Positions 1 through 64,000 of a DNA stretch of 64,000 nucleotides are shown here, in pieces. Position 1 is the stretch's first letter. Each line of letters opens with the position of its first letter. The notes beneath the pieces were generated by a model. It was given only the letters and a program-made list of their open reading frames with translations. It had not been told where the DNA came from and made no database searches. The DNA comes from Streptomyces sp. R41 (GTDB lineage: Bacteria; Actinomycetota; Actinomycetes; Streptomycetales; Streptomycetaceae). The stretch is taken from positions 8,415,001 to 8,479,000 of the forward strand of contig NZ_CP163443.1 of NCBI RefSeq assembly GCF_041053055.1. The letters run 5' to 3'. The position numbers and the translations under genes were made by a program.

Positions 1-2
1 CG

Positions 3-257
3 CGATTTGCCCACGGGGAGGACCGGTCGGAGCTGCTGGCCTCCTGCTACCGGGAATCGCTGAGGGTGGCCGACGAGCTCGGTGCTCGCACGGTCGCGTT
101 TCCCGCCGTCTCCGCCGGTATCTACGGGTGGCCGATGGACGACGCCGCCCGTATCGCGGTGGAGACGGTGCGGGCCACGGAGACGGCGGTCGAGGAGGTC
201 AGATTCGTCCTCTTCGACGAGCCGGCGTACGAGGCGTTTGCCGCACAGGTCGGCTGA
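3..257 (+). CDS. Macro-domain protein (ADP-ribose/O-acetyl-ADP-ribose binding), 3' part only
   Basis: The gene enters from the left edge; only the last 84 codons are present. The visible part carries the C-terminal signature of stand-alone macro domains: a helix with LLASCYRESL, then the strand-loop TVAFPAVSAGIYGWP, which forms the ADP-ribose phosphate-binding loop, then the DDAARIAVETV helix and the final strand VRFVLFDE. Proteins of this type usually deacetylate O-acetyl-ADP-ribose, the product of sirtuins, or remove ADP-ribose from proteins. A sirtuin (23501) and an ADP-ribosylglycohydrolase (27117) occur elsewhere in the window but are not linked to it. The catalytic N-terminal half lies outside, so activity cannot be judged. 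The stop TGA is at 255-257. Confidence 0.85.
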   Translation, partial: RFAHGEDRSELLASCYRESLRVADELGARTVAFPAVSAGIYGWPMDDAARIAVETVRATETAVEEVRFVLFDEPAYEAFAAQVG

Positions 258-267
258 GCGGGGACCA

Positions 268-639
268 TCAGTCGAGCTTGGAGACCTGGTAGTGGCTGAT
301 GTACCAGCCGTCCTCCAGGCGTTTCACCAGTACGCCGAGGTTGACGTGAATAGTAGGCCGGTCGGTGAACGAGAAGTCGACGCCCAGGTAGCCCAGGACG
401 AGGTCGTCGGCCGGGCGTCGGGTTTCGAGAATCCGATACTCCGCCGTCATCCCGAGGGGCTGGGAGTCGTAGTAGGCGGCGATGCCCGCCCTTCCGACGC
501 TGTAGGGGTGCAGTCCCTGGAAGATCGCGTCTTCGGTGAACCGGGAGGCGACCCGCTGCGGTTCGTGCTGGTCGACGGCGGCCTTCCACTGGTCGAGGAC
601 GCCGCGCAGGATCACTTCACTGTCTGTCGTGCTGGTCAT
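268..639 (-). CDS. NTF2-like/SnoaL-type protein (SgcJ/EcaC family)
   Basis: A 123-residue protein of the cone-shaped NTF2-like fold. Typical elements are the N-terminal helix (ILRGVLDQWKAAVDQHEPQRVASRFTED is split by the usual D-x-x-F pattern), the GRAGIAAYYDS helix and the C-terminal strands DGWYISHYQVSKLD. Family members are small-molecule isomerases, cyclases or binding proteins, and the substrate cannot be read from sequence. It lies 70 bp downstream of the SDR gene on the same strand, so it is probably the second gene of an SDR operon controlled by the TetR regulator at 1706. An AGGAGA ribosome site precedes the ATG. No signal peptide is seen. Confidence 0.75.
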   Translation of the reverse strand: MTSTTDSEVILRGVLDQWKAAVDQHEPQRVASRFTEDAIFQGLHPYSVGRAGIAAYYDSQPLGMTAEYRILETRRPADDLVLGYLGVDFSFTDRPTIHVNLGVLVKRLEDGWYISHYQVSKLD

Positions 640-709
640 CAGGGTTCTCCTGTCGGTGGAATCGGAGGCGCGGCTTTTCGGCCGCGCCTCGCGAGCGATG
701 CCCTGCGGG

Positions 710-1423
710 TCAGTGACCGGCGCTCATGCCGCCGTCGACGTGGAGGATCTCGCCGGTGACGAACGGGGCGTTCTCCAGGTAGATCACCGCGTCGACGATG
801 TCGCTCGGCTCACCCATCCGGCCGACCGGATGCAGGGCGGCGAGAGCCTCATGCGTGTCCTCGGAGTGCATGGGGGTCTTGATGGTGCCCGGTGAGACCG
901 CGTTGCTGCGGATGCCGCGCGTCGCGTACTCGATGGCGAGGGACTTGGTGGCGGACTGCAGGCCGCCCTTGGTCAACGAGGCAAGCACGGAAGGGACGTT
1001 GGAGTCGGGGTTGTCGACCAGGCTGGTGGTGACGTTGACGATGTGGCCGGCGCCCTGGGCGAGCATGTGCTCGATGGCCAGCTGGGTGATGCGGAAGAAG
1101 CCCGCGAGGTTCACGCCGGTCACCGTGGCGTAGTCGTCCTGGGTGTAGTCGGTGAAGGGCTTGGCGACGAAGACGCCGGCGTTGTTGACCAGGGTGTCGA
1201 TACGGCCGAACCGCTCGATGCCGGCGGCGATGACGCGTTCGGCGGTGGCAGGGTCGGCGATGTCTCCCTGGACGGTCAGGATGTCCACGTCGTTGGAGGG
1301 GGCGATTCCGCGCGAGGTGGCGACAACCGCGTAGCCGAGCTTGCGATAGGCCTCGACGAGGCCGGCGCCGATGCCCTGCGAGGCGCCGGTGATGACTGCG
1401 ACCTTCTGGTCCTGAGAGCTCAT
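710..1423 (-). CDS. Short-chain dehydrogenase/reductase family protein lacking the catalytic Tyr
   Basis: A 237-residue classical SDR. The cofactor loop TGASQGIG is at about residues 14-21, NNAGV at about 80-84 and the C-terminal PGTIKTPM loop is present. The catalytic region is altered: the YxxxK motif reads A-S-L-T-K (in VLASLTKGGL), so Ala stands where the Tyr should be although the Lys remains, and the usual Ser strand reads NVTTS. A divergent SDR subgroup with an LTKGGL-like segment is known, so this may be a family trait. Function may be binding or unusual chemistry. An AAGAAGG ribosome site precedes the ATG. A palindrome 52 bp upstream (1475-1492) matches one next to the TetR start. 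Confidence 0.82.
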   Translation of the reverse strand: MSSQDQKVAVITGASQGIGAGLVEAYRKLGYAVVATSRGIAPSNDVDILTVQGDIADPATAERVIAAGIERFGRIDTLVNNAGVFVAKPFTDYTQDDYATVTGVNLAGFFRITQLAIEHMLAQGAGHIVNVTTSLVDNPDSNVPSVLASLTKGGLQSATKSLAIEYATRGIRSNAVSPGTIKTPMHSEDTHEALAALHPVGRMGEPSDIVDAVIYLENAPFVTGEILHVDGGMSAGH

Positions 1424-1474
1424 GATGACCTTCTTCGAGATGAGGTGGGGGCTTCTCGATCGATCGCGAGGAAC

Positions 1475-1492
1475 TAGCCGACCGGTCGACTA
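1475..1492. promoter_or_regulatory. Candidate TetR operator upstream of the SDR gene
   Basis: TAGCCGACCGGTCGACTA is an 18-bp palindrome with one mismatched pair and a perfect CGACCGGTCG core. The 13-bp segment CGACCGGTCGACT recurs at 2339-2351 beside the start of the TetR gene. Two copies at the two promoters flanking the regulator are what autoregulation plus control of the SDR operon would give. This is inferred from position and symmetry only. Confidence 0.6.
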
Positions 1493-1705
1493 TTTGACGG
1501 TAGGTGTCTCCGCGAACAGAAGTCAAAGCTCAAGCGGGTCGGGTCCGGGACCGACTTCCTCCCACCTGGTAGGCGCAGCCTTCCAGTCCAGGTCGGATGG
1601 ACAGGGCGGGGCAATGCCGGGGGCGTGCGGCGGCGGAAGCGAGGAGCGGCGCAATTGTCAGAAGGAGAGGCTGACCCCTTGGGAGAACTTGGGGCACTCG
1701 AACGG

Positions 1706-2326
1706 TCAGGCGTCGGCCACGGCCTCGCGCGGTGCGCGGGCACCGAGCAGGGCCAGGCAGTTCACCCACAGTGCGCCGAGCCGGCGGGTGTTGTTGTAGA
1801 GCTTGGCGAACAGCACCTGCCCCTCGAGCTGGGCGACCAGCGCCTGTGCGGCTTGCCGGGTGTCGGTCGCGGTCACCTCCTTGCGCTCGAGAGCCTCGGC
1901 TATGACCGCCTCGACCATCTCGACCTGTGCGTCGAAGATCTCCTGCAGCCGTGTCCGGATCGCCTCGGTGTGGTTGCTCATCTCCAGGCTGAGGTTCCCG
2001 AACAGGCAGCCCGAGACGGTGCCGCAGCTCTGCTGGCCGGCGAGCTGGCCGGCTTCCGTCTCCTCGAACAGCCGGAACAGGCGTCGCAGTGGTTCCTCGT
2101 CGCTGTTCAGGATGCGGGTCCAGGTGCGCTTCTGGCCGGCCCAGTGCTCGTCGATCACGGCCAGGGCGAGCGATTCCTTGGATTCGAAGAAGTAGTAGAA
2201 GCTGCCCTTGGGTACGCCGGCCGCCTTGCAGATCTCGGCCACGCCCAAGGCCGAGTAGCCGCGCAGCTCGATGAGCGATTGCGCGGCGCTGAGGATCTTC
2301 TCCCTGGCGTCGCTGGTCCGTCCCAT
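1706..2326 (-). CDS. TetR/AcrR family transcriptional regulator
   Basis: A 206-residue TetR-type repressor. The N-terminal helix-turn-helix (about residues 5-50) contains the hallmark run GVAEICKAAGVPKGSFYYFF followed by SKESLALAVID. The C-terminal ligand domain has the SGCLFGNLSLEM segment typical of the group that controls nearby SDR or quinone/aldehyde-responsive genes. I chose the ATG at 2326 (MGRTSDAR) because the longer frame from 2362 would run through the palindrome at 2335-2352 that is better explained as its operator. It is transcribed in the same direction as the SDR but ends 282 bp upstream of it, with a second copy of the palindrome between. Confidence 0.88.
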   Translation of the reverse strand: MGRTSDAREKILSAAQSLIELRGYSALGVAEICKAAGVPKGSFYYFFESKESLALAVIDEHWAGQKRTWTRILNSDEEPLRRLFRLFEETEAGQLAGQQSCGTVSGCLFGNLSLEMSNHTEAIRTRLQEIFDAQVEMVEAVIAEALERKEVTATDTRQAAQALVAQLEGQVLFAKLYNNTRRLGALWVNCLALLGARAPREAVADA

Positions 2327-2334
2327 GAAGCGAG

Positions 2335-2352
2335 TGTACGACCGGTCGACTA
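2335..2352. promoter_or_regulatory. Candidate autoregulatory operator of the TetR gene
   Basis: TGTACGACCGGTCGACTA contains the same CGACCGGTCG palindromic core and right half as the site at 1475-1492, and lies 9 bp upstream of the chosen ATG. A further half-site-like GACGGTCGG follows at about 2367-2375. Confidence 0.55.
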
Positions 2353-2402
2353 TCTCTGGCATACCAGACGGTCGGGGCGTTGGCCAATGGCTGAGCCACG
2401 CG

Positions 2403-2424
2403 TTCAGGATGTGTTCATGGTGCG
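2403..2424. promoter_or_regulatory. Candidate OmpR-type direct repeat upstream of the first COG4705 gene
   Basis: TTCAGgatgtg is followed at 11-bp spacing by TTCATggtgcg. A near-identical arrangement (GTCAGgatgta, TTCAGgcatcg) lies at 7617-7638 before the paralogue. Eleven-base direct repeats are the usual binding geometry of OmpR/PhoB-type regulators, and one is encoded at 9937. Confidence 0.4.
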
Positions 2425-2489
2425 AATGCCACGTTGATGATCATGCCTCGCAGGCATGCGCACCGTACCCCCCACGGGAGAACTGAACA

Positions 2490-3347
2490 ATGGACAAGTC
2501 GGAACTCGTCACTGATCCGAGTGCCACCGATCCGCATGTCGCCGATCCCGGCGCGTATGTGATGAAGAAGCTGCCCGAGGTGACCCTGGCCTTCTGGGTC
2601 ATGAAGATCGCCGCGACGACCCTTGGCGAGACGGCGGGCGACCTCTTCGCCCAGACCCTCAAGTTCGGGTACTTCCTCACCACCATCCTGCTGTTCCTGA
2701 TCTTCGTGATCACGCTGGTCGTACAGCTGAAGTCACGGCGGTACAACCCGTTCTTCTACTGGACCGTGATCCTGTCGACCAGCATGGCCGGCACCACGAT
2801 GTCCGACTTCATGAACCGGGACGCCAGCGCCGAGTACCTCTCCGGCGGCGCCACCTCGCTCGGCTGGGGACCGCAGGGCCTGGGGCTCGGGTACCCCGCG
2901 GGTGCCGCGATCCTGATCTCGCTGCTCATCGTCATCTTCGTCATCTGGAAGCTGACCGGGCAGACGTTCGTCATCCGCGACATCGTGACCTTCCGGGGCG
3001 AGGCCCTCTTCTGGTCGGCGATCCTCGTGTCGAACACGCTCGGCACCTCCATGGGCGACTTCCTGTCCGACAGCTCCGGACTCGGCTACGCGGGCGGCGC
3101 GCTGCTCGTGAGCGGGGTGCTCGCGGGACTCCTCGCGCTGACGCGAGTTCCGGTCGTGCCGAATGTCCTGCTGTTCTGGTTCGCCTTCGTGCTCACCCGC
3201 CCGCTCGGCGCCACCGCGGGCGACTTCCTGACCAAGCCGGTCGCCAAGGGTGGCCTCGACCTCGGCACTGTGGGCTCCTCGGCCGTGCTCCTCGCGATCC
3301 TCGTCGGCCTCATGGGCTACGCCCACATCAAGGAGCGGCGGCCGTAG
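2490..3347 (+). CDS. COG4705-type multi-spanning membrane protein, copy 1
   Basis: A 285-residue integral membrane protein with about eight hydrophobic segments. I recognise it as the uncharacterised COG4705 family. Its most striking feature is an acidic motif repeated at the start of each hairpin: GETAGDLF (about residue 48), GTTMSDFM (about 109), GTSMGDFL (about 188) and GATAGDFL (about 244). These put four conserved Asp and several small residues in or near the membrane, as seen in ion-exchange proteins. No substrate is known to me. The start ATG at 2490 follows a GGGAG ribosome site. A paralogue with the same motifs lies at 7657. A direct repeat shared by both promoters suggests common control. 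Confidence 0.75.
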   Translation: MDKSELVTDPSATDPHVADPGAYVMKKLPEVTLAFWVMKIAATTLGETAGDLFAQTLKFGYFLTTILLFLIFVITLVVQLKSRRYNPFFYWTVILSTSMAGTTMSDFMNRDASAEYLSGGATSLGWGPQGLGLGYPAGAAILISLLIVIFVIWKLTGQTFVIRDIVTFRGEALFWSAILVSNTLGTSMGDFLSDSSGLGYAGGALLVSGVLAGLLALTRVPVVPNVLLFWFAFVLTRPLGATAGDFLTKPVAKGGLDLGTVGSSAVLLAILVGLMGYAHIKERRP

Positions 3348-3412
3348 CCGGTCACGTGACTGTCGTGGCTGATCGACTGCCGGCAGAAGCCGGGCCTTCT
3401 CCAAGCCGGTGC

Positions 3413-3434
3413 GCGAGGTCTACTAGAACCTCGC
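3413..3434. terminator. Short hairpin between convergent genes
   Basis: GCGAGGT and ACCTCGC form a perfect 7-bp stem around an 8-nt loop in the space between the convergent COG4705 and M56 genes. There is no T-run, so it may act as a weak bidirectional terminator. Confidence 0.35.
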
Positions 3435-3510
3435 CGATACCGGTCTGTCGGTCGCCGGACCGGCCCGCGCAACAGCCCACCGGCTGAGCCTGCGAAGGTC
3501 GCGGCCGTGC

Positions 3511-4410
3511 CTACCAGCCGGGCAGCGTCTCGGCCAGCAGCCGCAGCAGGTCACCGGTCGCGTCGACAGCACCGAGCGCGGGCAGCGCGCCGAGGGCGAG
3601 GACCGCCGCCCCGATGGGCCACAGGTCGGGCGGCGGCGCCGTCTGCAGCGCCGCGATACGGCGGGTGACGGCGTGCTCGGAGAAGTGCAGGGCGCATCCC
3701 GTGCGGGCGCGCTGGGAGATGAGTGCGGCGCGTGCCAGGGCGCGTGCGGTGGTGCGACGGTCGCCGACGCTGCCCGCGGCCACCTCGTCGGCCCAGCGTT
3801 CCAGCAGGAACGTGACGGTGGTGCGCACGGGCACGAGCAGCGGGTTGGCCGCGGCCGCGAGCGCGACGGCGGTCGACAGCGCCGAGTGCCGGTGCACGAG
3901 ATGAGCGCGTTCGTGGGCCAGCAGGACGCGCCGCTCCGCGGGTTCGAGCGCGCCGAGCATCGCGGCCGTGACCAGGATCCGGCCCGGCGTGCCGGGAATC
4001 GCGAAGGCGTGCGGGGTCGAGGACGCGGCGACGATGAGTTCGCTGTCGGGCGGATGCCCTTCGCACAGCCGGCGCAGCACCCGGCGGATCGCGTAGTGCG
4101 CTCGTACGGCATGGAAGAGCCGGAAGGCGATCACGCCGAGCACGGCGACCGCCACGACGGCGATGGTCTCCGGGACGGGCTCGGGCAGCGAGCGACCGTC
4201 CTCACTGGCCTCCGCGGCCACCGACGGTGCCCTGTCGATCAGTGTGGCGGCGAGCAGGAACAGCGCCCAGGTGGAGGCGGCCGCGGTCAGCACGGCGGCG
4301 ACGGTGAGTACGCGGGCCGCCAGCGCCGGCGACACCCGCCTGCCCACCTGCGGCGCGACCACCGGGAGCAGCAGCGACAGGACGAGTGGAACGTAGACGT
4401 CGATCCTCAT
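3511..4410 (-). CDS. M56 family membrane metalloprotease (BlaR1-like, no sensor domain), copy 1
   Basis: A 299-residue membrane protease. Hydrophobic segments lie at about residues 5-20, 33-57 and 83-100; the zinc site HERAH is at about 165-169 followed by the ERWADEVAA helix carrying the third ligand. This is the gluzincin half of BlaR1/MecR1. Those proteins are about 585-600 residues because they add an extracellular penicillin-binding domain; here that domain is missing, so the stimulus is unlikely to be beta-lactam acylation. Its ATG overlaps the stop of the BlaI-type gene by 4 bp (ATGA, 4407-4410), making a repressor/antirepressor pair. The expected role is cleavage-triggered inactivation of that repressor. 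Confidence 0.85.
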   Translation of the reverse strand: MRIDVYVPLVLSLLLPVVAPQVGRRVSPALAARVLTVAAVLTAAASTWALFLLAATLIDRAPSVAAEASEDGRSLPEPVPETIAVVAVAVLGVIAFRLFHAVRAHYAIRRVLRRLCEGHPPDSELIVAASSTPHAFAIPGTPGRILVTAAMLGALEPAERRVLLAHERAHLVHRHSALSTAVALAAAANPLLVPVRTTVTFLLERWADEVAAGSVGDRRTTARALARAALISQRARTGCALHFSEHAVTRRIAALQTAPPPDLWPIGAAVLALGALPALGAVDATGDLLRLLAETLPGW

Positions 4411-4790
4411 GGCCCGTTTCCCCCGAGGAGGTCGCGCAGGGCCTCTTCCTCCTGGGGGCTCAGCCCGGTGACGAACTGCTGGAGGGCCGCGATCGGGTCG
4501 GGGCCGCGGTCGAGCGCCTCGTGCATGGCCTCGGCGGTCAGCTCGGCCGCGTTCTTGGCGGGCCGGTAGGCGCCGCGCCGCCCGTCCACGTCACGGAGCA
4601 CCAGGCCCTTGTCGTACAGGCGCTTGAGGATGGTGTGCACGGTGTTGTAGGCGAGACCGCCGCCGATCTCGGCCTGGATCTCGGCGGGCGTCAGGGCCTC
4701 GTCGGTGGCCCACAGGGCGGCGAGGACTTCGCTCTCCAGTTCGCCCGCGCTGCGCCGTTCCGCCCTGCCGTGGGGGCCTGTGCCAGCCAT
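4407..4790 (-). CDS. BlaI/MecI/CopY family transcriptional repressor, copy 1
   Basis: A 127-residue winged-helix repressor. The helix-turn-helix is at about residues 20-75: LESEVLAALWATDEALTPAE, then the recognition helix LAYNTVHTILKRLYDKGLV and the wing RRGAYRPA. The C-terminal half (AMHEALDRGPDPIAALQQFVTGLSPQEEEAL) is the dimerisation and cleavage region. I chose the ATG at 4790 since AAGGTGG sits 5 nt before it; a GTG at 4799 is the alternative. It is divergent from the glycosyltransferase operon, with two CTACA/TGTAG palindromes between them (4914-4950). It probably represses that operon and perhaps itself, with release by the coupled M56 protease. Confidence 0.9.
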   Translation of the reverse strand: MAGTGPHGRAERRSAGELESEVLAALWATDEALTPAEIQAEIGGGLAYNTVHTILKRLYDKGLVLRDVDGRRGAYRPAKNAAELTAEAMHEALDRGPDPIAALQQFVTGLSPQEEEALRDLLGGNGP

Positions 4791-4913
4791 GTCCGCCACC
4801 TTACAGCGCGTAGGGGCGCGAGCACCGGGCCGGACTCCGGATGCCGCTCCCGGACTGCATCCATGACTGGTTCACGCTAATTTGTCCATGATTTTCCGGC
4901 TCCATCCTTCACA

Positions 4914-4950
4914 CTACATCCTGTAGGGTGAAGGACCCTACAGGATGTAG
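4914..4950. promoter_or_regulatory. Double BlaI-type operator in front of the glycosyltransferase operon
   Basis: CTACATCCTGTAG (4914-4926) and CTACAGGATGTAG (4938-4950) are each CTACA-N3-TGTAG palindromes. They are also exact reverse complements of each other, so 4914-4928 and 4936-4950 form a perfect 15-bp inverted repeat around TGAAGGA. Flanking CTTCAC/GTGAAG extends the first palindrome. BlaI/MecI operators are known to have TACA/TGTA half-sites. The site ends 16 bp before the ATG at 4967 and within 125 bp of the divergent blaI-like start. Confidence 0.75.
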
Positions 4951-4966
4951 GGCTGAAGGGTGGACG

Positions 4967-6469
4967 ATGGTCAAGACCTTGAACATCCCGCTCGTCGGCG
5001 CCAAGCGCCGCGCCCCGTCCTCGGCTGCCCGCGTGTCGAGACGGCCCGGCGGCGACGTGTGGCTCGCACTGGTCGCGGTCGCCTTCACCTTGGCTCAACT
5101 CGTCCTCGTACGCCCCGGAATGGGCCTCGGCTGGGACGAGACCGTGTACGTCAGTCAGGTCAGCCCGCACGTCCCCGCGGCGTTCTTCAGCGCCCCGCGC
5201 GCCCGCGGTGTCCCGCTGCTCGTCGCGCCGATCGCCTCCTGGTCCTCGTCCACGACGCTGCTGCGGGTCTACCTCGCCCTGCTGTCCGGCCTCGCCCTGT
5301 ACCTGGCGTTGCGCGTCTGGCGGGGATTGTTCCCGACACGGGTACTGGCGACGGCGGGCGGCGTGTTCGCGACGCTGTGGGTGACGCTGTTCTACGGTCC
5401 GCAGGCCATGCCCAACTACTGGGTCGCGATCGGCGCCCTGGCCTGCGTCGGCTGCTTCCTGCGCGCCCGCGCGGACCGCTCCGACCGGGCGGCGTTGTGG
5501 GGGGTGGGCCTCAGCACCGCGCTGATGGCCTGGATGCGGCCCACCGACGCGGTCTGGACGGCCCTGCCGCTCCTGGTGCTCGCCGTGGCCGTCCGCGGAT
5601 GGCCACGGCCGAGGCTGCTGGTCGCCCTCGTCGCGGGTCTGGTGGCCGGAGCGGGCGAGTGGGTCCTCGAGGCGTACGTCAGCTACGGCGGCCTGGGTCA
5701 GCGGCTCGCGGACGCCTCCCGCATCCAGGGCGGCCTGGGCTGGAACTTCGCCGTCGGCGACCAGATGCGCAGCCTGAGCGGACGCGCCCTGTGCCGCCCG
5801 TGCACCGGGGCGATGCCGAACCCGGTGGTGATGGTGTGGTGGTTCGCGCTGCCGCTGCTCGCCGTCCTCGGTCTGGTGATCGCCGTCAGGGCCCGGCGCA
5901 CGGCGACCACACTGTTGCTCCTGGCCTGCGCCACGACGGCGGGCATCCCGTATCTGTTCATGATCGGATACGCCGCCCCGCGCTTTCTGCTCCCCGTCTA
6001 CGCCCTCCTCGCGATCCCGGTCGCCGACGCCCTCGTCCACCTGGTCACCGCCCCGAGCCGGGCCTGGCGCCCGGTGGCCGTGACCCTGGTGGCGCTCGGC
6101 CTCGCCGGGCACCTGGCGGTTCAATTCGCGGTCCTGCAAGCCACCGTGCAGCGCACCACCGACTCCCACCGGGCCTGGGCGGCCACGGCGGCCGACCTGC
6201 ACCGGCTCGGCGTACGGCCGCCCTGCCTGCTGACCGGCCACGAGGCCGTCCCGATCGCCTTCTACGCCGGTTGCTCCTCCGTCGCGACCAGTGGCCACAA
6301 CGCCAACACCACCGAGACGGACATCGTGCGGTCCGGACGGCGCGAGCCGGTCGGCGTGCTCACCACCCCGGGAGGACGGCCGCCCGCATACGCCCGCGAT
6401 TGGGCCCCGCACCCCGCCGGTGACCTGCGTGTCTATGTCGCACCAGGGGCGGGAGGCGGGGCGGTATGA
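4967..6469 (+). CDS. GT-C fold membrane glycosyltransferase (ArnT/PMT-like)
   Basis: A 500-residue protein with about ten transmembrane segments. After a short basic N-terminus and the first membrane helix comes GMGLGWDETVY (about residue 45-55), the acidic first-loop motif of GT-C enzymes that use polyprenyl-phosphate sugars. Further features are the FYGPQAMPNYW loop (about 138) and a soluble C-terminal tail (about 385-500) ending in RVYVAPG. Such enzymes move a sugar from a lipid carrier to a lipid or protein outside the membrane. I use the ATG at 4967, preceded by GAAGGG, because an upstream GTG at 4928 lies inside the BlaI-type operator. It overlaps the next gene by ATGA. Acceptor unknown. 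Confidence 0.75.
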   Translation: MVKTLNIPLVGAKRRAPSSAARVSRRPGGDVWLALVAVAFTLAQLVLVRPGMGLGWDETVYVSQVSPHVPAAFFSAPRARGVPLLVAPIASWSSSTTLLRVYLALLSGLALYLALRVWRGLFPTRVLATAGGVFATLWVTLFYGPQAMPNYWVAIGALACVGCFLRARADRSDRAALWGVGLSTALMAWMRPTDAVWTALPLLVLAVAVRGWPRPRLLVALVAGLVAGAGEWVLEAYVSYGGLGQRLADASRIQGGLGWNFAVGDQMRSLSGRALCRPCTGAMPNPVVMVWWFALPLLAVLGLVIAVRARRTATTLLLLACATTAGIPYLFMIGYAAPRFLLPVYALLAIPVADALVHLVTAPSRAWRPVAVTLVALGLAGHLAVQFAVLQATVQRTTDSHRAWAATAADLHRLGVRPPCLLTGHEAVPIAFYAGCSSVATSGHNANTTETDIVRSGRREPVGVLTTPGGRPPAYARDWAPHPAGDLRVYVAPGAGGGAV

Positions 6470-7437
6470 CCGTCCCGTCCGGCGCCCCTGCGACAACCGT
6501 CGACGGGCCGGCGTCCACGAGGAGGCCGTTGTCCGTCGGCAGACGGGTCTCCTGGCACGCCGCGGTCACTCTTGTCATGCTGGTGTGCGCGGTGTATCTA
6601 GCCCGGCGCCACTGGCCGGTGATCGAGACCGGAGCCGATCGGCTCGCCGCCGCCGACCGAGGCTGGCTGCTCGTGGCGACCGCCGCCACCTCGGCGACCT
6701 GGGCGTGTTCGGCCCTCGCCCAGCAGGGCGCGGTGGCCCGGTCGTTGCCCGCCCGGCGCCTGGTGGCGGTGCAGTTCGCGGCCTCCGCCGCCAACCACGT
6801 CCTGCCCGCCGGTCTCGGGGCGGGCGCCGTCAATCTGCGCTTCCTTACCCGTTGCGGGCTGCCCGTCACCCGGTCGGCGACCGCGCTCGCGGTCAAGGCC
6901 ACCGCGGGGACCGTGGTCAGAGGCTGTCTGATCGCCGCGCTCGCGCCGGCCTGCCCCGGCGCACTGCGCTCCCCGCACGTATCCGCGACGGCATGGGCGG
7001 TGACGGTCGCGGTGGTCGCCACCGCCGTGGTCCTGCTGTCGGGGCCGCTGCGGCGCGCCCTTCGAGCCGTACTGGCGGACATCCGCGCCGTGCACGAAGT
7101 ACCCGCGCGGGCGGTGGCGTTGTGGGGCGGCTCGCTCGCCTTCACCGCGCTGCACGCCGCCGTGGTCATCGCCGTCACCCAGGCCATCGACCTGCCGCTG
7201 CCCCCGGCCCAGGTGGCACTGGCGTACCTCGCCGCGAGCAGCGCCGCCGTCCTGCTGCCCACTCCCGGCGGCCTCGGCTCCCTGGACGCCGCACTCGCCC
7301 TGGCTCTCACCCTCGCCGGAGCACCGGGCAGCGCGGCGGCATCGGCGGTCCTCGGCTACCGGCTGCTGACGGTGTGGCTGCCGCTGCTTCCAGGGCTGGT
7401 CGCGCTGGGGGTGCTGGTGCGCCGCCGAGTGCTCTGA
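6466..7437 (+). CDS. UPF0104/YbhN-type lysylphosphatidylglycerol-synthase transmembrane-region protein
   Basis: A 323-residue membrane protein with about eight helices. Hallmarks of the UPF0104 (AglD/YbhN, LPG synthase TM region) family are present: SAANHVLPAGLGAGAVNLRFL at about residues 106-126, split here by a polar turn, and the closing loop PTPGGLGSLDAALALAL at about 265-281. Family members are candidate lipid flippases or partners of glycosyltransferases and often neighbour GT-C genes. It is translationally coupled to the upstream glycosyltransferase (ATGA at 6466-6469), so both should answer to the BlaI-type operator. No synthase domain follows, so it is not an MprF-type aminoacyl transferase. 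Confidence 0.8.
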   Translation: MTVPSGAPATTVDGPASTRRPLSVGRRVSWHAAVTLVMLVCAVYLARRHWPVIETGADRLAAADRGWLLVATAATSATWACSALAQQGAVARSLPARRLVAVQFAASAANHVLPAGLGAGAVNLRFLTRCGLPVTRSATALAVKATAGTVVRGCLIAALAPACPGALRSPHVSATAWAVTVAVVATAVVLLSGPLRRALRAVLADIRAVHEVPARAVALWGGSLAFTALHAAVVIAVTQAIDLPLPPAQVALAYLAASSAAVLLPTPGGLGSLDAALALALTLAGAPGSAAASAVLGYRLLTVWLPLLPGLVALGVLVRRRVL

Positions 7438-7616
7438 ACCGCCGTACGGCTCACGTGAGTTCGAGACGGTGGCCGCGCCCCGGCAGTGTGGTGATCCGCG
7501 GCGCACGCAAGGGCTGCCGCCCCGGGTACGGCCGCACCGAGGGTACGGGCGGCGCGGGCGTCGGTCTCGCCCTCGCGGGTGGGCGGGATCGGTCGGAGGT
7601 GAGACCGGTCGGGTAG

Positions 7617-7638
7617 TCAGGATGTATTCAGGCATCGG
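7617..7638. promoter_or_regulatory. Candidate OmpR-type direct repeat upstream of the second COG4705 gene
   Basis: GTCAGgatgta then TTCAGgcatcg at 11-bp spacing; TCAGGATGTATTCA matches TCAGGATGTGTTCA at 2404-2417 before the paralogue in all but one base. The site ends about 18 bp before the ATG. The remaining 180 bp upstream of it shows no gene. Confidence 0.4.
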
Positions 7639-7656
7639 CTGGCAGCGTCCGCTCCC

Positions 7657-8490
7657 ATGACATCCGAGACTTCCGAGACGTCCGTTGCGTACGGCCGGAC
7701 CGAGGCCGCCCCCCGCCACCCCATGCGCTGGAACAAGGTGCCCGAAGTCACCGCGTACTTCTGGTTCATCAAGGTGCTGTGCACGACGGTCGGCGAGACC
7801 GCGGCGGACCTCCTGAACGAGAAGCTGGGCCTGGGCCTGACCGGCGTGTCGCTGCTGATGAGCGCGCTGCTGGCGGTGGTCCTCGTCGTCCAGTTCCGCA
7901 CGAAGGCCTACAAGGCAGGCGTCTACTGGTTCGCCGTGGCTCTGATCAGCGTCGTCGGCACGCTGATCAGCGACAACTTGACCGACAACCTGGGCGTGCC
8001 GCTGGAGACCAGCACCGCCGTGTTCGCCGTCGCCCTCGCCGTCGTCTTCTTCGTCTGGTACCGCCGCGAGCGGACCCTGTCCATCCACAGCATCGACACG
8101 CTGTCGCGCGAGGCCTACTACTGGCTGGCGGTGCTGTTCACCTTCGCGCTGGGCACCGCGGCCGGTGACCTCGTCGCCGAGCGCATGGCTCTCGGCTACT
8201 GGGTCTCCGCCGTCCTGTTCGGCCTCGCCATCGCCGCGGTCGCGGTCGCGCACGTCGCGCTCGGCCTGAACGCCGTACTCAGCTTCTGGATCGCGTACAT
8301 TCTCACCCGCCCGCTGGGCGCCTCGATCGGTGACTACCTCTCGCAGCCCACCGGCGACGGCGGCCTGGGCTTCGGCACCGTGGTCACCAGCGTGCTGTTC
8401 CTCGCGGTCATCCTCGGCCTGGTCGTGTACCTCTCGGTGACGCGCCGGGATGTCGCCGAGGCCGAGCGGCTCACCCCGCAGGGAGGCTGA
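7657..8490 (+). CDS. COG4705-type multi-spanning membrane protein, copy 2
   Basis: A 277-residue paralogue of the protein at 2490, with the same order of segments beginning KVPEVTAYFWFIKVLCTTVGETAADLL. The four acidic motifs are kept: GETAADLL, GTLISDNL, GTAAGDLV and GASIGDYL, the last followed by LSQPTGDGGLGFG as in copy 1 (LTKPVAKGGLDLG). Three of the four end in GD or AD with the Asp invariant. Shared promoter repeats suggest that both copies are induced together. It converges on the histidine kinase gene, overlapping its 3' end by 20 bp (8471-8490). Substrate unknown; a role in ion or envelope homeostasis is only a guess. Confidence 0.75.
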   Translation: MTSETSETSVAYGRTEAAPRHPMRWNKVPEVTAYFWFIKVLCTTVGETAADLLNEKLGLGLTGVSLLMSALLAVVLVVQFRTKAYKAGVYWFAVALISVVGTLISDNLTDNLGVPLETSTAVFAVALAVVFFVWYRRERTLSIHSIDTLSREAYYWLAVLFTFALGTAAGDLVAERMALGYWVSAVLFGLAIAAVAVAHVALGLNAVLSFWIAYILTRPLGASIGDYLSQPTGDGGLGFGTVVTSVLFLAVILGLVVYLSVTRRDVAEAERLTPQGG

Positions 8491-9940
8491 CCACGAACCT
8501 CGCGCCCGAGGTGTGCCGCTCGTCGTAGTGCACCTCGCCGCCGGCGGAGCGGGCCAGGCGTCGCGAGAGCGGCAGCCCCAGGCCCGCTCCGCCGTGTCCG
8601 TCCCCCGGATCGGCGCGGCGCCCCGGTTGGAAGAGCTGCGTCGCGAACGACGCGGGTACGCCGGGTCCGTCATCCGTGACATCGACGCGTACGCCGCCGG
8701 GGCGTGCGCGCGCCCGGAGCTCGACCCGCGCCCGCGCGTGCCGCAGCGCGTTGTCGAGCAGGGGACTGACGATGCGCTCCAGGAGGGCGTCCGGCACACC
8801 GGCCGACAGCTCGGCGTCCCGCCCGGTGACGACCACCTCCACTGTCTCGGTCGGCGCGACGCGGTCCGCGAGCCGCCGCAGCACGGGCAGTACGTCGGTC
8901 GTGCCGGGCGCGGTGGCCGCGCTGTCGCGCGCGTCGTCCAGGAGGGTGTCGCAGATCGTGCGCATGGACTGGGCGGCGTCGGCGATGACTTCGTGCGTGC
9001 TCCGGGTGTCGGCGGCGGAGCGGGGACGGGCCTGCCACCAGTCGAGCTCCGCGATGATCCGGGCGAGCGGGTTGCGCAGTTCGTGCGACAGCTCTCGGGT
9101 GAGCTGCCGCTCGTGGCGCAGCAGCGCGCGGATGCGGTCCAGGAGTGCGTCCAACGACCCGCCCAGCTGGGCCAGTTCGGTGGGCCGGGCCACGCTTCCG
9201 AAGCGGTCCTCGGAGGCTATGGCGCTCCACCGCGTGGCGTGCTCGGTCATGGTGCGTACGGGACGCAGCGCGCGCCCGACCGCCAGGCGTGTCAGCGCGT
9301 ATGTGCAGGCGAGCATGACGGCGTCGAGCGCGAGCGAGGCGAGGAGCAGGGCCTCGGCCGAGCTGCGATAGGGGGACAGGTCCAGCGCGGTCACGACGGT
9401 CGCGGCACCCTTGTCGCCGGGCACGGGTCGCGAGCACAGCCGGACGGGGCCGTGGCTGTGGGCGGTGACGCACTGTCCGCCGCCCCGCGCGGCGAGCCGG
9501 TCCGCGGTGCGGGTCAGCGGGCCGGTGGCGGTGGTGGAGGGGGGCTTTTCGAGGAGCCGGCCGCCCGCGTAGATCCACACGTTCGTGTCGAGCAACTCCT
9601 CGCCCGGCGTTTCCAGGACGCGCACCCGGGGGCCGCTGGTGTCGACGGTCGCGGCGACGGCGGCGGCCCGCGTGCGCAGTTCGTCGTCCGCCTGGTGCTG
9701 GAGGTGGCGCTGTACGACCGTGTTGAACGCGACGGTGAGGATCACCATCAGCAGCGTGGCGGTGGTCAGCGCGACCAGGGAGAGCCGGCCGCGCAGGGTA
9801 CGCGGCCACCACCGGGAGCACAGCCGCCGGGGGGAGTATGGCCACCACCGAAAGCGCGGCCACCATCGGGAGACGGATGCCCTCCGGGAGACGGATGCGC
9901 TCCGGGAGACGGATGCGCTCCGGGAGACGGATGCCCTCAT
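8471..9940 (-). CDS. Sensor histidine kinase of the dedA-pap2 operon
   Basis: A 489-residue membrane kinase. It opens with an unusual basic repeat tail, (R/S)ASVSR four times (residues 2-25), and three RWWP blocks up to about 52. Then come a membrane helix (about 57-75), an extracellular domain to about 190, a second helix (about 193-212), HAMP, the H-box LSHELRNPLARI (His at about 287), and an HATPase domain with DNALRHA, DDGPGVP and GLGLPLSRRL. It shares 4 bp (ATGA) with the regulator gene. The repeat tail is encoded by an exact 18-bp tandem repeat at 9867-9938. The start is supported by the coupling, but translation could also begin inside the repeats. Confidence 0.88.
   Translation of the reverse strand: MRASVSRSASVSRSASVSRRASVSRWWPRFRWWPYSPRRLCSRWWPRTLRGRLSLVALTTATLLMVILTVAFNTVVQRHLQHQADDELRTRAAAVAATVDTSGPRVRVLETPGEELLDTNVWIYAGGRLLEKPPSTTATGPLTRTADRLAARGGGQCVTAHSHGPVRLCSRPVPGDKGAATVVTALDLSPYRSSAEALLLASLALDAVMLACTYALTRLAVGRALRPVRTMTEHATRWSAIASEDRFGSVARPTELAQLGGSLDALLDRIRALLRHERQLTRELSHELRNPLARIIAELDWWQARPRSAADTRSTHEVIADAAQSMRTICDTLLDDARDSAATAPGTTDVLPVLRRLADRVAPTETVEVVVTGRDAELSAGVPDALLERIVSPLLDNALRHARARVELRARARPGGVRVDVTDDGPGVPASFATQLFQPGRRADPGDGHGGAGLGLPLSRRLARSAGGEVHYDERHTSGARFVVSLPAG
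9867..9938. repeat. Four exact-length 18-bp tandem repeats at the kinase 5' end
   Basis: Units CGGGAGACGGATGCCCTC (9867, 9921) and CGGGAGACGGATGCGCTC (9885, 9903) differ at one base. Read on the minus strand they encode the six-residue repeat ASVSR(S/R) right after the kinase start codon. Copy-number slippage here would change the N-terminus by six residues at a time without a frameshift. Confidence 0.9.
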
Positions 9941-10599
9941 GACAGGCGGTGCCCGATACCGCGCGCGGTGGTGACGGTCAGCTCGCTGCCGCCGTCCCGC
10001 AGCTTGCGGCGCAGCCGGGTCAGATACTGGTCGAGCGTGTTGTCACTGACCTGCGCGCCCTCGGGCCAGCCCACCCTGATCAGCTCCCGCCGGCGCACGA
10101 TGTCCCCGGACGCCGCCATCAGTGCCGCCAGCAGGCGGAACTCCGTGGGAGTCAGGCCGACTCGGGTGCCCCGGACCGTGAGGCTGTGCCCCACCGGGTC
10201 GAGGATCAGGTCACCGGCCGTCGCGGTCGGAACCGAGCCGGTGCGCTTGAGGGCCGCCCGCAGCCGGGCGGCCAGCTCCGTCAGATGGAACGGCTTGGGC
10301 AGATAGTCGTCGCCCCCGGCCGAGAACCCCGCCAGCCGGTCCGTGAGGTGGTGGTGGGCCGTCAGGAAGATGACGGGGGAGAGGAAGCCGCCCGCCCGGA
10401 TCGCCTGGCACACGTCCCGTCCGTCCGCGTCGGGCAGCCCGACGTCGAGCACGGCCGCGTCGACGTCGTCCCCGGCCAGCCGCAGCGCCGTCGCGCCGTC
10501 CTGTGCGGGCACGGTGTCGAAGCCCTCGTCCCGCAGGCCGCGCAGCAGGACATCACGCAGGGCGTGATCGTCCTCGACGACCAGGATCCTGTGCCGCAT
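9937..10599 (-). CDS. OmpR/PhoB-family response regulator
   Basis: A 220-residue regulator. The receiver domain (1-115) has the acidic pair EDD at residues 8-10, phospho-acceptor Asp in AAVLDVGLPDADG (about residue 52), Thr in IFLTAHH and Lys in YLPKPFH. The winged-helix effector (about 125-220) contains LTPTEFRLLAALM, the recognition region VSDNTLDQYLTRLRRKL and the wing TTARGIGHRL. It begins 9 nt after the PAP2 stop and overlaps the kinase by 4 bp, so it belongs to the dedA-pap2 operon. The 11-bp direct repeats before both COG4705 genes have the right geometry to be its targets; that link is inferred. Confidence 0.92.
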   Translation of the reverse strand: MRHRILVVEDDHALRDVLLRGLRDEGFDTVPAQDGATALRLAGDDVDAAVLDVGLPDADGRDVCQAIRAGGFLSPVIFLTAHHHLTDRLAGFSAGGDDYLPKPFHLTELAARLRAALKRTGSVPTATAGDLILDPVGHSLTVRGTRVGLTPTEFRLLAALMAASGDIVRRRELIRVGWPEGAQVSDNTLDQYLTRLRRKLRDGGSELTVTTARGIGHRLS

Positions 10600-10608
10600 G
10601 CCTCTCCC

Positions 10609-11247
10609 TCACTTGGTCTCGTACGGGGTCGCCTCTGCGAGTTGCGGCGCTATCAGCAGGGGCCTCAGCCGCGACCTGGTGAGCCGGTGCGCCGACGTCT
10701 CGGGGATCCGGTGCAGCCCCGCCGTCAGCAGCATCGCGATCAGCGTGCCGACGAGGACTCCGGCCATGACGTCGTGCGGGTAGTGCACGCCCACCCAGAC
10801 GCGGGACGCGGCCAGCGCGCAGGCGGCCACCACCGCGACGGTGCCGAGGCGGCGGGAGACGTGGAGCAGGGCCACGGCGGCCGCGGCGGCGATGACCGCG
10901 TGATTGCTCGGGAACGACCAGTCGCCGGGGGCCGGACACGCCTCCAGCGTCCTCACCTGCAGGCTCTGACAGGGCCGGTCCTCGCGCACCAGCGTCTTGA
11001 ACACCGAGTTCACCGCGTACGCCACGACCACGATCAGCGGTACCGCGAGCGCGATCAGCGCGGCCCGGGCGCTCACCCGCCGCGCTTGCCACCAGCCCAG
11101 CAGCATGAGGACGGCGAACAGCCCGAGCCCGTACGTCGACCAGGCGGACACCAGACTGTCCAGCCACGAGGGGGAGTCCTGGGCGAGATCCACCACATAC
11201 GTGTAGGCGGAGCCGTCGATCGAGGAGCCGTCGAAGCCCGGCATCAT
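10609..11247 (-). CDS. PAP2-superfamily membrane phosphatase
   Basis: A 212-residue membrane protein with five or six helices and the three catalytic motifs of PAP2 phosphatases: KTLVREDRP (about residue 88-96), SFPSNHAV (about 118-125) and SRVWVGVHYPHDVMAG (about 160-175), the last two supplying the two catalytic His and the Asp. Members of this shape dephosphorylate lipid pyrophosphates such as undecaprenyl pyrophosphate on the outer face of the membrane, or phosphatidate. Its ATG overlaps the DedA stop (ATGA, 11244-11247), and its stop is 9 nt from the response regulator start. Pairing with a DedA protein favours a role in lipid-carrier recycling. Confidence 0.88.
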   Translation of the reverse strand: MMPGFDGSSIDGSAYTYVVDLAQDSPSWLDSLVSAWSTYGLGLFAVLMLLGWWQARRVSARAALIALAVPLIVVVAYAVNSVFKTLVREDRPCQSLQVRTLEACPAPGDWSFPSNHAVIAAAAAVALLHVSRRLGTVAVVAACALAASRVWVGVHYPHDVMAGVLVGTLIAMLLTAGLHRIPETSAHRLTRSRLRPLLIAPQLAEATPYETK

Positions 11248-11915
11248 CCTTGGACCCCCTTCTCCGCGGCGGCCGCCCGGCGTGAGCGGTACAGCTCGGC
11301 GGCGAGCGGGATCAGGGACACGGCGACGATCAGGGCGATCATCGGGAGCAGATACCGGTCCACGTTCGGAATGGACGAGCCCAGTGCGTAGCCGCCGAGT
11401 GTGAGGCCGAGGCTCCAGAGGAGTCCGCCGGTCACCTGCCAGACGGTGAAGGTCCGCACGGGGACGTGCAGGGCGCCCGCCATGGGGTTCAGCACCGTGC
11501 GCACCACGGGCACGAAGCGGGCCAGCACGATCGCCTTCGCGTATCCGTAGCGCTCCAGCAGCTCCTCGGCGCGCTGGGCGCCCGCCTGCAGCCGGGGCGA
11601 GCTGCTGCGGGCGAGCAGGGCGCCGCCCGCCTTCCGCCCGATCAGATAGCCGGTCTGCGAGCCGGCCAGCGCGCCCACGGCGGCGGCGACCAGGAGCGGG
11701 GCCAGCGACAGCTTCAGACCTCCGTGACCCGACCCGGTGCACAACAGGCCCGCCGTGAACAGCAGGGAGTCACCGGGCAGGAAGAAGCCGATCAGCAGCC
11801 CGGTCTCCGCGAACATCACCACGCCCACGCCCAGCACACCGAAGGCGGCGAGCAGGGACTGCGCGCTGAGAATATTCACGGCGAGCTGCGACGCTGTGAA
11901 CAAAGGTGCGGCCAT
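11244..11915 (-). CDS. DedA-family membrane protein
   Basis: A 223-residue DedA (SNARE-associated) protein. Typical features are ETGLLIGFFLPGDSLLF (about residue 37-53), GSQTGYLIGRKAG (about 83-95) and the ARFVPVVRTVLNPMAG loop (about 130-145) with the conserved Arg pair. DedA proteins of the UptA type carry undecaprenyl phosphate across the membrane, and others affect envelope potential and antibiotic tolerance. I chose the ATG at 11915, which has AGAGGG 9 nt upstream; ATG 11933 and a GTG at 11963 lack a good site. It is the first gene of a four-gene operon whose promoter lies by the BlaI-type operator at 11972-12006. Confidence 0.85.
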   Translation of the reverse strand: MAAPLFTASQLAVNILSAQSLLAAFGVLGVGVVMFAETGLLIGFFLPGDSLLFTAGLLCTGSGHGGLKLSLAPLLVAAAVGALAGSQTGYLIGRKAGGALLARSSSPRLQAGAQRAEELLERYGYAKAIVLARFVPVVRTVLNPMAGALHVPVRTFTVWQVTGGLLWSLGLTLGGYALGSSIPNVDRYLLPMIALIVAVSLIPLAAELYRSRRAAAAEKGVQG

Positions 11916-11971
11916 GGTCGCGGGCCCTCTCATACTGGACGGGCGGGTACGGTCGAGACGCACCCGAGTGA

Positions 11972-12006
11972 CTACAATCCTGTAGACGGTCTACTGAACT
12001 GTAGAC
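11972..12006. promoter_or_regulatory. Double BlaI-type operator between the dedA operon and the second blaI-like gene
   Basis: CTACAATCCTGTAG (11972-11985) and CTACTGAACTGTAG (11991-12004, extended by GT and AC to 11989-12006) are two CTACW-N4-TGTAG palindromes 5 bp apart. They match the half-sites at 4914-4950 except for a 4-bp instead of 3-bp centre. The position is between two divergent starts (11915 and 12031). Confidence 0.72.
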
Positions 12007-12030
12007 GATGGCGGGGTGAGGATCGTTCCC

Positions 12031-12402
12031 ATGACCAGCGCGAAGGACGAACGCCGACCGGCGGGCGAGCTCGAGGCCAGTGTGATGGCCGCACTGTGGG
12101 CCGCCGGGGCACCGCTCACACCCGGGCGTGTACAGCTGGAGCTGGACTCGGGTCTGGCGCGTACGACCGTGACGACGATCCTGTCCCGGCTGCACGAGAA
12201 GGGCATCGTCGGCCGCGAGCGGCAGGGCCGGGGCTACGCGTACTTCCCCGTCCAGGACCCGCACGGTCTCACCGCCCGGCGCATGCACAGCGAACTCGAC
12301 CGGGACGACGACCGCGAGACGGCCCTGGCCCGGTTCGTCGCCCAGCTCAGCCCCGACGACGAGCGTCTCCTGCGCGATCTGCTGGAATCGGGTGAGGAAT
12401 GA
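12031..12402 (+). CDS. BlaI/MecI/CopY family transcriptional repressor, copy 2
   Basis: A 123-residue winged-helix repressor homologous to the one at 4407: LEASVMAALWAAGAPLTPGRV, the recognition helix LARTTVTTILSRLHEKGIV and the wing GRGYAYFPV. The dimerisation part ends LARFVAQLSPDDERLLRDLL. GTGAGGA lies 8 nt before the ATG at 12031; a GTG at 12016 would overlap that ribosome site and is less likely. Its stop overlaps the M56 ATG by 4 bp. With the double operator just upstream it should repress itself and the divergent dedA-pap2-regulator-kinase operon. Confidence 0.9.
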   Translation: MTSAKDERRPAGELEASVMAALWAAGAPLTPGRVQLELDSGLARTTVTTILSRLHEKGIVGRERQGRGYAYFPVQDPHGLTARRMHSELDRDDDRETALARFVAQLSPDDERLLRDLLESGEE

Positions 12403-13337
12403 CCGCGACGACGGCCCTGCTGCTGATCCCGCTGCTGGTGCCCTTCGCGGTACCGGCGCTGGCCCGCCGCTGCCTCGCCCGTCTCGCACCCGTGACCGCA
12501 CTGTGGGCCCTGACCCTGGCGGTCGTGGTGCTCGCCGGAGCCTCCGTCGCCGCGCTCGGCGCGCTGCTCCTGACCGGCCTGCTCAAGCTGCCGGTCTTCG
12601 CGGGCCTCGGTGACCTCATCCATCCGCTGCGCACCGCGTCCGACCTGGTCGTCCTGCCCGCCGCGGCGGCCGCCACCGGCGCCCTGACCGTCGGCGCCTG
12701 GACCCTCGGACGCTCGGCCCTGCGCCAGCTCCGCGCCTTCCGCATCGCCCGCACCCAGGCCGACCGCCGGCCCGCCGCGGGCGACCTGTGCGTCATCGAG
12801 TCGCCCCACCCCGACGCGTACGCCCTGCCGGGCCGCCCGCACCGCATCGTCGTCACCACGGCGATGCTCCGCAGCCTCGGTCCCGACGAACGCGAAGCGC
12901 TCTTCGCCCATGAGCGGGCCCACAACGCGGGCGGCCACCACCGCTTCCTCCTCGTGGCCGAACTCGCGGCGCACTGCCACCCCGGTCTGCGTCCGGTCCG
13001 CGCGTCCATCGCGCTCGCCGCCGAGCGCGCCGCCGACGAGGCCGCCGCCGTCGCGGTGGGGGACCGGCGCCTGACCGCCCGCGCCATCGCCCGCGCCGCC
13101 CTGGCCACCCGGGCGTCCCACTCCACCCGCCCCGACTTCGCCCCCGCGGCCACCACCGGCCCCGTCCCCCAGCGCGTCGCCGCCCTCCTCGCCGCACCCT
13201 CGCGCCACCCCCGCGCCGCCTCCTGGATCGCCCTGCTCCTCGCCGTCTGCGCCACCCTCTCGGCCGGCGCCTCGGCGGCCGGCGTACTCGCCTTCCATCA
13301 CGAGGTGGAGGTAGCGCAGGGCGAAGAGCCCCGCTGA
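12399..13337 (+). CDS. M56 family membrane metalloprotease, copy 2
   Basis: A 312-residue protease of the same type as the one at 3511. Membrane segments lie at about residues 5-20, 27-62 and 84-102; the zinc motif HERAH is at about 170-174 and the third ligand region ERAADEAAAVAVGDRRLTAR follows (Glu at about 208). A last hydrophobic helix is at about 268-290. There is again no penicillin-binding or other large sensor domain. Gene order here is repressor then protease, both translationally coupled, mirroring copy 1. It probably inactivates the paired repressor when envelope conditions change. Confidence 0.85.
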   Translation: MTATTALLLIPLLVPFAVPALARRCLARLAPVTALWALTLAVVVLAGASVAALGALLLTGLLKLPVFAGLGDLIHPLRTASDLVVLPAAAAATGALTVGAWTLGRSALRQLRAFRIARTQADRRPAAGDLCVIESPHPDAYALPGRPHRIVVTTAMLRSLGPDEREALFAHERAHNAGGHHRFLLVAELAAHCHPGLRPVRASIALAAERAADEAAAVAVGDRRLTARAIARAALATRASHSTRPDFAPAATTGPVPQRVAALLAAPSRHPRAASWIALLLAVCATLSAGASAAGVLAFHHEVEVAQGEEPR

Positions 13338-13365
13338 CGCAGGGTTCAGAGGCAGAGCCCCCTGG

Positions 13366-13545
13366 AGGAGGCGAGGGCGGAGCCCCGGGCGGGGGTGCAG
13401 GGGGCGCAGTCCCCGCCGGGTTTCAAGGGCAGCGCCTCTGGGAGGTACGGGGGCGAACCCCGGGCAGGGGTCCAGGGGCAGCGCCCTTGGCGGGGTCTGG
13501 GGCGGAGCCCCAGGGACGGGAATGGGCAGGGGCGGCGGGGGCGAA
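13366..13545. repeat. GC-rich tandem hairpin array downstream of the M56 gene
   Basis: Six imperfect units of about 21-28 bp of the form GGGGCGNAGCCCC followed by a G-rich spacer lie between 13372 and about 13520. Each can fold as a small hairpin. The last unit (GGGGCGGAGCCCCAGGGACG) leads into a GGGCAGGGGCGGCGGGGGCG block also found at 29505-29590 and 63355-63530. No gene is seen between 13338 and 13823; apart from this array and the MITE, 13546-13610 holds nothing I recognise. Confidence 0.65.
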
Positions 13546-13610
13546 AAACCATACGGTCGCCACCACCGCGTCGACCCCTTCCTCCGCCTTGCCCAAGGAA
13601 CCAGGCCCTA

Positions 13611-13824
13611 GGCCTGTTCGGCGGATCATCTCGGAGACGTGGGGCCCGGCACGCCCATCTGCGACGTTGTCGTCGGTTGCCGACTCCCCCACTCTCGACT
13701 TCGCTCGAGGGGCCCCCATAGCGTCGACGCCCACCTCCGCCTCGCAGCTCGACGCACCAAGCCCCGCTCATCGGCGCTTATCAGGCGCCGCAGCTCTCCT
13801 CCGACCTGATCCGCCGGACAGGCC
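13611..13824. mobile_element. MITE, family A copy 1 (non-coding, about 214 bp)
   Basis: The element is bounded by GGCCTGTTCGGCGGATCA on the left and TGATCCGCCGGACAGGCC on the right, terminal inverted repeats with one mismatch, and flanked by TA on both sides within CTAG. It has no transposase. Its interior (CGTTGTCGTCGGTTGCCGAC, CCCCCACTCTCGACTTCGCT) is shared in inverted orientation with 19593-19812. The right end supplies the last base of the stop codon of the MFS gene. Confidence 0.8.
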
Positions 13825-15020
13825 TAGCCCCGGCCCCGACGCCCCCCTCCCGCACCCCTCCTCAGCAGGACGCCCGCGACCGGCCCGACCGTCAGCAACA
13901 CGGCGAGTACCGCGTACCCGTACGACAGTGTCGCCGCCGTGGCGACGCCCGCGACGAGCAACGGCCCGCCCGCGTCCCCCAGTTCGCGCCCCAACTCGGC
14001 GGCGCCCATCGTCTGTCCGAGCCGCTCCCGAGGGGTGGCCGACGCCAGGGCGGCGAAGCCCAGCGGGGTGATCAGACCGGTGCCGACACCGATCAGCGCC
14101 GCCGCGAGCAGCACGCCCGTCAGCCCGGGGAGCGTCGCGCAGGCGAGCCCCGCGGCGGCGGTCAGCAGCCCGGCGCCGATGCCCGTGCGGGCGGTCAGCC
14201 GGCCCGCGTCCAACGCGCGCCCGGCGCGCGGCTGGACGAGGGCGGCACAGGCGGCGAGGACGGACACGGCGGCGCCCGTCGCCACGGTGCCGAGGCCCGC
14301 GCCCGCACCGGAGACGGGCAGGAATCCCACGCCGACGGAGAGCGCGGCTGTCGCGCCCGCGAGTGCCCCCGTCGGGGCGAGGAAGGCGGGGTCGGCCAGG
14401 CGGCGCGCCAGGTCGAGCACGGTCTGCCGGGCGCGCGGCAGCGGCGGCACGCGCGGCACGCAGAGCAGAGCCCATACGGCGACCACCGCACCCAGCGCCG
14501 TGAGCACACCGAACAGCAGCCGCAGCCCGCCCGCCCACACGAGCACGCCGCCCAACAGCGGCCCCAGCGTGTAGCCGATGGACTTGTAGAAGCCGTAACT
14601 CCCGTACGCCCGCCCGTGCTTGGCCGCCGGATTGAGCCGGGCCACCAGCGCGGAGGCCGCGGGCGAGAACGCGGAGGCCGCCGCACCCTGACCGAGCCGG
14701 GCGGCCCACAGCAGGCCGGGGCTGTCCACCACGACGTACAGCGCGGACGCGACGGCGAAGGCGACGAGCCCGCCGAGCAGTACGGGCCGGGCGCCGATCC
14801 GGTCGGCGATCGTGCCGAACACCGGCTTGAGCAGCACCTCGGCCCCGTCGTAGAGGGCCAGCAACCCGCCCAGGACGAGCAGCGAGGTGACCCGGTCCGC
14901 GGAGTGCCCGCCCAGGTTCGCGGCGATGCCGTGCGCCCCGAACGCGGTGGTGAACCCGGCGGCGTACAGCGGCCACATCTGCCGCGCGGGCGCCCGCGTC
15001 ACGTCATCCGCCCGCGTCAC
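13824..15020 (-). CDS. MFS transporter
   Basis: A protein of about 398 residues with twelve predicted membrane helices. The first MFS signature loop is seen as GGLLALYDGAEVLLKPVFGTIADRIGAR in two pieces (DGAEVLLKPVFG, TIADRIGARP) at about residues 52-75, and the LGPLLGGVLVW segment at about 150 is the antiporter-like motif C region. Substrate unknown; many relatives export drugs or metals. Starts are uncertain: a GTG at 15020 comes 1 nt after the ArsR stop, GTG 15002 and ATG 14978 are alternatives. It follows the ArsR gene on the same strand, so it could be part of the metal response. Its TAG stop is made by the junction with the MITE. Confidence 0.8.
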   Translation of the reverse strand: MTRADDVTRAPARQMWPLYAAGFTTAFGAHGIAANLGGHSADRVTSLLVLGGLLALYDGAEVLLKPVFGTIADRIGARPVLLGGLVAFAVASALYVVVDSPGLLWAARLGQGAAASAFSPAASALVARLNPAAKHGRAYGSYGFYKSIGYTLGPLLGGVLVWAGGLRLLFGVLTALGAVVAVWALLCVPRVPPLPRARQTVLDLARRLADPAFLAPTGALAGATAALSVGVGFLPVSGAGAGLGTVATGAAVSVLAACAALVQPRAGRALDAGRLTARTGIGAGLLTAAAGLACATLPGLTGVLLAAALIGVGTGLITPLGFAALASATPRERLGQTMGAAELGRELGDAGGPLLVAGVATAATLSYGYAVLAVLLTVGPVAGVLLRRGAGGGRRGRG

Positions 15021-15021
15021 A

Positions 15022-15384
15022 TCACTCGGTCGTGTCACTGAGGCCGAGCCGCAGATGCTCCACGTGGTAGACCGCCTGGTCGAGGAGTTCGGCGACATGG
15101 TGGTCGTGGAGCGCGTACACCACCGAACGGCCGCTCCGCTCGCCGACGACCAGGCCCAGATTGCGCAGCAACCGCAGCTGGTGCGAGCAGGCGGACTGCT
15201 CCATGCCGACCGCTGCGGCCAACTCGGTCGCCGGGAGCGGCCCTTCGCGCAGTCGCGCGAGGATCAGCAGGCGGGAGGGTGTCGACAGCGCCTGGAGCGT
15301 GGTCGCCACCTTCGCGACGTTGGCCGCGTCCAGACGTACGCGCTCGGTGGCGTCCTGCGCGGTGGTGACGGCTCCATGACCCAT
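15022..15384 (-). CDS. ArsR/SmtB family metal-responsive repressor (NmtR/CmtR-like)
   Basis: A 120-residue winged helix. The core is LQALSTPSRLLILARLREGP, PATELAAAVGMEQSACSHQLRLL with the recognition helix at about residues 56-72, and the wing GERSGRSVVYALHD. The C-terminal helix DHHVAELLDQAVYHVEHL has His and Asp residues spaced like the alpha-5 metal site of NmtR and similar Ni/Co sensors. I use the ATG at 15384 since the longer frame from 15417 enters the operator. It is divergent from a P1B-4 ATPase with one palindromic operator between, the usual sensor-exporter arrangement. Confidence 0.88.
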   Translation of the reverse strand: MGHGAVTTAQDATERVRLDAANVAKVATTLQALSTPSRLLILARLREGPLPATELAAAVGMEQSACSHQLRLLRNLGLVVGERSGRSVVYALHDHHVAELLDQAVYHVEHLRLGLSDTTE

Positions 15385-15404
15385 GGGCGGTATCTTACCC
15401 ACCG

Positions 15405-15434
15405 CACATGAAGGCATGAATGAGTCTTCATGTG
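15405..15434. promoter_or_regulatory. ArsR/SmtB-type operator between repressor and metal ATPase
   Basis: CACATGAAG (15405-15413) and CTTCATGTG (15426-15434) are perfect 9-bp inverted arms. A nested pair CATGAA/TTCATG (15415-15420, 15428-15433) has the short 6-bp spacing typical of SmtB-family sites. It overlaps the first ATG of the ATPase frame (15430), which argues for a later start. Confidence 0.7.
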
Positions 15435-15441
15435 TTCCTGT

Positions 15442-17481
<2,040 letters not shown>

Positions 17482-17576
17482 GACGAGTCGTCGGAGCGAA
17501 GGAGGCACGCAGGCCGGGCGAGGTACATGTCGTATTCTCGCCAGCCCCGACCTCGCGCGTGCCCGATGCTTGAGGC

Positions 17577-19058
17577 ATGCGGAACGGGATGCACACGGAC
17601 ATCGAGCGCTGCGTGCGCGCCGTCCAGGCCAAGGACGCGCGCTTCGACGGATGGTTCTTCACGGCGGTGCTGACCACACGGATCTACTGCCGGCCCAGCT
17701 GCCCGGTCGTGCCGCCGAAGCCGGAGAACATGACCTTCTACCCGAGCGCGGCCGCCTGCCAGCAGGCCGGGTTCCGGGCCTGCAAGCGATGCCGCCCGGA
17801 CACCAGCCCCGGCTCGCCCGAGTGGAACCAGCGCGCCGACCTGGTCGCCCGCGCGATGCGGCTGATCGGCGACGGCGTCGTGGACCGCGAGGGCGTCCCC
17901 GGCCTGGCCACCCGGCTCGGCTACAGCACCCGCCAGATCGAACGCCAGCTCCTGGCCGAGCTGGGCGCCGGACCGCTGGCGCTCGCCCGGGCCCAGCGCG
18001 CCCAGACCGCGCGGCTGCTCATCGAGACCACCCCGCTGCCGATGGCGGAGATCGCCTTCGCGGCCGGATTCTCCTCCATCCGCACCTTCAACGACACCGT
18101 GCGCGAGGTCTTCGCGCTCTCCCCGAGCGAGCTCCGCGCCCGCCTGCCCAAGAAGCGGGCGGGAGCCACGCCGGGCGTGCTGAGCCTCCGGCTCCCCTTC
18201 CGAGCACCGCTCAACCCCGACAACCTCTTCGGCCACCTGGCGGCGACCGCCGTACCCGGCGTCGAGGAGTGGCGCGACGGGGCATACCGGCGGACCCTGC
18301 GGCTGCCGTACGGGCACGGGATCGTCGCCCTGACGCCGCGGTCCGACCACATCGCCTGCCGCCTCACCCTCAGTGACCTGCGCGACCTGCCCGTCGCCAT
18401 CAGCCGCTGCCGCCGCATGCTCGACCTGGACGCCGACCCCGTCGCGGTCGACGACCAGCTGCGCGCCGACCCGCTGCTCGCCCCGCTCGTCGACAAGGCA
18501 CCCGGCCGCCGGGTGCCGCGCACGGTCGACGAGGCCGAGTTCGCCGCACGAGCCGTGCTGGGCCAGCAGGTCTCCACGGCTGCTGCCCGCACCCACGCGG
18601 CCCGCCTGGTCGCCGCGCACGGCGAACCGGTCGAGGACCCTGAGGGCGGCCTCACCCACCTCTTCCCCTCGGCCCCGGCACTCGCCGCACTCGATCCCGA
18701 GGCACTCGCGATGCCGCGCACCCGCCGCACCACGTTCACCACGCTGATACGCCAACTCGCCGACGGAACACTTCACTTGGGGGTAGAGAGCGACTGGGCT
18801 GAGGCACGAACCAGGCTGCTGGCGCTTCCCGGCTTCGGCCCCTGGACGGTCGACGTCATCGCCATGCGCGCCCTCGGCGACCCCGACGCCTTCCTCCCCA
18901 CCGACCTCGGAATCCGGCGCGCCGCCCAGGAGTTGGGCCTCCCGTCCACTCCGGCCGCCCTCACGGCACGCGCCGCGGCCTGGCGCCCCTGGCGCGCGTA
19001 CGCGGTCCAGTACCTGTGGGCGACCGACAGTCACCCGATCAACTTCCTTCCCGTATAA
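17577..19058 (+). CDS. alkA: Ada-AlkA fusion: methyl-sensing activator and 3-methyladenine DNA glycosylase
   Basis: A 493-residue three-part protein. The Ada zinc domain (1-80) has the four Cys at 38, 42, 69 and 72 ([15 protein letters not shown]), one of which takes the methyl group from DNA phosphotriesters. An AraC-type helix-turn-helix follows (about 90-190: [35 protein letters not shown]). The C-terminal AlkA half (about 205-490) has the helix-hairpin-helix [19 protein letters not shown] and the catalytic Asp in [11 protein letters not shown]. Only the methyltransferase domain of full-length Ada is missing, and it is encoded by the next gene (ogt, 20 bp downstream). Start uncertain between ATG 17577 and 17589. 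Confidence 0.93.
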
Positions 19059-19077
19059 GCCCGTTCAAGGACATCCA

Positions 19078-19560
19078 GTGAAACAGCACACGGTCATCGA
19101 CAGCCCGTACGGCCCCCTGACACTCGTCGCCGACGGAGGCGTCCTGTGCGGCCTCTACATGGTCGGCCAGCGCCACCGCCCGCCCGAGGAAACCTTCGGC
19201 GAACGCGACGACACACTCTTCGATGAGGCGACCGACCAGCTACGGGCCTATTTCGCAGGCGAGTTGAAGGAGTTCACGCTCGAACTGCGGCTGGCCGGCA
19301 CGTCCTTCCAGCGCAGCGTCTGGGAGCAGCTCCGCGAGATCCCGTACGGCGAGATCCGCTCGTACGGCGAACTGGCCGAGGCCCTCGGCAACCCGGGCGC
19401 CTCCCGCGCGGTCGGCCTCGCCAACGGCAAGAACCCCATCGGCATCATCGTGCCCTGCCACCGCGTCGTCGGCGCGAACGGCAGCCTCACGGGATACGGC
19501 GGCGGCCTGGACCGCAAGAAGCGGCTGCTGGACTTCGAGAGCGGAGCGGCCCTCTTCTAG
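19078..19560 (+). CDS. ogt: Methylated-DNA-[protein]-cysteine S-methyltransferase
   Basis: A 160-residue O6-alkylguanine transferase. The active-site IVPCHRVVG (Cys at about 125) and the upstream helix-turn-helix region [24 protein letters not shown] are intact, as are the Arg-finger segment [12 protein letters not shown] and the closing [18 protein letters not shown]. It repairs O6-methylguanine by irreversible self-alkylation. It starts with GTG and lies 20 bp after the Ada-AlkA stop, so the two form an adaptive-response operon in which the Ada function is split over two proteins. A MITE begins 33 bp after its stop. Confidence 0.95.
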
Positions 19561-19592
19561 CCGCTCGGCGCGCCGGCCGTTCCGCCCGCCAG

Positions 19593-19812
19593 GGCCTGTC
19601 CGGCGGATCAGGTCGCAGGAGAGCTGCCGCGCCTCATGAGCACAGGTGAGCGGGGCCTGGTGCGTCCAGCTGCAAGACGGAGGAGGGCGACGACGCGGTG
19701 GGGGTCCCCCCCGCTCGAGCGAAGCCGAGAGTGGGGGAGTCGGCAACCGACGACAACGCCGCAGGTGGGCGTGCCAGGCCCCGCGTCTCCGACATGATCC
19801 GCCGGACAGGCC
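19593..19812. mobile_element. MITE, family A copy 2 (non-coding, about 220 bp)
   Basis: It is bounded by GGCCTGTCCGGCGGATCA and TGATCCGCCGGACAGGCC, perfect inverted repeats; counting outward they extend to CCAGGGCC/GGCCCTGG. It is in inverse orientation to the copy at 13611 with high identity throughout (for example GTCGTCGGTTGCCGACTCCC in reverse complement). No TA duplication is visible, unlike the other copies. It separates ogt from the sirtuin remnant and has probably replaced that remnant's 3' end. Confidence 0.8.
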
Positions 19813-20459
19813 CTGGTCGCCCAGCTTGCGCAGGAGTTCGGGCAGGGCGGTGCCGATCGGCTCCCGTACGACCTCGTCGGCCCGCTCGTCGTACGGCGTC
19901 GGCTCGGCGTTGGCGATGATCAGCCGGGTCCCGTGGTCGGCGACACCGGCGAGCCCGGCGGCGGGCCGAACCTGCAGGCTGCTCCGCACGGCGATGAACA
20001 CTTGGCCGGCCTCGGTGATGGCGACCGCCTCACCCGGCACCACCGGGTCGAGCCGCTCGCCGAACATCCGTCGCCGACTTGAGGATCCCACCGCACTCCA
20101 GACACGGCGGGTCCACCTCACCGGCCTCGACCCGGGCGAGCGCGTCCTCCATCGGCTGCCTGGCGTGCCACTTCGTGCAGATGACGCTCCGTGCGGTGCC
20201 GTGCAGTTCCAGCACCTTCCGTGCCGGCATCCCGGCGAGCTGGTGCAATCGGTCCACGTTCTGCGTGATCACCCGGACCGGCACGCCGGACCGCTCCAGC
20301 TCGGCCACGGCCCGGTGCGCCGCGTTCGGCTCCGCCTTCAGCGTCCGTTTCTTGCGCCGCATCTGCCAGGAGCGGCGCCGGATCTCCGGATCTCCCATGT
20401 AGTACTCGTACGTGACGAGCTTCTCGGCCTCCGGGTCCCGCCGCCACAGCCCGCTCGGG
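19813..20459 (-). pseudogene. Decayed sirtuin (Sir2-family NAD-dependent deacylase) copy
   Basis: This is a broken near-duplicate of the intact sirtuin at 23501-24235. Reading on the minus strand from 20459, homology begins at GLWRRDPEAEKLVTYEYYMG, so the first 30 or so residues with the NAD-binding GAGIS motif are missing. The frame is open to about 20070, where a 2-nt deletion (ACCGTGATG reduced to ACGGATG) shifts into another frame that continues as MFGERLDPVVPGEAVAI up to the MITE. Key sites have also changed: CTKC is CTKW (zinc ligand lost) and QNVDG is QNVDR. The last few residues are replaced by the MITE. Homology to the intact gene stops within 10 bp of the kinase stop at 20468. Confidence 0.9.
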
Positions 20460-20467
20460 GACGATGC

Positions 20468-21547
20468 CTACGGCGTGCCGGGAAGCCGGACCGTGACGAG
20501 GAGACCGCCTGCGGGGCGGGGGACGAGGTCGAGGGTCCCGTCGTGGGCGCGGACGATGCTGTGCACGATGGCCAGGCCGAGGCCGACGCCGGCGTGCTCG
20601 TCGGTGCGTACGCGTTCCGTTCCGCGCCGGAAGGGTTCGGTGAGGGTCGGTACGAGTTCCGGGGGGAGCCGACGGCCCGTGTTCTCGACCCGCAGCACGC
20701 TCGTGTCGCCGTGCACCTCGGTGTGGACCGTCACGGTGCCGCCGGCGGGGAGGTTGTGGACGATGGCGTTCTGGACGAGGTTCGTCACCATCCGCAGCAG
20801 GAGCTCCGCGGAGCCGCTGGTCCGGGCCGCCCCGCCGGTGACGTCGAGCGTCATCCGGCGCTGTTCGGCGAGGGGAAGCAGCGTTTCGGCGGCTTCTTCG
20901 GCGACGAGGGAGAGGTCGACGCATCCGCGGGTGAAGTTTCCGCGGTCGCCCCGGCTGAGCAGCAGGAGGGCCTCGGTGAGGTCGATCGCCCGCGTATTGA
21001 CAGCGTGCAGGCGTTCGATGAGTTCGCCCCGGTCTCGCGTGGGGTCCTTGCGGGCGACGTCGAGGAGGGTCCGTGAGATCGCCAGCGGGGTGCGCAGTTC
21101 GTGCGAGGCGTTCGCGGCGAACCTCTGCTGCTCGGCGACGTGGGACTCGAGTTGTTCGAGCATCGAGTCGAACGCGTCGGAGAGTTCACGGAATTCGTCC
21201 TGGCGGCCCTTCATGCGGATCCGGTGGGACAGGGACCCGTTCCCGGCCATCCGTGCCGCATCCGTGATCTGTGTGAGTGGTGCGAGCATCCGGCCGGCGA
21301 GGATCCATCCCCCGACGAGGCCGAACACGAGCAGGAAGACCATCGCCACGGCCGCGGCGGGGGCGAAGGTGTGCACAAGGAGGTAGCGGTTGGGCGAGAT
21401 CCCGAGAAGGCCCTGGGAGTTGTCGGGTACATAGCGCAGCAGGAACACCCACACCACGGCCAGCAGGAGGGAGCCGGCGACGGCGAGGAACCCGGCGTAG
21501 CTGAGGGTGAGTTTCAGTCGGGCGCTGAGCCCTGGGCGTCTAGGCAT
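20468..21547 (-). CDS. Sensor histidine kinase, partner of the VanZ-linked regulator
   Basis: A 359-residue kinase with two membrane helices (about 12-33 and 58-82), HAMP (about 83-135), the H-box FAANASHELRTPLAISRTLL (His at about 146) and an HATPase domain with NLVQNAIVHN, a GVGLGLAIVHSIVRAHDGTL G-box and a short tail. The extracellular loop is only about 25 residues, so the signal is likely sensed at or in the membrane. I chose the ATG at 21547, which overlaps the regulator stop by 8 bp; longer upstream frame has no similarity. Order VanZ, regulator, kinase on one strand suggests one transcript. Confidence 0.9.
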   Translation of the reverse strand: MPRRPGLSARLKLTLSYAGFLAVAGSLLLAVVWVFLLRYVPDNSQGLLGISPNRYLLVHTFAPAAAVAMVFLLVFGLVGGWILAGRMLAPLTQITDAARMAGNGSLSHRIRMKGRQDEFRELSDAFDSMLEQLESHVAEQQRFAANASHELRTPLAISRTLLDVARKDPTRDRGELIERLHAVNTRAIDLTEALLLLSRGDRGNFTRGCVDLSLVAEEAAETLLPLAEQRRMTLDVTGGAARTSGSAELLLRMVTNLVQNAIVHNLPAGGTVTVHTEVHGDTSVLRVENTGRRLPPELVPTLTEPFRRGTERVRTDEHAGVGLGLAIVHSIVRAHDGTLDLVPRPAGGLLVTVRLPGTP

Positions 21548-22235
21548 GCGTACTGCCGGTGCGGCTGGTGTCGGGGCCGGTGTCGATCCGGTAGCCGACG
21601 CCGGGCACCGTGGCGATGATCCATGGTTCGCCGAGCCGTTTGCGCAGTGCGGAAACGGTGATGCGTACGGCGTTGGTGAGGGGGTCGGCGTTCTCGTCCC
21701 AGGCCCGTTCCAGCAGCTCTTCGGCGCTGACGACCCCGCCCTCGGCGGCGACGAGGACTTCAAGCACGGCGAACTGTTTGCGGGTGAGCGCGACGTAGCG
21801 TCCGTCGCGGAAGACCTCCCGGCGGAAGGGGTCGAGCCGCAGGCCCGCGATCTCGCGGACCGGGGGCCGGGCGTACGCGCGTCTGCGGTCGAGCGCCCTC
21901 AGCCGCAGGACGAGCTCCCGCAGCTCGAACGGTTTGGTGAGGTAGTCGTCGGCGCCGAGCTCGAACCCGGAAGCCTTGTCGTCGATCCGGTCGGCGGCGG
22001 TGAGCATGAGGATCGGGATGCCGCTGCCGGAGGCGACGATGCGCCGGGCGACCTCGTCGCCGGAGGGGCCGGGGATGTCGCGGTCGAGGACCGCGAGGTC
22101 GTAGGAGTTGACGCTGAGCAGTTCCAGGGCACAGTCGCCGTCGCCGGCGATGTCGGCGGCGATCGCCTCCAGCCGCAGACCGTCACGGACGGCTTCGGCC
22201 AGGTAGGGCTCGTCCTCAACGATCAGTACGCGCAT
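21540..22235 (-). CDS. OmpR-family response regulator
   Basis: A 231-residue regulator. Receiver domain: VEDEPYLAEAVRDGLR, phospho-acceptor Asp in LAVLDRDIPGPSGDE (about residue 51), Thr in ILMLTAAD and Lys in YLTKPFEL. Effector: ALTRKQFAVLEVLVAA, the helix TNAVRITVSALRKRLG and the wing TVPGVGYRI. It lies 68 bp after the VanZ-like gene and overlaps the kinase gene by 8 bp. Targets unknown. Resistance genes of the vanHAX type are absent, so this is not evidence for glycopeptide resistance. Confidence 0.92.
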   Translation of the reverse strand: MRVLIVEDEPYLAEAVRDGLRLEAIAADIAGDGDCALELLSVNSYDLAVLDRDIPGPSGDEVARRIVASGSGIPILMLTAADRIDDKASGFELGADDYLTKPFELRELVLRLRALDRRRAYARPPVREIAGLRLDPFRREVFRDGRYVALTRKQFAVLEVLVAAEGGVVSAEELLERAWDENADPLTNAVRITVSALRKRLGEPWIIATVPGVGYRIDTGPDTSRTGSTHA

Positions 22236-22303
22236 GTCTGAAGCCTAAGCAGCACAACATATCGCCGACGTATGCAAAGACGTGTGCACACCGGACATGC
22301 GAC

Positions 22304-23008
22304 TCAGCCCGCCGGTGCCGGCGCGGGGCGAGGCTGGTCCGACGGCGCTTTTGCCGTAGTGCGCCACCAGCGGCGCGACGCCAGCCCCGCCAGCACGGCG
22401 CCGGCGGCGTTGACCAGTACGTCGTCCACGGAGGACACCCGGTCCAGCCGCAGGACGTACTGTGCGGTCTCGACCAGGACAGAGCAGCCCGCGCCGAGCG
22501 CCAGGATCCGCGGCACGGACGCCAGCGCCGCGAACCGCATCGGGGCGAAGAACCCCAGCGACGCGAAGACCAGCAGGTTGCCGACGATCCCGAGCGGCCC
22601 CATCGTGACCAGGTCCCGCAGCGGTACCAGGCTCACCCGGGCGGGGACGATGCCGGCCCCGCCGCCCGGCATCATGGTCAGCCACAGGAACGGCACCGTC
22701 CCATGGACCATGCCCACCTCGGCCAGCGACGTCCGCCACGCCGCCGCGACGCCGGCGGCACGCCGACGGTGCGCCAGAGCCCACACCACCAGCGCCGACA
22801 GCGGCAGCGCGACCAACGTCATGAGCACGACTCCGTTGAACGTGTCGAAGCAGCCGTGCCACCGCCCGGCCATGCACCTCGGAGCGGCCATCATGAGCGG
22901 CCCCCGCACGACGAACGCGGCGCCCGCCATGCCGAGGATCGCCAGGCTGATCAGCACGATCCCGCGCGTGCGGCGGGGCGGTGCTGACAGGGATGCGTCG
23001 TGGTTCAT
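22304..23008 (-). CDS. VanZ-like membrane protein
   Basis: A 234-residue protein with about six hydrophobic segments. The last third has the VanZ pattern: VETAQYVLRLDRVSSVDDVLVN in two parts (VETAQYVLRLDR, SSVDDVLVNAAGAVLAG at about 195-213), preceded by NLLVFASLGFFAP. VanZ proteins give low-level teicoplanin resistance in some hosts, but most relatives have no known role. A His/Pro-rich loop HGTVPFLWLTMMPGG lies mid-protein. The Pro/Ala-rich C-terminus is cytoplasmic or disordered. It is co-directional with the regulator/kinase pair downstream. Confidence 0.75.
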   Translation of the reverse strand: MNHDASLSAPPRRTRGIVLISLAILGMAGAAFVVRGPLMMAAPRCMAGRWHGCFDTFNGVVLMTLVALPLSALVVWALAHRRRAAGVAAAWRTSLAEVGMVHGTVPFLWLTMMPGGGAGIVPARVSLVPLRDLVTMGPLGIVGNLLVFASLGFFAPMRFAALASVPRILALGAGCSVLVETAQYVLRLDRVSSVDDVLVNAAGAVLAGLASRRWWRTTAKAPSDQPRPAPAPAG

Positions 23009-23116
23009 GCCCCCATTGGAAACGGAGGGCCGTTGCGGTGGCGTATGCGATTTTCGATACGCCCGCGATACACGGAATCCCCGGCATCAAGGAACTCGCG
23101 CAAGCCGGGCAGTGAG

Positions 23117-23254
23117 ATGGTCCCGCCGCTGGTGATCGCGCCGGCCCCGCTACCGCAGGTGCTGGACGACTCGTCCGTGAACATCGCACTGCCGAGCATC
23201 CAGGACGAGCTCGCCGTCACGCCCGCACATCTGCCCTGGACCGTGAACGCCTAA
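23117..23254 (+). pseudogene. Remnant of a DHA2-type MFS transporter 5' end
   Basis: Only about 35 recognisable residues remain: VLDDSSVNIALPSIQDELAV then TPAHLPWTVNA, which is the first membrane helix and loop of DHA2 drug exporters (usually VLDxTIVNVALPSI...LQWVVNAY). A TAA stop follows at once, and no similarity continues in other frames. It lies in the scarred stretch between the VanZ gene and the intact sirtuin. Confidence 0.55.
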
Positions 23255-23260
23255 AGGCTG

Positions 23261-23497
23261 TCACGTATGGGGCGAGAGTTGTCCCGCGAGGGCGAGGTTG
23301 TGAAGCCGGGCGATGCCGAGCATGGCCTGGTGGACGCAAGTGTTCAGGAGGCCGTGTACGCCGGAACAACTGACCCCGGCACTGCAATGCCCGGGGCGGG
23401 ATCGCGTGTGGTGGAGCCCGGGCGGCCTATGAGGAGGAGTAATCGCTGCCGCGCAGGCCCGAGTTGAAGTGCGCTTCAGGGCGGCGAACAGGGACAA
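23261..23497 (-). pseudogene. Unidentified gene fragment, possibly a transposase 3' remnant
   Basis: An open frame of 78 codons ending LLNTCVHQAMLGIARLHNLA then LAGQLSPHT and a stop. The ordered, hydrophobic C-terminal part looks like real protein, whereas the upstream part is low complexity. I could not assign a family. Its position between an MFS fragment and a duplicated gene suggests debris of a mobile element, but no terminal repeats were identified. Confidence 0.25.
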
Positions 23498-23500
23498 GTC

Positions 23501-24235
23501 CTACTTCCCCTCGGTGGGTAGTCCGCGCAGGAGCTTCGGCAGGGCCGTGCCGATCGGTTCGCGTACGACTTGGTCGGCGAGTTCGTCGTACGGGGTCGGT
23601 TCGGCGTTGACGATGATCAGCTGTGCGCCGTGGTCGGCGGCGACGCCCGCGAGGCCGGCTGCGGGCTGGACCTGGAGGCTGGTGCCTACGGCGATGAAGA
23701 CCTGGCAGGCTTTGGTGATGGCGACGGCCTCGCCGAGGACCACGGGGTCGAGTCGTTCGCCGAACATCACGGTCGCCGACTTGAGGATCCCGCCGCATTC
23801 CAGGCACAGTGGATCGTCCTCACCGGCCTCGACCCGGGCCAGGGCGTCCTCCATGGGGCCGCGTGCGTGGCACTTCGTGCAGACGACACTGCGTGCGGTG
23901 CCGTGCAGTTCGAGCACCTTGCGGGCAGGCAGGCCGGCGAGCTGGTGCAGCCCGTCGACGTTCTGCGTGATGACCCGGACGGGCACCCCGGACTGCTCCA
24001 GCTCGGCCACGGCCCGGTGCGCGGCGTTGGGCTCGGCCTTGAGCGTCCGGTTCTTCCGCCGCATCTGCCACGACCGCCGCCGGATCTCCGGATCCCCCAT
24101 GTAGTACTCGTACGTGACGAGCTTCTCGGCCTCCGGATCCCGCCGCCACAGCCCGTTCGGGCCGCGATAGTCCGGGATCCCGGAATCCGTGGAGATCCCG
24201 GCACCGCTGAGAATGGCGACGAGTGGCTTGGTCAT
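23501..24235 (-). CDS. Sirtuin, NAD-dependent protein deacylase (Sir2 family)
   Basis: A 244-residue sirtuin with all core motifs: GAGISTDSGIPDYRG (about residues 11-25), QNVDGLHQLAG (about 92-102), the catalytic His in VLELHGTARS (about 110), the zinc site CTKC and CLECGG (about 120-148), GTSLQVQPAAGL and IVNAEPTPYD. It removes acyl groups from lysines using NAD and makes O-acetyl-ADP-ribose. ATG 24235 is chosen because the family N-terminus starts here (MTKPLVAILSGAG). A frameshifted near-copy lies at 19813-20459, so the gene was duplicated locally and only this one kept intact. Confidence 0.94.
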   Translation of the reverse strand: MTKPLVAILSGAGISTDSGIPDYRGPNGLWRRDPEAEKLVTYEYYMGDPEIRRRSWQMRRKNRTLKAEPNAAHRAVAELEQSGVPVRVITQNVDGLHQLAGLPARKVLELHGTARSVVCTKCHARGPMEDALARVEAGEDDPLCLECGGILKSATVMFGERLDPVVLGEAVAITKACQVFIAVGTSLQVQPAAGLAGVAADHGAQLIIVNAEPTPYDELADQVVREPIGTALPKLLRGLPTEGK

Positions 24236-24313
24236 GGTGCCGAGGGTAGGTCGTGCGTCCGGACGCGGCGAATGGATATCGCCGGGGCCAGGGGCTGCTG
24301 GACCCTCCGGTGC

Positions 24314-24319
24314 TAGGGT
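24314..24319 (+). promoter_or_regulatory. -10-like element of a probable leaderless promoter
   Basis: TAGGGT lies 6 nt before the ATG of the small VapB-like gene and no Shine-Dalgarno sequence precedes the start, a common leaderless layout in Streptomyces. Confidence 0.4.
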
Positions 24320-24325
24320 CCGCGC

Positions 24326-24526
24326 ATGGCCAAGGTCACCGTCTCGCTCGACGCCGAACTTGTCGTGGAAGTCATGGTGCTCGCGGGCGTGGGCAGTCCC
24401 CAGGACGCCGTCGAACTCGTCGTACGCGACTACATCGAGCGCGGTCACCGCACGGAGGCCAGGATCACCGAGCGCGACGAGGCCCTGCGCGCGGTGGACA
24501 TCAAGCCGCGGGACGTCGAGGGCTGA
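24326..24526 (+). CDS. VapB-like ribbon-helix-helix small protein (orphan antitoxin)
   Basis: A 66-residue protein starting AKVTVSLDAELVVEVMVLAG, a beta-strand followed by a helix as in ribbon-helix-helix DNA-binding antitoxins, then SPQDAVELVVRDYIERGHRT, the second helix. The C-terminus is charged. VapB antitoxins normally precede a PIN-domain toxin; here the next gene is a convergent Nudix hydrolase and no PIN domain is found within several kilobases. It may be a solitary regulator or the remainder of a lost pair. Confidence 0.65.
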   Translation: MAKVTVSLDAELVVEVMVLAGVGSPQDAVELVVRDYIERGHRTEARITERDEALRAVDIKPRDVEG

Positions 24527-24537
24527 ACCGGTTCCGG

Positions 24538-25062
24538 TCAGCCGACCCGGTGGCCGTTCTCCAGTTCCGCCGTTCCCGCGCCCTCCGCCAGCACGTCGAG
24601 CCCGGCGAGTACGCGTCGCCCGAGGGCGCCCGGCAGATATTCGGCGAGCTCTTCGCGGGGCACCAGGCGCCAGGACAGCAGCTCCTCCTCCTGCAAGCGG
24701 ATCGACTTGAGGTCGTCCTCTCCGAGGACGCCGCCGTCGTACAGGTAGGCCACCAATGGCGGCCGCGCCGTCCCGTGCACCCAGTCGACCGCGAGGAGCC
24801 GGCCGAGTTCGACGTCGAGGCCGATCTCTTCGGCCGTCTCGCGGTGTGCGCCCTGGCGTGGGGTCTCCCCGTCGTCCGACTCGACGGTGCCGCCCGGAAG
24901 GGCCCAGCCCTCGCGGTAGTTCGGCTCGACGAGCAGCACCCGCCCTTCGGCGTCGAGGAAAAGGGCGGCGGCGCCGGCGAGGACGCGGGGCAGGCCCGCG
25001 ATGTACGTGGCGAAATCTGGAGTGGTCACCCACGAAGGGTAACGAGAGTCGTCATTCGCCAA
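24538..25062 (-). CDS. NUDIX hydrolase
   Basis: A 174-residue Nudix protein. The Nudix box is GGTVESDDGETPRQGAHRET followed by AEEIGL (about residues 57-82), with the metal-binding EExG and the REtxEE core intact; two extra residues stand between GG and the first Glu relative to the standard box. The C-terminal LLSWRLVPREELAEYLPGAL segment is typical of the family. The substrate is a nucleoside diphosphate linked to another group, not further predictable. It starts 11 bp inside the 3' end of the upstream regulator gene, so the two are probably cotranscribed. Confidence 0.88.
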   Translation of the reverse strand: MANDDSRYPSWVTTPDFATYIAGLPRVLAGAAALFLDAEGRVLLVEPNYREGWALPGGTVESDDGETPRQGAHRETAEEIGLDVELGRLLAVDWVHGTARPPLVAYLYDGGVLGEDDLKSIRLQEEELLSWRLVPREELAEYLPGALGRRVLAGLDVLAEGAGTAELENGHRVG

Positions 25063-25966
25063 GGGCGACGAGCCTGCGCAGCCGTTCCTCGGACTCGCTG
25101 CCCGGCTCGGCGAAGTGGCAGATCAGGCTGAGCCGGGGTGCTTCCTCCACTGCCAGGCGTACGTACGACACTTCGAGGTCGCCGGCCTCGGGGTGCCGGT
25201 AGCGGCGTACGGAGGAGCGGAACTCCACGACGTCGTGGGTCTCCCAGGCCTCCGCGAAGTACGGGCTGGTGTCGATGAGTTCGGCGACCAGCTCGGAGAA
25301 GCGCGGATTGTCGAGTTCGTACGCCGCCTGCTGGCGCAGCAGCCCGGCCATCCAGCGGGCCTCCCGCTCCCACTCCGGCATCAGCGCGCGGATCTCCGGG
25401 ACGCGGAACAGCATCCAGGCGCTGTTGAGTTCGCGGCGCGGGCGGTCCAGCAGGGCCGGGCCGAGGATGCGCTCCTGCGCCGGGTTCCAGGCCAGGATGT
25501 CGAAGCAGCGGTCGATGACGAACGCCGGGTTGGGCATCAGCTTGTCCAGGAAGGTGCGGACGGCGTCCGGGACTTCCAGGGAGCGCTCGGCGGGCTCGGG
25601 CGCCGGAAGGCCCGCGAGCCGGAAGAGGTGGGCCCGCTCCACCTCGTCGAGCCGGAGGGCACGGACCAGGGCGAGCAGGATCTGTGGGGAGACATGGATG
25701 TCACGGCCCTGTTCGAGCCAGGTGTACCAGGTCAGGCTCACGCCGGAGAGCAGCGAGACCTCCTCGCGGCGCAGCCCGGGGGTACGGCGGCGGCCACCCG
25801 GTGGCAGCCCGGTCCCCGCGGGGTCCGCGCGCTCGCGGCGGGAGCGCAGGAACGCGGCGAGGGCCTTGCGGCCGTGATCGTCAGGGACCGGGGCGAGCGC
25901 CTTGCGGGCCTGGTCGCCGGTTCCGGGTGCTGATCCTGGTGTCGCTGCCACCAGTAAATTCTGCAC
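25052..25966 (-). CDS. XRE-family helix-turn-helix regulator with MmyB-like ligand domain
   Basis: A 304-residue regulator. The HTH region reads AAFLRSRRERADP, LRREEVSLLSGVSLTWYTWL and EQGRDIHVSPQILLALVRAL (about residues 34-105), the classic start of MmyB/ClgR-like actinobacterial regulators. The C-terminal MmyB-type PAS-like domain (about 125-290) contains RCFDILAWNP, ALMPEWEREARWMAGLLRQQ and SDLE-like DLEVSYVRLAVEE; related domains bind fatty acids. It starts with GTG and is divergent from the SDR at 26036 with only 69 bp between, so control of that gene is the first guess. Confidence 0.88.
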   Translation of the reverse strand: MQNLLVAATPGSAPGTGDQARKALAPVPDDHGRKALAAFLRSRRERADPAGTGLPPGGRRRTPGLRREEVSLLSGVSLTWYTWLEQGRDIHVSPQILLALVRALRLDEVERAHLFRLAGLPAPEPAERSLEVPDAVRTFLDKLMPNPAFVIDRCFDILAWNPAQERILGPALLDRPRRELNSAWMLFRVPEIRALMPEWEREARWMAGLLRQQAAYELDNPRFSELVAELIDTSPYFAEAWETHDVVEFRSSVRRYRHPEAGDLEVSYVRLAVEEAPRLSLICHFAEPGSESEERLRRLVALGE

Positions 25967-26035
25967 TCTTCAACCGGGGTGCGGCCTGGCGGAGGGTGGA
26001 AGGGAAAGCGAACCCCCTTGTGAAAGGCGGCCCTT

Positions 26036-26905
26036 GTGGCTGAGCTGACCCCTGCCCGAACCGTTCTGATCACCGGCGCCACCGGCGGTGTGGGTGGCGC
26101 CCTCGCGCGCAGGCTGAGCGGCGACGGCTGGATCGTGTACGCCGCCCACCGCAAACCCGCGGACGCCGAAGCGTTGCGCGACGCCGGCGTGACCCCCGTC
26201 CTCCTCGACGTGACCGACGAGGAGTCCATCGCGGCGGCCGCGGACGTCGTGGGGCCCCGTCTCGACGCCCTGGTGAACAGCGCCGGAATCATGGGGCAGG
26301 GCCCCGTCGAACTGGTCCCGGCCGAGGCCTGGCGCCGCCAGTTCGAGATGAACGTGATCGGGCAGGCGGCGGTGATCCGCGCCTTCCTGCCCGCCCTGCG
26401 CGCGGCCGGCGGCCGGATCGTGAACCTCGGTGCCGTGTCCGCCCGCGTCACCCCGCCCTTCTTCGGCCCGATCGCCGCCTCCAAGGCCGCCCTCTCGGCG
26501 CTCACCCAGGCCCTGCGGATGGAACTGCGCCACCAAGACGTCAAGGTCTCCCTGATCGAGCCGGGAGCCATGGACACCGCCATCTTCACCACGGCGGACA
26601 AGGCGAGCGCCGACATGGGCTGGGCGGGCTCGCCCGAGACCCAGCACCGGTACGCGGCCGCCCTGGACGCCGTACGGACCGCCGCGGCACGCCAACCGCT
26701 GGGGCCGGTCGCCCCGGCCGTCAACGCCGTCGTACGAGCCCTGACCGCTCGTCGGCCCGCCACGCTCTACACCACCGGACGCGACGGACGGGTGCTCGCC
26801 CTGCTGCGCTTCCTCCCGGACGGCATGCGCGACCGACTGCTGCTGCGGGCGATGGGGGTGACGGCCGAGGCGTTCAGGACGAGCACGGCCGCGATCGTGG
26901 GCTAG
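26036..26905 (+). CDS. Short-chain dehydrogenase/reductase-like protein lacking catalytic Ser and Tyr
   Basis: A 289-residue classical SDR fold: nucleotide loop TGATGGVGGALA (about 13-24), LVNSAGIMGQGP at about 80 in place of NNAG, and the PGAMDT loop. The catalytic set is gone. The region usually reading NISS is NLGAVSA (Ser replaced by Ala), and the YxxxK motif reads I-A-A-S-K in FFGPIAASKAAL (Tyr replaced by Ile), with only the Lys left. Most relatives here read FGPYAASK. It may bind NAD(P) without reducing. GTG start with AAGGCGG upstream. The TAG stop overlaps the left end of a MITE. Confidence 0.82.
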   Translation: MAELTPARTVLITGATGGVGGALARRLSGDGWIVYAAHRKPADAEALRDAGVTPVLLDVTDEESIAAAADVVGPRLDALVNSAGIMGQGPVELVPAEAWRRQFEMNVIGQAAVIRAFLPALRAAGGRIVNLGAVSARVTPPFFGPIAASKAALSALTQALRMELRHQDVKVSLIEPGAMDTAIFTTADKASADMGWAGSPETQHRYAAALDAVRTAAARQPLGPVAPAVNAVVRALTARRPATLYTTGRDGRVLALLRFLPDGMRDRLLLRAMGVTAEAFRTSTAAIVG

Positions 26906-27118
26906 GGCCTGTCTGACAATTTCCGTCGTCGCCCGGAGGGCGGCCTCGGGGCGTCAGGTGCGTGCTCTCGGCGTGCCGGGCGAAGGCCCTCGTACTGGAC
27001 GTACTTGGGTCCGCGCCCGGTGCGGCGAAGGGGGTCCCCCGCCCGAGCCGAAGCCGGTTCGAGGGTGGGGGCGCGTGCATGGCGTCGCGGGGCAGACGGG
27101 AATTGTCAGACAGGTCCT
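26905..27118. mobile_element. MITE, family B (non-coding, about 214 bp)
   Basis: It is bounded by GGGCCTGTCTGACAATT and AATTGTCAGACAGGTCC, inverted repeats with one mismatch, flanked by CTAG/TA at both sides. The interior is G-rich with a long imperfect hairpin (GGGGGTCCCCCGCCCGAGCC and GGTTCGAGGGTGGGGG) recalling family A. It sits exactly between two convergent genes and its outer bases complete both TAG stops. It fills the whole 211-bp gap; no gene is present. Confidence 0.78.
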
Positions 27119-28193
27119 AGGCCTCGGCCCCCACCAGCGCGACCGTGCGCGAGGCCAGCTCGCTGATCCGTACCCCGTCGAAGCCGAACACCGCGCTGCG
27201 GACGGTGTCCTCCAGCGGATCCTTCCACTGCGAGGGGACCGCGGTGGCCCCGCACAGGACGCCCGCGACGGAGCCGGCGGTCGCGCCGTTCGAGTCGGTG
27301 TCCAGGCCGCCGCGGACGGTCAGTGTGATGGTGCGGGTGAAGTCGCCGTCGCCGTACAGGAGCCCCGCCGTGAGCACCGCGGCGTTCGGGATCGTATGGA
27401 TCCAGCCGAGGCCCGCGGTCTCCTCTGCCACCGTGCTGAGCGTGTCCTCCCAGGTCATCCGGGTCTCGTGAAGCGTGAGCACCCGCCGCACCGTGCGCGC
27501 GAGGCGGCTGCTCGCGGGGATGACGGTCAGCGCCGTGTCCAGGGCGTGCCGCACGGTGGGCGCGGTGAACGCCGCAGAGATCAGCGCCGCCGCCCACATC
27601 GCGCCGTACACACCGTTGCCGGTGTGCGAGAGGACGGCGTCCCGGCGGGCCAGGGAGGCCGCGCGGCGCGGCAGCCCCGGGCAGGTCCAGCCGTAGACGT
27701 CGGCGCGGATGAGCGCGCCGATCCACTCCTGGTAGGGATTGTCGTATGTCGCCGTCAACGGCGGTTTCAGCCCATTGGCGAGATTGCGGTACGCCGCCCG
27801 CTCCGCCGTGAACGTCTGCAGATACGGCAGCCGCAGCAGCCACAGGTCACCGACCTGCTCGGTGCTGAAGGAGAAACCGTGGGTCTCCAGGAGGTCGAGC
27901 CCGAGGATGGCGTAGTCGACGTCGTCGTCCCGGCAGCTGCCGTGGATCCGGCCGCGCACGCACTGCCGCCACTCCGGCCGCAGCTCGAACTCGGCGCTCG
28001 CCGCGCCGTCGCCGGCGGGCTCCGGGAGGTAGTCGGTGAGCGGCAGGGCAGCGGCCTGCCGCAGATAACGGTCGATCCGGTCCCGCGTCCAGTGGTCGCC
28101 CTGCTCGACCGGCTTGCCGAGCATGTTGCCCGCGATCCGGCCCAGCCAGCCCCCGAGGATGCGGTCGGCGAGCTCAGTGCCCACAGGGGTCAT
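27117..28193 (-). CDS. ADP-ribosylglycohydrolase family protein
   Basis: A 358-residue all-helical ARH-fold protein. Metal-site motifs are DDDVDYAILGLD (about residues 89-100) and GGLDTDSNGATAGS (about 295-308), with the N-terminal GGWLGRIAGNMLGKPVE. Such enzymes remove ADP-ribose from proteins or from dinitrogenase reductase, or hydrolyse related N-glycosidic bonds. The first acidic motif of many ARH enzymes near residue 60 (T-E/D-D-T) is less clear here, so the exact substrate class is open. ATG 28193 follows GGAG. It is convergent with the SDR across the MITE. Confidence 0.85.
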   Translation of the reverse strand: MTPVGTELADRILGGWLGRIAGNMLGKPVEQGDHWTRDRIDRYLRQAAALPLTDYLPEPAGDGAASAEFELRPEWRQCVRGRIHGSCRDDDVDYAILGLDLLETHGFSFSTEQVGDLWLLRLPYLQTFTAERAAYRNLANGLKPPLTATYDNPYQEWIGALIRADVYGWTCPGLPRRAASLARRDAVLSHTGNGVYGAMWAAALISAAFTAPTVRHALDTALTVIPASSRLARTVRRVLTLHETRMTWEDTLSTVAEETAGLGWIHTIPNAAVLTAGLLYGDGDFTRTITLTVRGGLDTDSNGATAGSVAGVLCGATAVPSQWKDPLEDTVRSAVFGFDGVRISELASRTVALVGAEA

Positions 28194-28339
28194 AGCTCCG
28201 GTTTACCCAATTCCGGGCGGGCACGCGCGGCATTCCGCGAGCTGGGCGGGGCATGACGGCGGGGGCTTCCTCCGGTTAAGGTCGCAGCGGCGCGACTGCC
28301 TTGACGTGAGCAAGGCCCGGAAAGCAAGGGGAATGCAAG

Positions 28340-29494
28340 GTGGCGGACGCTGCTGTGAATCGGACCCCGCGTGTGCTCATCGCCGCGGACAAGTTCAAGG
28401 GATCGCTGACGGCCGTGCAGGTCGCGGAGCGGGTGACGGCCGGACTGCGCCGATTCGCGCCGCGGGTCGAGGTCGAGGCGCTGCCCGTGGCCGACGGTGG
28501 CGACGGGACCGTCGACGCGGCGGTCGCGGCCGGCTTCGAGCGGCAAGAGGTGCGGGTCGCCGGGCCGCTGGGCGACGAGGTCACGGCCGCGTTCGCGCTG
28601 CGCGGAGACACCGCGGTCGTGGAGATGGCCGAGGCGAGCGGGTTGCAGCGGCTGCCCGCCGGGGTCTTCGCGCCGCTCACGTCCTCGACGTACGGCTCCG
28701 GGGAGCTGCTGCGCGCCGCGCTGGACGCCGGTGCCCGCACGATCGTTTTCGGCGTCGGCGGCAGCGCCACGACGGACGGCGGAGCCGGCATGCTCTCCGC
28801 GCTCGGCGCGCGCTTCCTGGGCGCGGACGGGGAGCCGGTGGCTCCCGGCGGTGCCGCGCTGCGTGACGTCGTGACCGCCGATCTGTCCGACCTGGACCCC
28901 CGGCTCTCCTCCGTCGACTTCGTCCTCGCCAGCGACGTGGACAACCCGCTGACGGGTCCCAAGGGTGCCCCTGCCGTGTACGGCCCCCAGAAGGGCGCGA
29001 GCCCCGACGACGTGGCCACCCTGGACGCGGCCCTCGCCCACTTCGCCACCGTCCTGGAGAAGGCGATCGGTCCCAAGGCCGCCGAGTTCGCGGCCGCGCC
29101 GGGTGCGGGCGCCGCGGGTGGCATCGGGTACGGGGCCCTCGTGATCGGCGCCCGCTTCCGCCCCGGTATCGAGGTCATGCTCGACGTCCTCGGCTTCGCG
29201 CCCGCGCTGGAGCGCGCCACGTTGGTGATCACCGGCGAGGGGTCTCTCGACGAGCAGACCCTTCATGGCAAGGCTCCCGCCGGGGTCGCCGCCGCTGCCC
29301 GCGCGGCGGGCAAGGAAGTCGTCGCCGTCTGCGGGCGCCTCGGCCTGCGCCCCGAGGCCCTCGGCAAGGCGGGTATCCGTCGCGCCTACCCTCTCACCGA
29401 GGTCGAGCCCGACGTCGCGAAGTGCATCGCGGATGCCGGGCCGATCCTGGAGCGGGTGGCGGAGAACATCGCGCGGGACTTCCTGACGGGCTGA
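28340..29494 (+). CDS. Glycerate kinase (GlxK type)
   Basis: A 384-residue glycerate kinase of family I. Hallmarks are LIAADKFKGSLTAVQVAERV (about residue 11-31), ALPVADGGDGTVDA (about 48-61), GVGGSATTDGGAGMLSALGA (about 134-153), a catalytic ASDVDNPLTGPKGA (about 192-205) and TGEGSLDEQTLHGKAPAGVA in the C-terminal part. It phosphorylates glycerate to 2-phosphoglycerate and serves glyoxylate/glycerate use. This links loosely with glyoxylate made by the ethylmalonyl-CoA pathway encoded downstream, though the genes are convergent and not one operon. Start GTG at 28340. Confidence 0.93.
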   Translation: MADAAVNRTPRVLIAADKFKGSLTAVQVAERVTAGLRRFAPRVEVEALPVADGGDGTVDAAVAAGFERQEVRVAGPLGDEVTAAFALRGDTAVVEMAEASGLQRLPAGVFAPLTSSTYGSGELLRAALDAGARTIVFGVGGSATTDGGAGMLSALGARFLGADGEPVAPGGAALRDVVTADLSDLDPRLSSVDFVLASDVDNPLTGPKGAPAVYGPQKGASPDDVATLDAALAHFATVLEKAIGPKAAEFAAAPGAGAAGGIGYGALVIGARFRPGIEVMLDVLGFAPALERATLVITGEGSLDEQTLHGKAPAGVAAAARAAGKEVVAVCGRLGLRPEALGKAGIRRAYPLTEVEPDVAKCIADAGPILERVAENIARDFLTG

Positions 29495-29504
29495 GCGGGG
29501 ATTT

Positions 29505-29590
29505 TCTTCGCCCCCTCCGCCCCTGCCCGTCCCGTACCTGGGGGCTGCCGCCCCCAGACCCCCGCTTAAAAGATTGCGCAGTTCCCCAAC
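29505..29590. repeat. Copy of a dispersed GC-rich intergenic repeat
   Basis: CCTGGGGGCTGCCGCCCCCAG is a hairpin inside a block running from CGCCCCTCC to TTGCGCAGTTCCCC. Nearly the same block, reverse complemented, occupies 63440-63535, and a part of it 13490-13545. It lies right after the glycerate kinase stop. Confidence 0.6.
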
Positions 29591-29620
29591 GCGCCGCAGC
29601 CGAAGAGACCGTCCATAGCC

Positions 29621-29654
29621 GAAGGGCCCCGAACCAACAGGTTCGGGGCCCTTC
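29621..29654. terminator. Strong bidirectional hairpin between glycerate kinase and pssA
   Basis: GAAGGGCCCCGAACC and GGTTCGGGGCCCTTC are a perfect 15-bp stem with an AACA loop, lying 22 bp past the pssA stop and 127 bp past the glycerate kinase stop. There is no T-run of note. Confidence 0.8.
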
Positions 29655-29675
29655 GATCACGTACGAGAAACGCCG

Positions 29676-30530
29676 CTACGGCAGCTGCGCCGCTCGCGCC
29701 TCCCGGCGATTGTCCCGGAAGTTGTTCACCCTCCGAGCGGTAGCGAAGAGGGGAATCACGGCGCCCATGACGAGCTGCAGCGCGCAGCCGGTCTGAAGGA
29801 GCAGCTGGCCACTCGGCGCGTCGAAGGCCCACGCCGCCAGCAGCCCCATGCTGAGCACGATCCAGGAGAGCATCGCCACCGCGAGGCGCCCCCGCGGCTT
29901 CGGGTACTCGACCCGGCTCACCATCAGCCACGCGGTACCGATGATCGCCATGAGCGTGGCGACGAACGGAAGCTCCAGCAGGACGATGGAGACCACGGTC
30001 AGCGCACCGAACGGCGACGGCATGCCCTGGAACGTGCCGTCCTTGACGGTGACGCAGGAGAAGCGAGCGAGTCTCAGCACCACGGCCAGCAGGACCACGA
30101 TGGCCCCGACCGCCGCCACCCGCTGATGCGCGTCGTCCGCGACCATGCCGTAGACCAGCACGAAGTAGGCCGGGGCCAGACCGAAGCTGATCAGGTCGGA
30201 CAGGTTGTCCAGTTCCGCGCCCATGGGGGAGGAGCGCAGCTTGCGGGCGACCAGACCGTCGAAGAGGTCGAAGACCGCCGCGCAGAGCATCAGGATGACG
30301 GCCGTGGCGGCGCTGTGCCGCGCCATGCCCGTCTCCTGGCTGCCGGTGAGGTGCGGGATGAGGATGCCCGTGGTGGTGAAGTACACCGCCATGAAGCCGC
30401 ACGTGGCGTTGCCGAGGGTGAGGGTGTCCGCTATTGAGAGGCGGAGCGAGAGGGGCATCTCCTCCTCGTCGTCCACCTCGTCGGCCTCCGGCACCCAGCC
30501 GGCCTGTGTCTCAGGATCAATCACGGTCAA
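29676..30530 (-). CDS. pssA: CDP-diacylglycerol-serine O-phosphatidyltransferase
   Basis: A 284-residue membrane enzyme with about eight helices. The CDP-alcohol phosphotransferase signature DG-x2-AR-x8-G-x3-D-x3-D is complete as DGLVARKLRSSPMGAELDNL followed by SD (about residues 90-111). It makes phosphatidylserine from CDP-diacylglycerol and serine. Its start lies 14 bp inside the 3' end of the decarboxylase gene, giving a psd-pssA operon for phosphatidylethanolamine. The C-terminal 40 residues, basic and ending NNFRDNRREARAAQLP, are cytoplasmic. Confidence 0.93.
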   Translation of the reverse strand: MTVIDPETQAGWVPEADEVDDEEEMPLSLRLSIADTLTLGNATCGFMAVYFTTTGILIPHLTGSQETGMARHSAATAVILMLCAAVFDLFDGLVARKLRSSPMGAELDNLSDLISFGLAPAYFVLVYGMVADDAHQRVAAVGAIVVLLAVVLRLARFSCVTVKDGTFQGMPSPFGALTVVSIVLLELPFVATLMAIIGTAWLMVSRVEYPKPRGRLAVAMLSWIVLSMGLLAAWAFDAPSGQLLLQTGCALQLVMGAVIPLFATARRVNNFRDNRREARAAQLP

Positions 30531-31164
30531 TTCGAGTCACCCCAGCCACGGTCTTCTGACCGACCTCCACGTCGACCTCGACACCCTCGGGGAGGTAGAT
30601 GTCGACGCGCGAGCCGAAGCGGATCAGCCCGATTCGGTCGCCCTGCTCGACCTTCGTGCCCTGGGGGATGTACGGCACGATACGCCGGGCGACCGCTCCG
30701 GCGATCTGGATCATCTCGATGTCGCCGAGCTCGGTGTCGAAGTGCCAGACGACTCGCTCGTTGTTCTCGCTCTCCTTGTTGAACGCCGGAACGAACCCAC
30801 CGGGGATGTGCTCGACCGAGGTCACCGTGCCGGAGAGCGGCGCGCGGTTGACGTGGACGTTGAGCGGGCTCATGAAGATCGCGACGCGGGTGCGCCCGTC
30901 CTTCCACGGCATGATGCTCTGCACCACACCGTCGGCGGGCGAGATGACCCGGCCCTGGGTGATCTCGCGCTCGGGGTCGCGGAAGAACCACAGCATGCCC
31001 GCCGCGAGCGCGGTGGCGGGTACGGCCACGGCCTTGGCGGCGCCGGAGCGGCGCGCGCGGGCCAGGCTGAGTGCTGCGGTGGCAACGGTCGGGAGAAGCC
31101 ACGGCGATGCTCCGCGCGCGAGGCGGACCCGGCCGCGTGGTGCAGAGGTTTGGCTGTGGGGCAT
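30517..31164 (-). CDS. psd: Phosphatidylserine decarboxylase proenzyme
   Basis: A 215-residue protein of the short Psd type. Motifs seen are WFFRDPERE (about residue 55), ISPADGVVQSI (about 70), FMSPLNVHVNR (about 95-105), NNERVVWH and the self-cleavage site in LIRFGSRVDIYLP (about 177-189). There the Gly-Ser bond is split to give the pyruvoyl group; the usual LGST is FGSR. ATG 31164 is used since AAGG lies 8 nt upstream; the upstream open frame has no family similarity. An N-terminal hydrophobic stretch (about 20-50) anchors it in the membrane. Confidence 0.93.
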   Translation of the reverse strand: MPHSQTSAPRGRVRLARGASPWLLPTVATAALSLARARRSGAAKAVAVPATALAAGMLWFFRDPEREITQGRVISPADGVVQSIMPWKDGRTRVAIFMSPLNVHVNRAPLSGTVTSVEHIPGGFVPAFNKESENNERVVWHFDTELGDIEMIQIAGAVARRIVPYIPQGTKVEQGDRIGLIRFGSRVDIYLPEGVEVDVEVGQKTVAGVTRIDRD

Positions 31165-31289
31165 GGATGACCTTCGTAGCGGATGATGCCGCGCTGCAAC
31201 GGGGGACGGCGGCTTTCCCGGGATCGTACCGGTCGCGGGCCACAACTGGGCAAGCCAGGAAGCCGAGTCGGCGGCCGAAGAGTGTTGAC

Positions 31290-31322
31290 GGGGTGTGATC
31301 TTCTTCTCGAAGAAAACACCCC
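31290..31322. terminator. Hairpin terminator at the end of the ethylmalonyl-CoA operon
   Basis: GGGGTGT and ACACCCC pair around an inner TTCTTC-TC-GAAGAA stem, 13 bp downstream of the mcd stop. It should separate the operon from psd-pssA on the same strand. Confidence 0.7.
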
Positions 31323-31334
31323 GAACCCGGACAT

Positions 31335-32540
31335 CTAGCCCTGGAGTCGATACTCTTCGAGCAACCTGCGCCCGATGATCATTTTCTGGATTTCGGCGGT
31401 ACCTTCACCGATCAACAGCATCGGAGCCTCTCGGTAGAGGCGCTCGATCTCGTACTCCTTGGAGAAGCCGTAGCCGCCGTGGATCCGGAAAGCATCCTCC
31501 ACGACCTCCTTGCAGTACTCGGAGGCGAGGTACTTCGCCATCCCTGCTTCGAGGTCGTTTCGTTCCCCAGAGTCCTTTTTGCGTGCCGCGTTCACCATCA
31601 TCGCATGAGCGGCCTCGACCTTGGTAGCCATCTCGGCGAGCTTGAACTGGATGGCCTGGTGCTGGGCGATCGGCTTGCCGAAAGTGTGACGCTGCTGGGC
31701 ATATGAGACACCCAGCTCGAACGCACGCTGTGCGACGCCGCAGCCGCGTGCCGCTACGTTGACGCGGCCGACCTCGACTCCGTCCATCATTTGGTAAAAC
31801 CCTCGGCCGGTGGTCCCGCCGAGCACACGATTGGCCGGAATGCGCAGTCCGTCCATGATGAGCTCGGTGGTGTCGACGCCCTTGTAACCCATCTTGTCGA
31901 TCTTCCCGGGGATGGTGAGGCCGGGGCGGACCTCTCCGAAGCCGGGCTCCTTCTCGACCAGGAAGGTCGTCATCGACTTGTGGGGCGCGCTCCCCTCGGG
32001 GTGTCCTTCGTCACTCCGGACCAGAACGGCCACCAGGGTGGACGTGCCGCCGTTCGTCAGCCACATCTTCTGACCGTTCAGGACGTACTCGTCGCCGTCC
32101 TTGACCGCTTTCGACGTGATCGCCGACACGTCCGAGCCAAGGCCCGGCTCCGACATCGAGAAGGCCCCACGCACCTCGCCGAGCGCCATGCGCGGCAGGA
32201 AGTAGTCCTTCTGCTCCTGCGTGCCGTGCTGCTTGAGCATGTACGCCACGATGAAGTGCGTGTTGATGATGCCGGAGACCGACATCCAGCCGCGGGCGAT
32301 CTCCTCGACGCACAGCGCGTACGTGAGGAGCGACTCGCCCAGGCCCCCGTACTCCTCGGGGATCATCAGCCCGAAGAGGCCCAGCTCCTTGAGGCCGTCG
32401 ACGATCTGCTGCGGGTACTCGTCGCGGTGTTCCAGCTCGGTCGCGACCGGGATGATCTCCTTGTCCACGAAGTCGCGGACGGTGGAGAGGATCTCCTGCT
32501 GGATGTCGGTCAGACCGGCGGTCTGGGCGAGTCGCGCCAT
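31335..32540 (-). CDS. mcd: Acyl-CoA dehydrogenase, probable (2S)-methylsuccinyl-CoA dehydrogenase
   Basis: A 401-residue flavoprotein of the acyl-CoA dehydrogenase family: FAD-binding FSMSEPGLGSDVSAI and MWLTNGGTS, GVEVGRVNVAARGCGVAQ, RHTFGKPIAQHQAIQ, and the catalytic Glu in LLIGEGTAEIQKMIIGRRL (about residue 383). Family alone does not fix the substrate. The place as last gene of a ccr-ecm-mcl-mch set points to oxidation of methylsuccinyl-CoA to mesaconyl-CoA, the step left without another candidate here. It starts 2 bp after the stop of the MaoC gene. Known Mcd proteins of Rhodobacter are longer, about 550 residues, so assignment rests on context. Confidence 0.85.
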   Translation of the reverse strand: MARLAQTAGLTDIQQEILSTVRDFVDKEIIPVATELEHRDEYPQQIVDGLKELGLFGLMIPEEYGGLGESLLTYALCVEEIARGWMSVSGIINTHFIVAYMLKQHGTQEQKDYFLPRMALGEVRGAFSMSEPGLGSDVSAITSKAVKDGDEYVLNGQKMWLTNGGTSTLVAVLVRSDEGHPEGSAPHKSMTTFLVEKEPGFGEVRPGLTIPGKIDKMGYKGVDTTELIMDGLRIPANRVLGGTTGRGFYQMMDGVEVGRVNVAARGCGVAQRAFELGVSYAQQRHTFGKPIAQHQAIQFKLAEMATKVEAAHAMMVNAARKKDSGERNDLEAGMAKYLASEYCKEVVEDAFRIHGGYGFSKEYEIERLYREAPMLLIGEGTAEIQKMIIGRRLLEEYRLQG

Positions 32541-32542
32541 GG

Positions 32543-33055
32543 CTACTTCTCCGTCTGCTTCAGCTCCGGGCGGCCAGGCTGCTCGCCGCCGCGCTCCTTG
32601 ATGTACGTCTCGGTGGGGACCATGACCTTGCGGCGGAACACGCAGACCAGCGTGCCGTCCTGCTTGTAGCCCTTGGTCTCGACGTAGACGATCCCGCGGT
32701 CCGACTTGGACTTGGAGGGCGTCTTGTCGAGGACCGTGGTCTCGCCATAGATCGTGTCGCCGTGGAAGGTCGGCGCCACGTGCTTCAGCGACTCGATCTC
32801 CAGGTTGGCGATCGCCTTGCCCGAGACGTCCGGGACGGACATGCCGAGCAGCAGCGAGTAGATGTAGTTCCCGACGACGACGTTCTTGCCGAAGTCCGTC
32901 GTCTTCTCCGCATAGTTCGTGTCCATGTGGAGGGGGTGGTGGTTCATGGTCAGGAGACAGAAGAGGTGGTCGTCGTACTCCGTGACCGTTTTCCCGGGCC
33001 AGTGCTTGTAGACCGCGCCGACCTCGAACTCCTCGTACGTGCGTCCGAACTGCAT
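32543..33055 (-). CDS. mch: MaoC-like hydratase, probable mesaconyl-CoA hydratase
   Basis: A 170-residue hot-dog fold protein. The hydratase-2 motif region reads HLFCLLTMNHHPLHMDTNYA (about residues 30-49) with the expected Asp/His environment, and the long central helix continues as NVVVGNYIYSLLLGMSV. Within this operon it is expected to add water to mesaconyl-CoA giving beta-methylmalyl-CoA. Bacterial Mch of Rhodobacter is about twice as long (double hot dog); here one domain implies a dimer. It starts 5 bp after the mcl stop and ends 2 bp before mcd. Confidence 0.83.
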   Translation of the reverse strand: MQFGRTYEEFEVGAVYKHWPGKTVTEYDDHLFCLLTMNHHPLHMDTNYAEKTTDFGKNVVVGNYIYSLLLGMSVPDVSGKAIANLEIESLKHVAPTFHGDTIYGETTVLDKTPSKSKSDRGIVYVETKGYKQDGTLVCVFRRKVMVPTETYIKERGGEQPGRPELKQTEK

Positions 33056-33060
33056 GGTGC

Positions 33061-34026
33061 TCAGGCCTCCGGGGCTTCGAACTTGGACGTGCGCTGCATG
33101 CCGGCGGCCCGGCCCTTGCCCGAGATGACCAGCGCCATCTTGCGGCTGGCCTCGTCGATCATCTCGTCGCCGAGCATCGCGGAGCCCTTCTTGCCGCCCG
33201 CCTCGGACGTGTAGTACTCGTACGCGTCCAGGATCAGCTCCGCATGGTCGAAGTCCTCCTGGGAGGGCGAGAAGATCTCGTTGGCCGCGGCGACCTGGTC
33301 CGGGTGCAGCACCCACTTGCCGTCGAAGCCGAGGGCGGCGGCGCGCTGGGCGACCTCGCGGTAGCCCTCCTGGTTGCGGATCTGCAGGTAGGGGCCGTCG
33401 ATCGCCTGGAGGTTGTGCGTGCGCGCGGCCATCAGGATGCGCATGAGGATGTAGTGGTACGCGTCCGCCGGGTAGCCCGGGGGCTGCTCGCCCACGACGA
33501 GCGACTTCATGTTGATCGACGCCATGAAGTCGGCCGGGCCGAAGATGATGGTCTCTACACGCGGTGAGGCAGCGGCGATCTCGTCAACATTGACCAGACC
33601 CTTCGCGTTCTCGATCTGCGCCTCAATACCGATCTTGCCGACCTCGAAGCCCATCGTCTTCTCGATCTGCGTCAACAGCAGATCGAGAGCCACGACCTGC
33701 TGGGCGTCCTGCACCTTCGGCAGCATGATGCAGTCGAGGTTCTGGCCCGCGCCCTCGACGACGGTCACGACATCGCGGTACGTCCACTCGGTCGTCCAGT
33801 CGTTGACGCGCACGACCCGCGTCTTGCCGGTCCAGTCGCCCTCGTTGAGGAACTTGACGATGGTGTGCCGCGCCTCGGGCTTGGCGAGCGGGGCGCACGC
33901 GTCCTCCAGGTCGAGGAAGACCTGGTCCGCGGGGAGGCCCTGGGCCTTCTCCAGGAAGCGGGGGTTCGAGCCGGGCACGGCCAGGCAGGAGCGCCGCGGG
34001 CGAAGGCGGTTGACGGGCGTGGTCAT
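33061..34026 (-). CDS. mcl: HpcH/HpaI-CitE type lyase, probable beta-methylmalyl/malyl-CoA lyase
   Basis: A 321-residue CitE-like barrel. Motifs: RRSCLAVPGSNPRFLEKA at the N-terminus, FLDLEDACAP (about 42-51), RVNDWTTEW, IEAQIENAKGLVNVDEIA (metal-binding Glu at about 140), IIFGPADFMASI (about 161-172) and the late GFDGKWVLHPDQVAAANEIF. It should cleave beta-methylmalyl-CoA to glyoxylate and propionyl-CoA. The ATG overlaps the mutase stop by 4 bp (34023-34026). A C-terminal extension (about 275-321) is typical of actinobacterial versions. Confidence 0.88.
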   Translation of the reverse strand: MTTPVNRLRPRRSCLAVPGSNPRFLEKAQGLPADQVFLDLEDACAPLAKPEARHTIVKFLNEGDWTGKTRVVRVNDWTTEWTYRDVVTVVEGAGQNLDCIMLPKVQDAQQVVALDLLLTQIEKTMGFEVGKIGIEAQIENAKGLVNVDEIAAASPRVETIIFGPADFMASINMKSLVVGEQPPGYPADAYHYILMRILMAARTHNLQAIDGPYLQIRNQEGYREVAQRAAALGFDGKWVLHPDQVAAANEIFSPSQEDFDHAELILDAYEYYTSEAGGKKGSAMLGDEMIDEASRKMALVISGKGRAAGMQRTSKFEAPEA

Positions 34027-36050
34027 GCGGGGACCTCCAGGGGGTCGAGCTTGTTCGCTTTGCGGATCTCGTCGACGATACGGCCGATGATTCCGGTGAT
34101 GTCGAAGTCCTTCGGGGTGAAGACCGCGGCCACTCCCGCGGCCCGCAGCTGTTCGGCGTCGGCGTTCGGGATGATCCCGCCCGCGATCACCGGAATGTCG
34201 GCCGCGCCGGCCTCGCGCAGCCTCTCCAGCACGTCCGGGACCAACTGGGCGTGCGAACCGGACAGGATGGACAGTCCGACCCCGTGCACGTCCTCGGCGA
34301 CCGCGGCGTCCACGATCTGCTCGGGCGTGAGCCGGATGCCCTGGTAGACCACCTCGAACCCGGCGTCGCGGGCCCGCACGGCGATCTGCTCGGCGCCGTT
34401 CGAGTGCCCGTCCAGGCCCGGCTTGCCCACCAGGAAGCGGAGCTTGCCGACGCCGAGGTCCTTCGCCGTCAGCTCCACCTTGCGGCGGACCAGCGCGAGC
34501 GCGGTGCCCTCCTCGGCGGTGACCGCGACGGGGGCGGAGGAGACGCCGGTGGGGGCGCGGAACTCGCCGAACACCTCGCGCAGCGCCCCGGCCCACTCGC
34601 CGGTCGTGACACCGGCGCGGGCACACTCCAGGGTGGCCTCCATGAGGTTGTCGGTGCCCTTGGCGGCCTCCTTCAGCCGCTCCAGCGCCTTGCACGGGCG
34701 AGGGTGGTTGAAGGGCGGCTGGTAGCGCGTGTCGCGCCAGTGCTGGAGCGCGGAGATCACCCGGGCCTCGACCGCCGGGTCGACCGTCTGGATCGCCGCG
34801 TCCAGGTCGGCCGTGAGCGGGTTCGGCTCGGTCGACTCGAAGATGTTGACGCCGACTATCTTCTCTTGACCGGACTCGATACGGCCCCGGCGCTCGGCGT
34901 GCGAGGAGACGAGCTGCGACTTCAGGTAGCCCGACTCGACAGCGGCCATCGCGCCGCCCATCTCCTGGATCCGCTCGATCTCGGCCAGCGACTCCTCGAC
35001 GAGAGCCGACACCTTGGTCTCGATCACGCGCGAGCCCTCGAAGATGTCCTCGTACTCCAAGAGGTCGCTCTCGTGCGCGAGCACCTGCTGGATACGCAGT
35101 GACCACTGCTGGTCCCAGGGGCGCGGCAGGCCCAACGCCTCGTTCCAGGCGGGAAGTTGGACGGCACGCGCGCGTGCGTCCTTCGAGAGCGTCACGGCCA
35201 GCATCTCGAGCACGATCCGCTGGACGTTGTTCTCCGGCTGCGCCTCGGTCAGACCGAGGGAGTTGACCTGGACTCCGTACCGAAAGCGCCGCTGCTTGGG
35301 GTCCTCGATGCCGTACCGCTCGCGCGTGATCTTGTCCCAGATCCGCCCGAACGCCCGCATCTTGCACATCTCCTCGATGAAGCGGACACCCGCGTTCACG
35401 AAGAAGGAGATACGGGCCACGACCTCGCCCTTGCGTTCCTCGGCGATCTGGCCGGACGCGAACACCGCGTCCAGGACGGCGATCGCGGTGGACATCGCGT
35501 ACGCGATCTCCTGGACCGGGGTGGCTCCCGCCTCCTGCAGGTGATAGCTGCAGATGTTGATCGGGTTCCACTTCGGGATGTGGTTCACCGTGTACGTGAT
35601 CATGTCCGTCGTCAGACGGAGGGAGGGACCCGGCGGGAAGACGTGCGTCCCCCGCGACAGGTACTCCTTCACGATGTCGTTCTGAGTCGTCCCCTGGAGC
35701 TTGGTGATGTCCGCACCCTGCTCCTCGGCGACGACCTGATAGAGCGCCAGCAGCCACATGGCGGTGGCGTTGATGGTCATCGAGGTGTTCATCTGCTCCA
35801 GGGGTATGTCCTGGAACAGCCGGCGCATGTCACCGAGATGCGAGACCGGCACCCCGACCCGGCCGACCTCGCCGCGGGCGAGGATGTGGTCGGGGTCGTA
35901 GCCGGTCTGCGTCGGCAGGTCGAACGCGACCGACAGGCCGGTCTGGCCCTTGGCGAGGTTGCGCCGGTACAACTCGTTGGACGCCTCGGCGGTGGAGTGA
36001 CCGGCGTACGTGCGCATCAGCCACGGCCGGTCCTTCTGGCGCTCTGTCAT
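34023..36050 (-). CDS. ecm: Ethylmalonyl-CoA mutase (MeaA-like, B12-dependent)
   Basis: A 675-residue single-chain mutase joining the substrate barrel (about 1-510: MRTYAGHSTAEASNELYRRN, GLSVAFDLPTQTGYDPDH, QNDIVKEYLSRGTHVFPP) with the cobalamin domain (about 535-670). The latter has DGHSNG (the DxHxxG lower ligand His at about 545) and SILSGSHAQLVPD. MeaA/Ecm differs from methylmalonyl-CoA mutase in size and in lacking a partner subunit. It converts ethylmalonyl-CoA to methylsuccinyl-CoA. ATG 36050 is chosen since the family N-terminus MTERQKDRPWLMRTYAG begins there. It lies 10 bp after ccr. No B12 riboswitch was recognised. Confidence 0.93.
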   Translation of the reverse strand: MTERQKDRPWLMRTYAGHSTAEASNELYRRNLAKGQTGLSVAFDLPTQTGYDPDHILARGEVGRVGVPVSHLGDMRRLFQDIPLEQMNTSMTINATAMWLLALYQVVAEEQGADITKLQGTTQNDIVKEYLSRGTHVFPPGPSLRLTTDMITYTVNHIPKWNPINICSYHLQEAGATPVQEIAYAMSTAIAVLDAVFASGQIAEERKGEVVARISFFVNAGVRFIEEMCKMRAFGRIWDKITRERYGIEDPKQRRFRYGVQVNSLGLTEAQPENNVQRIVLEMLAVTLSKDARARAVQLPAWNEALGLPRPWDQQWSLRIQQVLAHESDLLEYEDIFEGSRVIETKVSALVEESLAEIERIQEMGGAMAAVESGYLKSQLVSSHAERRGRIESGQEKIVGVNIFESTEPNPLTADLDAAIQTVDPAVEARVISALQHWRDTRYQPPFNHPRPCKALERLKEAAKGTDNLMEATLECARAGVTTGEWAGALREVFGEFRAPTGVSSAPVAVTAEEGTALALVRRKVELTAKDLGVGKLRFLVGKPGLDGHSNGAEQIAVRARDAGFEVVYQGIRLTPEQIVDAAVAEDVHGVGLSILSGSHAQLVPDVLERLREAGAADIPVIAGGIIPNADAEQLRAAGVAAVFTPKDFDITGIIGRIVDEIRKANKLDPLEVPA

Positions 36051-36060
36051 CTGGGGGACC

Positions 36061-37398
36061 TCAGACGTTCCGGAAGCGGTTGATGGCGTCGATGTGCTGG
36101 GCGCGCTTCTCCTCGTCGCGCACACCCAGACCCTCGCGGGGCGCCAGCGCGAGAACGCCGACCTTGCCCTGGTGGAGGTTGCGGTGCACGTCGTAGGCGG
36201 CCTGCCCGGTCTCCTCCAGGGAGTACACCTTGGAGAGCGTCGGGTGGATCTTGCCCTTGGCGACGAGCCGGTTGGCCTCCCAGGCCTCGCGGTAGTTCGC
36301 GAAGTGCGAGCCGACGATGCGCTTCAGCGACATCCACAGGTAGCGGTTGTCGTACTCGTGGTTGTAGCCCGAGGTCGAGGCGCAGGTGACGATGGTGCCG
36401 CCCTTGCGGGTCACGTACACACTGGCGCCGAAGGTCTCGCGCCCGGGGTGCTCGAAGACGATGTCGACGTCCTCGCCGTCGGTCAGCTCGCGGATGCGCT
36501 TGCCGAAGCGCTTCCACTCCTTCGGGTCCTGGGTGTGCTCGTCCTTCCAGAACTTGTAGCCCTCGGCGTTGCGGTCGATGATCGCCTCGGCGCCCATCTT
36601 CCGGCAGATGTCCGCCTTCTGCTCGCTGCTGACGACACAGATCGGGTTGGCGCCACCGGCGAGCGCGAACTGCGTGGCGTACGAGCCGAGTCCGCCGCTC
36701 GCGCCCCAGATGAGCACGTTGTCGCCCTGCTTCATGCCGGCGCCGTTCCGCGACACCAGCTGGCGGTACGCGGTGGAGTTCACCAGGCCCGGAGCGGCGG
36801 CCTCCTCCCACGACAGGTGGTCCGGCTTCGGCATCAGCTGGTTCGACTTGACGAGGGCTATCTCGGCGAGACCGCCGAAGTTCGTCTCGAAGCCCCAGAT
36901 GCGCTGCTCAGGGTCGAGCATCGTGTCGTTGTGGCCGTCGGAGGACTCCAGCTCGACGGACAGACAGTGCGCGACGACCTCGTCACCGGGCTTCCAGGCG
37001 TTGACGCCCGGGCCGGTGCGCAGGACGACGCCCGCGAGGTCGGAGCCGATGATGTGGTACGGCAGGTCGTGGCGCTTGGTGAGCTCGCTGAGCCTGCCGT
37101 AGCGCTCCAGGAAGCCGAAGGTCGCCATCGGCTCGAAGATCGAGGTCCAGACCGAGTTGTAGTTGACGGAGGAGGCCATGACGGCCACCAGAGCCTCGCC
37201 CGGGCCGAGTTCCGGCACCGGCACGTCGTCCAGGTGGATCGACTTGCGGGGGTCCTTGTCGCGGGTGGTGAGCCCGGCGAACATCTCCGTCTCGTCCTTG
37301 TGCACGGTGATCGCGCGGTACGACTCGGGGAGCGGCAGAGCTGCGAAGTCGGCGGACGTGGAGTCCGGCGACTGAATCGCGTCCAGGATTTCCTTCAC
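36061..37398 (-). CDS. ccr: Crotonyl-CoA carboxylase/reductase
   Basis: A 445-residue medium-chain reductase of the Ccr type. The long N-terminus (MKEILDAIQSPDSTSADFAA), SSVNYNSVWTSIFEPMATF, IIGSDLAGVVLRTGPGVNAW, the GFETNFGGLAE segment, NADPH loop IWGASGGLGSYATQFA (about 228-243), FEHPGRETFG and GSHFANYREAWEANRLV are all diagnostic. In known Ccr enzymes Asn, Phe-Glu and His residues in these segments hold CO2, and all seem present. It makes ethylmalonyl-CoA from crotonyl-CoA, CO2 and NADPH. The GTG start at 37398 has a GGAGG 8 nt upstream. It is first in the operon. Confidence 0.96.
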   Translation of the reverse strand: MKEILDAIQSPDSTSADFAALPLPESYRAITVHKDETEMFAGLTTRDKDPRKSIHLDDVPVPELGPGEALVAVMASSVNYNSVWTSIFEPMATFGFLERYGRLSELTKRHDLPYHIIGSDLAGVVLRTGPGVNAWKPGDEVVAHCLSVELESSDGHNDTMLDPEQRIWGFETNFGGLAEIALVKSNQLMPKPDHLSWEEAAAPGLVNSTAYRQLVSRNGAGMKQGDNVLIWGASGGLGSYATQFALAGGANPICVVSSEQKADICRKMGAEAIIDRNAEGYKFWKDEHTQDPKEWKRFGKRIRELTDGEDVDIVFEHPGRETFGASVYVTRKGGTIVTCASTSGYNHEYDNRYLWMSLKRIVGSHFANYREAWEANRLVAKGKIHPTLSKVYSLEETGQAAYDVHRNLHQGKVGVLALAPREGLGVRDEEKRAQHIDAINRFRNV

Positions 37399-37702
37399 GG
37401 TGTTGCCTCCGGCGATGAGCGTCCTGAGGGAAGACGCTGAGGGTTACGTCGGTGCTGCTGCTGAGGGGTGTGCCGTCGGTTCGGCGGAGGTGGTGCTGTG
37501 GCAGCGCTTTGTGGCGCGGGAGGTTGCCTGTGACGCAGGCGTCCGGGCGCGCAATCCAGTGGCTTGCGGGGACAGCCGGCGTACGAAAGGTCTCTGCACG
37601 CCGGCCGCCCGGACACCTTCAACGTATGGCACGGCGTGTCACCCCGCAAGGCACGGAGTGCCAGAAGTTGCGCTCAGGTGAAATCTTTACGTAACACGTG
37701 AG

Positions 37703-37735
37703 CGATGATCGATCAGACTGCGCGATGATCGATCG
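37703..37735. promoter_or_regulatory. Direct repeat in the ccr upstream region, candidate operator
   Basis: GCGATGATCGATC occurs at 37703-37715 and 37723-37735, 20 bp apart, two helical turns. Each has a GATCGATC-type palindromic core. It lies 305 bp upstream of the ccr GTG, downstream of the TetR terminator. The remaining 37399-37702 region has no gene and presumably holds the ccr promoter and a long leader. Confidence 0.5.
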
Positions 37736-37752
37736 AATTCGGGGCGCAAAAA

Positions 37753-37785
37753 CGCCGGACGCGCTCAAATCGAGCCCGTCCGGCG
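37753..37785 (-). terminator. Rho-independent terminator of the TetR gene
   Basis: CGCCGGACG (37753-37761) and CGTCCGGCG (37777-37785) pair, continued by GCTC/GAGC with one C-C mismatch and an AAATC loop. On the minus strand the stem is followed by GTTTTTGCG. It lies 60 bp after the TetR stop and isolates ccr from it. Confidence 0.85.
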
Positions 37786-37845
37786 ATGGAGAAGAAGCGG
37801 CGAAGCCGCGGTGCTGTGAGGGAAGTCGCTCCGACCGTTCCGGTC

Positions 37846-38658
37846 CTACGACCGTTCCTTGAGTGCCTGCTCGATGGTGCGCATCACCTGGTCCAGCGGG
37901 GCATCGACCCGGGCCACGGTCACCAGCACGTCCCCCTCGGTGAAGGAGGACGCCGGCGCCGACCGGGGCGCGGCCTCGCGCCCGGCGCCGATTCCCGTGC
38001 CGAACGTCTTGCGGACGATGGAGAAGGCGTGGTCCAGCTGGGCCTCGACGTCCCCCTGGCCGCCGGCCCGCAGCCAGCGCCGTAGAACATGGTTGTGCGC
38101 CGTCACCACGGCCGAGGCGGCGACCTCGGCGAGCAGCGGGTCGTCGTTGGCGTCGTCGTCGTGCGCGTGCTCGTCGAAGTGGCCCAGGAGATAGCGGGTG
38201 AAAAGCCGCTCGTACCGGGCCACCGAGGCGATTTCCGCCTCCCGCAGCGTCGGCACCTCGCGCGTCAGCTTGTAGCGCGAGACGGAGATCTCGGGCCGGG
38301 CCGCGTACATCTTCATGACTTCCTTGATGCCACGGCACACGGTGTCGAGCGGGTGCTCGTGCGCGGGCGCCGCGTTGAGCACCGCCTCGGCCCGGATCAA
38401 CGTGTCGTCGTGGTCGGGAAAGATCGCCTCTTCCTTGGAACGGAAGTGACGGAAGAACGTGCGGCGGGCCACCCCGGCCCGGGCTGCGATCTCGTCGACC
38501 GTGGTCGCCTCGTACCCCTTGGTCGCGAACAGTTCCATGGCCGCGGCCGCCAGCTCTCGGCGCATCTTGAGCCGTTGCGCGGCCGCGCGACTGCCTGCGG
38601 CACTCTCCGGCGCGTCGGGCGTGGCTGGTGTACGTGAGGACTTGGCGGGCTGGGACAT
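37846..38658 (-). CDS. TetR-family regulator next to the ccr operon
   Basis: A 270-residue TetR protein. The HTH is at about residues 35-80: RRELAAAAMELFATKGYEAT, TVDEIAARAGVARRTFFRHF and SKEEAIFPDHDD. The first 30 residues are Ser/Thr/Ala-rich and disordered. The large C-terminal domain includes an acidic patch HFDEHAHDDDANDDPLLAEV. ATG 38658 is chosen because similarity starts with it. It sits between the 3-hydroxybutyryl-CoA dehydrogenase and ccr on the same strand with its own terminator, so it is a good candidate regulator of one or both, perhaps sensing an acyl-CoA. Confidence 0.88.
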   Translation of the reverse strand: MSQPAKSSRTPATPDAPESAAGSRAAAQRLKMRRELAAAAMELFATKGYEATTVDEIAARAGVARRTFFRHFRSKEEAIFPDHDDTLIRAEAVLNAAPAHEHPLDTVCRGIKEVMKMYAARPEISVSRYKLTREVPTLREAEIASVARYERLFTRYLLGHFDEHAHDDDANDDPLLAEVAASAVVTAHNHVLRRWLRAGGQGDVEAQLDHAFSIVRKTFGTGIGAGREAAPRSAPASSFTEGDVLVTVARVDAPLDQVMRTIEQALKERS

Positions 38659-38794
38659 GACCCGAACGTACTGCATCTGCGCAGGAGAGCGCGCATGCCC
38701 GGGGATCCCCCCGCCCTCGACGGGCGGGGGGGTTCCGGTCGGGTCGAGCAGTCCGCCCCAGTCGGCGCTGTCTTCGAACCAGTCGCCCGGACGC

Positions 38795-40600
38795 TCAGCG
38801 CCGGGCATATTCGCGGAAGCCGCGGCCCGTCTTGCGGCCGAGGCAGCCCGCGGCCACCAGGTGCTCCAGGAGCGGCGCCGGGGCGAGGCCCGGGTCGCGG
38901 AACTCGCGGTGCAGAACCTTCTCGATGGCCAGGGAGACGTCCAGCCCGACCACGTCCAGGAGCTCGAACGGGCCCATCGGGTACCCGCCGCCCAGCTTCA
39001 TCGCCGCGTCAATGTCGTCAAGAGACGCATAGTGCTCCTGCACCATCTTGATCGCGTTGTTCAGGTACGGGAACAGCAGCGCGTTCACGATGAAACCGGC
39101 ACGGTCCCCGCAGTCCACCGGGTGCTTGCGGATCTTCGCGCAGACCTCACGCACGGTGGCGTGCACATCGTCGGCGGTCAGCACGGTCCGCACCACCTCG
39201 ACGAGCTTCATCGCCGGGGCAGGGTTGAAGAAGTGCATACCGATCACGTCCTGCGGCCGCGAGGTGGCGCGGGCGCAGGCGACGACGGGCAGCGAGGAGG
39301 TGGTGGTGGCGAGGATCGCGCCGGGCTTGCAGACCTTGTCGAACGTGGCGAACAGCTGCTGCTTGATCTCCAAGTCCTCGGCGACCGCCTCAAGCGCCAG
39401 ATCGACCTCGGCGAAGGCGTCGTACGAGCCGGCCGGAGTGATCCGCTCCAGGGTCTCTGCCGCCGCCTCGGCCGTCATCCGGCCCTTGTCGACAGAGCGC
39501 GAAAGCGACTTGCCGATACGGGCCTTGGCGGCCTGCGCCTTCTCCTCGCTGCGGGCGGCGAGGACGACCTCGTACCCGGCCTTCGCGAAGACCTCGGCGA
39601 TACCGGACGCCATCGTGCCGGAGCCCGCGACGCCGACGGAGCGGACCGTGCGGCCCGGGGCCAGAGCGGCCCCCTCCAGCGGCGTCAGCGCGTCCCGCAC
39701 GACGGTGGTGCTGCCGGGAGCCTCGTACGAGTAGAAGCCGCGCCCCGACTTGCGGCCGGTCAGGCCCGCCTCGCTGAGCTGCTTGAGGATGGGCGCGGGG
39801 GCGTGCAGCCGGTCGTGCGACTCGGCGTACATGGCCTCCAGGACGGTCCGCGCGGTGTCCACGCCGATCAGGTCCAGCAGCGCGAGCGGACCCATGGGCA
39901 GTCCGCAGCCCAGCTTCATCGCGGCGTCGATGTCCTCGCGGGAGGCGTACTTCGCCTCGTACATCGCGGCGGCCTGGTTGAGGTAGCCGAACAGCAGCCC
40001 GTCGGCGACGAAACCGGGCCGGTCGCCGACCGCGACGGGCTCCTTGCCGAGTTCGAGGGCGAGGTCGGTGACCGAGGCCACCGCGCTCGGCGCGGTGAGC
40101 ACGGACGAGACGACCTCGACGAGCTTCATCGCGGGTGCCGGGTTGAAGAAGTGCAGGCCGAGCACGCGCTCGGGGTGGGCCGAGTCGGCGGCCAGGCGCG
40201 TCACGGACAGCGCGTTGGTGCCGGTCGCCAGGATCGTCTCCGGGCGCACGATGTCGTCGAGGGCGCGGAAGACCTGCTGCTTGATGTCGTACGACTCCGG
40301 GGTCACCTCGATGACCAGGTCGGCGTCGGCCGCGGCCTGCAGATCGGTGAACGTGCGGAAGCGGGAGAGAACGTCGGCGCGCTCCTGCTCGGTGCAGCGT
40401 CCGCGCTGCACGCCGCGGGCGGTGGACGCTTCGAGCGCCGTGACGGCCTGGGCGGTCGCGGCCTCGCTGATGTCGATGCCGATGACTTCGCGGCCGGCCC
40501 GGGCGAGGACCTCGGCGATGCCGGTGCCCATGGTGCCGAGGCCGACGACGGCGACGGTCTTGAGCGGGGACAGAGGGGTGTCGGACAGGGGAGTGGCCAT
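38795..40600 (-). CDS. Tandem-fused 3-hydroxybutyryl-CoA dehydrogenase (two complete units)
   Basis: A 601-residue protein made of two full 3-hydroxyacyl-CoA dehydrogenases in a row. Unit 1 (about 14-300) has VAVVGLGTMGTGIAEVLARA, GLHFFNPAPAMKLVEVV, DRPGFVADGLLF and MGPLALLDLIGVD. Unit 2 (about 318-600) has VGVAGSGTMASGIAEVFAKA, GMHFFNPAPAMKLVEVV, DRAGFIVNALLFPYLN and MGPFELLDVVGLD. A catalytic His (in HFFNPAP) and the NAD loop are kept in both units. It interconverts acetoacetyl-CoA and 3-hydroxybutyryl-CoA, feeding crotonyl-CoA to Ccr. Single-unit enzymes are about 285 residues. ATG 40600 is chosen from the family start. Confidence 0.92.
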   Translation of the reverse strand: MATPLSDTPLSPLKTVAVVGLGTMGTGIAEVLARAGREVIGIDISEAATAQAVTALEASTARGVQRGRCTEQERADVLSRFRTFTDLQAAADADLVIEVTPESYDIKQQVFRALDDIVRPETILATGTNALSVTRLAADSAHPERVLGLHFFNPAPAMKLVEVVSSVLTAPSAVASVTDLALELGKEPVAVGDRPGFVADGLLFGYLNQAAAMYEAKYASREDIDAAMKLGCGLPMGPLALLDLIGVDTARTVLEAMYAESHDRLHAPAPILKQLSEAGLTGRKSGRGFYSYEAPGSTTVVRDALTPLEGAALAPGRTVRSVGVAGSGTMASGIAEVFAKAGYEVVLAARSEEKAQAAKARIGKSLSRSVDKGRMTAEAAAETLERITPAGSYDAFAEVDLALEAVAEDLEIKQQLFATFDKVCKPGAILATTTSSLPVVACARATSRPQDVIGMHFFNPAPAMKLVEVVRTVLTADDVHATVREVCAKIRKHPVDCGDRAGFIVNALLFPYLNNAIKMVQEHYASLDDIDAAMKLGGGYPMGPFELLDVVGLDVSLAIEKVLHREFRDPGLAPAPLLEHLVAAGCLGRKTGRGFREYARR

Positions 40601-40796
40601 CGCGGGACTCCAGGGAGAGGGTGACGACTGAGGAGCGCACGCAGGTGCGCCAACAGGCGCACACAGTGCGGAGGTTGCGGGTGTTGCCGGGCTGACGAGC
40701 GCACACGCCCGGTGCCGTCCTAGGGGCGCCGATGAACGGACGCCGCGCGGAACGGTGCTGATCGACCGGCCCTGTCCCGGAGCCGTGTCGTACGCA

Positions 40797-40885
40797 GGTA
40801 CCTGAAGTACCGAACCGACTGCTCTCACGGTGGCTGCGTCACCAGGCCACCGTAAGTAAGACGCGAGTGGGTAACTCGCTCGTCT
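40797..40885. promoter_or_regulatory. Cluster of three hairpins between divergent genes
   Basis: GGTAC/GTACC (40797-40811), ACGGTGGC/GCCACCGT (40827-40853) and a two-part stem AGACG, CGAGT / ACTCG, CGTCT (40859-40885) lie in the 373-bp gap between the dehydrogenase and HEAT-protein starts. TAAC-containing elements follow up to 40904. They may be operators or a structured leader of the dehydrogenase mRNA; nothing known was matched. The rest of 40601-40973 holds no gene. Confidence 0.35.
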
Positions 40886-40960
40886 GAGCTTAACCCGCCA
40901 GTAACGAGCGCGCCAGCCCCCGAGTTTGTGATGTACGTCCCCGCGCCTCACGGGTTTCTC

Positions 40961-40966
40961 TAGGCT
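40961..40966 (+). promoter_or_regulatory. -10-like element of a probable leaderless promoter
   Basis: TAGGCT lies 7 nt before the ATG of the HEAT-repeat gene; no Shine-Dalgarno sequence is visible. Confidence 0.4.
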
Positions 40967-40973
40967 CGGCGCC

Positions 40974-41552
40974 ATGGACGAAGCGTTGCGATCACTCACG
41001 GAGCGTATAAGGAGCGAGGCCGGGGCCTCGGCGGAGTACGACCGTCTGCTGGCGGCCGCGGACCTCGACGAGCTGGCGGCGGTGCTGACCGCGCCCGGGC
41101 AGCCACTGTGGGCCCGGGAGCTGGTCGCCTTCCGGCTCGGAGTCGCCGGGGACCGACGGGCCTTCGAGGCGCTCGTCCTGTTGCTCAACCACCGCGACCC
41201 GCAGCGCTGCGCGTCCGCCGCATTCGCCCTGGCCCGGCTCGGCGACCCCCGCACGGCCCGCGCGGCGGCCGCGCTCGCCACGAACGAGCTGCGCGTGGCC
41301 TACGCGCTCCACCCGGTACGGCTCCTGGTCGAGCTGCGCGCACCCGAGGCCGTGCCCGCGCTGATCACCACCCTGGAACGCAGGCTGCGCCCGCACGATC
41401 CGTACCGCAGGGTCGCACTCGCGTGCGTGGAGGGCCTGGGCGCGCTGGGGGACGTACGCGCGAGACCCGTCCTGAACGAGGCGCTGGCGCATCCGGCGCT
41501 CGCGGAGGCGGCCGTGCACGCGCTGGCGCGGCTGCCGAAGGATGAGGCGTAG
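40974..41552 (+). CDS. HEAT-repeat protein
   Basis: A 192-residue all-helical protein. From about residue 20 it consists of HEAT/PBS-lyase type helix pairs: RELVAFRLGVAGDRRAFEAL, RCASAAFALARLGDPRTARA, APEAVPALITTLERRL and VALACVEGLGALGDVRARPV. Such repeats form a scaffold for protein contacts; an enzymatic role is unlikely. Its last codons (LPKDEA and the TAG) lie inside the first unit of a 30-bp tandem repeat that runs on downstream, so the repeat may have arisen from the gene end. Leaderless start at 40974. Confidence 0.8.
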   Translation: MDEALRSLTERIRSEAGASAEYDRLLAAADLDELAAVLTAPGQPLWARELVAFRLGVAGDRRAFEALVLLLNHRDPQRCASAAFALARLGDPRTARAAAALATNELRVAYALHPVRLLVELRAPEAVPALITTLERRLRPHDPYRRVALACVEGLGALGDVRARPVLNEALAHPALAEAAVHALARLPKDEA

Positions 41553-41740
41553 GCCGACGCTCGCCCCAAGGAGATGGCGTAGGCCTATGTCCCACCCAGC
41601 GAGACCGTGCGGGCGTATGGCCGACCCAGCGGGACCGCGCAGGTGGATGGGCGACCCAGCGAGACGGCGCAGGTGCTCGCCCGATCCAAGAGGGAGGCGC
41701 CGCTGCACGCCCGCCCCAAGGAGACGGTATAGGTGTGCGT
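41531..41740. repeat. 30-bp tandem repeat array, seven units, array 1
   Basis: Seven consecutive units begin at 41531, 41561, 41591, 41621, 41651, 41681 and 41711 with exact 30-bp period and no insertions. The best conserved part is CCCAAGGAGACGGCG or CCCAGCGAGACGGCG at offset 4-18. Unit 1 includes the stop of the HEAT gene; unit 7 ends at 41740 where the convergent GNAT gene ends, so the array fills the whole gap between the two stops. Units 3-5 are closest to each other. Confidence 0.9.
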
Positions 41741-42276
41741 CAGTCCGCTCCGGCGTCGGCCAGCGGCCACACGTAGCGCACCTCGGGCACCGCGACCCCG
41801 TCCACGTCGAAGGGCTCCTCGGCGCCGTCGGGGGCGAAGCCGGCGCGCTCGTAGAAGCGGCGGGCCGGAGCGTTCTCCTTGAGCACCCACAGCAGCATCC
41901 GTGCGTGCCCTGCCGCCGCGCACCGGTCGACCGACTCCCGCAGCAGCGCGCGCCCCACCCCCTCGCCAACCCGGTCGGGATGTACGTAGATCGCGTACAA
42001 CTCGACGTCGTCCGTGCCGACTTCACCGTCCCGGTACGGTCCGTGGCAGGCCCAGCCGACCACCTCGCCGTGCCGCTCCGCGATCAGGTTCACGATCTCG
42101 CCGCCGCCCTGCTCGAAGTACGCGTGGCGCCGTGCGGCGTCCCTCTCCACGCTGAGCGCGTCGAGGTACGGCTGCGGTATCAGTCCCTTGTACGCGGTCT
42201 GCCAGCCTCGGATACGGATCTCGGCCACGCGGTCGCAGTCGGCGAGGGTCATCTCGCGGATCAGGAGCCCGCTCAC
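41740..42276 (-). CDS. GNAT-family N-acetyltransferase
   Basis: A 178-residue acetyltransferase. It starts LLIREMTLADCDRVAEIRIR, with the acetyl-CoA binding strand-loop-helix VELYAIYVHPDRVGEGVGRA (about residues 98-117, the R-x-x-G-x-G/A type loop being DRVGEGVGRAL) and the C-terminal ENAPARRFYERAGF. The WQTAYKGLIP segment is typical of a large actinobacterial subgroup of unknown substrate. It starts with GTG sharing 4 bp (GTGA) with the stop of the RidA gene. Its stop codon touches the end of the 30-bp repeat array. Confidence 0.88.
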   Translation of the reverse strand: MSGLLIREMTLADCDRVAEIRIRGWQTAYKGLIPQPYLDALSVERDAARRHAYFEQGGGEIVNLIAERHGEVVGWACHGPYRDGEVGTDDVELYAIYVHPDRVGEGVGRALLRESVDRCAAAGHARMLLWVLKENAPARRFYERAGFAPDGAEEPFDVDGVAVPEVRYVWPLADAGAD

Positions 42277-42671
42277 TCGGCCACCACCGCGTACGCCTCG
42301 ATCTCCATGAGGAACTCCGGACGGACCAGCCCGGCGACCTGGACGGCGGAAGCGGCCGGGAGGCGGTCGGCGGGTATGTGTGCGTCGCGGGCCGCGCGGA
42401 TCGCGGGCATATGGGCCATGTCCGTGACGAAGAAGGTGAGCTTGACGACGTCGTCGAACGTGGCCCCCGCGGCGGCGAGACACCGGCGCAGGTTCTCGAA
42501 GACCTGACGGGCCTGGGCGGCCGGGTCGCCCTCTCCGACGAGTTTGCCGTCCTCGTCGAGGGCGAGCTGGCCCGAGACCGCCACGAAGCGGCCGGTACCC
42601 ATCACGACGTGGGTGTACGCGGCGGCGGGGGCGACCCCGTCGGGGGCGGAAATGCGCGTCAGCTCACTCAT
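42273..42671 (-). CDS. RidA/YjgF/YER057c-family protein
   Basis: A 132-residue protein of the chorismate-mutase-like RidA family: YTHVVMGTGRFVAVSGQLAL, ARQVFENLRRCLAAAGATFDD, VVKLTFFVTDM and the closing PEFLMEIEAYAVV. The active-site Arg found in true imine deaminases near residue 105 (usually R in the R-x-A/V pattern) appears as ARDAHIPADRLPAASAVQVA, which fits only loosely. Such enzymes hydrolyse reactive enamines/imines made by PLP enzymes. ATG 42671 is preferred to 42689 by family alignment. Coupled to the GNAT gene. Confidence 0.87.
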   Translation of the reverse strand: MSELTRISAPDGVAPAAAYTHVVMGTGRFVAVSGQLALDEDGKLVGEGDPAAQARQVFENLRRCLAAAGATFDDVVKLTFFVTDMAHMPAIRAARDAHIPADRLPAASAVQVAGLVRPEFLMEIEAYAVVAE

Positions 42672-42731
42672 GCGTCCATGGTGGACCATGGGTCCGACAA
42701 CGCCCCCGACGGGCCACTGCTCAGCGGGGGT

Positions 42732-44318
42732 TCAGCCCCGGAAGCCGAGCAGCCCGTGCAGCGCCGAGCCGCGCGAGGTGGTGGAGGCCACCTTGGTGCT
42801 GGTCAGCGGCTCCGGATCGGGCAGTGTCTTGCACACCGCGTCGATCTCGCCACCGCCGTGCGGCACCTTGCCGTTGGTCAGATACGTGGCCAGGTACTTG
42901 TCCAGGCAGTCGTTCCCGCTCAACGTGATGCCGTGGTTCCCACCGCCCTGCTCGACCACCAGGCTGGAGCCGCGCAGCTGGTGGTGGACGGTGACACCGC
43001 CCTCGTACGGGGTGGCCGCGTCGTTCGTGGCCTGGAAGAGCAGCGTCGGGGGCAGCGCGTTGTTGGAGATGTCCACCGGCTGGAGCGAGTCCGTCGGCCA
43101 GAAGGCGCACGGCGCGTTGTACCAGGCGTTGTTCCAGGCCATGAAGGGCGCCTTGTCGTACACCGCCCAGTTGTCCTTGCGCCACTGGTTCCAGTCGCGC
43201 GGCCAGGAGGTGTCACGGCACTGCACCGAGGTGTAGATGCTGTAGCCGTTGTCGCCCGAGGCATCGACGGCGCCGAAATTGCCGTACGCCTCGACGAGCG
43301 GGTCCGAGTTCTTGTCGTTCACATAGGCCGCGAACGCCTCGGCGAGGTAGGGCCAGTAGCCGTTGTAGTAGCCGCCGGGGATGAAGGTGTCCTCCAGTTC
43401 GGAGGCGCCCACCTTCTTCTCCGCGCGCTTCTTGCCGAGGGCCGCGCGCATCGCGTACCACTTGGCCTCGACCTTCGCCGGGTCGCTGCCGAGCTTGTAC
43501 GTCGCGTTGTGCTTGGCGACCCAGGCCAGGAAGGCCAGGTGGCGGTCGTTGAAGGCGTAGTCCTGTGCGATGTTGTCGTCGTACCAGACACCGGTGGGGT
43601 CGACGATGGAGTCCAGGACCAGGCGGCGTACGCGGTTCGGGTAGAGCTTCGCGTACACGGCGCCCAAGTAGGTGCCGTACGAGTACCCGAAGTAGTTGAT
43701 CTTCTGGGCGCCCAGCGCGCTCCGGATCGAGTCCATGTCCCGGACCGCGCTCACCGTGTCGATGTACGGAAGCAGGCTCGCGTACTTGGTGCCGCACGCC
43801 TTGGCGAAAGCCTTGGCGCGGTCGAGGTTGGCCTTCTCTATGGCCGGGGTGCTGGGGACGGTGTCGGGGCGTGCCGGGTTGAACTGCCCGGGCTTGCAGT
43901 CCAGAGCGGGCTTGCTGGCGCCGACGCCGCGCGGGTCGAAGCCGATGACGTCGTACTGCGCCGCCACCTTCTTCGGCAGCGAGGACGCCACGAATCCGGC
44001 CAGTGTGAGACCGCTGCCGCCGGGTCCGCCGGGGTTGACGAGCAGGGGCCCCTGGTATGTCTTCGCGGTGTGCGGGACGCGGGACAGGGCGAGTGTGATC
44101 AGCCCGCTGTGCGGGTTCGAGTGGTCCAGCGGCACCTTCAGGGACGCGCACTGGAGCTTCGGATAGTCGCTGGTGCCGCACTTCTTCCAAGTGAGCTTCG
44201 CGGTCTGGGTAGTGCGCGGTGCGGTCGCGGAGCCGGCGCTCGCGTCGGCGGGGATCGACGTGATCATCCCGGCCAGCACGGCGGCTGCCCCGCACAGAGC
44301 AGCTGCGCGTTTCTTCAT
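42732..44318 (-). CDS. Secreted alpha/beta-hydrolase, tripeptidyl aminopeptidase (S33, TAP-like)
   Basis: A 528-residue exported protease. The signal peptide is MKKRAAALCGAAAVLAGMI with a cleavage site near ADASAGS. The alpha/beta-hydrolase core has PLLVNPGGPGGSG (oxyanion), FDPRGVGAS, the nucleophile GYSYGTYLG (Ser at about 211), a lid domain, and the TAP C-terminal module with GGGNHGIT (catalytic His at about 461). The cysteines in TSVQCRD and APCAFWP fit disulphides. It trims N-terminal tripeptides from secreted proteins. GGGAGG lies 5 nt before the ATG at 44318. Confidence 0.92.
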   Translation of the reverse strand: MKKRAAALCGAAAVLAGMITSIPADASAGSATAPRTTQTAKLTWKKCGTSDYPKLQCASLKVPLDHSNPHSGLITLALSRVPHTAKTYQGPLLVNPGGPGGSGLTLAGFVASSLPKKVAAQYDVIGFDPRGVGASKPALDCKPGQFNPARPDTVPSTPAIEKANLDRAKAFAKACGTKYASLLPYIDTVSAVRDMDSIRSALGAQKINYFGYSYGTYLGAVYAKLYPNRVRRLVLDSIVDPTGVWYDDNIAQDYAFNDRHLAFLAWVAKHNATYKLGSDPAKVEAKWYAMRAALGKKRAEKKVGASELEDTFIPGGYYNGYWPYLAEAFAAYVNDKNSDPLVEAYGNFGAVDASGDNGYSIYTSVQCRDTSWPRDWNQWRKDNWAVYDKAPFMAWNNAWYNAPCAFWPTDSLQPVDISNNALPPTLLFQATNDAATPYEGGVTVHHQLRGSSLVVEQGGGNHGITLSGNDCLDKYLATYLTNGKVPHGGGEIDAVCKTLPDPEPLTSTKVASTTSRGSALHGLLGFRG

Positions 44319-44475
44319 AAAGCCTCCCCAGGACGGAGGATTTTGAGCCGTGCAGGCCACGGCCCTCGCCGCATCGTCCCGGAAAGGAAGGCCGGAAGAA
44401 CTCGTTCTGACAAGACTTGACCCGATTGAGCCGCGGGATGCGCTCGGATGCCGTCAGGGATGTTTCGAAGGTGCG

Positions 44476-45513
44476 TCAGAGCAGCGTGAGCTGAGTCGGC
44501 TCCGCGGTCGCCGGCGGCTCGGCGGGGGTGGCGATCCTTCGGGGCATCCCCGCGCGCGTGGGGCCGATGCCGTACTCCTCGGCCAGCTCGTGGACCTGAC
44601 GGGTGATCCGGCGCTGGTACCACTTCGGGGCGTACGCGCCCTCCGCGTACAGCCGCTCGTAGCGCCGTACGAGATACGGGTGATGGTGCTCGAGCCAGGC
44701 CATGAACCACTCGCGGGCGCCGGGCCGCAGGTGCAGCACGAGCGGGGTCACCGAGGTGGCGCCGGAGGCCGCGATCGCCCGTACCGTGGCGCGCAGCTGG
44801 GCCGGGTGGTCGCCCAGGAAGGGGATCACCGGGGCCATCAGGACACCACAGCCGATGCCGTGGTCCGTCAGGGTACGGACGACGTCCAGGCGGCGCTCCG
44901 GGGCAGGTGTGCCCGGCTCGACGGTGCGCCACAGGTCGGGGTCGGTGAAGCCCACGGAGACGGAGATGCCGACGTCGGTGACCTCGGACGCCTGCTTCAG
45001 GAGATCGAGGTCGCGCAGGATCAGTGTGCCCTTCGTCAGGATCGAGAAGGGGTTCGCGTGGTCGCGCAGCGCGGAGATGATGCCGGGCATCAGACGGTAG
45101 CGGCCCTCCGCACGCTGGTAGCAGTCGACATTGGTGCCCATCGCGATGTGCTCGCCCTGCCAGCGGCGTGAGGCGAGCTGGCGGCGCAGCAGGTCCGGCG
45201 CGTTGACCTTCACCACGATCTGGGAGTCGAAGTCGAGTCCCGTGTCGAGGTCCAGATAGCCGTGCGTCTTGCGCGCGAAGCAGTACACGCACGCGTGCGT
45301 GCACCCCCGATAAGGGTTGACCGTCCACTCGAAGGGCATGCGGGAAGCCCCCGGCACCCGGTTCACGATCGAGCGCGCCCGGATCTCGTGGAAGGTGATC
45401 CCGCGGAACTCCGGAGTGTCGAAGGTACGGGTGGTCACCGCGTCCGCGCCGAACAGCGCGGCGTCTCGGGCGGGGTCCCCGGCGGGGTCCACTGTGAGGT
45501 TCTCCCAGCGCAT
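44476..45513 (-). CDS. Radical SAM protein, Rv2578c family (spore-photoproduct-lyase-like)
   Basis: A 345-residue radical SAM enzyme. The cluster motif CTHACVYC (Cys at about 71, 75 and 78, CxxxCxxC) follows VNPYRGC; later are FSILTKGTLILRDLDLL, ISVSVGFTDPDLWRTVEPGT and CGVLMAPVIPFLGD, which mark the Rv2578c/SplB-like group. The reaction is not established; similarity to spore photoproduct lyase and the SOS-like box upstream (45546) suggest a DNA-repair role. ATG 45513 has AGGAGG upstream. The last 25 residues are Pro/Thr-rich. Confidence 0.9.
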   Translation of the reverse strand: MRWENLTVDPAGDPARDAALFGADAVTTRTFDTPEFRGITFHEIRARSIVNRVPGASRMPFEWTVNPYRGCTHACVYCFARKTHGYLDLDTGLDFDSQIVVKVNAPDLLRRQLASRRWQGEHIAMGTNVDCYQRAEGRYRLMPGIISALRDHANPFSILTKGTLILRDLDLLKQASEVTDVGISVSVGFTDPDLWRTVEPGTPAPERRLDVVRTLTDHGIGCGVLMAPVIPFLGDHPAQLRATVRAIAASGATSVTPLVLHLRPGAREWFMAWLEHHHPYLVRRYERLYAEGAYAPKWYQRRITRQVHELAEEYGIGPTRAGMPRRIATPAEPPATAEPTQLTLL

Positions 45514-45545
45514 GACGCCTCCTCGATAGCACTGGGCACAGAATA

Positions 45546-45557
45546 GAACACATGTTC
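45546..45557. promoter_or_regulatory. SOS (LexA) box-like palindrome upstream of the radical SAM gene
   Basis: GAACACATGTTC is a perfect 12-bp palindrome of the GAAC-N4-GTTC type bound by LexA in Gram-positive bacteria. It is 32 bp upstream of the radical SAM ATG. Confidence 0.55.
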
Positions 45558-45707
45558 CCTTGATCGTGCGACCTCCTTTCCACGGCACCCCCGAGCGCCT
45601 CCCGGTGGCCCGTCCACGCCCTACGGGGACCCCGATTTGGGCGGCCGGGCCGCCTGGTGGTTGGCTGGCCGCACACCCCCGAGGAACCAATTGCTGGAGG
45701 AAGTGCC

Positions 45708-46151
45708 ATGGCGCAGGTCGAGGCCACGACGGAACGGGTCATCGCGGCGGACGCGGAGGCGGTGTTCGACGCCCTGGCCGACTACAGCGGCACGCGCGCG
45801 AAGCTGCTGCCCGAGCACTTCAGCGAGTACGAGGTGCGCGAGGGCGGCGACGGCGAGGGCACCCTCGTCCACTGGAAGCTCCAGGCCACCAGCAAGCGCG
45901 TCCGCGACTGCCTGCTCGAGGTGAGCGAGCCCACCGACGGCGAGCTCGTCGAGAAGGACCGCAATTCCTCGATGGTCACCACCTGGCGGGTCACCCCGGC
46001 CGGCGAGGGCAAGTCGCGTGTCGTGATCAGCACCGCCTGGAACGGCGCGGGCGGCATCGGCGGCTTCTTCGAGAAGGCCTTCGCGCCCAAGGGCCTCGCC
46101 CGGATCTACGACGCGGTGCTCGCCAAGCTCGCCACCGAGGTGGAGAAGTAG
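45708..46151 (+). CDS. SRPBCC-family (START/Bet v1-like) protein
   Basis: A 147-residue protein of the polyketide cyclase/SRPBCC fold: VEATTERVIAADAEAVFDAL, ADYSGTRAKLLPEHFSEYEV, GTLVHWKLQA and the C-terminal helix GLARIYDAVLAKLATEVEK. It forms a hydrophobic ligand pocket; ligand unknown. GGAGG is 7 nt before the ATG at 45708. Divergent from the radical SAM gene with about 195 bp between. A 30-bp tandem repeat array starts at the last base of its stop codon. Confidence 0.85.
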   Translation: MAQVEATTERVIAADAEAVFDALADYSGTRAKLLPEHFSEYEVREGGDGEGTLVHWKLQATSKRVRDCLLEVSEPTDGELVEKDRNSSMVTTWRVTPAGEGKSRVVISTAWNGAGGIGGFFEKAFAPKGLARIYDAVLAKLATEVEK

Positions 46152-46270
46152 CCCAAGGGGCGACCTCGCGGGAGCGAGCCCGACCAGCGGCAACTCCGTG
46201 GGAGCGCACCGCCCCAGAGGTCACTCCGTAGGGGCGCACCGTCCAAGAGGCAACCCTCCAGGGCGTGTTG
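46151..46270. repeat. 30-bp tandem repeat array, four units, array 2
   Basis: Units begin at 46151, 46181, 46211 and 46241 with exact 30-bp period; the conserved parts are CCCAAG/CCCAGAGG near the start, ACTCCGTGGGAGCGCACC at the end. The first unit begins on the last base of the SRPBCC stop codon. Period, CCCAAG start and CGTAGG core agree with array 1 at 41531, so the two seem related. The remaining 46271-46410 has no gene and should hold the promoter of the exporter. Confidence 0.85.
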
Positions 46271-46410
46271 CGCCCTCACCGTTTCGAGTGGATCTCCCTG
46301 TCGCGCGACGGTACGCCGTAACTCGTCGCGCTTACTCGCAGTTGTCGCGATAAGCGGGAATTGTGCAGTGGGCGCGACGAGGGGAGCGGTACGTGGGCGG
46401 GATCACTCTG

Positions 46411-48783
46411 ATGAAGGACCAACCGGCTGCCGCGCCCCCGCAGGACTCCACTCAGCCGGCCACCGAGCCCGTCCAACTGGGCCCGCGCCAGGTGCGGTTG
46501 GTCTTCTTCGGGCTCATGCTCGCCCTGCTGCTCGCCGCCCTGGACCAGATGATCGTGGCCACCGCGCTCCCGAAGATCGTCGGGGAGCTGCACGGCCTGG
46601 ACAAGATGTCCTGGGCGATCACCGCCTATCTGCTCACCTCCACCGTCGGACTCCCGGTCTACGGCAAGTTCGGTGACCTCTTCGGCCGCAAGGGCGTCTT
46701 CCAGTTCGCGATCGCCGTCTTCGTCGTCGGCTCGGCGCTCGCTGGATGGTCGCGCACCATGGACCAGTTGATCGCCTTCCGCGCGATCCAGGGCGTCGGC
46801 GCGGGCGGCCTCATGATCGGCGTGCAGGCGATCATCGCGGACATCGTGCCGCCGCGCCAACGCGGGCGCTTCATGGGCCTGATCGGCGCAGCGTTCGGCC
46901 TCGCCTCGGTTGCCGGCCCTCTTCTGGGCGGCTACTTCACGGACCACCTCTCCTGGAGGTGGTGTTTCTACATCAACGTTCCCTTCGGCCTGGTCACACT
47001 GGCCGTCGTCACCGTCGTGCTGAAGCTGCCGAAGCCCACCGCCAGGGGCCGCCTCGACCTGCTCGGGGTACTGCTCCTCGCCGCCGCCTCAACGTGCCTG
47101 GTACTGCTCACCAGTTGGGGCGGCACCGAGTACCCGTGGGGCTCGCGGGTCATCCTGGGGCTCGGGGCGGGTGCGCTCGCGGCGACCGTCCTCTTCTTCG
47201 TCGCCGAGCACTTCGCGGCCGAACCCCTCATCCCGCTACGGCTGTTCAAGGACGGCGTCTTCAACATCACCGCGCTGGTGGGCCTGGTCATCGGCGTCGC
47301 CCTCTTCGGGGCCGCCAGTTACCTGCCCACCTTCCTGCAGATGGTCGACGGGGCCAGCGCCACCGAGTCCGGACTCCTGATGCTCCCCATGATGGGCGGC
47401 ATCGTCGGCGCCTCCGTGGTCTCCGGGCAGCTCATCAGCCGCACCGGCCACTACAAGGTCTATCCGGTCCTCGGCAGCGCCCTCTCCGCGGTCGGCATGT
47501 GGCTGCTGTCCCGCCTGGAAGTGGACACCCCCCGGCTGCACTACAGCATCTGGATGGTGGTGCTGGGCGCGGGCATCGGCATGGTGATGCCGGTGCTGAT
47601 CCTCGCCGTGCAGAACTCCGTACGCCCGGCCGACCTCGGCACCGCGACCAGCGCCAACAACTACTTCCGGCAGATCGGCGGCAGCGTCGGAGCCGCCATC
47701 TTCGGCACCCTGTTCGCCCATCGGCTCACCGACGCGCTCGCCGATCGTCTCCCCACGCGCGCGGGGGCCGGTCTTCCGGACTCCGAGTCCCTCACCCCAC
47801 AGCTCGTTCACGCGATGCCCGCCGCCCTGCGCGACGACTACATCGGGGCTTACGCGGACGCCATGCCGCGGATCTTCCTCTACCTCGTGCCCGTGCTCGT
47901 CCTGGGCCTGCTCATCGCCTTCTTCCTCAAGGAGAAACCTCTGGTGTCCCACAACACCCCCATCGCCGACCCGGAGTCCGGCCAGGTGAACGCCCGGATC
48001 CCGCAGGCCCGTTCGGCGTACGCGGCCGGAGTCCCCGTCTGCGGCACGGTGCAGCACCCCGACGGAACCGTCGTGCCGCGCGCCGCGCTCACCCTCATCG
48101 ATGTCGCGGGACAGCAGATCGGGCGGGGTGCCAGCGGCGAGGACGGGCGGTACGCGCTGTCTACGCCCGGCTCGGGATCGTACGTCCTGATCGCCGCGGC
48201 GGGCGGCCACCAGCCGCAGGCCGTCTCGGTGACGGTCGGCGAGCGCCCCGTGGAGCTGGACGTCGTGCTCGGCGGCGCGGGACGCCTCGCCGGAAGCGTG
48301 CTGACCGCGGACGGCACCCCGGTGCGCGACGCCACCGTCACGCTCACCAATGTGCACGGTGAGGTGGTGGCCACCACGCGCAGCGGACGCGAAGGCGGCT
48401 ATGTCATCACGGAGTTGGTGGCCGGTGAGTACACCCTCGCAGGCAGCGCGCCCGCGTTCCGCCCGGCCGCGCTCCCCGTCACCGTCCAGGCTGCCCGCGA
48501 GACCCGCCAGGACGTCGAACTGGCCGGCGGCGCGGTGCTGCGCGGCACTGTACGGGCGGGCGGCGGGCGGCCCGTCGAGGACGCGCGCGTGACGCTCCTG
48601 GACGCCGCGGGCAACGTGGTGGACACGCTGACCACCGGCGCAGACGGAACGTTCCGGTTCGTCGATCTGTCGTCCGGCGAGTACACCGTCATCGCGGCTG
48701 GCTATCCGCCCGTGGCCACTGTGCTCCAGGTCGCCGGGGGCGGCAGGACGGAACGGGACTTGCAGTTGGGGCACGAAGACTAG
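46411..48783 (+). CDS. DHA2-type MFS exporter fused to three carboxypeptidase-regulatory-like domains
   Basis: A 790-residue fusion. Residues 1-510 form a 14-helix DHA2 exporter: [20 protein letters not shown] (helix 1), [35 protein letters not shown] and [20 protein letters not shown] (antiporter motif C). Residues about 545-790 are three beta-sandwich repeats of about 80 residues, each GxVxxxDGTPVxxAxVTL ... G..G.Y.l..L..G.Y.L, as in [40 protein letters not shown] and [20 protein letters not shown]. With an even helix number the tail would be on the cytoplasmic side unless an extra helix exists. ATG 46411 follows GGCGGGA. Confidence 0.88.
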
Positions 48784-48934
48784 ACAGACGGGGCATAGTG
48801 CGGCCCCGCCGTGCGCCGGAGCCGCCCCCGGAGAGGTCAATTCCCGTATTGCCACACATCGCTACGGGCCGCCGCCGTACGGTAGTGGAGGCGGCACAGA
48901 TCTTGCGGAGCCGTGGGGAGAAAGGGCCTGGGCC

Positions 48935-51388
48935 ATGGATCGTGGCACCGAAGTGGGCGCAGCTCCCAGTCGCGGAGCTGGGACCGGCGCGATGGGGCAC
49001 GCCGCCGTCGGCCGCATCCCCCTGGCCGTGGTCGTCGTGGACCGCGACGGCCTGGTGTCGCACTGGAGCACCGGCGCCAGGCGCCTGTTCGGTGCCCCCA
49101 AGGAGGGCGCGGTGGGCCGCCCCGCCGTCGACCTGCTCCCCGTCTCCGGCGCGCTCCCCGAGGACGATGACACAGCGCCCTTCGGGGCATACGCGGCCTA
49201 CGACGGACTCGGCCCCGACCTGGAGTCCTCCCTCGACGGGCGGATCTCCTACCCGGCCGCCGGGCGCGCCCGGCTCACGGTGACCGGCAGCGACCGGGTC
49301 GACGTTCTGTGGTGGGCGTACCCGCTCGTGGGCCCCGGACGTGAGCGACTGCTCGTGCTCGCCGCCGACGCGGGCGCGATGCGCCACGAGGACGACGACG
49401 TGGCCGTCGAGCGCATCGCACCCGGCTTCGCGCTGCACACCGACTTCCCCGGCGCCGAGGAGCTGGCCCGCAGGCTGCCCGAGATCCTGCCCAGCATGAG
49501 CGTGGGCGAGAGCGCCCGCATCGTCGCGCAGGTCCTTGAACTGGGCTATCCCGTCCTGGAGTTCAGCCAGAACGACCGGGTGCCGGTCACCCCCGACTGG
49601 GGCGTGCCCCGGCGGGCCGAGCGCAAGGCGCGCCGCGAGCGGGTGGCCAGGGCTGCCGCCTCCGGCGAGCCCGTGCCCCAGGACGTCAAGGACGAGGGCG
49701 AGGACCTCGAATACGTCGCCGTGCGCGAGCGCCTGGAGTTCCTCAACGAGGTCAGCGGCCGCATCGGCACCTCCCTCGACCTGTCGCAGACCATCCTCGA
49801 GGTCAGCCGGGCCGTCGTGCCGCGCTTCACCGATGTCGCGGGTACGTATCTGAGGGAACAGGTCGTCGCCGGTGAGGGCTTCCCCGAAGGGGTGCCCGAC
49901 ACGACCACCATGTGGCACCGGGTCGCCGTGGAGCACACGGACGAGCCGGGCCGCTGGGACGACGTCGTGCCGGTCGGCGAGGCCATGCCCTTTCCGGCGC
50001 ACACCCCGTTCTTCCAGTGCATGACCACCGGGGAGCCCGTCCTCGTGCCGCGCATCAGCGAGCAGATGGGGCACATGATCGCCGCGCAGTTCGAGAAGCG
50101 CGACATCAGGCCGCTCATCACCAACCGCTCCATGCTGGTCGTGCCCCTGAAGGCCCGCAATGTGGTCCTCGGGTTCATGATCCTGCTGCGCCACCCCGAG
50201 CGGGTCGAGTTCAACGACATGGACCGGGTCACCGGCGCCGAACTCGCCGCCCGCGCGGGCCTCGTACTCGACAACGCGCGCATGTACACGTACCAGGAGA
50301 GTGTCGCCGAGACCCTCCAGGACAGCATGCTGCCGCACATCGCGCCCCGCATGTCCGGCTGCGACATCGCGACCCGCTACCTGCCCGGCACGCTTCTCGG
50401 GCGGGTCGGCGGCGACTGGTTCGACTCGGTGAAGCTGCCCGGCTCCCGCACCGCCCTGGTCGTCGGCGACGTCATGGGCCACGGTCTCAACTCGGCCGCG
50501 ATGATGGGCCAGTTGCGCACCGCCGTCCAGACCATGGCCGCGCTCGACCTGCCGCCCGCCCAGCTGCTGCGCAACCTCGACGACCTCGCCCAGCGGCTCG
50601 GCGACAACTATCTCGCGACCTGCCTGTACGCCGTCTACGACCCCATCGCCGGCGAGCTGAGCATCGCCAACGCGGGCCACATCCCGCCCGTCCTGGTCCG
50701 CGCCGCCGACGGGTACAGCGAACTGCTCGACCTGCCGACGGGCGCGCCCATCGGAGTCGGCGGAGTCCCCTTCGAGGCGGTACGCGTGCGCGTGGCGCCC
50801 GGCGACCGGCTCGTGATGTGCACCGACGGACTGGTCGAGGTGCGCGGCGAGGACATCGGCGTCGGCCTCGCCACACTGTGCGAGTCCGCCGCCCACCCGG
50901 CCGCGTCCATGGACGACGCCTGCGACACCATCATCCGCGCGCTCAACACCCGTGGTGGCCGCAAGGACGACGTCGCCCTCCTGATGGCCCGGCTCAACGG
51001 CATCGAGCCCGAGTACGTCGCCGAATGGCGGCTCGCGCTCGACCCCCTGGAAGTGGGCAGGGCACGCGCCATGGTCCGCGAACAGCTGCATGTGTGGGGC
51101 CTGACCGCCCTTGCCGACAGCGCCGAGCTGATGGTCAGCGAGCTGGTCACCAATGCCGTACGGCACGCGCACAGCCGCCAGATCGGGTTGCGGCTCGTCC
51201 GGGGCGACGCCTTGCTGTGCGAGGTGGACGACGACGATCACACACTGCCGACGCTGCTCAGCGCCGGGCCCGGCGACGAGTTCGGGCGCGGCCTGCGCGT
51301 CGTCAGCACACTGGCCCACGAATGGGGGACCAGCCGGACCAGCGCGGGCAAGACCGTGTGGTTCGAACAGACACTGCCGCGACGCTGA
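48935..51388 (+). CDS. PAS-GAF-SpoIIE (PP2C) phosphatase with C-terminal anti-sigma-like HATPase
   Basis: An 817-residue signalling protein. A PAS domain at about 30-150 (VGRIPLAVVVVDRDGLVSHW, GARRLFG), a linker with charged helix, a GAF domain (about 265-435: LEFLNEVSGRIGTSLDLSQT, RNVVLGFMILLRHPERVEFN), the SpoIIE/PP2C-type phosphatase (about 445-690: GRVGGDWFDSVKLPGSRTAL, VVGDVMGHGLNSAAMMGQLR, ANAGHIPPVLV, CTDGLVEVRGEDIGVGL) with metal Asp residues in place, and an HATPase_c domain (about 700-815: ELMVSELVTNAVRHAHSRQI, GRGLRVVSTLAHEWG). It probably controls an anti-sigma/anti-anti-sigma switch. No transmembrane segment is seen. Confidence 0.93.
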   Translation: MDRGTEVGAAPSRGAGTGAMGHAAVGRIPLAVVVVDRDGLVSHWSTGARRLFGAPKEGAVGRPAVDLLPVSGALPEDDDTAPFGAYAAYDGLGPDLESSLDGRISYPAAGRARLTVTGSDRVDVLWWAYPLVGPGRERLLVLAADAGAMRHEDDDVAVERIAPGFALHTDFPGAEELARRLPEILPSMSVGESARIVAQVLELGYPVLEFSQNDRVPVTPDWGVPRRAERKARRERVARAAASGEPVPQDVKDEGEDLEYVAVRERLEFLNEVSGRIGTSLDLSQTILEVSRAVVPRFTDVAGTYLREQVVAGEGFPEGVPDTTTMWHRVAVEHTDEPGRWDDVVPVGEAMPFPAHTPFFQCMTTGEPVLVPRISEQMGHMIAAQFEKRDIRPLITNRSMLVVPLKARNVVLGFMILLRHPERVEFNDMDRVTGAELAARAGLVLDNARMYTYQESVAETLQDSMLPHIAPRMSGCDIATRYLPGTLLGRVGGDWFDSVKLPGSRTALVVGDVMGHGLNSAAMMGQLRTAVQTMAALDLPPAQLLRNLDDLAQRLGDNYLATCLYAVYDPIAGELSIANAGHIPPVLVRAADGYSELLDLPTGAPIGVGGVPFEAVRVRVAPGDRLVMCTDGLVEVRGEDIGVGLATLCESAAHPAASMDDACDTIIRALNTRGGRKDDVALLMARLNGIEPEYVAEWRLALDPLEVGRARAMVREQLHVWGLTALADSAELMVSELVTNAVRHAHSRQIGLRLVRGDALLCEVDDDDHTLPTLLSAGPGDEFGRGLRVVSTLAHEWGTSRTSAGKTVWFEQTLPRR

Positions 51389-51561
51389 CCCCGTCGCGAG
51401 ACGCCCGGGCGGGAGGGGGCGCGGGCGGTGTGCGGAGGCGTACGGGTGTCGAATGCGCCGTGAAGGAATGCGCCATCCGCTTGTCGCTTCGCGCCGGGCG
51501 CGATAAACCGTTCTGGCCTGCCAGGTCCCGGCGGGCTGCGGTCGCAACCTGGGGAGCGGGC

Positions 51562-52287
51562 ATGAGTGTGACGAGTCGGTACCGGGAAGCCTGGGAGGGC
51601 TTCTGGCGCGAGGCCCCCGAGGAACAGGGGGCGGTCTTCTGGGATGCCGAGCCCGCGCTGACCGTCGGCGTCCATCTCCCCCTCTTCGAACCGCACTTGA
51701 CGGCCCGTGACCTGCCCGTCGTCGACCTCGGCTGCGGCAACGGCACCCAGACCCGCTTCCTGGCCGACCGCTTCCCGCACGTCGTCGGCGCCGACCTGTC
51801 GGCCGCGGCACTCGACCACGCCCGTCTTGCCGACCCGGCGGGCCAGGCCGGGTACCGTCTGCTCGACGCGGCGGAGAAGACCGAGGCGGAGACGCTGCAC
51901 GCCGAGCTCGGCGACGCCAACGTCTATATGCGAGGTGTGCTTCACCAGGCCGAGCCGGACGACCGGCAGCCGTTGGTGGACGGGCTGGCGACGCTGGTGG
52001 GGGAGCGCGGCCGGATCTTCCTCGTGGAACTCGCCGAGGCCGCCGGACTCGTGCTGAGGGGCCTGGCGCAGAGCGCCGGCGGGCCGCCACCCAAGCTCGC
52101 TCCGGTCTTCCGGCACGGCATCGCCCCCGGCGAGGTCGCGGACGCCGCGGTCCCCGAGTACCTCCGCGCCGCGGGCCTCACGGTCGTCGCGAGCGGCGAA
52201 CTCCCCCTCGTCACGACCGAGTACACGGCCGACGGCTCGCGTATCGAACTTCCGTCGAAGTGGCTGGTGGCGGGGCGTACCGGGTGA
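51562..52287 (+). CDS. Class I SAM-dependent methyltransferase
   Basis: A 241-residue methyltransferase. SAM motif I is VVDLGCGNGTQTRFLADRF (about residues 53-71), then VVGADLSAAALDHARL (motif II acidic residue), GDANVYMRGVLHQAEPDDRQ and RIFLVELAEAAGLVL. The N-terminus REAWEGFWREAPEEQGAVFW is characteristic of a small actinobacterial subfamily. Substrate unknown. GGGGAG lies 6 nt upstream of the ATG. It stands alone, 174 bp after the phosphatase and 76 bp before the peptidase operon. Confidence 0.87.
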   Translation: MSVTSRYREAWEGFWREAPEEQGAVFWDAEPALTVGVHLPLFEPHLTARDLPVVDLGCGNGTQTRFLADRFPHVVGADLSAAALDHARLADPAGQAGYRLLDAAEKTEAETLHAELGDANVYMRGVLHQAEPDDRQPLVDGLATLVGERGRIFLVELAEAAGLVLRGLAQSAGGPPPKLAPVFRHGIAPGEVADAAVPEYLRAAGLTVVASGELPLVTTEYTADGSRIELPSKWLVAGRTG

Positions 52288-52349
52288 TGCCAGTGGTCTG
52301 GGCCGGTGAGAGTTGTCCACAGGCTCTGCCGGGCCCGGGCCGAAGCGCG

Positions 52350-52355
52350 TACGGT
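52350..52355 (+). promoter_or_regulatory. -10-like element before the peptidase operon
   Basis: TACGGT lies 7 nt upstream of the ATG at 52363, with no Shine-Dalgarno sequence, suggesting leaderless transcription of the operon's first gene. Confidence 0.35.
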
Positions 52356-52362
52356 TTCGGGC

Positions 52363-53196
52363 ATGAAGATCCTCATCAGCGCCGACATGGAAGGCGCCAC
52401 GGGTGTGACCTGGCCGGCCGACGTGCTGCCGGGGACTCCGCAGTGGGAGCGGTGCCGCTCGATGTTCACCTCGGACGTCAACGCCGCCGTGCTCGGCTTC
52501 TTCGACGGCGGCGCCGATGAGGTGCTGATCAACGAGGCCCACTGGACCATGCGGAACCTGCTGCTGGAGCGACTGGACGAAAGAGCGGAGATGCTCACCG
52601 GGCGGCACAAGTCGCTGTCCATGGTGGAGGGAGTGCAGCACGACGACGTGGACGGCATCGCGTTCGTCGGCTACCACGCGGGCGCCGGCATGGAGGGCGT
52701 CCTCGCGCACACCTATCTGGCGAACTCCATCACCGGCGTCTGGGTGAACGACATACGGGCCAGTGAGGGACTGCTCAACGCACACGTCGTCGCCGAGTAC
52801 GGAGTGCCGGTCGTGCTGATCACCGGCGACGACGTGGCCTGTGAGGACGCCCTGGGATACGCGCCCGAGGCGCTGAAGGTCGCCGTCAAGGACCATGTGT
52901 CGCGCTACGCGGCGGTGTGCCGTACGCCGTCCAGGACCGCGGCGGACATCCGGGCTGCCGCCAAGGAGGCCGCCTCGCTGGCGGTGCGTCACGAGCCGGT
53001 CGATGGCGGCCCATTCACCGTCGCGCTGGAGTTCGACGCCGAGCACCTGTCGATGGCCGCCACCGTCGTGCCCGGTGTCGAGCGCATCGGGGAGCGGAAG
53101 GTGGCGTACACCAGCGACACCATGTACGAGGGGATTCGCACCTTCAAGGCGGTCACCACGATCGTCTCGGCCGCGGTGGAGGAGCAATATGGCTGA
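52363..53196 (+). CDS. M55 D-aminopeptidase (DppA-like)
   Basis: A 277-residue zinc peptidase. The metal motif SxDxEG is ISADMEGATGV (about residues 4-14); further ligands are expected in LINEAHW (His at about 62), GYHAGAGMEG (His at about 106) and the NDIRASEG Glu (about 135), matching the spacing of B. subtilis DppA. It releases D-amino acids such as D-Ala from short peptides. ATG 52363 is chosen because the family starts MKILISADMEG. It overlaps the next gene by 8 bp and leads the operon of peptidases. Confidence 0.92.
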   Translation: MKILISADMEGATGVTWPADVLPGTPQWERCRSMFTSDVNAAVLGFFDGGADEVLINEAHWTMRNLLLERLDERAEMLTGRHKSLSMVEGVQHDDVDGIAFVGYHAGAGMEGVLAHTYLANSITGVWVNDIRASEGLLNAHVVAEYGVPVVLITGDDVACEDALGYAPEALKVAVKDHVSRYAAVCRTPSRTAADIRAAAKEAASLAVRHEPVDGGPFTVALEFDAEHLSMAATVVPGVERIGERKVAYTSDTMYEGIRTFKAVTTIVSAAVEEQYG

Positions 53197-54493
53197 CGCA
53201 CTGGCTCTCGATGAAGTCGTACGGTTCACCTCGGACCTCATCCGTATCGACACGACCAACCGTGGCGGCGGGGACTGCCAGGAGCGCCCGGCCGCCGAGT
53301 ACGCCGCCGCGCGGCTGGCCGAAGCGGGCCTGGAGCCCACACTCCTGGAGCGCACGAAGGGACGTACGAACGTCGTCGCCCGCATCGAGGGCACCGATCA
53401 GTCCGCCGACGCGCTGCTCGTCCACGGCCATCTGGATGTCGTGCCCGCGCAGGCGGAGGACTGGAGCGTGCACCCGTTCTCCGGGGAGATCCGCGACGGT
53501 GTGGTCTGGGGGCGCGGCGCGGTCGACATGAAGAACATGGACGCGATGATCCTGGCCGTCGTGCGCGCGTGGGCGCGCGAGGGGGTGCGGCCTCGCCGCG
53601 ACATCGTCATCGCGTTCACCGCCGACGAGGAGGCGAGCGCCGAGGACGGCTCGGGGTTCCTCGCCGACGAGCATCCCGGTCTCTTCGAGGGCTGCACCGA
53701 GGGCGTCAGCGAGTCGGGTGCCTTCACCTTCCACGACGGCGGCGGCAGGCAGTTGTATCCGATCGCGGCCGGCGAGCGGGGCACAGGCTGGCTCAAGCTC
53801 ACCGCACACGGGCGGGCGGGGCACGGCTCCAAGGTGAACCGGAGCAACGCGGTGACGCGGCTCGCCGCCGCCATCGCGCGGATCGGTGCGTACGAGTGGC
53901 CGCTGCGGCTCACACCGACGGTGCGCGCGGCATTGACCGAACTCGCGGTTGTGTACGGCATCGACGGCGACCTCGACGACGTCGACGGCCTCCTGGAGAA
54001 GCTCGGTCCCGCCGCCACGCTCGTCGAGTCGACCGTGCGCAACAGCACCAACCCGACCATGCTGAGCGCCGGTTACAAGATCAACGTCATCCCGGGAGAG
54101 GCCGTCGCCTACGTGGACGGCAGATATCTGCCCGGGGCCGAGGACGAGTTCCGCACGACGCTGGACCGGCTCACCGGACCGGACGTGGAGTGGGAGTTCC
54201 ACCACCGTGAGGTGGCCCTCCAGGCACCGGTGGACTCGGTGACGTACGCGAAGATGCGCGCGGCCGTCGAGGAGTTCGCGCCCGACGGGCATGTCGTGCC
54301 GTACTGCATGTCGGGCGGCACGGACGCCAAGCAGTTCTCGCGCCTCGGCATCACCGGGTATGGATTCGCGCCGCTGAAGCTTCCGGAGGGCTTCGACTAC
54401 CAGGCGCTCTTCCACGGCGTCGACGAGCGCGTGCCGGTGGAGGCGCTCCACTTCGGCGTCCGTGTCCTCGACTGCTTTCTGCGCACGGCCTAG
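53189..54493 (+). CDS. M20/M25/M40-family metallopeptidase
   Basis: A 434-residue dinuclear zinc peptidase. Motifs: VHGHLDVVPA (metal His and Asp at about 76-79), WGRGAVDMKNMDAM (bridging Asp at about 111), FTADEEASAEDG (catalytic Glu-Glu at about 146-147), and the late SGGTDAKQFSRLGITGYGF and LFHGVDERVPVE with the last His ligand. The dimerisation domain (about 195-310) includes GRAGHGSKVN. It cleaves N-acyl or dipeptide substrates. The ATG lies inside the end of the M55 gene (8-bp overlap) just after a GGAGGAG ribosome site. Confidence 0.93.
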   Translation: MADALALDEVVRFTSDLIRIDTTNRGGGDCQERPAAEYAAARLAEAGLEPTLLERTKGRTNVVARIEGTDQSADALLVHGHLDVVPAQAEDWSVHPFSGEIRDGVVWGRGAVDMKNMDAMILAVVRAWAREGVRPRRDIVIAFTADEEASAEDGSGFLADEHPGLFEGCTEGVSESGAFTFHDGGGRQLYPIAAGERGTGWLKLTAHGRAGHGSKVNRSNAVTRLAAAIARIGAYEWPLRLTPTVRAALTELAVVYGIDGDLDDVDGLLEKLGPAATLVESTVRNSTNPTMLSAGYKINVIPGEAVAYVDGRYLPGAEDEFRTTLDRLTGPDVEWEFHHREVALQAPVDSVTYAKMRAAVEEFAPDGHVVPYCMSGGTDAKQFSRLGITGYGFAPLKLPEGFDYQALFHGVDERVPVEALHFGVRVLDCFLRTA

Positions 54494-54502
54494 GGGGACG
54501 GG

Positions 54503-56476
54503 ATGCAGAGCCTGGCATACGGTTCGTGGCCTTCGCCGATCGACGCGACGCTCGCCGCCGCGCACGACGGGCACGCCGAGTTCGTGGGCTTCGTCGGGGA
54601 CGAGGCGTGGTGGACCGAGCCGCGGCCCACGGAAGGCGGGCGGCGCACGCTCGTACGGCGCAAGGGTGACGGCACGGAGGAGTCGGTGCTGCCGGCCCCG
54701 TGGAACGTACGGAGCCGCGTCATCGAGTACGGCGGTCACCCCTGGGCGGGGGTCATGCGCCCCGAAGGCCCTCTGGTCGTCTTCGTCAACTTCGCCGATC
54801 AGCGGCTGTATCGGTACGAGGCCGACGGCGAGCCACGGCCGTTGACACCCGTATCGCCGGTGGGCGACGGACTGCGCTGGGTGGACCCGCAGTTGCGGGT
54901 GGAGCACGGTGAAGTGTGGTGCGTCCTGGAGGAGTTCACCGGGGACGGGCCGACCGACGTACGGCGGGTCGTCGCCGCGGTGCCATTGGACGGGTCGGCC
55001 GCGCAGGACCGGGATGCCGTGCGGGAGCTGACCGACGGGCGGCACCGGTTCGTCACCGGCCCCCGGATCTCGCCCGACGGCCGGCAGGCGGCCTGGCTCG
55101 CCTGGGACCATCCGCGGATGCCGTGGGACGGGACGGAGGTGGTCCTCGCGGAGGTCGCCGACGACGGCACGCTGCGTGAGGCGCGGTCCGTCGCCGGTGG
55201 CCCCGAGGAGTCCGTCGTCCAGGCCGACTGGGCCCCCGACGGGACCCTGCTGTACGTCAGTGACCGCACCGGCTGGTGGAATCTGTACCGGCTCGGCCGG
55301 GACGGCGAGGAGACGGCCGTCTGCTCGCGCGAGGAGGAGTTCGGCGGCTCGCTGTGGCGGATCGGGTACCGCTGGTTCGCACCACTGGAGAGCGGGCTGA
55401 TCGCCGTCGTGCACGGACGGGGCGCCACCGCGCTGGGCGTCCTGGACCCGGAGACCGGCGAGGTCGTCGACGCGGCGGGCCCCTGGACCGAGTTCGCCCC
55501 GACGCTCGCCGCGCACGGCAGCAGGATCGTGGGCGTCGGCGCCAGCCCCCGCAGCGCCTACGAGGTCGTCGAGCTGGACGCCCGCACCGGGCGGGCCCGG
55601 GTGATCGGCGCCGCGCACGACGACCCGGTGGACCCCGCGCACTACCCGGAGCCGCAGATCCGCACCTTCACCGGACCCGCGGGGCGCGAGATCCACGCGC
55701 ACATCTATCCACCGCACCACCCCGACCATGTCGCCCCGGGCGACGAGCTGCCGCCGTACGTCGTCTGGGCACACGGCGGTCCCACCGGCCGGTCGCCCCT
55801 CGTCCTCGACCTGGAGATCGCCTACTTCACCTCGCGCGGGATCGGTGTCGTCGAGGTCAACTACGGGGGATCGACGGGACACGGGCGGGAGTACCGCAAC
55901 CGGCTGCGCGAGCAGTGGGGCGTAGTCGACGTCGAGGACTGTGCGTCCGTCGCGCTCGCGCTCGCCGAGGAGGGCACGGCCGACCGGCGGCGGCTGGCCA
56001 TCCGCGGGGGCAGCGCGGGCGGCTGGACGACCGCCGCGTCCCTGACGAGCACCGATGTGTACGCCTGCGGGACGATCCTCTATCCGATCCTCGACCTCGT
56101 CGGATGGGGTTCGGGGGAGACTCACGACTTCGAGTCGCAGTATCTGGAGTCGCTGGTCGGGCCGTTCGCCGAAGTGCCCGGCCGGTACCTGGAGCGCTCG
56201 CCCTCCGAGCACGCCGACCGGATCACCGCGCCCTTCCTGCTGCTCCAGGGCCTCGACGACGCCATCTGCCCGCCCGTGCAGTGCGAGCGGTTCCTGGCCA
56301 GGCTGGAGGAACAGGGCCGACGCGTTCCGCACGCCTACATCGCCTTCGAGGGGGAGGGACACGGCTTCCGCAGGGCCGAGACCATGGTGCGGGTGCTGGA
56401 GTCCGAACTCTCGCTGTACGCGCAGGTCTTCGGGCTGAACCCGTCCGGTATCCCCACCTTGGAGCTGGCCAAGTGA
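54503..56476 (+). CDS. S9-family prolyl-oligopeptidase-like serine peptidase
   Basis: A 657-residue two-domain peptidase: an N-terminal seven-bladed beta-propeller (about 1-390, with ISPDGRQAAWLAWDHPRMPW and WAPDGTLLYVSDRTGWWNLY blade motifs) and a C-terminal alpha/beta-hydrolase (about 400-657). The triad is Ser in IRGGSAGGWTTAAS (about 504), Asp in LLLQGLDDAICPP (about 583) and His in FEGEGHGFRRAE (about 619). It starts 9 bp after the M20 stop. Its TGA stop overlaps the GTG of a 28-codon ORF by the sequence GTGA (56473-56476). Confidence 0.93.
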   Translation: MQSLAYGSWPSPIDATLAAAHDGHAEFVGFVGDEAWWTEPRPTEGGRRTLVRRKGDGTEESVLPAPWNVRSRVIEYGGHPWAGVMRPEGPLVVFVNFADQRLYRYEADGEPRPLTPVSPVGDGLRWVDPQLRVEHGEVWCVLEEFTGDGPTDVRRVVAAVPLDGSAAQDRDAVRELTDGRHRFVTGPRISPDGRQAAWLAWDHPRMPWDGTEVVLAEVADDGTLREARSVAGGPEESVVQADWAPDGTLLYVSDRTGWWNLYRLGRDGEETAVCSREEEFGGSLWRIGYRWFAPLESGLIAVVHGRGATALGVLDPETGEVVDAAGPWTEFAPTLAAHGSRIVGVGASPRSAYEVVELDARTGRARVIGAAHDDPVDPAHYPEPQIRTFTGPAGREIHAHIYPPHHPDHVAPGDELPPYVVWAHGGPTGRSPLVLDLEIAYFTSRGIGVVEVNYGGSTGHGREYRNRLREQWGVVDVEDCASVALALAEEGTADRRRLAIRGGSAGGWTTAASLTSTDVYACGTILYPILDLVGWGSGETHDFESQYLESLVGPFAEVPGRYLERSPSEHADRITAPFLLLQGLDDAICPPVQCERFLARLEEQGRRVPHAYIAFEGEGHGFRRAETMVRVLESELSLYAQVFGLNPSGIPTLELAK

Positions 56477-56559
56477 AGTTGTTCGGTCAGCATGTGGGTC
56501 AGCAGGTGGGTCAGCTTTTCGATCGGGATTTCCATCAGGATCTGGAGTACACCGAGTGA
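56473..56559 (+). CDS. Small coupled ORF of 28 codons within the peptidase operon
   Basis: It reads GTG to TGA with 28 residues: VKLFGQHVGQQVGQLFDRDF followed by HQDLEYTE. Its GTG overlaps the S9 stop (GTGA, 56473-56476) and its TGA overlaps the GTG of the LD-carboxypeptidase (GTGA, 56556-56559), so the frame fills the whole gap and couples both neighbours. The predicted peptide is amphipathic with a VGQ repeat and an acidic end, and its base composition is clearly less GC-rich than its neighbours. No family is recognised. It could be a real microprotein, a translational bridge, or only an accident of coupling. Confidence 0.5.
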   Translation: MKLFGQHVGQQVGQLFDRDFHQDLEYTE

Positions 56560-57491
56560 CCTCACCGACCCCCCTGACCCGGCCCGCGCGACTTGCCGCC
56601 GGGGCCCGCGTCGCCGTCGTCGCGCCCAGCGGACCGGTGCCCGACGAGCGGCTCCAGGCCGGTCTCGACATCCTGCGCGGCTGGGATCTCGACCCGGTCG
56701 TGGCACCCCATGTCCTGGACCGGCACGCCGGGTTCGACTACCTGGCGGGCACGGACGCGGACCGGGCCGCGGACTTCCAGGCCGCCTGGTGCGACCCGGA
56801 CGTCGCCGCGGTGCTGTGCGCCCGCGGCGGGTACGGCGCGCAGCGGATGGTCGACCTGCTGGACTGGGACGCGATACGGGCAGCGGGGCCCAAGGTGTTC
56901 CTCGGGTTCAGTGACATCACGGCGCTGCACGAGGCGTTCGCGAACCGTGCGGGCCTCGCAACCCTGCACGGACCGATGGTGGCGGCCGTCGACTTCCTCA
57001 AGAACGCGCGGGCGCAGGAGCATCTGCGGGCGACGCTCTTCGAGCCGGAGTCGGTGCGGACCATCGCGTCCAGCGAGGGCACCGCGCTGGTGCCGGGACG
57101 GGCCCGGGGTGTCACCCTCGGCGGCTGTGTGAGCCTGCTCGCCGCCGACCTGGGCACACCGCACGCCCGTGCCTCGGCCGGGGGAGGGCTGCTCCTGATC
57201 GAGGACATCGGCGAGGAGGCGTACCGGCTGGACCGGATCCTGACCCAGCTCCTGCGGGCCGGATGGCTCGACGGGGTCGCCGGTATCGCACTCGGCTCAT
57301 GGGTGGACTGCGGTCCGTACGAGGGGTTGCGCGCGGTGTTCACCGACCGGCTCGGCGGGCTCGGCGTGCCCGTCGTCGAGCACTTCGGGTTCGGGCACTG
57401 CGAGGGGGCGCTCACGATTCCGTTCGGCCTCGGGGCCGAACTGGACGCGGACGCGGGGACGTTGACGCTGGACGAGCCCGCGCTGGCCTAG
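56556..57491 (+). CDS. LD-carboxypeptidase (S66, muramoyltetrapeptide carboxypeptidase)
   Basis: A 311-residue S66 peptidase. It opens LAAGARVAVVAPSGPVPDER, has the nucleophile in FLGFSDITALHEAF (Ser at about 119), the Glu in LLLIEDIGEEAYRLDRIL (about 218) and the His in FGFGHCEGALTIPFG (about 281), the Ser-Glu-His triad. It removes the terminal D-Ala from murein tetrapeptides, a step of cell-wall recycling. This is the best functional clue to the operon, whose other peptidases could degrade the released tripeptides and dipeptides. Start GTG at 56556, coupled to the small ORF. Confidence 0.93.
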   Translation: MTSPTPLTRPARLAAGARVAVVAPSGPVPDERLQAGLDILRGWDLDPVVAPHVLDRHAGFDYLAGTDADRAADFQAAWCDPDVAAVLCARGGYGAQRMVDLLDWDAIRAAGPKVFLGFSDITALHEAFANRAGLATLHGPMVAAVDFLKNARAQEHLRATLFEPESVRTIASSEGTALVPGRARGVTLGGCVSLLAADLGTPHARASAGGGLLLIEDIGEEAYRLDRILTQLLRAGWLDGVAGIALGSWVDCGPYEGLRAVFTDRLGGLGVPVVEHFGFGHCEGALTIPFGLGAELDADAGTLTLDEPALA

Positions 57492-57613
57492 CGGCACTGC
57501 ACCGCGCCCGCAGCCTCCGCGCACGGGGCCGTGGGCGCGGCCCGTTCACTGAATCTCCGTCAAGAAACGCTCGGCACGGTGATTGACCTCGTCTGACACG
57601 TGTCACAGCATGA

Positions 57614-57641
57614 CTACCGGCCGGTAAGCACCGGTCGGTAG
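57614..57641. promoter_or_regulatory. 12-bp inverted repeat upstream of the S15-like hydrolase
   Basis: CTACCGGCCGGT (57614-57625) and ACCGGTCGGTAG (57630-57641) are inverted with one mismatch around AAGC. The site ends 18 bp before the GGAGG ribosome site. It has the look of a TetR-type operator; the regulator is not obvious. The rest of 57492-57669 holds no gene. Confidence 0.5.
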
Positions 57642-57669
57642 TCGGGTTGTCCTCAGTGTGGAGGTCTAC

Positions 57670-59463
57670 GTGTCCCGTCGTTCGCGTGTGCCCAGATCCC
57701 GTTCCCGTGCCTCGCTCGCCCTGGCCCTCGGTGCGGCGCTCACCGCACCGCTCGCGTTCACCGCGCCCGCTTCGGCCACGGATCAATACACCGTCACCGC
57801 GCTGAAGTTCACGGTCCGGGCCGGTGGCCGCACCTGCACGATCGACGCCGATCTGTACCGTCCCGCGGGCGTGGACCGCGAACACACCGCGCCAGCCGTG
57901 CTCGCCACCAACGGTTTCGGCGGCAGCAAGTCGGACGGTTCGACGGACGCGATCGGCAAGGCGTTCGCGGCCCGCGGCTATGTGGGGCTCGTCTACTCGG
58001 GGCTCGGCTTCGGCAGGTCGGGCTGTCTGATCTCCCTCGACGACCCGCGCATCGACGGCGTGGGCGCGTCCCGGCTCGTCGACTTCCTGGCAGGCACGCG
58101 GGCCGCCGACGACGGCACGAAGGCCGACTACGTCACCCGGGACGGCAAGGGCGACCCGCGCGTCGGCATGGTCGGCGGCTCGTACGGGGGCGCCGTCCAG
58201 ATGGCCACGGCCGCCGTGGACCACCGCGTCGACGCGCTGGTCCCGCTGGTCACCTGGAACGACCTGGCGTACTCGCTGGACCCGAACAACACGGTCGGCG
58301 CGACCGACGTGCCCGGCGCCTTCAAATGGCAGTGGGCCAACGGCTTCTACCTGATCGGCGAGAGCCAGCCACTGACCGCGCCGAATCTCGACCCCTCCCG
58401 GATCAACTCCCTCGCCTGCGTGCACTTCGTGAGCGACGCCTGCGACACGGTGCGGACCCTGAACTCGGGGAGCTACCCGGCCGCCAAGACCGGACCGCTG
58501 CTTCGCTACGCCCGCAGCGTGTCGCCCGTATCGTACCTGTGCGACGTGCAGGCGCCGACGCTCCTCGTCCAGGGGCAGGCCGACAGCCTGTTCAATCTGA
58601 ACGAGGCGACAGCGACGTACAAGACGCTCAAGGCGCAGGGCACCCCGACGAAGCTGATCTGGCAGTCGTGGGGGCACAGCGGAGGGCTCACCGACCCGGC
58701 GACCGGTGAACTCAACCTGGGCCAGGGCAACTTGGAGACGAGTTACGTCGGCCGGCGGATCCTCGCCTGGTTCGACCGCTATCTGCAGCACCGCAAAGGC
58801 GTCGACACGGGGCCGGCCTTCGCGTACTACCGCGACTGGATCGCCGACCCGAACAACACCTACGCCACGGCCTCGCGGGTGCCGTCGCTCAGCCAGAAGC
58901 TCTATCTCTCCGGGGACGGCAAACTCGTCGACAACCGCAAGAAGGTCGCGCGCGGCAGCCGCGAATACCGCAACCAGCTGGTGCCCACGAGCCACTCCGA
59001 GAGCTCGCTCACCGGGATCGTAGGGCTGCCCGACCCGGCGCCGTACGACACCGAGGGCACCTATCTCGGCTGGACGAGCGAGCCCCTGTCCCGGGCGGTC
59101 GAGGTGGCCGGCGCGCCCAGGGCCACGCTGAAGGTCGTCTCACCGGAGACGGAGCGTGTGCAGAACTCCGGCAACGCTGCCGACAAGCTGCTCCTCTTCG
59201 CCAAGCTGTACGACGTGGCGCCCGACGGCACGAAGACGCTGGTGCACCGGCTGGTGGCGCCCGTGCGGGTGCCGGACGTGACGAAGAGGTTCACCGTCAC
59301 GCTGCCGGGGATCGTGCACCGGTACGAGGCGGGGCACCGGCTCCAGTTCGTCGTCGCCGCCAGTGACGACGCGTACTTCGGGAACAAGGGGGTCAAGCCG
59401 GTGACGATCACCAGCGCGCCCGACGACACCGGGGTGTTGCAGCTGCCGGTCGTCGGGGACTGA
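57670..59463 (+). CDS. Secreted S15/CocE-NonD family hydrolase (X-prolyl dipeptidyl peptidase-like)
   Basis: A 597-residue exported enzyme. The signal peptide (basic SRRSRVPRSRSR, then ASLALALGAALTAPLAF) is cut near ASATDQ. The alpha/beta-hydrolase has LATNGFGGSKSDG, VGLVYSGLGFGRSG, the nucleophile in MVGGSYGGAVQM (Ser at about 170), Asp in LLVQGQADSLFN and His in WQSWGHSGG (about 336). The last 150 residues form the jelly-roll domain of S15/CocE proteins. GTG 57670 is preferred to 57658 because GGAGG (57660-57664) stands 5 nt before it. Substrate unknown: X-Pro peptides or esters. Confidence 0.9.
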   Translation: MSRRSRVPRSRSRASLALALGAALTAPLAFTAPASATDQYTVTALKFTVRAGGRTCTIDADLYRPAGVDREHTAPAVLATNGFGGSKSDGSTDAIGKAFAARGYVGLVYSGLGFGRSGCLISLDDPRIDGVGASRLVDFLAGTRAADDGTKADYVTRDGKGDPRVGMVGGSYGGAVQMATAAVDHRVDALVPLVTWNDLAYSLDPNNTVGATDVPGAFKWQWANGFYLIGESQPLTAPNLDPSRINSLACVHFVSDACDTVRTLNSGSYPAAKTGPLLRYARSVSPVSYLCDVQAPTLLVQGQADSLFNLNEATATYKTLKAQGTPTKLIWQSWGHSGGLTDPATGELNLGQGNLETSYVGRRILAWFDRYLQHRKGVDTGPAFAYYRDWIADPNNTYATASRVPSLSQKLYLSGDGKLVDNRKKVARGSREYRNQLVPTSHSESSLTGIVGLPDPAPYDTEGTYLGWTSEPLSRAVEVAGAPRATLKVVSPETERVQNSGNAADKLLLFAKLYDVAPDGTKTLVHRLVAPVRVPDVTKRFTVTLPGIVHRYEAGHRLQFVVAASDDAYFGNKGVKPVTITSAPDDTGVLQLPVVGD

Positions 59464-59571
59464 ACGCCTCGCCGCTGAGGATCGGCTGGGGATCGGGCTG
59501 GGATCAACCCGGGATCACCCGGAGGAACCTGCCACCGCGCGGGCCGGCACCTCGCGGCTCATGCTGAGCCC

Positions 59572-59820
59572 ATGAGCCCGAAGACCTCGGAGAGCGCCGG
59601 CGCGAGCGGCGGGAAGAGCGGCGGCGGGCTGCTGACGCCCGGCAGGGTCAGTGTCGCCACACTGGCCCTGCTCGCCCTGATCTTCGTCTTCGAGAACACG
59701 CGCAGTACCAAGATCCGGCTGTTCATTCCGGAGGTGATCGTGCCGCTGTGGATGGCACTCCTCGGTACCGGGGTGATCGGCGGCCTGTGCGGGGCGTACG
59801 CCGTGAAGCGCAGAGGCTGA
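59572..59820 (+). CDS. LapA-domain (DUF1049) small membrane protein
   Basis: An 82-residue protein with a Gly/Ser-rich N-terminus, a first membrane helix (VSVATLALLALIFVFENT), the LapA signature RSTKIRLFIPEVIVPLWMA and a second helix ending in a basic tail AVKRRG. LapA-like proteins are inner-membrane assembly factors in some bacteria; no role is known in actinobacteria. It stands between the S15-like gene and a GNAT gene with no sign of an operon. Confidence 0.8.
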   Translation: MSPKTSESAGASGGKSGGGLLTPGRVSVATLALLALIFVFENTRSTKIRLFIPEVIVPLWMALLGTGVIGGLCGAYAVKRRG

Positions 59821-59833
59821 GCGCGCGCTCGCG

Positions 59834-59839
59834 TAGGGT
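59834..59839 (+). promoter_or_regulatory. -10-like element of a probable leaderless promoter
   Basis: TAGGGT lies 6 nt before the ATG of the GNAT gene at 59846. Confidence 0.4.
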
Positions 59840-59845
59840 GACGGG

Positions 59846-60394
59846 ATGCCTGACAACGCCCGCTATCTCGCCGAAGGCCCTCGCGTGGGCATACGCCACT
59901 TCAGGTACGAGGACGGTGCGGAGTTCACCGCCCGGGCCCGGGAGAGCAAGGATCTGCACCAGCCGTGGCTCTTTCCGCCCAGCAGCGCCGACGCCTATGC
60001 CGCGTACGCCGGGCGGCTCATCGAGGATCGGACGAAGGCCGGGTTCCTCGTCTGTGAGCGGGACGGGGGCGGCATCGCCGGGTTCATCAACATCAACAAC
60101 ATCGTCGAGGGCGGCTTTCTGTGCGGGGCGCTGGGGTACGGCGCCTTCGCGCACGCCGCGGGGCGCGGGCTGATGGCCGAGGGGCTCGGCCTCGTCGTGC
60201 GGTACGCCTTCGGAAAGATGGGCCTGCACCGGCTGGAAATCAATGCGCAGCCGGGGAACGCCGCCTCCATCGCGCTCGCCCGGCGCTGCGGCTTCCGGCT
60301 GGAAGGCTTCTCACCGGACTTCATCTACATCGACGGGGCCTGGCGGGACCATGAACGGTGGGCGATCACGGCGGAGATGGTCTCTTCCCGCTGA
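59846..60394 (+). CDS. RimJ/RimL-type GNAT acetyltransferase
   Basis: A 182-residue GNAT protein of the ribosomal-protein acetyltransferase group: VGIRHFRYEDGAEFTARARE, GGIAGFININNIVEGGFLCG, the acetyl-CoA region GYGAFAHAAGRGLMAEGLGL (about 94-113) and MGLHRLEINAQPGNAASIAL then ARRCGFRLEGF, the hallmark end of RimL proteins. Target probably a protein N-terminus or small amine; not predictable further. It may be cotranscribed with the arginase-fold gene 26 bp downstream. Confidence 0.9.
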   Translation: MPDNARYLAEGPRVGIRHFRYEDGAEFTARARESKDLHQPWLFPPSSADAYAAYAGRLIEDRTKAGFLVCERDGGGIAGFININNIVEGGFLCGALGYGAFAHAAGRGLMAEGLGLVVRYAFGKMGLHRLEINAQPGNAASIALARRCGFRLEGFSPDFIYIDGAWRDHERWAITAEMVSSR

Positions 60395-60420
60395 GCTCTT
60401 CGCGGGTGAGGATGAGCCCC

Positions 60421-61317
60421 ATGCGGAACATTGTCGTGCTCGACGCCCCGTCCAACCTGGGCCTGCGTCCGCCCGCGCCCGGCACCGTCCCCGGCTGCTA
60501 CAAGCTGGCCGGTGCCCTGCGCGAGCAGCGGATCGTGCAGCGGCTCGGCGCGCTGGAGGGCGGGGTCGTCGTGCCGCCGCGCTACGACCGCGGGGACTGG
60601 CAGGAGGGCGACGGGGTCTTCAACGCGGCCGCCATCGCGACCTACACCCGAAAGCTCGCCGACCGCATCGAGCACCATGTCCGCGCCGGTGACCTGCCCG
60701 TCGTCCTCGGCGGTGACTGCTCCATCCAGCTCGGCGCCTCGCTCGCGCTGCGCCGCATCGGCCGTTACGGGCTCGCCGCGGTCGACGGGTCCGCGGACTT
60801 CCGGCATCCCGGGAACTCGGACCGGATCGGCGCGGCCGGCGGCGAGGAACTCGCCCTCGCGACCGGTCGCGGCCAGGACGACCTGGCGAACCTCGAAGGG
60901 CTGAAGCCCTATCTGCGGGACGAGGACGTACGGCTCTTCGGCATCCGCGACTACGACACGGAGCGGGACGAGCTCGCCGCGCTGAAGATCCCCACCGTGA
61001 CCGTCGGTGAACTCCGCGAATGGGGCGCCGACGCGATCGCCAGGGCCACCGTGCAGACCCTCGAGCTCCCGCACCTGGACGGCTTCTGGGTGCACCTCGA
61101 CGCCGACTCCCTCGATCCGAGCGTCATGCCGGCCGTGGACAGCCCGGACCCCGACGGACTGCTCCCCGACGAACTCCTCGCGTTGCTGCGCCCGCTGGTG
61201 ACCTCCCCGCACTGTGTCGGCCTCAACGTCACCATCTACGACCCCGATCTGGACCCGGAGGGCACGGCGGGCGCGCTGATCGCGGACCTCGTCGTCTCCG
61301 CCTTTGCGGAATCCTGA
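60421..61317 (+). CDS. Arginase/agmatinase/deacetylase-fold protein with altered metal ligands
   Basis: A 298-residue ureohydrolase-fold protein. The three metal motifs are recognisable but changed: GGDHS is GGDCS (about 97-101, a common variant), DAHxD is DGSAD (about 122-126, the His ligand replaced by Ser), and SxDxDxxDP is HLDADSLDP (about 224-232, Asp residues kept). With both His ligands missing, binding of the usual two-manganese centre is doubtful. It may be a non-urea-forming member, a single-metal enzyme or inactive. GTGAGGA precedes the ATG at 60421. Divergence from typical arginases is also seen in the insert VVPPRYDRGDWQEGDGVFNA. Confidence 0.85.
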   Translation: MRNIVVLDAPSNLGLRPPAPGTVPGCYKLAGALREQRIVQRLGALEGGVVVPPRYDRGDWQEGDGVFNAAAIATYTRKLADRIEHHVRAGDLPVVLGGDCSIQLGASLALRRIGRYGLAAVDGSADFRHPGNSDRIGAAGGEELALATGRGQDDLANLEGLKPYLRDEDVRLFGIRDYDTERDELAALKIPTVTVGELREWGADAIARATVQTLELPHLDGFWVHLDADSLDPSVMPAVDSPDPDGLLPDELLALLRPLVTSPHCVGLNVTIYDPDLDPEGTAGALIADLVVSAFAES

Positions 61318-61368
61318 CCGGATCCTGACGAGCGGAGACCCTGGTCAGCTCGTCGATGACCATGTTCG

Positions 61369-63342
61369 ATGGTCATCGTGACGACGATCCGACGTGACGT
61401 ACTGACGCTTCCCGCCGCCGAGTTGGGTCCGAGCAACCCGCTGCCGCCGCTCCGGCCCCTCGACGAGATGCACCGCATCGACGAACGGGACAAGGAGGGC
61501 CTGCCGCGCGACATGGCGCGGCAGATCGGATACGAGCCGCTGCGCAGCGTCCTGCCCGAGCGCATCCGGGACGGGTACGGCAGACAGCGGGCGCCGCGCG
61601 AGATCGACACGATCGTGATCGAGAACGACCGGCTGCGGGCCACCGTGCTGCCCGGCTACGGGGGCCGTGTCGTCTCGCTCTTCCACAAGCCCTCGCAGCG
61701 CGAACTCCTCTATCGCAACCCGGTGTTGCAGCCCGCCTGCTTCGCCCTCAACGGCGCCTGGTTCTCCGGCGGCATCGAGTGGAACATCGGCGCGACGGGC
61801 CACACCACCCTGTCCTGCTCGCCCGTCCACGCCGCACGCGTCACCGCCCCCGACGGCGGCGAGATGCTCCGCCTGTGGGAATGGGAGCGGCTGCGCGACC
61901 TCCCCTTCCAGGTCGACCTGTGGCTGCCGGAAGGCTCCGACTTCCTGTACGTCGGCGTACGCATCCGCAATCCGCACGAGAAGCCCGCGCCCGTGTACTG
62001 GTGGTCCAACATCGCGGTCCCCGAGGAGCGCAGGGTGCTGGCGCCGGCCGAGGAGGCATGGCACTTCGGATACGAGCGCCGACTGCGGCGGGTGCCGGTA
62101 CCGGAGTTCGAGGGTGTCGACCGGACCTATCCGCTGAACAGCACTTTCCCCGCCGACTACTTCTACGAGGTTCCCGACGGGCGGCGGCGCTGGATCGCCG
62201 CGCTCGACGACGCCGGCGACGGGCTCGTGCAGACGTCCACCGACGTCCTGCGCGGACGCAAGCTGTTCGTCTGGGGCTCCGGTCCGGGCGGGCGACGCTG
62301 GCAGGAGTGGCTCACCGAACCGGGGACCGGCGGATACTGCGAGATCCAGGCCGGTCTCGCGCGCACCCAGCTCGAACACGTACGGCTCGACGCGCAGAGC
62401 GATGTGTCCTGGCTGGAGGCGTACGGGCCGTTGGCCGCGAACGCGGAGGCGGTTCACGGGGCGGACTGGGAGGCGGCGCGGGCGGAGGCCGAGGCCCGGC
62501 TCGACGCCTGCCTGCCGCGGGGCGATGTCGACGCCGCATACGACGCCTGGTTGCCGCACGCCGACGCCGAGCCGGGCGAGGTGCTCGCCGTCGGATCCGG
62601 CTGGGGTGCGCTCGAAGTGCGCCGGGCCGCCTACAAGCTGCCGGGTACTCCCTTCGACGAGTCCACGTTGGGTGACGCGCAGGCGCCGTGGCTTGAGCTG
62701 CTGCGGTCCGGTGCGTTTCCCGAGCCGCGACGGGTCGGTCCGCCCGGCGAGACCCTGGTCGCCTCGCACTGGCGCGACATGCTGGAGACCGCGCCCGCCG
62801 CGCCGCTCGCCGAATATCACCTCGGAGTTGCCCAGTGGCACGCGGGAGATCTGGCGCAGGCGGTGAGGAGTTGGGAACGGGCACTCGAACTCGCCCCGTC
62901 CCTCTGGCCGTTGCTCCGCTGTCTCGCCGTTGCCGACCAGGAGGCCGGCAACCGGGAGCGGGCCGCCGACCGGTACGCCGAGGCGTTCGACGATCTGTGC
63001 CGGGAGCGCCGGGACGACGGTGAGGTCTGGACTGCCGCTACGGCGGCGCTGGGGCGTGAGGCGATCGGAGCCCTGCTCGCGGTGCGGCGGGTGGCGGATG
63101 CGCGGGCGGTGTGGGAACGGCTTCGGCCCGCTACGCGCTCGCGTGGGCGGTTCCGGTTGATCGAGGCGCAGTTGTTGCTGGCGGAGGGGGAGGTGGGGGC
63201 GGCTCGGGGTGTCTTCGACGCGGGGTTCGACGTTGCGGATCTGCGGGAGGGGGCCGAGGTGATTTCCGAGCTGTGGGCTCGGGTGACGGATGAGCCGTTG
63301 CCGGCGCGGTACGAGTTCCGGATGCGGCCGCCGGGCGAGTGA
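61369..63342 (+). CDS. DUF5107 (galactose-mutarotase-like) protein with C-terminal TPR region
   Basis: A 657-residue protein. The N-terminal 360 residues match DUF5107: IENDRLRATVLPGYGGRVVS, LFHKPSQRELLYRNPV, WFSGGIEWNIGATGHT and VYWWSNIAVPEERRVL, a beta-supersandwich fold related to sugar mutarotases and lyases. The C-terminal part (about 475-650) is helical with TPR-like pairs, for example YHLGVAQWHAGDLAQAVRSW and RCLAVADQEAGNRERAADRY. Such proteins occur with glycoside hydrolase genes and may bind sugars. No signal peptide. It stands alone; ATG 61369 lacks a clear ribosome site. Confidence 0.8.
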   Translation: MVIVTTIRRDVLTLPAAELGPSNPLPPLRPLDEMHRIDERDKEGLPRDMARQIGYEPLRSVLPERIRDGYGRQRAPREIDTIVIENDRLRATVLPGYGGRVVSLFHKPSQRELLYRNPVLQPACFALNGAWFSGGIEWNIGATGHTTLSCSPVHAARVTAPDGGEMLRLWEWERLRDLPFQVDLWLPEGSDFLYVGVRIRNPHEKPAPVYWWSNIAVPEERRVLAPAEEAWHFGYERRLRRVPVPEFEGVDRTYPLNSTFPADYFYEVPDGRRRWIAALDDAGDGLVQTSTDVLRGRKLFVWGSGPGGRRWQEWLTEPGTGGYCEIQAGLARTQLEHVRLDAQSDVSWLEAYGPLAANAEAVHGADWEAARAEAEARLDACLPRGDVDAAYDAWLPHADAEPGEVLAVGSGWGALEVRRAAYKLPGTPFDESTLGDAQAPWLELLRSGAFPEPRRVGPPGETLVASHWRDMLETAPAAPLAEYHLGVAQWHAGDLAQAVRSWERALELAPSLWPLLRCLAVADQEAGNRERAADRYAEAFDDLCRERRDDGEVWTAATAALGREAIGALLAVRRVADARAVWERLRPATRSRGRFRLIEAQLLLAEGEVGAARGVFDAGFDVADLREGAEVISELWARVTDEPLPARYEFRMRPPGE

Positions 63343-63354
63343 ACGTGGGGGATT

Positions 63355-63535
63355 CTCGCCCCCGCCGCCCCTGCCCGTCCCGTCCCTGGGGCTCCGCCCC
63401 AGACCCCGTTCGCGCAGTTCCCCGCGCCCCTTTTCAGGGGCGCGGGGAACTGCGCAATCTTTTGAGCGGGGGTCTGGGGGCGGCAGCCCCCAGGGACGGG
63501 ACGGGCAGGGGCGGCGGGGGCGAACAACCTACTCC
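63355..63535. repeat. Large nested inverted repeat with dispersed-repeat ends
   Basis: The outer arms (CGCCGCCCCTGCCCGTCCCG at about 63363 and its reverse complement at about 63500-63520) surround two smaller hairpins (CTGGGGCTCCGCCCCAG at 63386; CTGGGGGCGGCAGCCCCCAG at 63474) and the perfect terminator stem at 63412. The whole 180-bp gap between convergent genes is one symmetric structure. Related blocks are at 29505-29590 and 13490-13545. Confidence 0.75.
63412..63455. terminator. Perfect 19-bp stem terminator between convergent genes
   Basis: GCGCAGTTCCCCGCGCCCC and GGGGCGCGGGGAACTGCGC flank a TTTTCA loop. It lies 70 bp past the DUF5107 stop and 74 bp past the VOC gene stop and can stop transcription from both sides. 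Confidence 0.85.
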
Positions 63536-63882
63536 GTCGGCCGGCGGTCCACGTACTCGTACACCGCGCCGTCCGGATGCATCGCGATCAGATTGCGGCC
63601 CACCGGCGTCGCCACCGGCCCCGCCAGGATGCGGGCGCCGGAGTCGCTGAGGACGCGGTGGGCCTCGTCGACGTCCTTGACGGCGATGGTCGCGGCGACC
63701 TTGCGGAGGACGTCCAGCTCGGCCTCGGGCCCGCTCATCAGCAGGAAGCAGCCGACCGCGGCGACCGAGACGCCACCGCGCTCGAAGCGGAGGGCGTGCC
63801 CGCCCGCGAGTCTTTCGTAGAAGGGGACCGAGGCCTCCAGGTCGTCGACGCAGATACGCAGCGTGGCTCCCAGAATCTCCAT
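63529..63882 (-). CDS. VOC-family (glyoxalase/bleomycin resistance-like) protein
   Basis: A 117-residue two-module VOC fold protein: MEILGATLRICVDDLEASVP then FYERLAG in the first beta-alpha-beta unit, and IAVKDVDEAHRVLSDSGARI and GRNLIAMHPDGAVYEYVDRR in the second, with the Glu of VYEYV at the usual metal position. The His usual at the start of module 1 is replaced (LRICVDD), so metal binding is incomplete. Substrate unknown. No good ribosome site. After it, 63883-64000 shows no gene. Confidence 0.85.
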   Translation of the reverse strand: MEILGATLRICVDDLEASVPFYERLAGGHALRFERGGVSVAAVGCFLLMSGPEAELDVLRKVAATIAVKDVDEAHRVLSDSGARILAGPVATPVGRNLIAMHPDGAVYEYVDRRPTE

Positions 63883-64000
63883 GCGCAGGAGCCTAGTTGG
63901 GTCCGGCGGCGGAGGAGATCGTTTCGTACGGACAGGGGCTCGGCCCAGACGATCGGGAGAGGAGACACCGTCTGGACCGAGAGATCAAGAGAGCGACCGG

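Follow-up and report, generated by a model that had tools for sequence, protein, structure and literature searches.

What do two BlaI-type repressors, encoded close together and each paired with a membrane protease, control in a Streptomyces genome? We addressed this question in a window of 64,000 nt from Streptomyces sp. R41 (contig NZ_CP163443.1, 8,415,001–8,479,000, forward strand; gene and operator coordinates below are those of the window). A sequence-only reading had proposed that the two pairs face membrane operons across matching operators and share a role in the use of lipid carriers. Comparative genomics turned this two-locus guess into two predicted regulons. The pairs are likely to be separate switches, one (module B) acting on probable carrier-recycling genes and the other (module A) on probable membrane-charge genes.

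Two repressors with sensorless protease partners

Both repressor–protease pairs proved real. The BlaI-A repressor (4407–4790, minus strand) starts at a conserved ATG at 4790 in a conserved start context, with a longer GTG reading frame extending to 4799; BlaI-B lies at 12016–12402 on the plus strand. They score 77.8 and 91 bits, respectively, against the BlaI/MecI family (Penicillinase_R, PF03965; cut-off 22.6). By sequence, the nearest solved relative of BlaI-B is chain 2g9w (E = 3.6e-9), which we take to be the mycobacterial BlaI Rv1846c.

Directly behind each repressor gene lies a gene for a BlaR1-type membrane zinc protease, M56A (3511–4410, minus strand; 299 aa) or M56B (12399–13337, plus strand; 312 aa). 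M56A carries HERAH at residue 166 and an ExxxD motif (ERWAD) at 204, and M56B carries HERAH at 171 and ExxxD at 209. In M56B, residues H171, E172, H175, E209 and D213 do not vary across the 36 members aligned, among them M56A, and 33 of the 36 match Pfam M56 (PF05569) at E ≤ 0.001. M56A (25.3 bits) and M56B (21.8 bits) fall below the cut-off of 31 for that family, and both exceed the Pfam M48 cut-off (42 bits for M56A). The best alignment of the M56B model is with residues 1–302 of BlaR1, the membrane-protease part; the model ends in a single long helix (271–308). Consistent with the earlier reading, both proteases lack the penicillin-binding C-terminal sensor domain, yet the M56-type partners of two other BlaI genes in this genome are similarly short (ORFs of 329 and 303 aa). 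Likewise, no beta-lactamase family match was found among the 20 window proteins scanned (268 to 19560).

The facing genes are also as first described. Module A faces a GT-C fold glycosyltransferase-like membrane protein of 500 aa (4967–6469, plus strand), the first gene of the A operon, and an LPG_synthase_TM/UPF0104 protein with an MprF flippase-type domain (6466–7437, plus strand; PF03706, 104.7 bits). Module B faces a DedA protein (11244–11915, minus strand; VTT domain), a PAP2 phosphatase (10609–11247, minus strand; PF01569, 81 bits), an OmpR-type response regulator (9937–10599, minus strand; Pfam match) and a histidine kinase (8471–9940, minus strand; HisKA and HATPase_c), the final gene of the likely B operon. 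Between the modules lies a DUF347 membrane protein (7657–8490, plus strand; PF03988).

The two operators differ

The predicted operator A has the form CCCTAC-N5-GTAGGG. Its dyads O1 (CACTACATCCTGTAGGG, 4912–4928) and O2 (CCCTACAGGATGTAGGG, 4936–4952) are 24 bp apart, and a perfect 16+16-nt inverted repeat contains 4914–4926 and 4938–4950. Operator B (11970–12006, between dedA and blaI-B) is a predicted tandem of GACTAC-N6-GTAGAC and GTCTAC-N6-GTAGAC, 19 bp apart, with the full form CTAC-N6-GTAGAC-N-GTCTAC-N6-GTAG; within it, 11972–12004 forms an 81% inverted repeat. The palindrome pairs of the CTACA/TGTAG type proposed earlier thus coincide with inverted repeats at both loci, but the second operator B dyad, CTACTGAACTGTAG, lacks that form, and a third A dyad, O3 (CCTTACAGCGCGTAGGG, 4799–4815), immediately ahead of the blaI-A start, had been overlooked; O3 is a probable autoregulatory site. 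Operators A and B are distinct sites, differing in spacer, flanks and dyad spacing. As expected of BlaI/MecI repressors, dyads lie at the target and at the repressor's own promoter, by both sequence and conservation. The classical BlaI/MecI operator has an N2 form, and the spacing here differs from it.

The window contains three exact copies of CTACAN{2,5}TGTAG, where shuffled sequence gives an expectation of 0.02. Across the whole genome the short pattern shows no enrichment (nine places, compared with 28 for its reversed control), a result that by itself would suit a chance origin of the palindromes; the case therefore depends on the longer operators and the genes downstream of them. Exact operator B is expected about 1e-6 times in this genome (assuming 72% G+C) and is found twice, and its reversed control is absent from all 121 genomes searched. 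These counts already contradict a chance origin, which we regard as practically excluded.

Operator B tracks DedA, PAP2 and BlaI-B genes

To see where operator B recurs, we used 121 genomes of the same genus, 35 of which hold 52 sites. At every site a gene of one of four kinds starts within about 450 bp, namely DedA at 35, PAP2 at 11, a response regulator at four and SBF at two, DedA being taken first wherever two genes were present. Operator B is present in 33 of the 39 genomes with a BlaI-B ortholog (E ≤ 1e-35, a cut-off picked after the list was seen) versus 2 of the 82 without (Fisher 3e-21, uncorrected for relatedness). BlaI-B adjoins the operator at 31 of the 52 sites, the operator centre often lying 28 bp ahead of the matched blaI-B start. 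Fifteen sites have no BlaI/M56-type gene in the fetched stretch, and these too stand at DedA (nine), PAP2 (three) or response regulator (three) genes. Consistently, the second operator B site of this genome lies at 497 kb, 8 Mb away, about 60 bp ahead of another PAP2 gene.

Of the 44 DedA genes with 66% identity or more, 33 carry operator B centred 57–151 bp upstream, and of the 22 with 46–65% identity none does. An exact scan of genome contigs, overlapping in part with the 121-genome set, returned at least 80 loci; those listed comprised DedA (60), PAP2 (nine), response regulator/kinase (six), SBF (one), BlaI only (three) and none (one). The operator B profile was built from 93 distinct exact sites. 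Since operator B tracks DedA, PAP2 and BlaI-B genus-wide, the lipid-carrier idea is supported for module B, which we predict to be a BlaI-type switch over undecaprenyl-phosphate recycling genes.

Operator A points to membrane charge

BlaI-A orthologs (at least 77% identity) occur in 18 of the 121 genomes. All 18 contain CCCTACANNNTGTAGGG with at most one mismatch, as do 3 of 18 genomes without BlaI-A; the exact sequence is found in 12 of the former and none of the latter. One pattern places a distal A dyad, as O1 is here, between blaI-A and the GT-C/LPG_synthase_TM genes at 12 of the 18 orthologous loci, and another scan adds genome G100. The GT-C gene of genomes G085 and G067 has an A site ahead of it at a place apart from blaI-A. 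An O3-like dyad is present at blaI-A in 16 of the 18 loci by a loose pattern, the remaining two being off by one base.

Operator A also precedes an LPG_synthase_C gene that is not linked to the module in 14 of the 18 genomes with BlaI-A, and among the 36 genomes examined this synthase was seen only in those with BlaI-A. In strain R41 the synthase gene (PF09924) occupies a separate locus at 1.44 Mb, and its synthase domain matches the solved aminoacyl-phosphatidylglycerol synthase 4v36 (E = 4e-31). All four CCCTACANNNTGTAGGG sites of this genome (at most one mismatch) lie ahead of genes belonging to the module A set. The UPF0104 protein matches the N-terminal part of the MprF family profile NF033480 (E = 1.8e-17), under the full-length family cut-off; flippase and synthase are not joined in one protein as in MprF, PF03706 being at 6466–7437 and PF09924 apart. 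The MprF flippase-like protein, together with operator A at the unlinked synthase, points module A to membrane charge: it looks like a split-MprF regulon, and a single carrier theme common to both modules is not supported.

The GT-C-like protein itself has no Pfam match, and some of its homologs carry PF03901 or PF09913. It has a GT-C fold with an acidic motif in the first loop, and the top Foldseek match of its low-confidence model is ArnT bound to undecaprenyl phosphate (E 0.0037). The enzyme could thus use a carrier-linked sugar, its likeness to ArnT being one of fold only.

Alternative readings of the switches and their targets

The operators fall into two classes, each of which tracks one of two repressor clades across genomes and reappears, apart from the repressor gene, ahead of like genes. 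A single pooled regulon, with each repressor reading both operators, would be in keeping with the shared CTAC/GTAG half-sites, the 52% identity of the repressors and the recurrence of both modules within 10 kb in several genomes, an arrangement the earlier reading had proposed looking for. Such pooling is nevertheless highly unlikely, given N5 versus N6 spacers, CCC/GGG versus GT/AC flanks and unlike dyad spacing. Moreover, G085 has BlaI-A and A sites with neither a BlaI-B ortholog at the cut-off nor a B site, and among 14 genomes with BlaI-B and without BlaI-A, a B site is present in 13 and an A-like site in three. We also considered whether operator B serves the response regulator of the same operon, with BlaI-B using another site: kinase and regulator genes often lie downstream of DedA and PAP2, and at 4 of the 52 sites the gene lying within 450 bp encodes a homolog of this response regulator, with neither DedA nor PAP2 there. 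Against this stand the genome-by-genome tracking of BlaI-B and the position of the operator before its start codon, and the paired GTCTAC/GTAGAC dyads resemble the GTCTAT repeats that one Clostridium BlaI is reported to bind (PMC8457756), making that assignment very unlikely.

Module B might instead turn over phospholipids or storage lipids, with phosphatidate as the substrate of PAP2 and phospholipids as that of DedA. Streptomyces coelicolor is reported to possess phosphatidic acid phosphatases (PMC3599759), and for another DedA subfamily a role in phospholipid transport has been proposed. The DedA here, however, has E37 and D49, 12 apart, and R133 and R139, six apart, as COG0586 (DedA/UptA) membership demands (YghB 39/51 and 130/136, at the re-entrant helix tips); these residues are partly missing from the phospholipid-type COG0398. 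Its score is 40.4 of the 250 bits of the NCBIfam UptA equivalog cut-off. PAP2 enzymes have the motifs KxxxxxxRP, PSNH and SRx5HxxxD, found here as KTLVREDRP, PSNH and SRVWVGVHYPHD, and the best profile matches are undecaprenyl-diphosphatases, all under cut-off (SepP, 66.2 of 250 bits; PRK11837 diphosphatase, 54.6 of 229 bits). Todor et al. (2023) tie the acidic and basic DedA residues to carrier flipping (PMC10127716), and DedA–PAP2 fusions linked to the carrier are described. A phospholipid role is hence rather unlikely, and we regard the proteins as a probable undecaprenyl-phosphate flippase and undecaprenyl-pyrophosphate phosphatase. Slightly less likely still is that the repressors respond directly to a small molecule, for example a dipeptide from peptidoglycan, and that the short proteases do not act as sensors. 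A gamma-D-Glu dipeptide is reported to free BlaI/MecI from operator DNA in vitro with a Kd in the mM range (PMC3305447), and the missing sensor domain would fit. Both proteases, however, keep HExxH and ExxxD with invariant zinc residues, each adjoins its repressor gene, and BlaR1 is reported to cleave BlaI directly in vitro (PMC9834060).

A model of two proteolytic switches

In the favored model of two separate switches, each repressor dimer would bind its paired dyads and block both divergent promoters, including that of its own gene. An envelope signal would activate the membrane protease, which would cut its own repressor as BlaR1 cuts BlaI. On release of B, PAP2 would dephosphorylate the carrier, DedA would flip it back and the two-component system would be raised. 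On release of A, the unlinked synthase would make aminoacyl-phosphatidylglycerol, the LPG_synthase_TM protein would flip it outward and the GT-C enzyme would transfer a lipid-carrier sugar onto some acceptor. If the donor is an undecaprenyl-phosphate sugar, A would consume the carrier and B would restore it, and this would account for the frequent proximity of the two modules.

According to one description, the cavity of the BlaR1 dimer is presumably filled with lipid (PMC9834060), which makes relatives without the sensor domain obvious candidates for sensing lipids. We tentatively speculate, with doubt outweighing confidence, that they read lipid directly, M56B being opened by the loss or mislocation of undecaprenyl phosphate and M56A by that of anionic membrane lipid, and that the regulons form a Gram-positive counterpart of the Arn plus DedA defence, the cationic glycolipid and aminoacyl-lipid surface of A spending carrier and B restoring it.

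Discussion

If the model is true, BlaI/M56 switches gain a role beyond beta-lactams, with two separable regulons within one genus, and the operators offer DNA reporters for undecaprenyl-phosphate stress and membrane-charge stress in antibiotic producers. That most members of one DedA clade (33 of 44), and none of 22 paralogs, carry operator B makes the idea of Todor et al. directly testable. In the parts of the literature covered by our search, no dedicated repressor–protease switch for DedA/PAP2 carrier recycling was found.

The modules resemble BlaI–BlaR1 and MecI–MecR1 of Staphylococcus and Bacillus licheniformis in repressor Pfam family, HExxH/ExxxD membrane partner and divergent operons over dyads; they differ in the missing sensor domain and beta-lactamase (20 proteins scanned) and in their lipid-carrier and membrane-charge targets. 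Clostridium thermocellum is described as having two BlaI paralogs, each with a small regulon, two dyads per target and a half-site, GTCTAT, near GTCTAC; the targets named there are BlaR1, peptidoglycan or unknown genes, and the portions of that report used here mention no DedA, PAP2 or MprF targets (PMC8457756). Mycobacterial BlaI likewise regulates genes besides beta-lactamase, but the targets described for it belong to cell division and the ATP synthase (PMC12565901). Module B shares key residues and DedA–PAP2 pairing with the recycling described for UptA/COG0586 DedA and PAP2 (PMC10127716, PMC9876793). The cationic lipid A pathway described for ArnT and DedA also combines a GT-C enzyme using an undecaprenyl-phosphate sugar donor with a DedA protein for cationic-peptide resistance, whereas its acceptor is Gram-negative lipid A (PMC7835334). 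Within the same genus, an MprF-type synthase is reported as an envelope-stress gene in Streptomyces coelicolor; there sigma-E controls sco3397 (PMC6767563), whereas here a BlaI-type operator is predicted and the flippase-type half lies in a separate operon.

Two repressor–protease modules with different operators

The window occupies bases 8415001–8479000 of a single 10.46-Mb contig, and the named relatives of its proteins and operator come from Streptomyces and close kin. As the sequence-only reading had described, it contains two pairs of a BlaI-type repressor and an M56 protease, each facing an operon across palindromes, and all of these elements were found where that reading had placed them. 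Module A (BlaI-A and M56A) faces a GT-C gene and an LPG_TM (UPF0104) gene; module B (BlaI-B and M56B) faces genes for DedA, PAP2, a response regulator and a histidine kinase. The two repressors belong to five good-scoring BlaI-family genes in the genome, three of which lie elsewhere, with four weaker matches below them. In the histidine kinase gene, the start (window 9866–9938) contains an approximately 18-base tandem repeat, read by eye as encoding an RASVSRSASVSRS-type N-terminus.

The operators had been described as matching, but they are not copies of one site. Ahead of the GT-C gene, operator A (CCCTAC-N5-GTAGGG) has two dyads at a spacing of 24 bp, with a third immediately before blaI-A; operator B, GTCTAC-N6-GTAGAC, comprises two dyads 19 bp apart in the dedA/blaI-B interval. 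The short palindrome occurred three times in the window against 0.02 expected, far above chance, and showed no enrichment across the whole genome (9 versus 28 for the reversed control). The N2 spacing is that of the classical BlaI/MecI site; the CTACA-N2-TGTAG consensus with up to two mismatches gave four matches in the window against 4.9 expected, nothing above chance. Elsewhere in the genome, a pair of such palindromes at 1862377 and 1862410 (G000:C1:1862377–1862421; L031 7378–7422) is flanked by TetR-like and monooxygenase-like genes, both named by reading the sequence rather than by family search; it is likely a TetR operator and was not counted. A CTACAN{2,5}TGTAG site at 4219894, with an IclR regulator on one side and an amino-acid permease on the other, was likewise set aside. 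At none of the genome's other three BlaI loci was a CTAC-N3to8-GTAG site present.

Operator B marks a predicted regulon of DedA and PAP2 genes

The operator B double dyad was searched with at most one mismatch in 121 genomes of the genus (our own and 120 drawn from the larger genus), using the pattern read backwards as control. This yielded 52 sites in 35 genomes, and none for the control. The neighbourhoods of all 52 sites were inspected, with genes named by tblastn against the own-genome proteins (E ≤ 1e-6) and starts extrapolated from the match. Within about 450 bp, the target gene reading away encoded DedA at 35 sites and PAP2 without DedA at 11; the remaining sites have a response regulator (4) or an SBF transporter (2). 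At 31 sites, blaI-B is adjacent. Fifteen have no BlaI or M56-type gene in the inspected stretch and precede DedA (9), PAP2 (3) or response regulator (3) genes. A scan of genome contigs for exact operator B, in which 80 of 119 matched stretches were inspected among the matches listed, overlapping partly with the 121-genome set, placed DedA at 60 loci, PAP2 at 9, a response regulator or kinase at 6 and SBF at 1; the remaining four, with BlaI only (3) or nothing (1), all lie close to the locus edge. Conservation of the searched half-sites follows from the construction of the search. The non-circular part is that flanking positions beyond the searched letters are retained as well (in 93 distinct exact sites, 0.98 for the G two positions ahead of CTAC and 0.96 for the A that follows it), with a variable spacer middle. 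These data predict that operator B marks a regulon.

The operator also tracks its putative repressor. At an ortholog cut-off of E ≤ 1e-35, set after seeing the list and giving 39 genomes, operator B was present in 33 of 39 genomes with BlaI-B versus 2 of the 82 others; the Fisher values carry no correction for relatedness. The two exceptions, G046 and G091, have BlaI genes at 54–57% identity, as do many genomes without operator B. Among the six BlaI-B genomes without a full operator, five have one dyad close to blaI-B or to a PAP2 gene, and G044 showed none. DedA genes of at least 66% identity carry operator B in 33 of 44 cases, centred 57–151 bp upstream, compared with 0 of 22 at 46–65% identity; none was found at the own-genome DedA paralog at 9268909.

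The own genome has just one further operator B site, 8 Mb off; it sits some 60 bp ahead of a PAP2 gene, which is among the genome's 13 PAP2 matches. There, an overlapping SBF-family transporter gene follows the PAP2 gene (L033 6370–8167); SBF is itself the target-side gene at two sites in other genomes. A glyoxalase gene lies on one side of this locus, and in several other genomes BlaI-B and its protease adjoin a glyoxalase gene 82–87% identical to it, as if the repressor–protease pair had moved away and the operator had stayed behind.

Operator A marks a second predicted regulon

BlaI-A orthologs (at least 77% identity; next match 54%) occur in 18 of the 121 genomes. With at most one mismatch, the A dyad was present in 18/18 of these versus 3/18 genomes without BlaI-A, and in exact form in 12/18 versus 0/18; site totals were 48 versus 3 (reversed control, 19 versus 23). 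A dyad precedes blaI-A at 16 of 18 loci by a loose pattern, the other two being one base off, and a distal dyad precedes the next operon at 12 of 18, plus G100 in another comparison. In G085 and G067, the dyad stands before the GT-C gene apart from blaI-A.

Away from module A, the dyad lies upstream of an LPG_synthase_C gene, encoding an MprF-type aminoacyl-phosphatidylglycerol synthase, in 14 of the 18 BlaI-A genomes. A query of 70 N-terminal residues found no synthase ortholog in either the 18 genomes lacking BlaI-A or the four BlaI-A genomes without the site; of the 14 site-bearing genomes it covered the own genome alone, which was the sole positive. The own genome's four A sites comprise two at GT-C, one at the synthase and one before a small membrane protein gene that adjoins the synthase in other genomes. 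In three genomes, a similar membrane protein of approximately 100 aa near the synthase has an A dyad of its own (L032 6999–7301; L329 4169–4480; L330 4219–4497), with no Pfam match in the two copies scanned; in the own genome, a stretch of about 4 kb with an FTR1 iron-permease gene separates its gene from the synthase. Additionally, the dyad directly precedes a 960-aa GT2 and CDP-glycerol glycerophosphotransferase gene of teichoic acid type in two genomes (L328 4087–6969; L338 1105–3987; Pfam domains from the L328 copy only). Operator A is thus predicted, from these site patterns, to mark a second regulon.

Several A sites were left out of the target count. Those at G083:C150 and G067:C1:5991000–5999000 fall within genes of one kind, which Pfam identifies for the former as encoding a penicillin-binding protein; a G011:C3 site has the same letters, its neighbourhood being outside the inspected loci, as are those of the three weak sites from genomes that lack BlaI-A (G038, G044, G077). 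Sites at G094:C14 and G085:C4 were left out as unexplained. A double dyad with the gap set at 7 nt and two mismatches allowed was found in 4 of 121 genomes (exact in the own genome, G083 and G085; weak in G052), whereas at this tolerance the reversed control hit many genomes. This search missed other A loci because the dyad gap varies.

Linkage of the modules and protein comparisons

The two repressor genes lie within 10 kb of each other in the own genome, G024 and G094. Five further genomes (G105, G076, G033, G116 and G100) have blaI-A no more than 10 kb from an operator-B DedA gene, with their BlaI-B elsewhere, and in G083 and G003 the neighbour of blaI-A is a DedA gene whose operator is degraded. 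These arrangements together account for 10 of the 18 BlaI-A genomes. Two DUF347 membrane protein genes flank module A (window 2490–3347 and 7657–8490), and in other genomes such genes are found repeatedly next to operator B and kinase loci. An ArsR-family regulator gene divergent from a P-type ATPase gene (window 15022–17481) is likely a metal efflux pair.

Against solved structures, the LPG_TM protein gave no match, and neither M56B alone nor a GT-C alignment gave anything convincing; an M56B alignment returned a weak Ste24p/HtpX match and one unrelated chain. Foldseek with the GT-C and M56B models found no match at or below 0.001.

Discussion

By analogy with the BlaI family (PMC8457756), the repressors would sit on the paired dyads, and their release would be proteolytic (PMC9834060). 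Alternatively, a ligand may act on BlaI itself, as PMC3305447 reports for Bacillus licheniformis. The sequence-only reading had both modules controlling the use of the undecaprenyl-phosphate carrier. This idea holds for module B, where the independent operator B sites strengthen it, and does not extend to module A, which points to a membrane-charge regulon, possibly one that uses the carrier. Among the papers listed, no title or abstract opening connected BlaI with DedA or MprF, or with the recycling of undecaprenyl carriers, in Streptomyces. The two modules belong to the BlaI/BlaR1 kind, as a variant of it.
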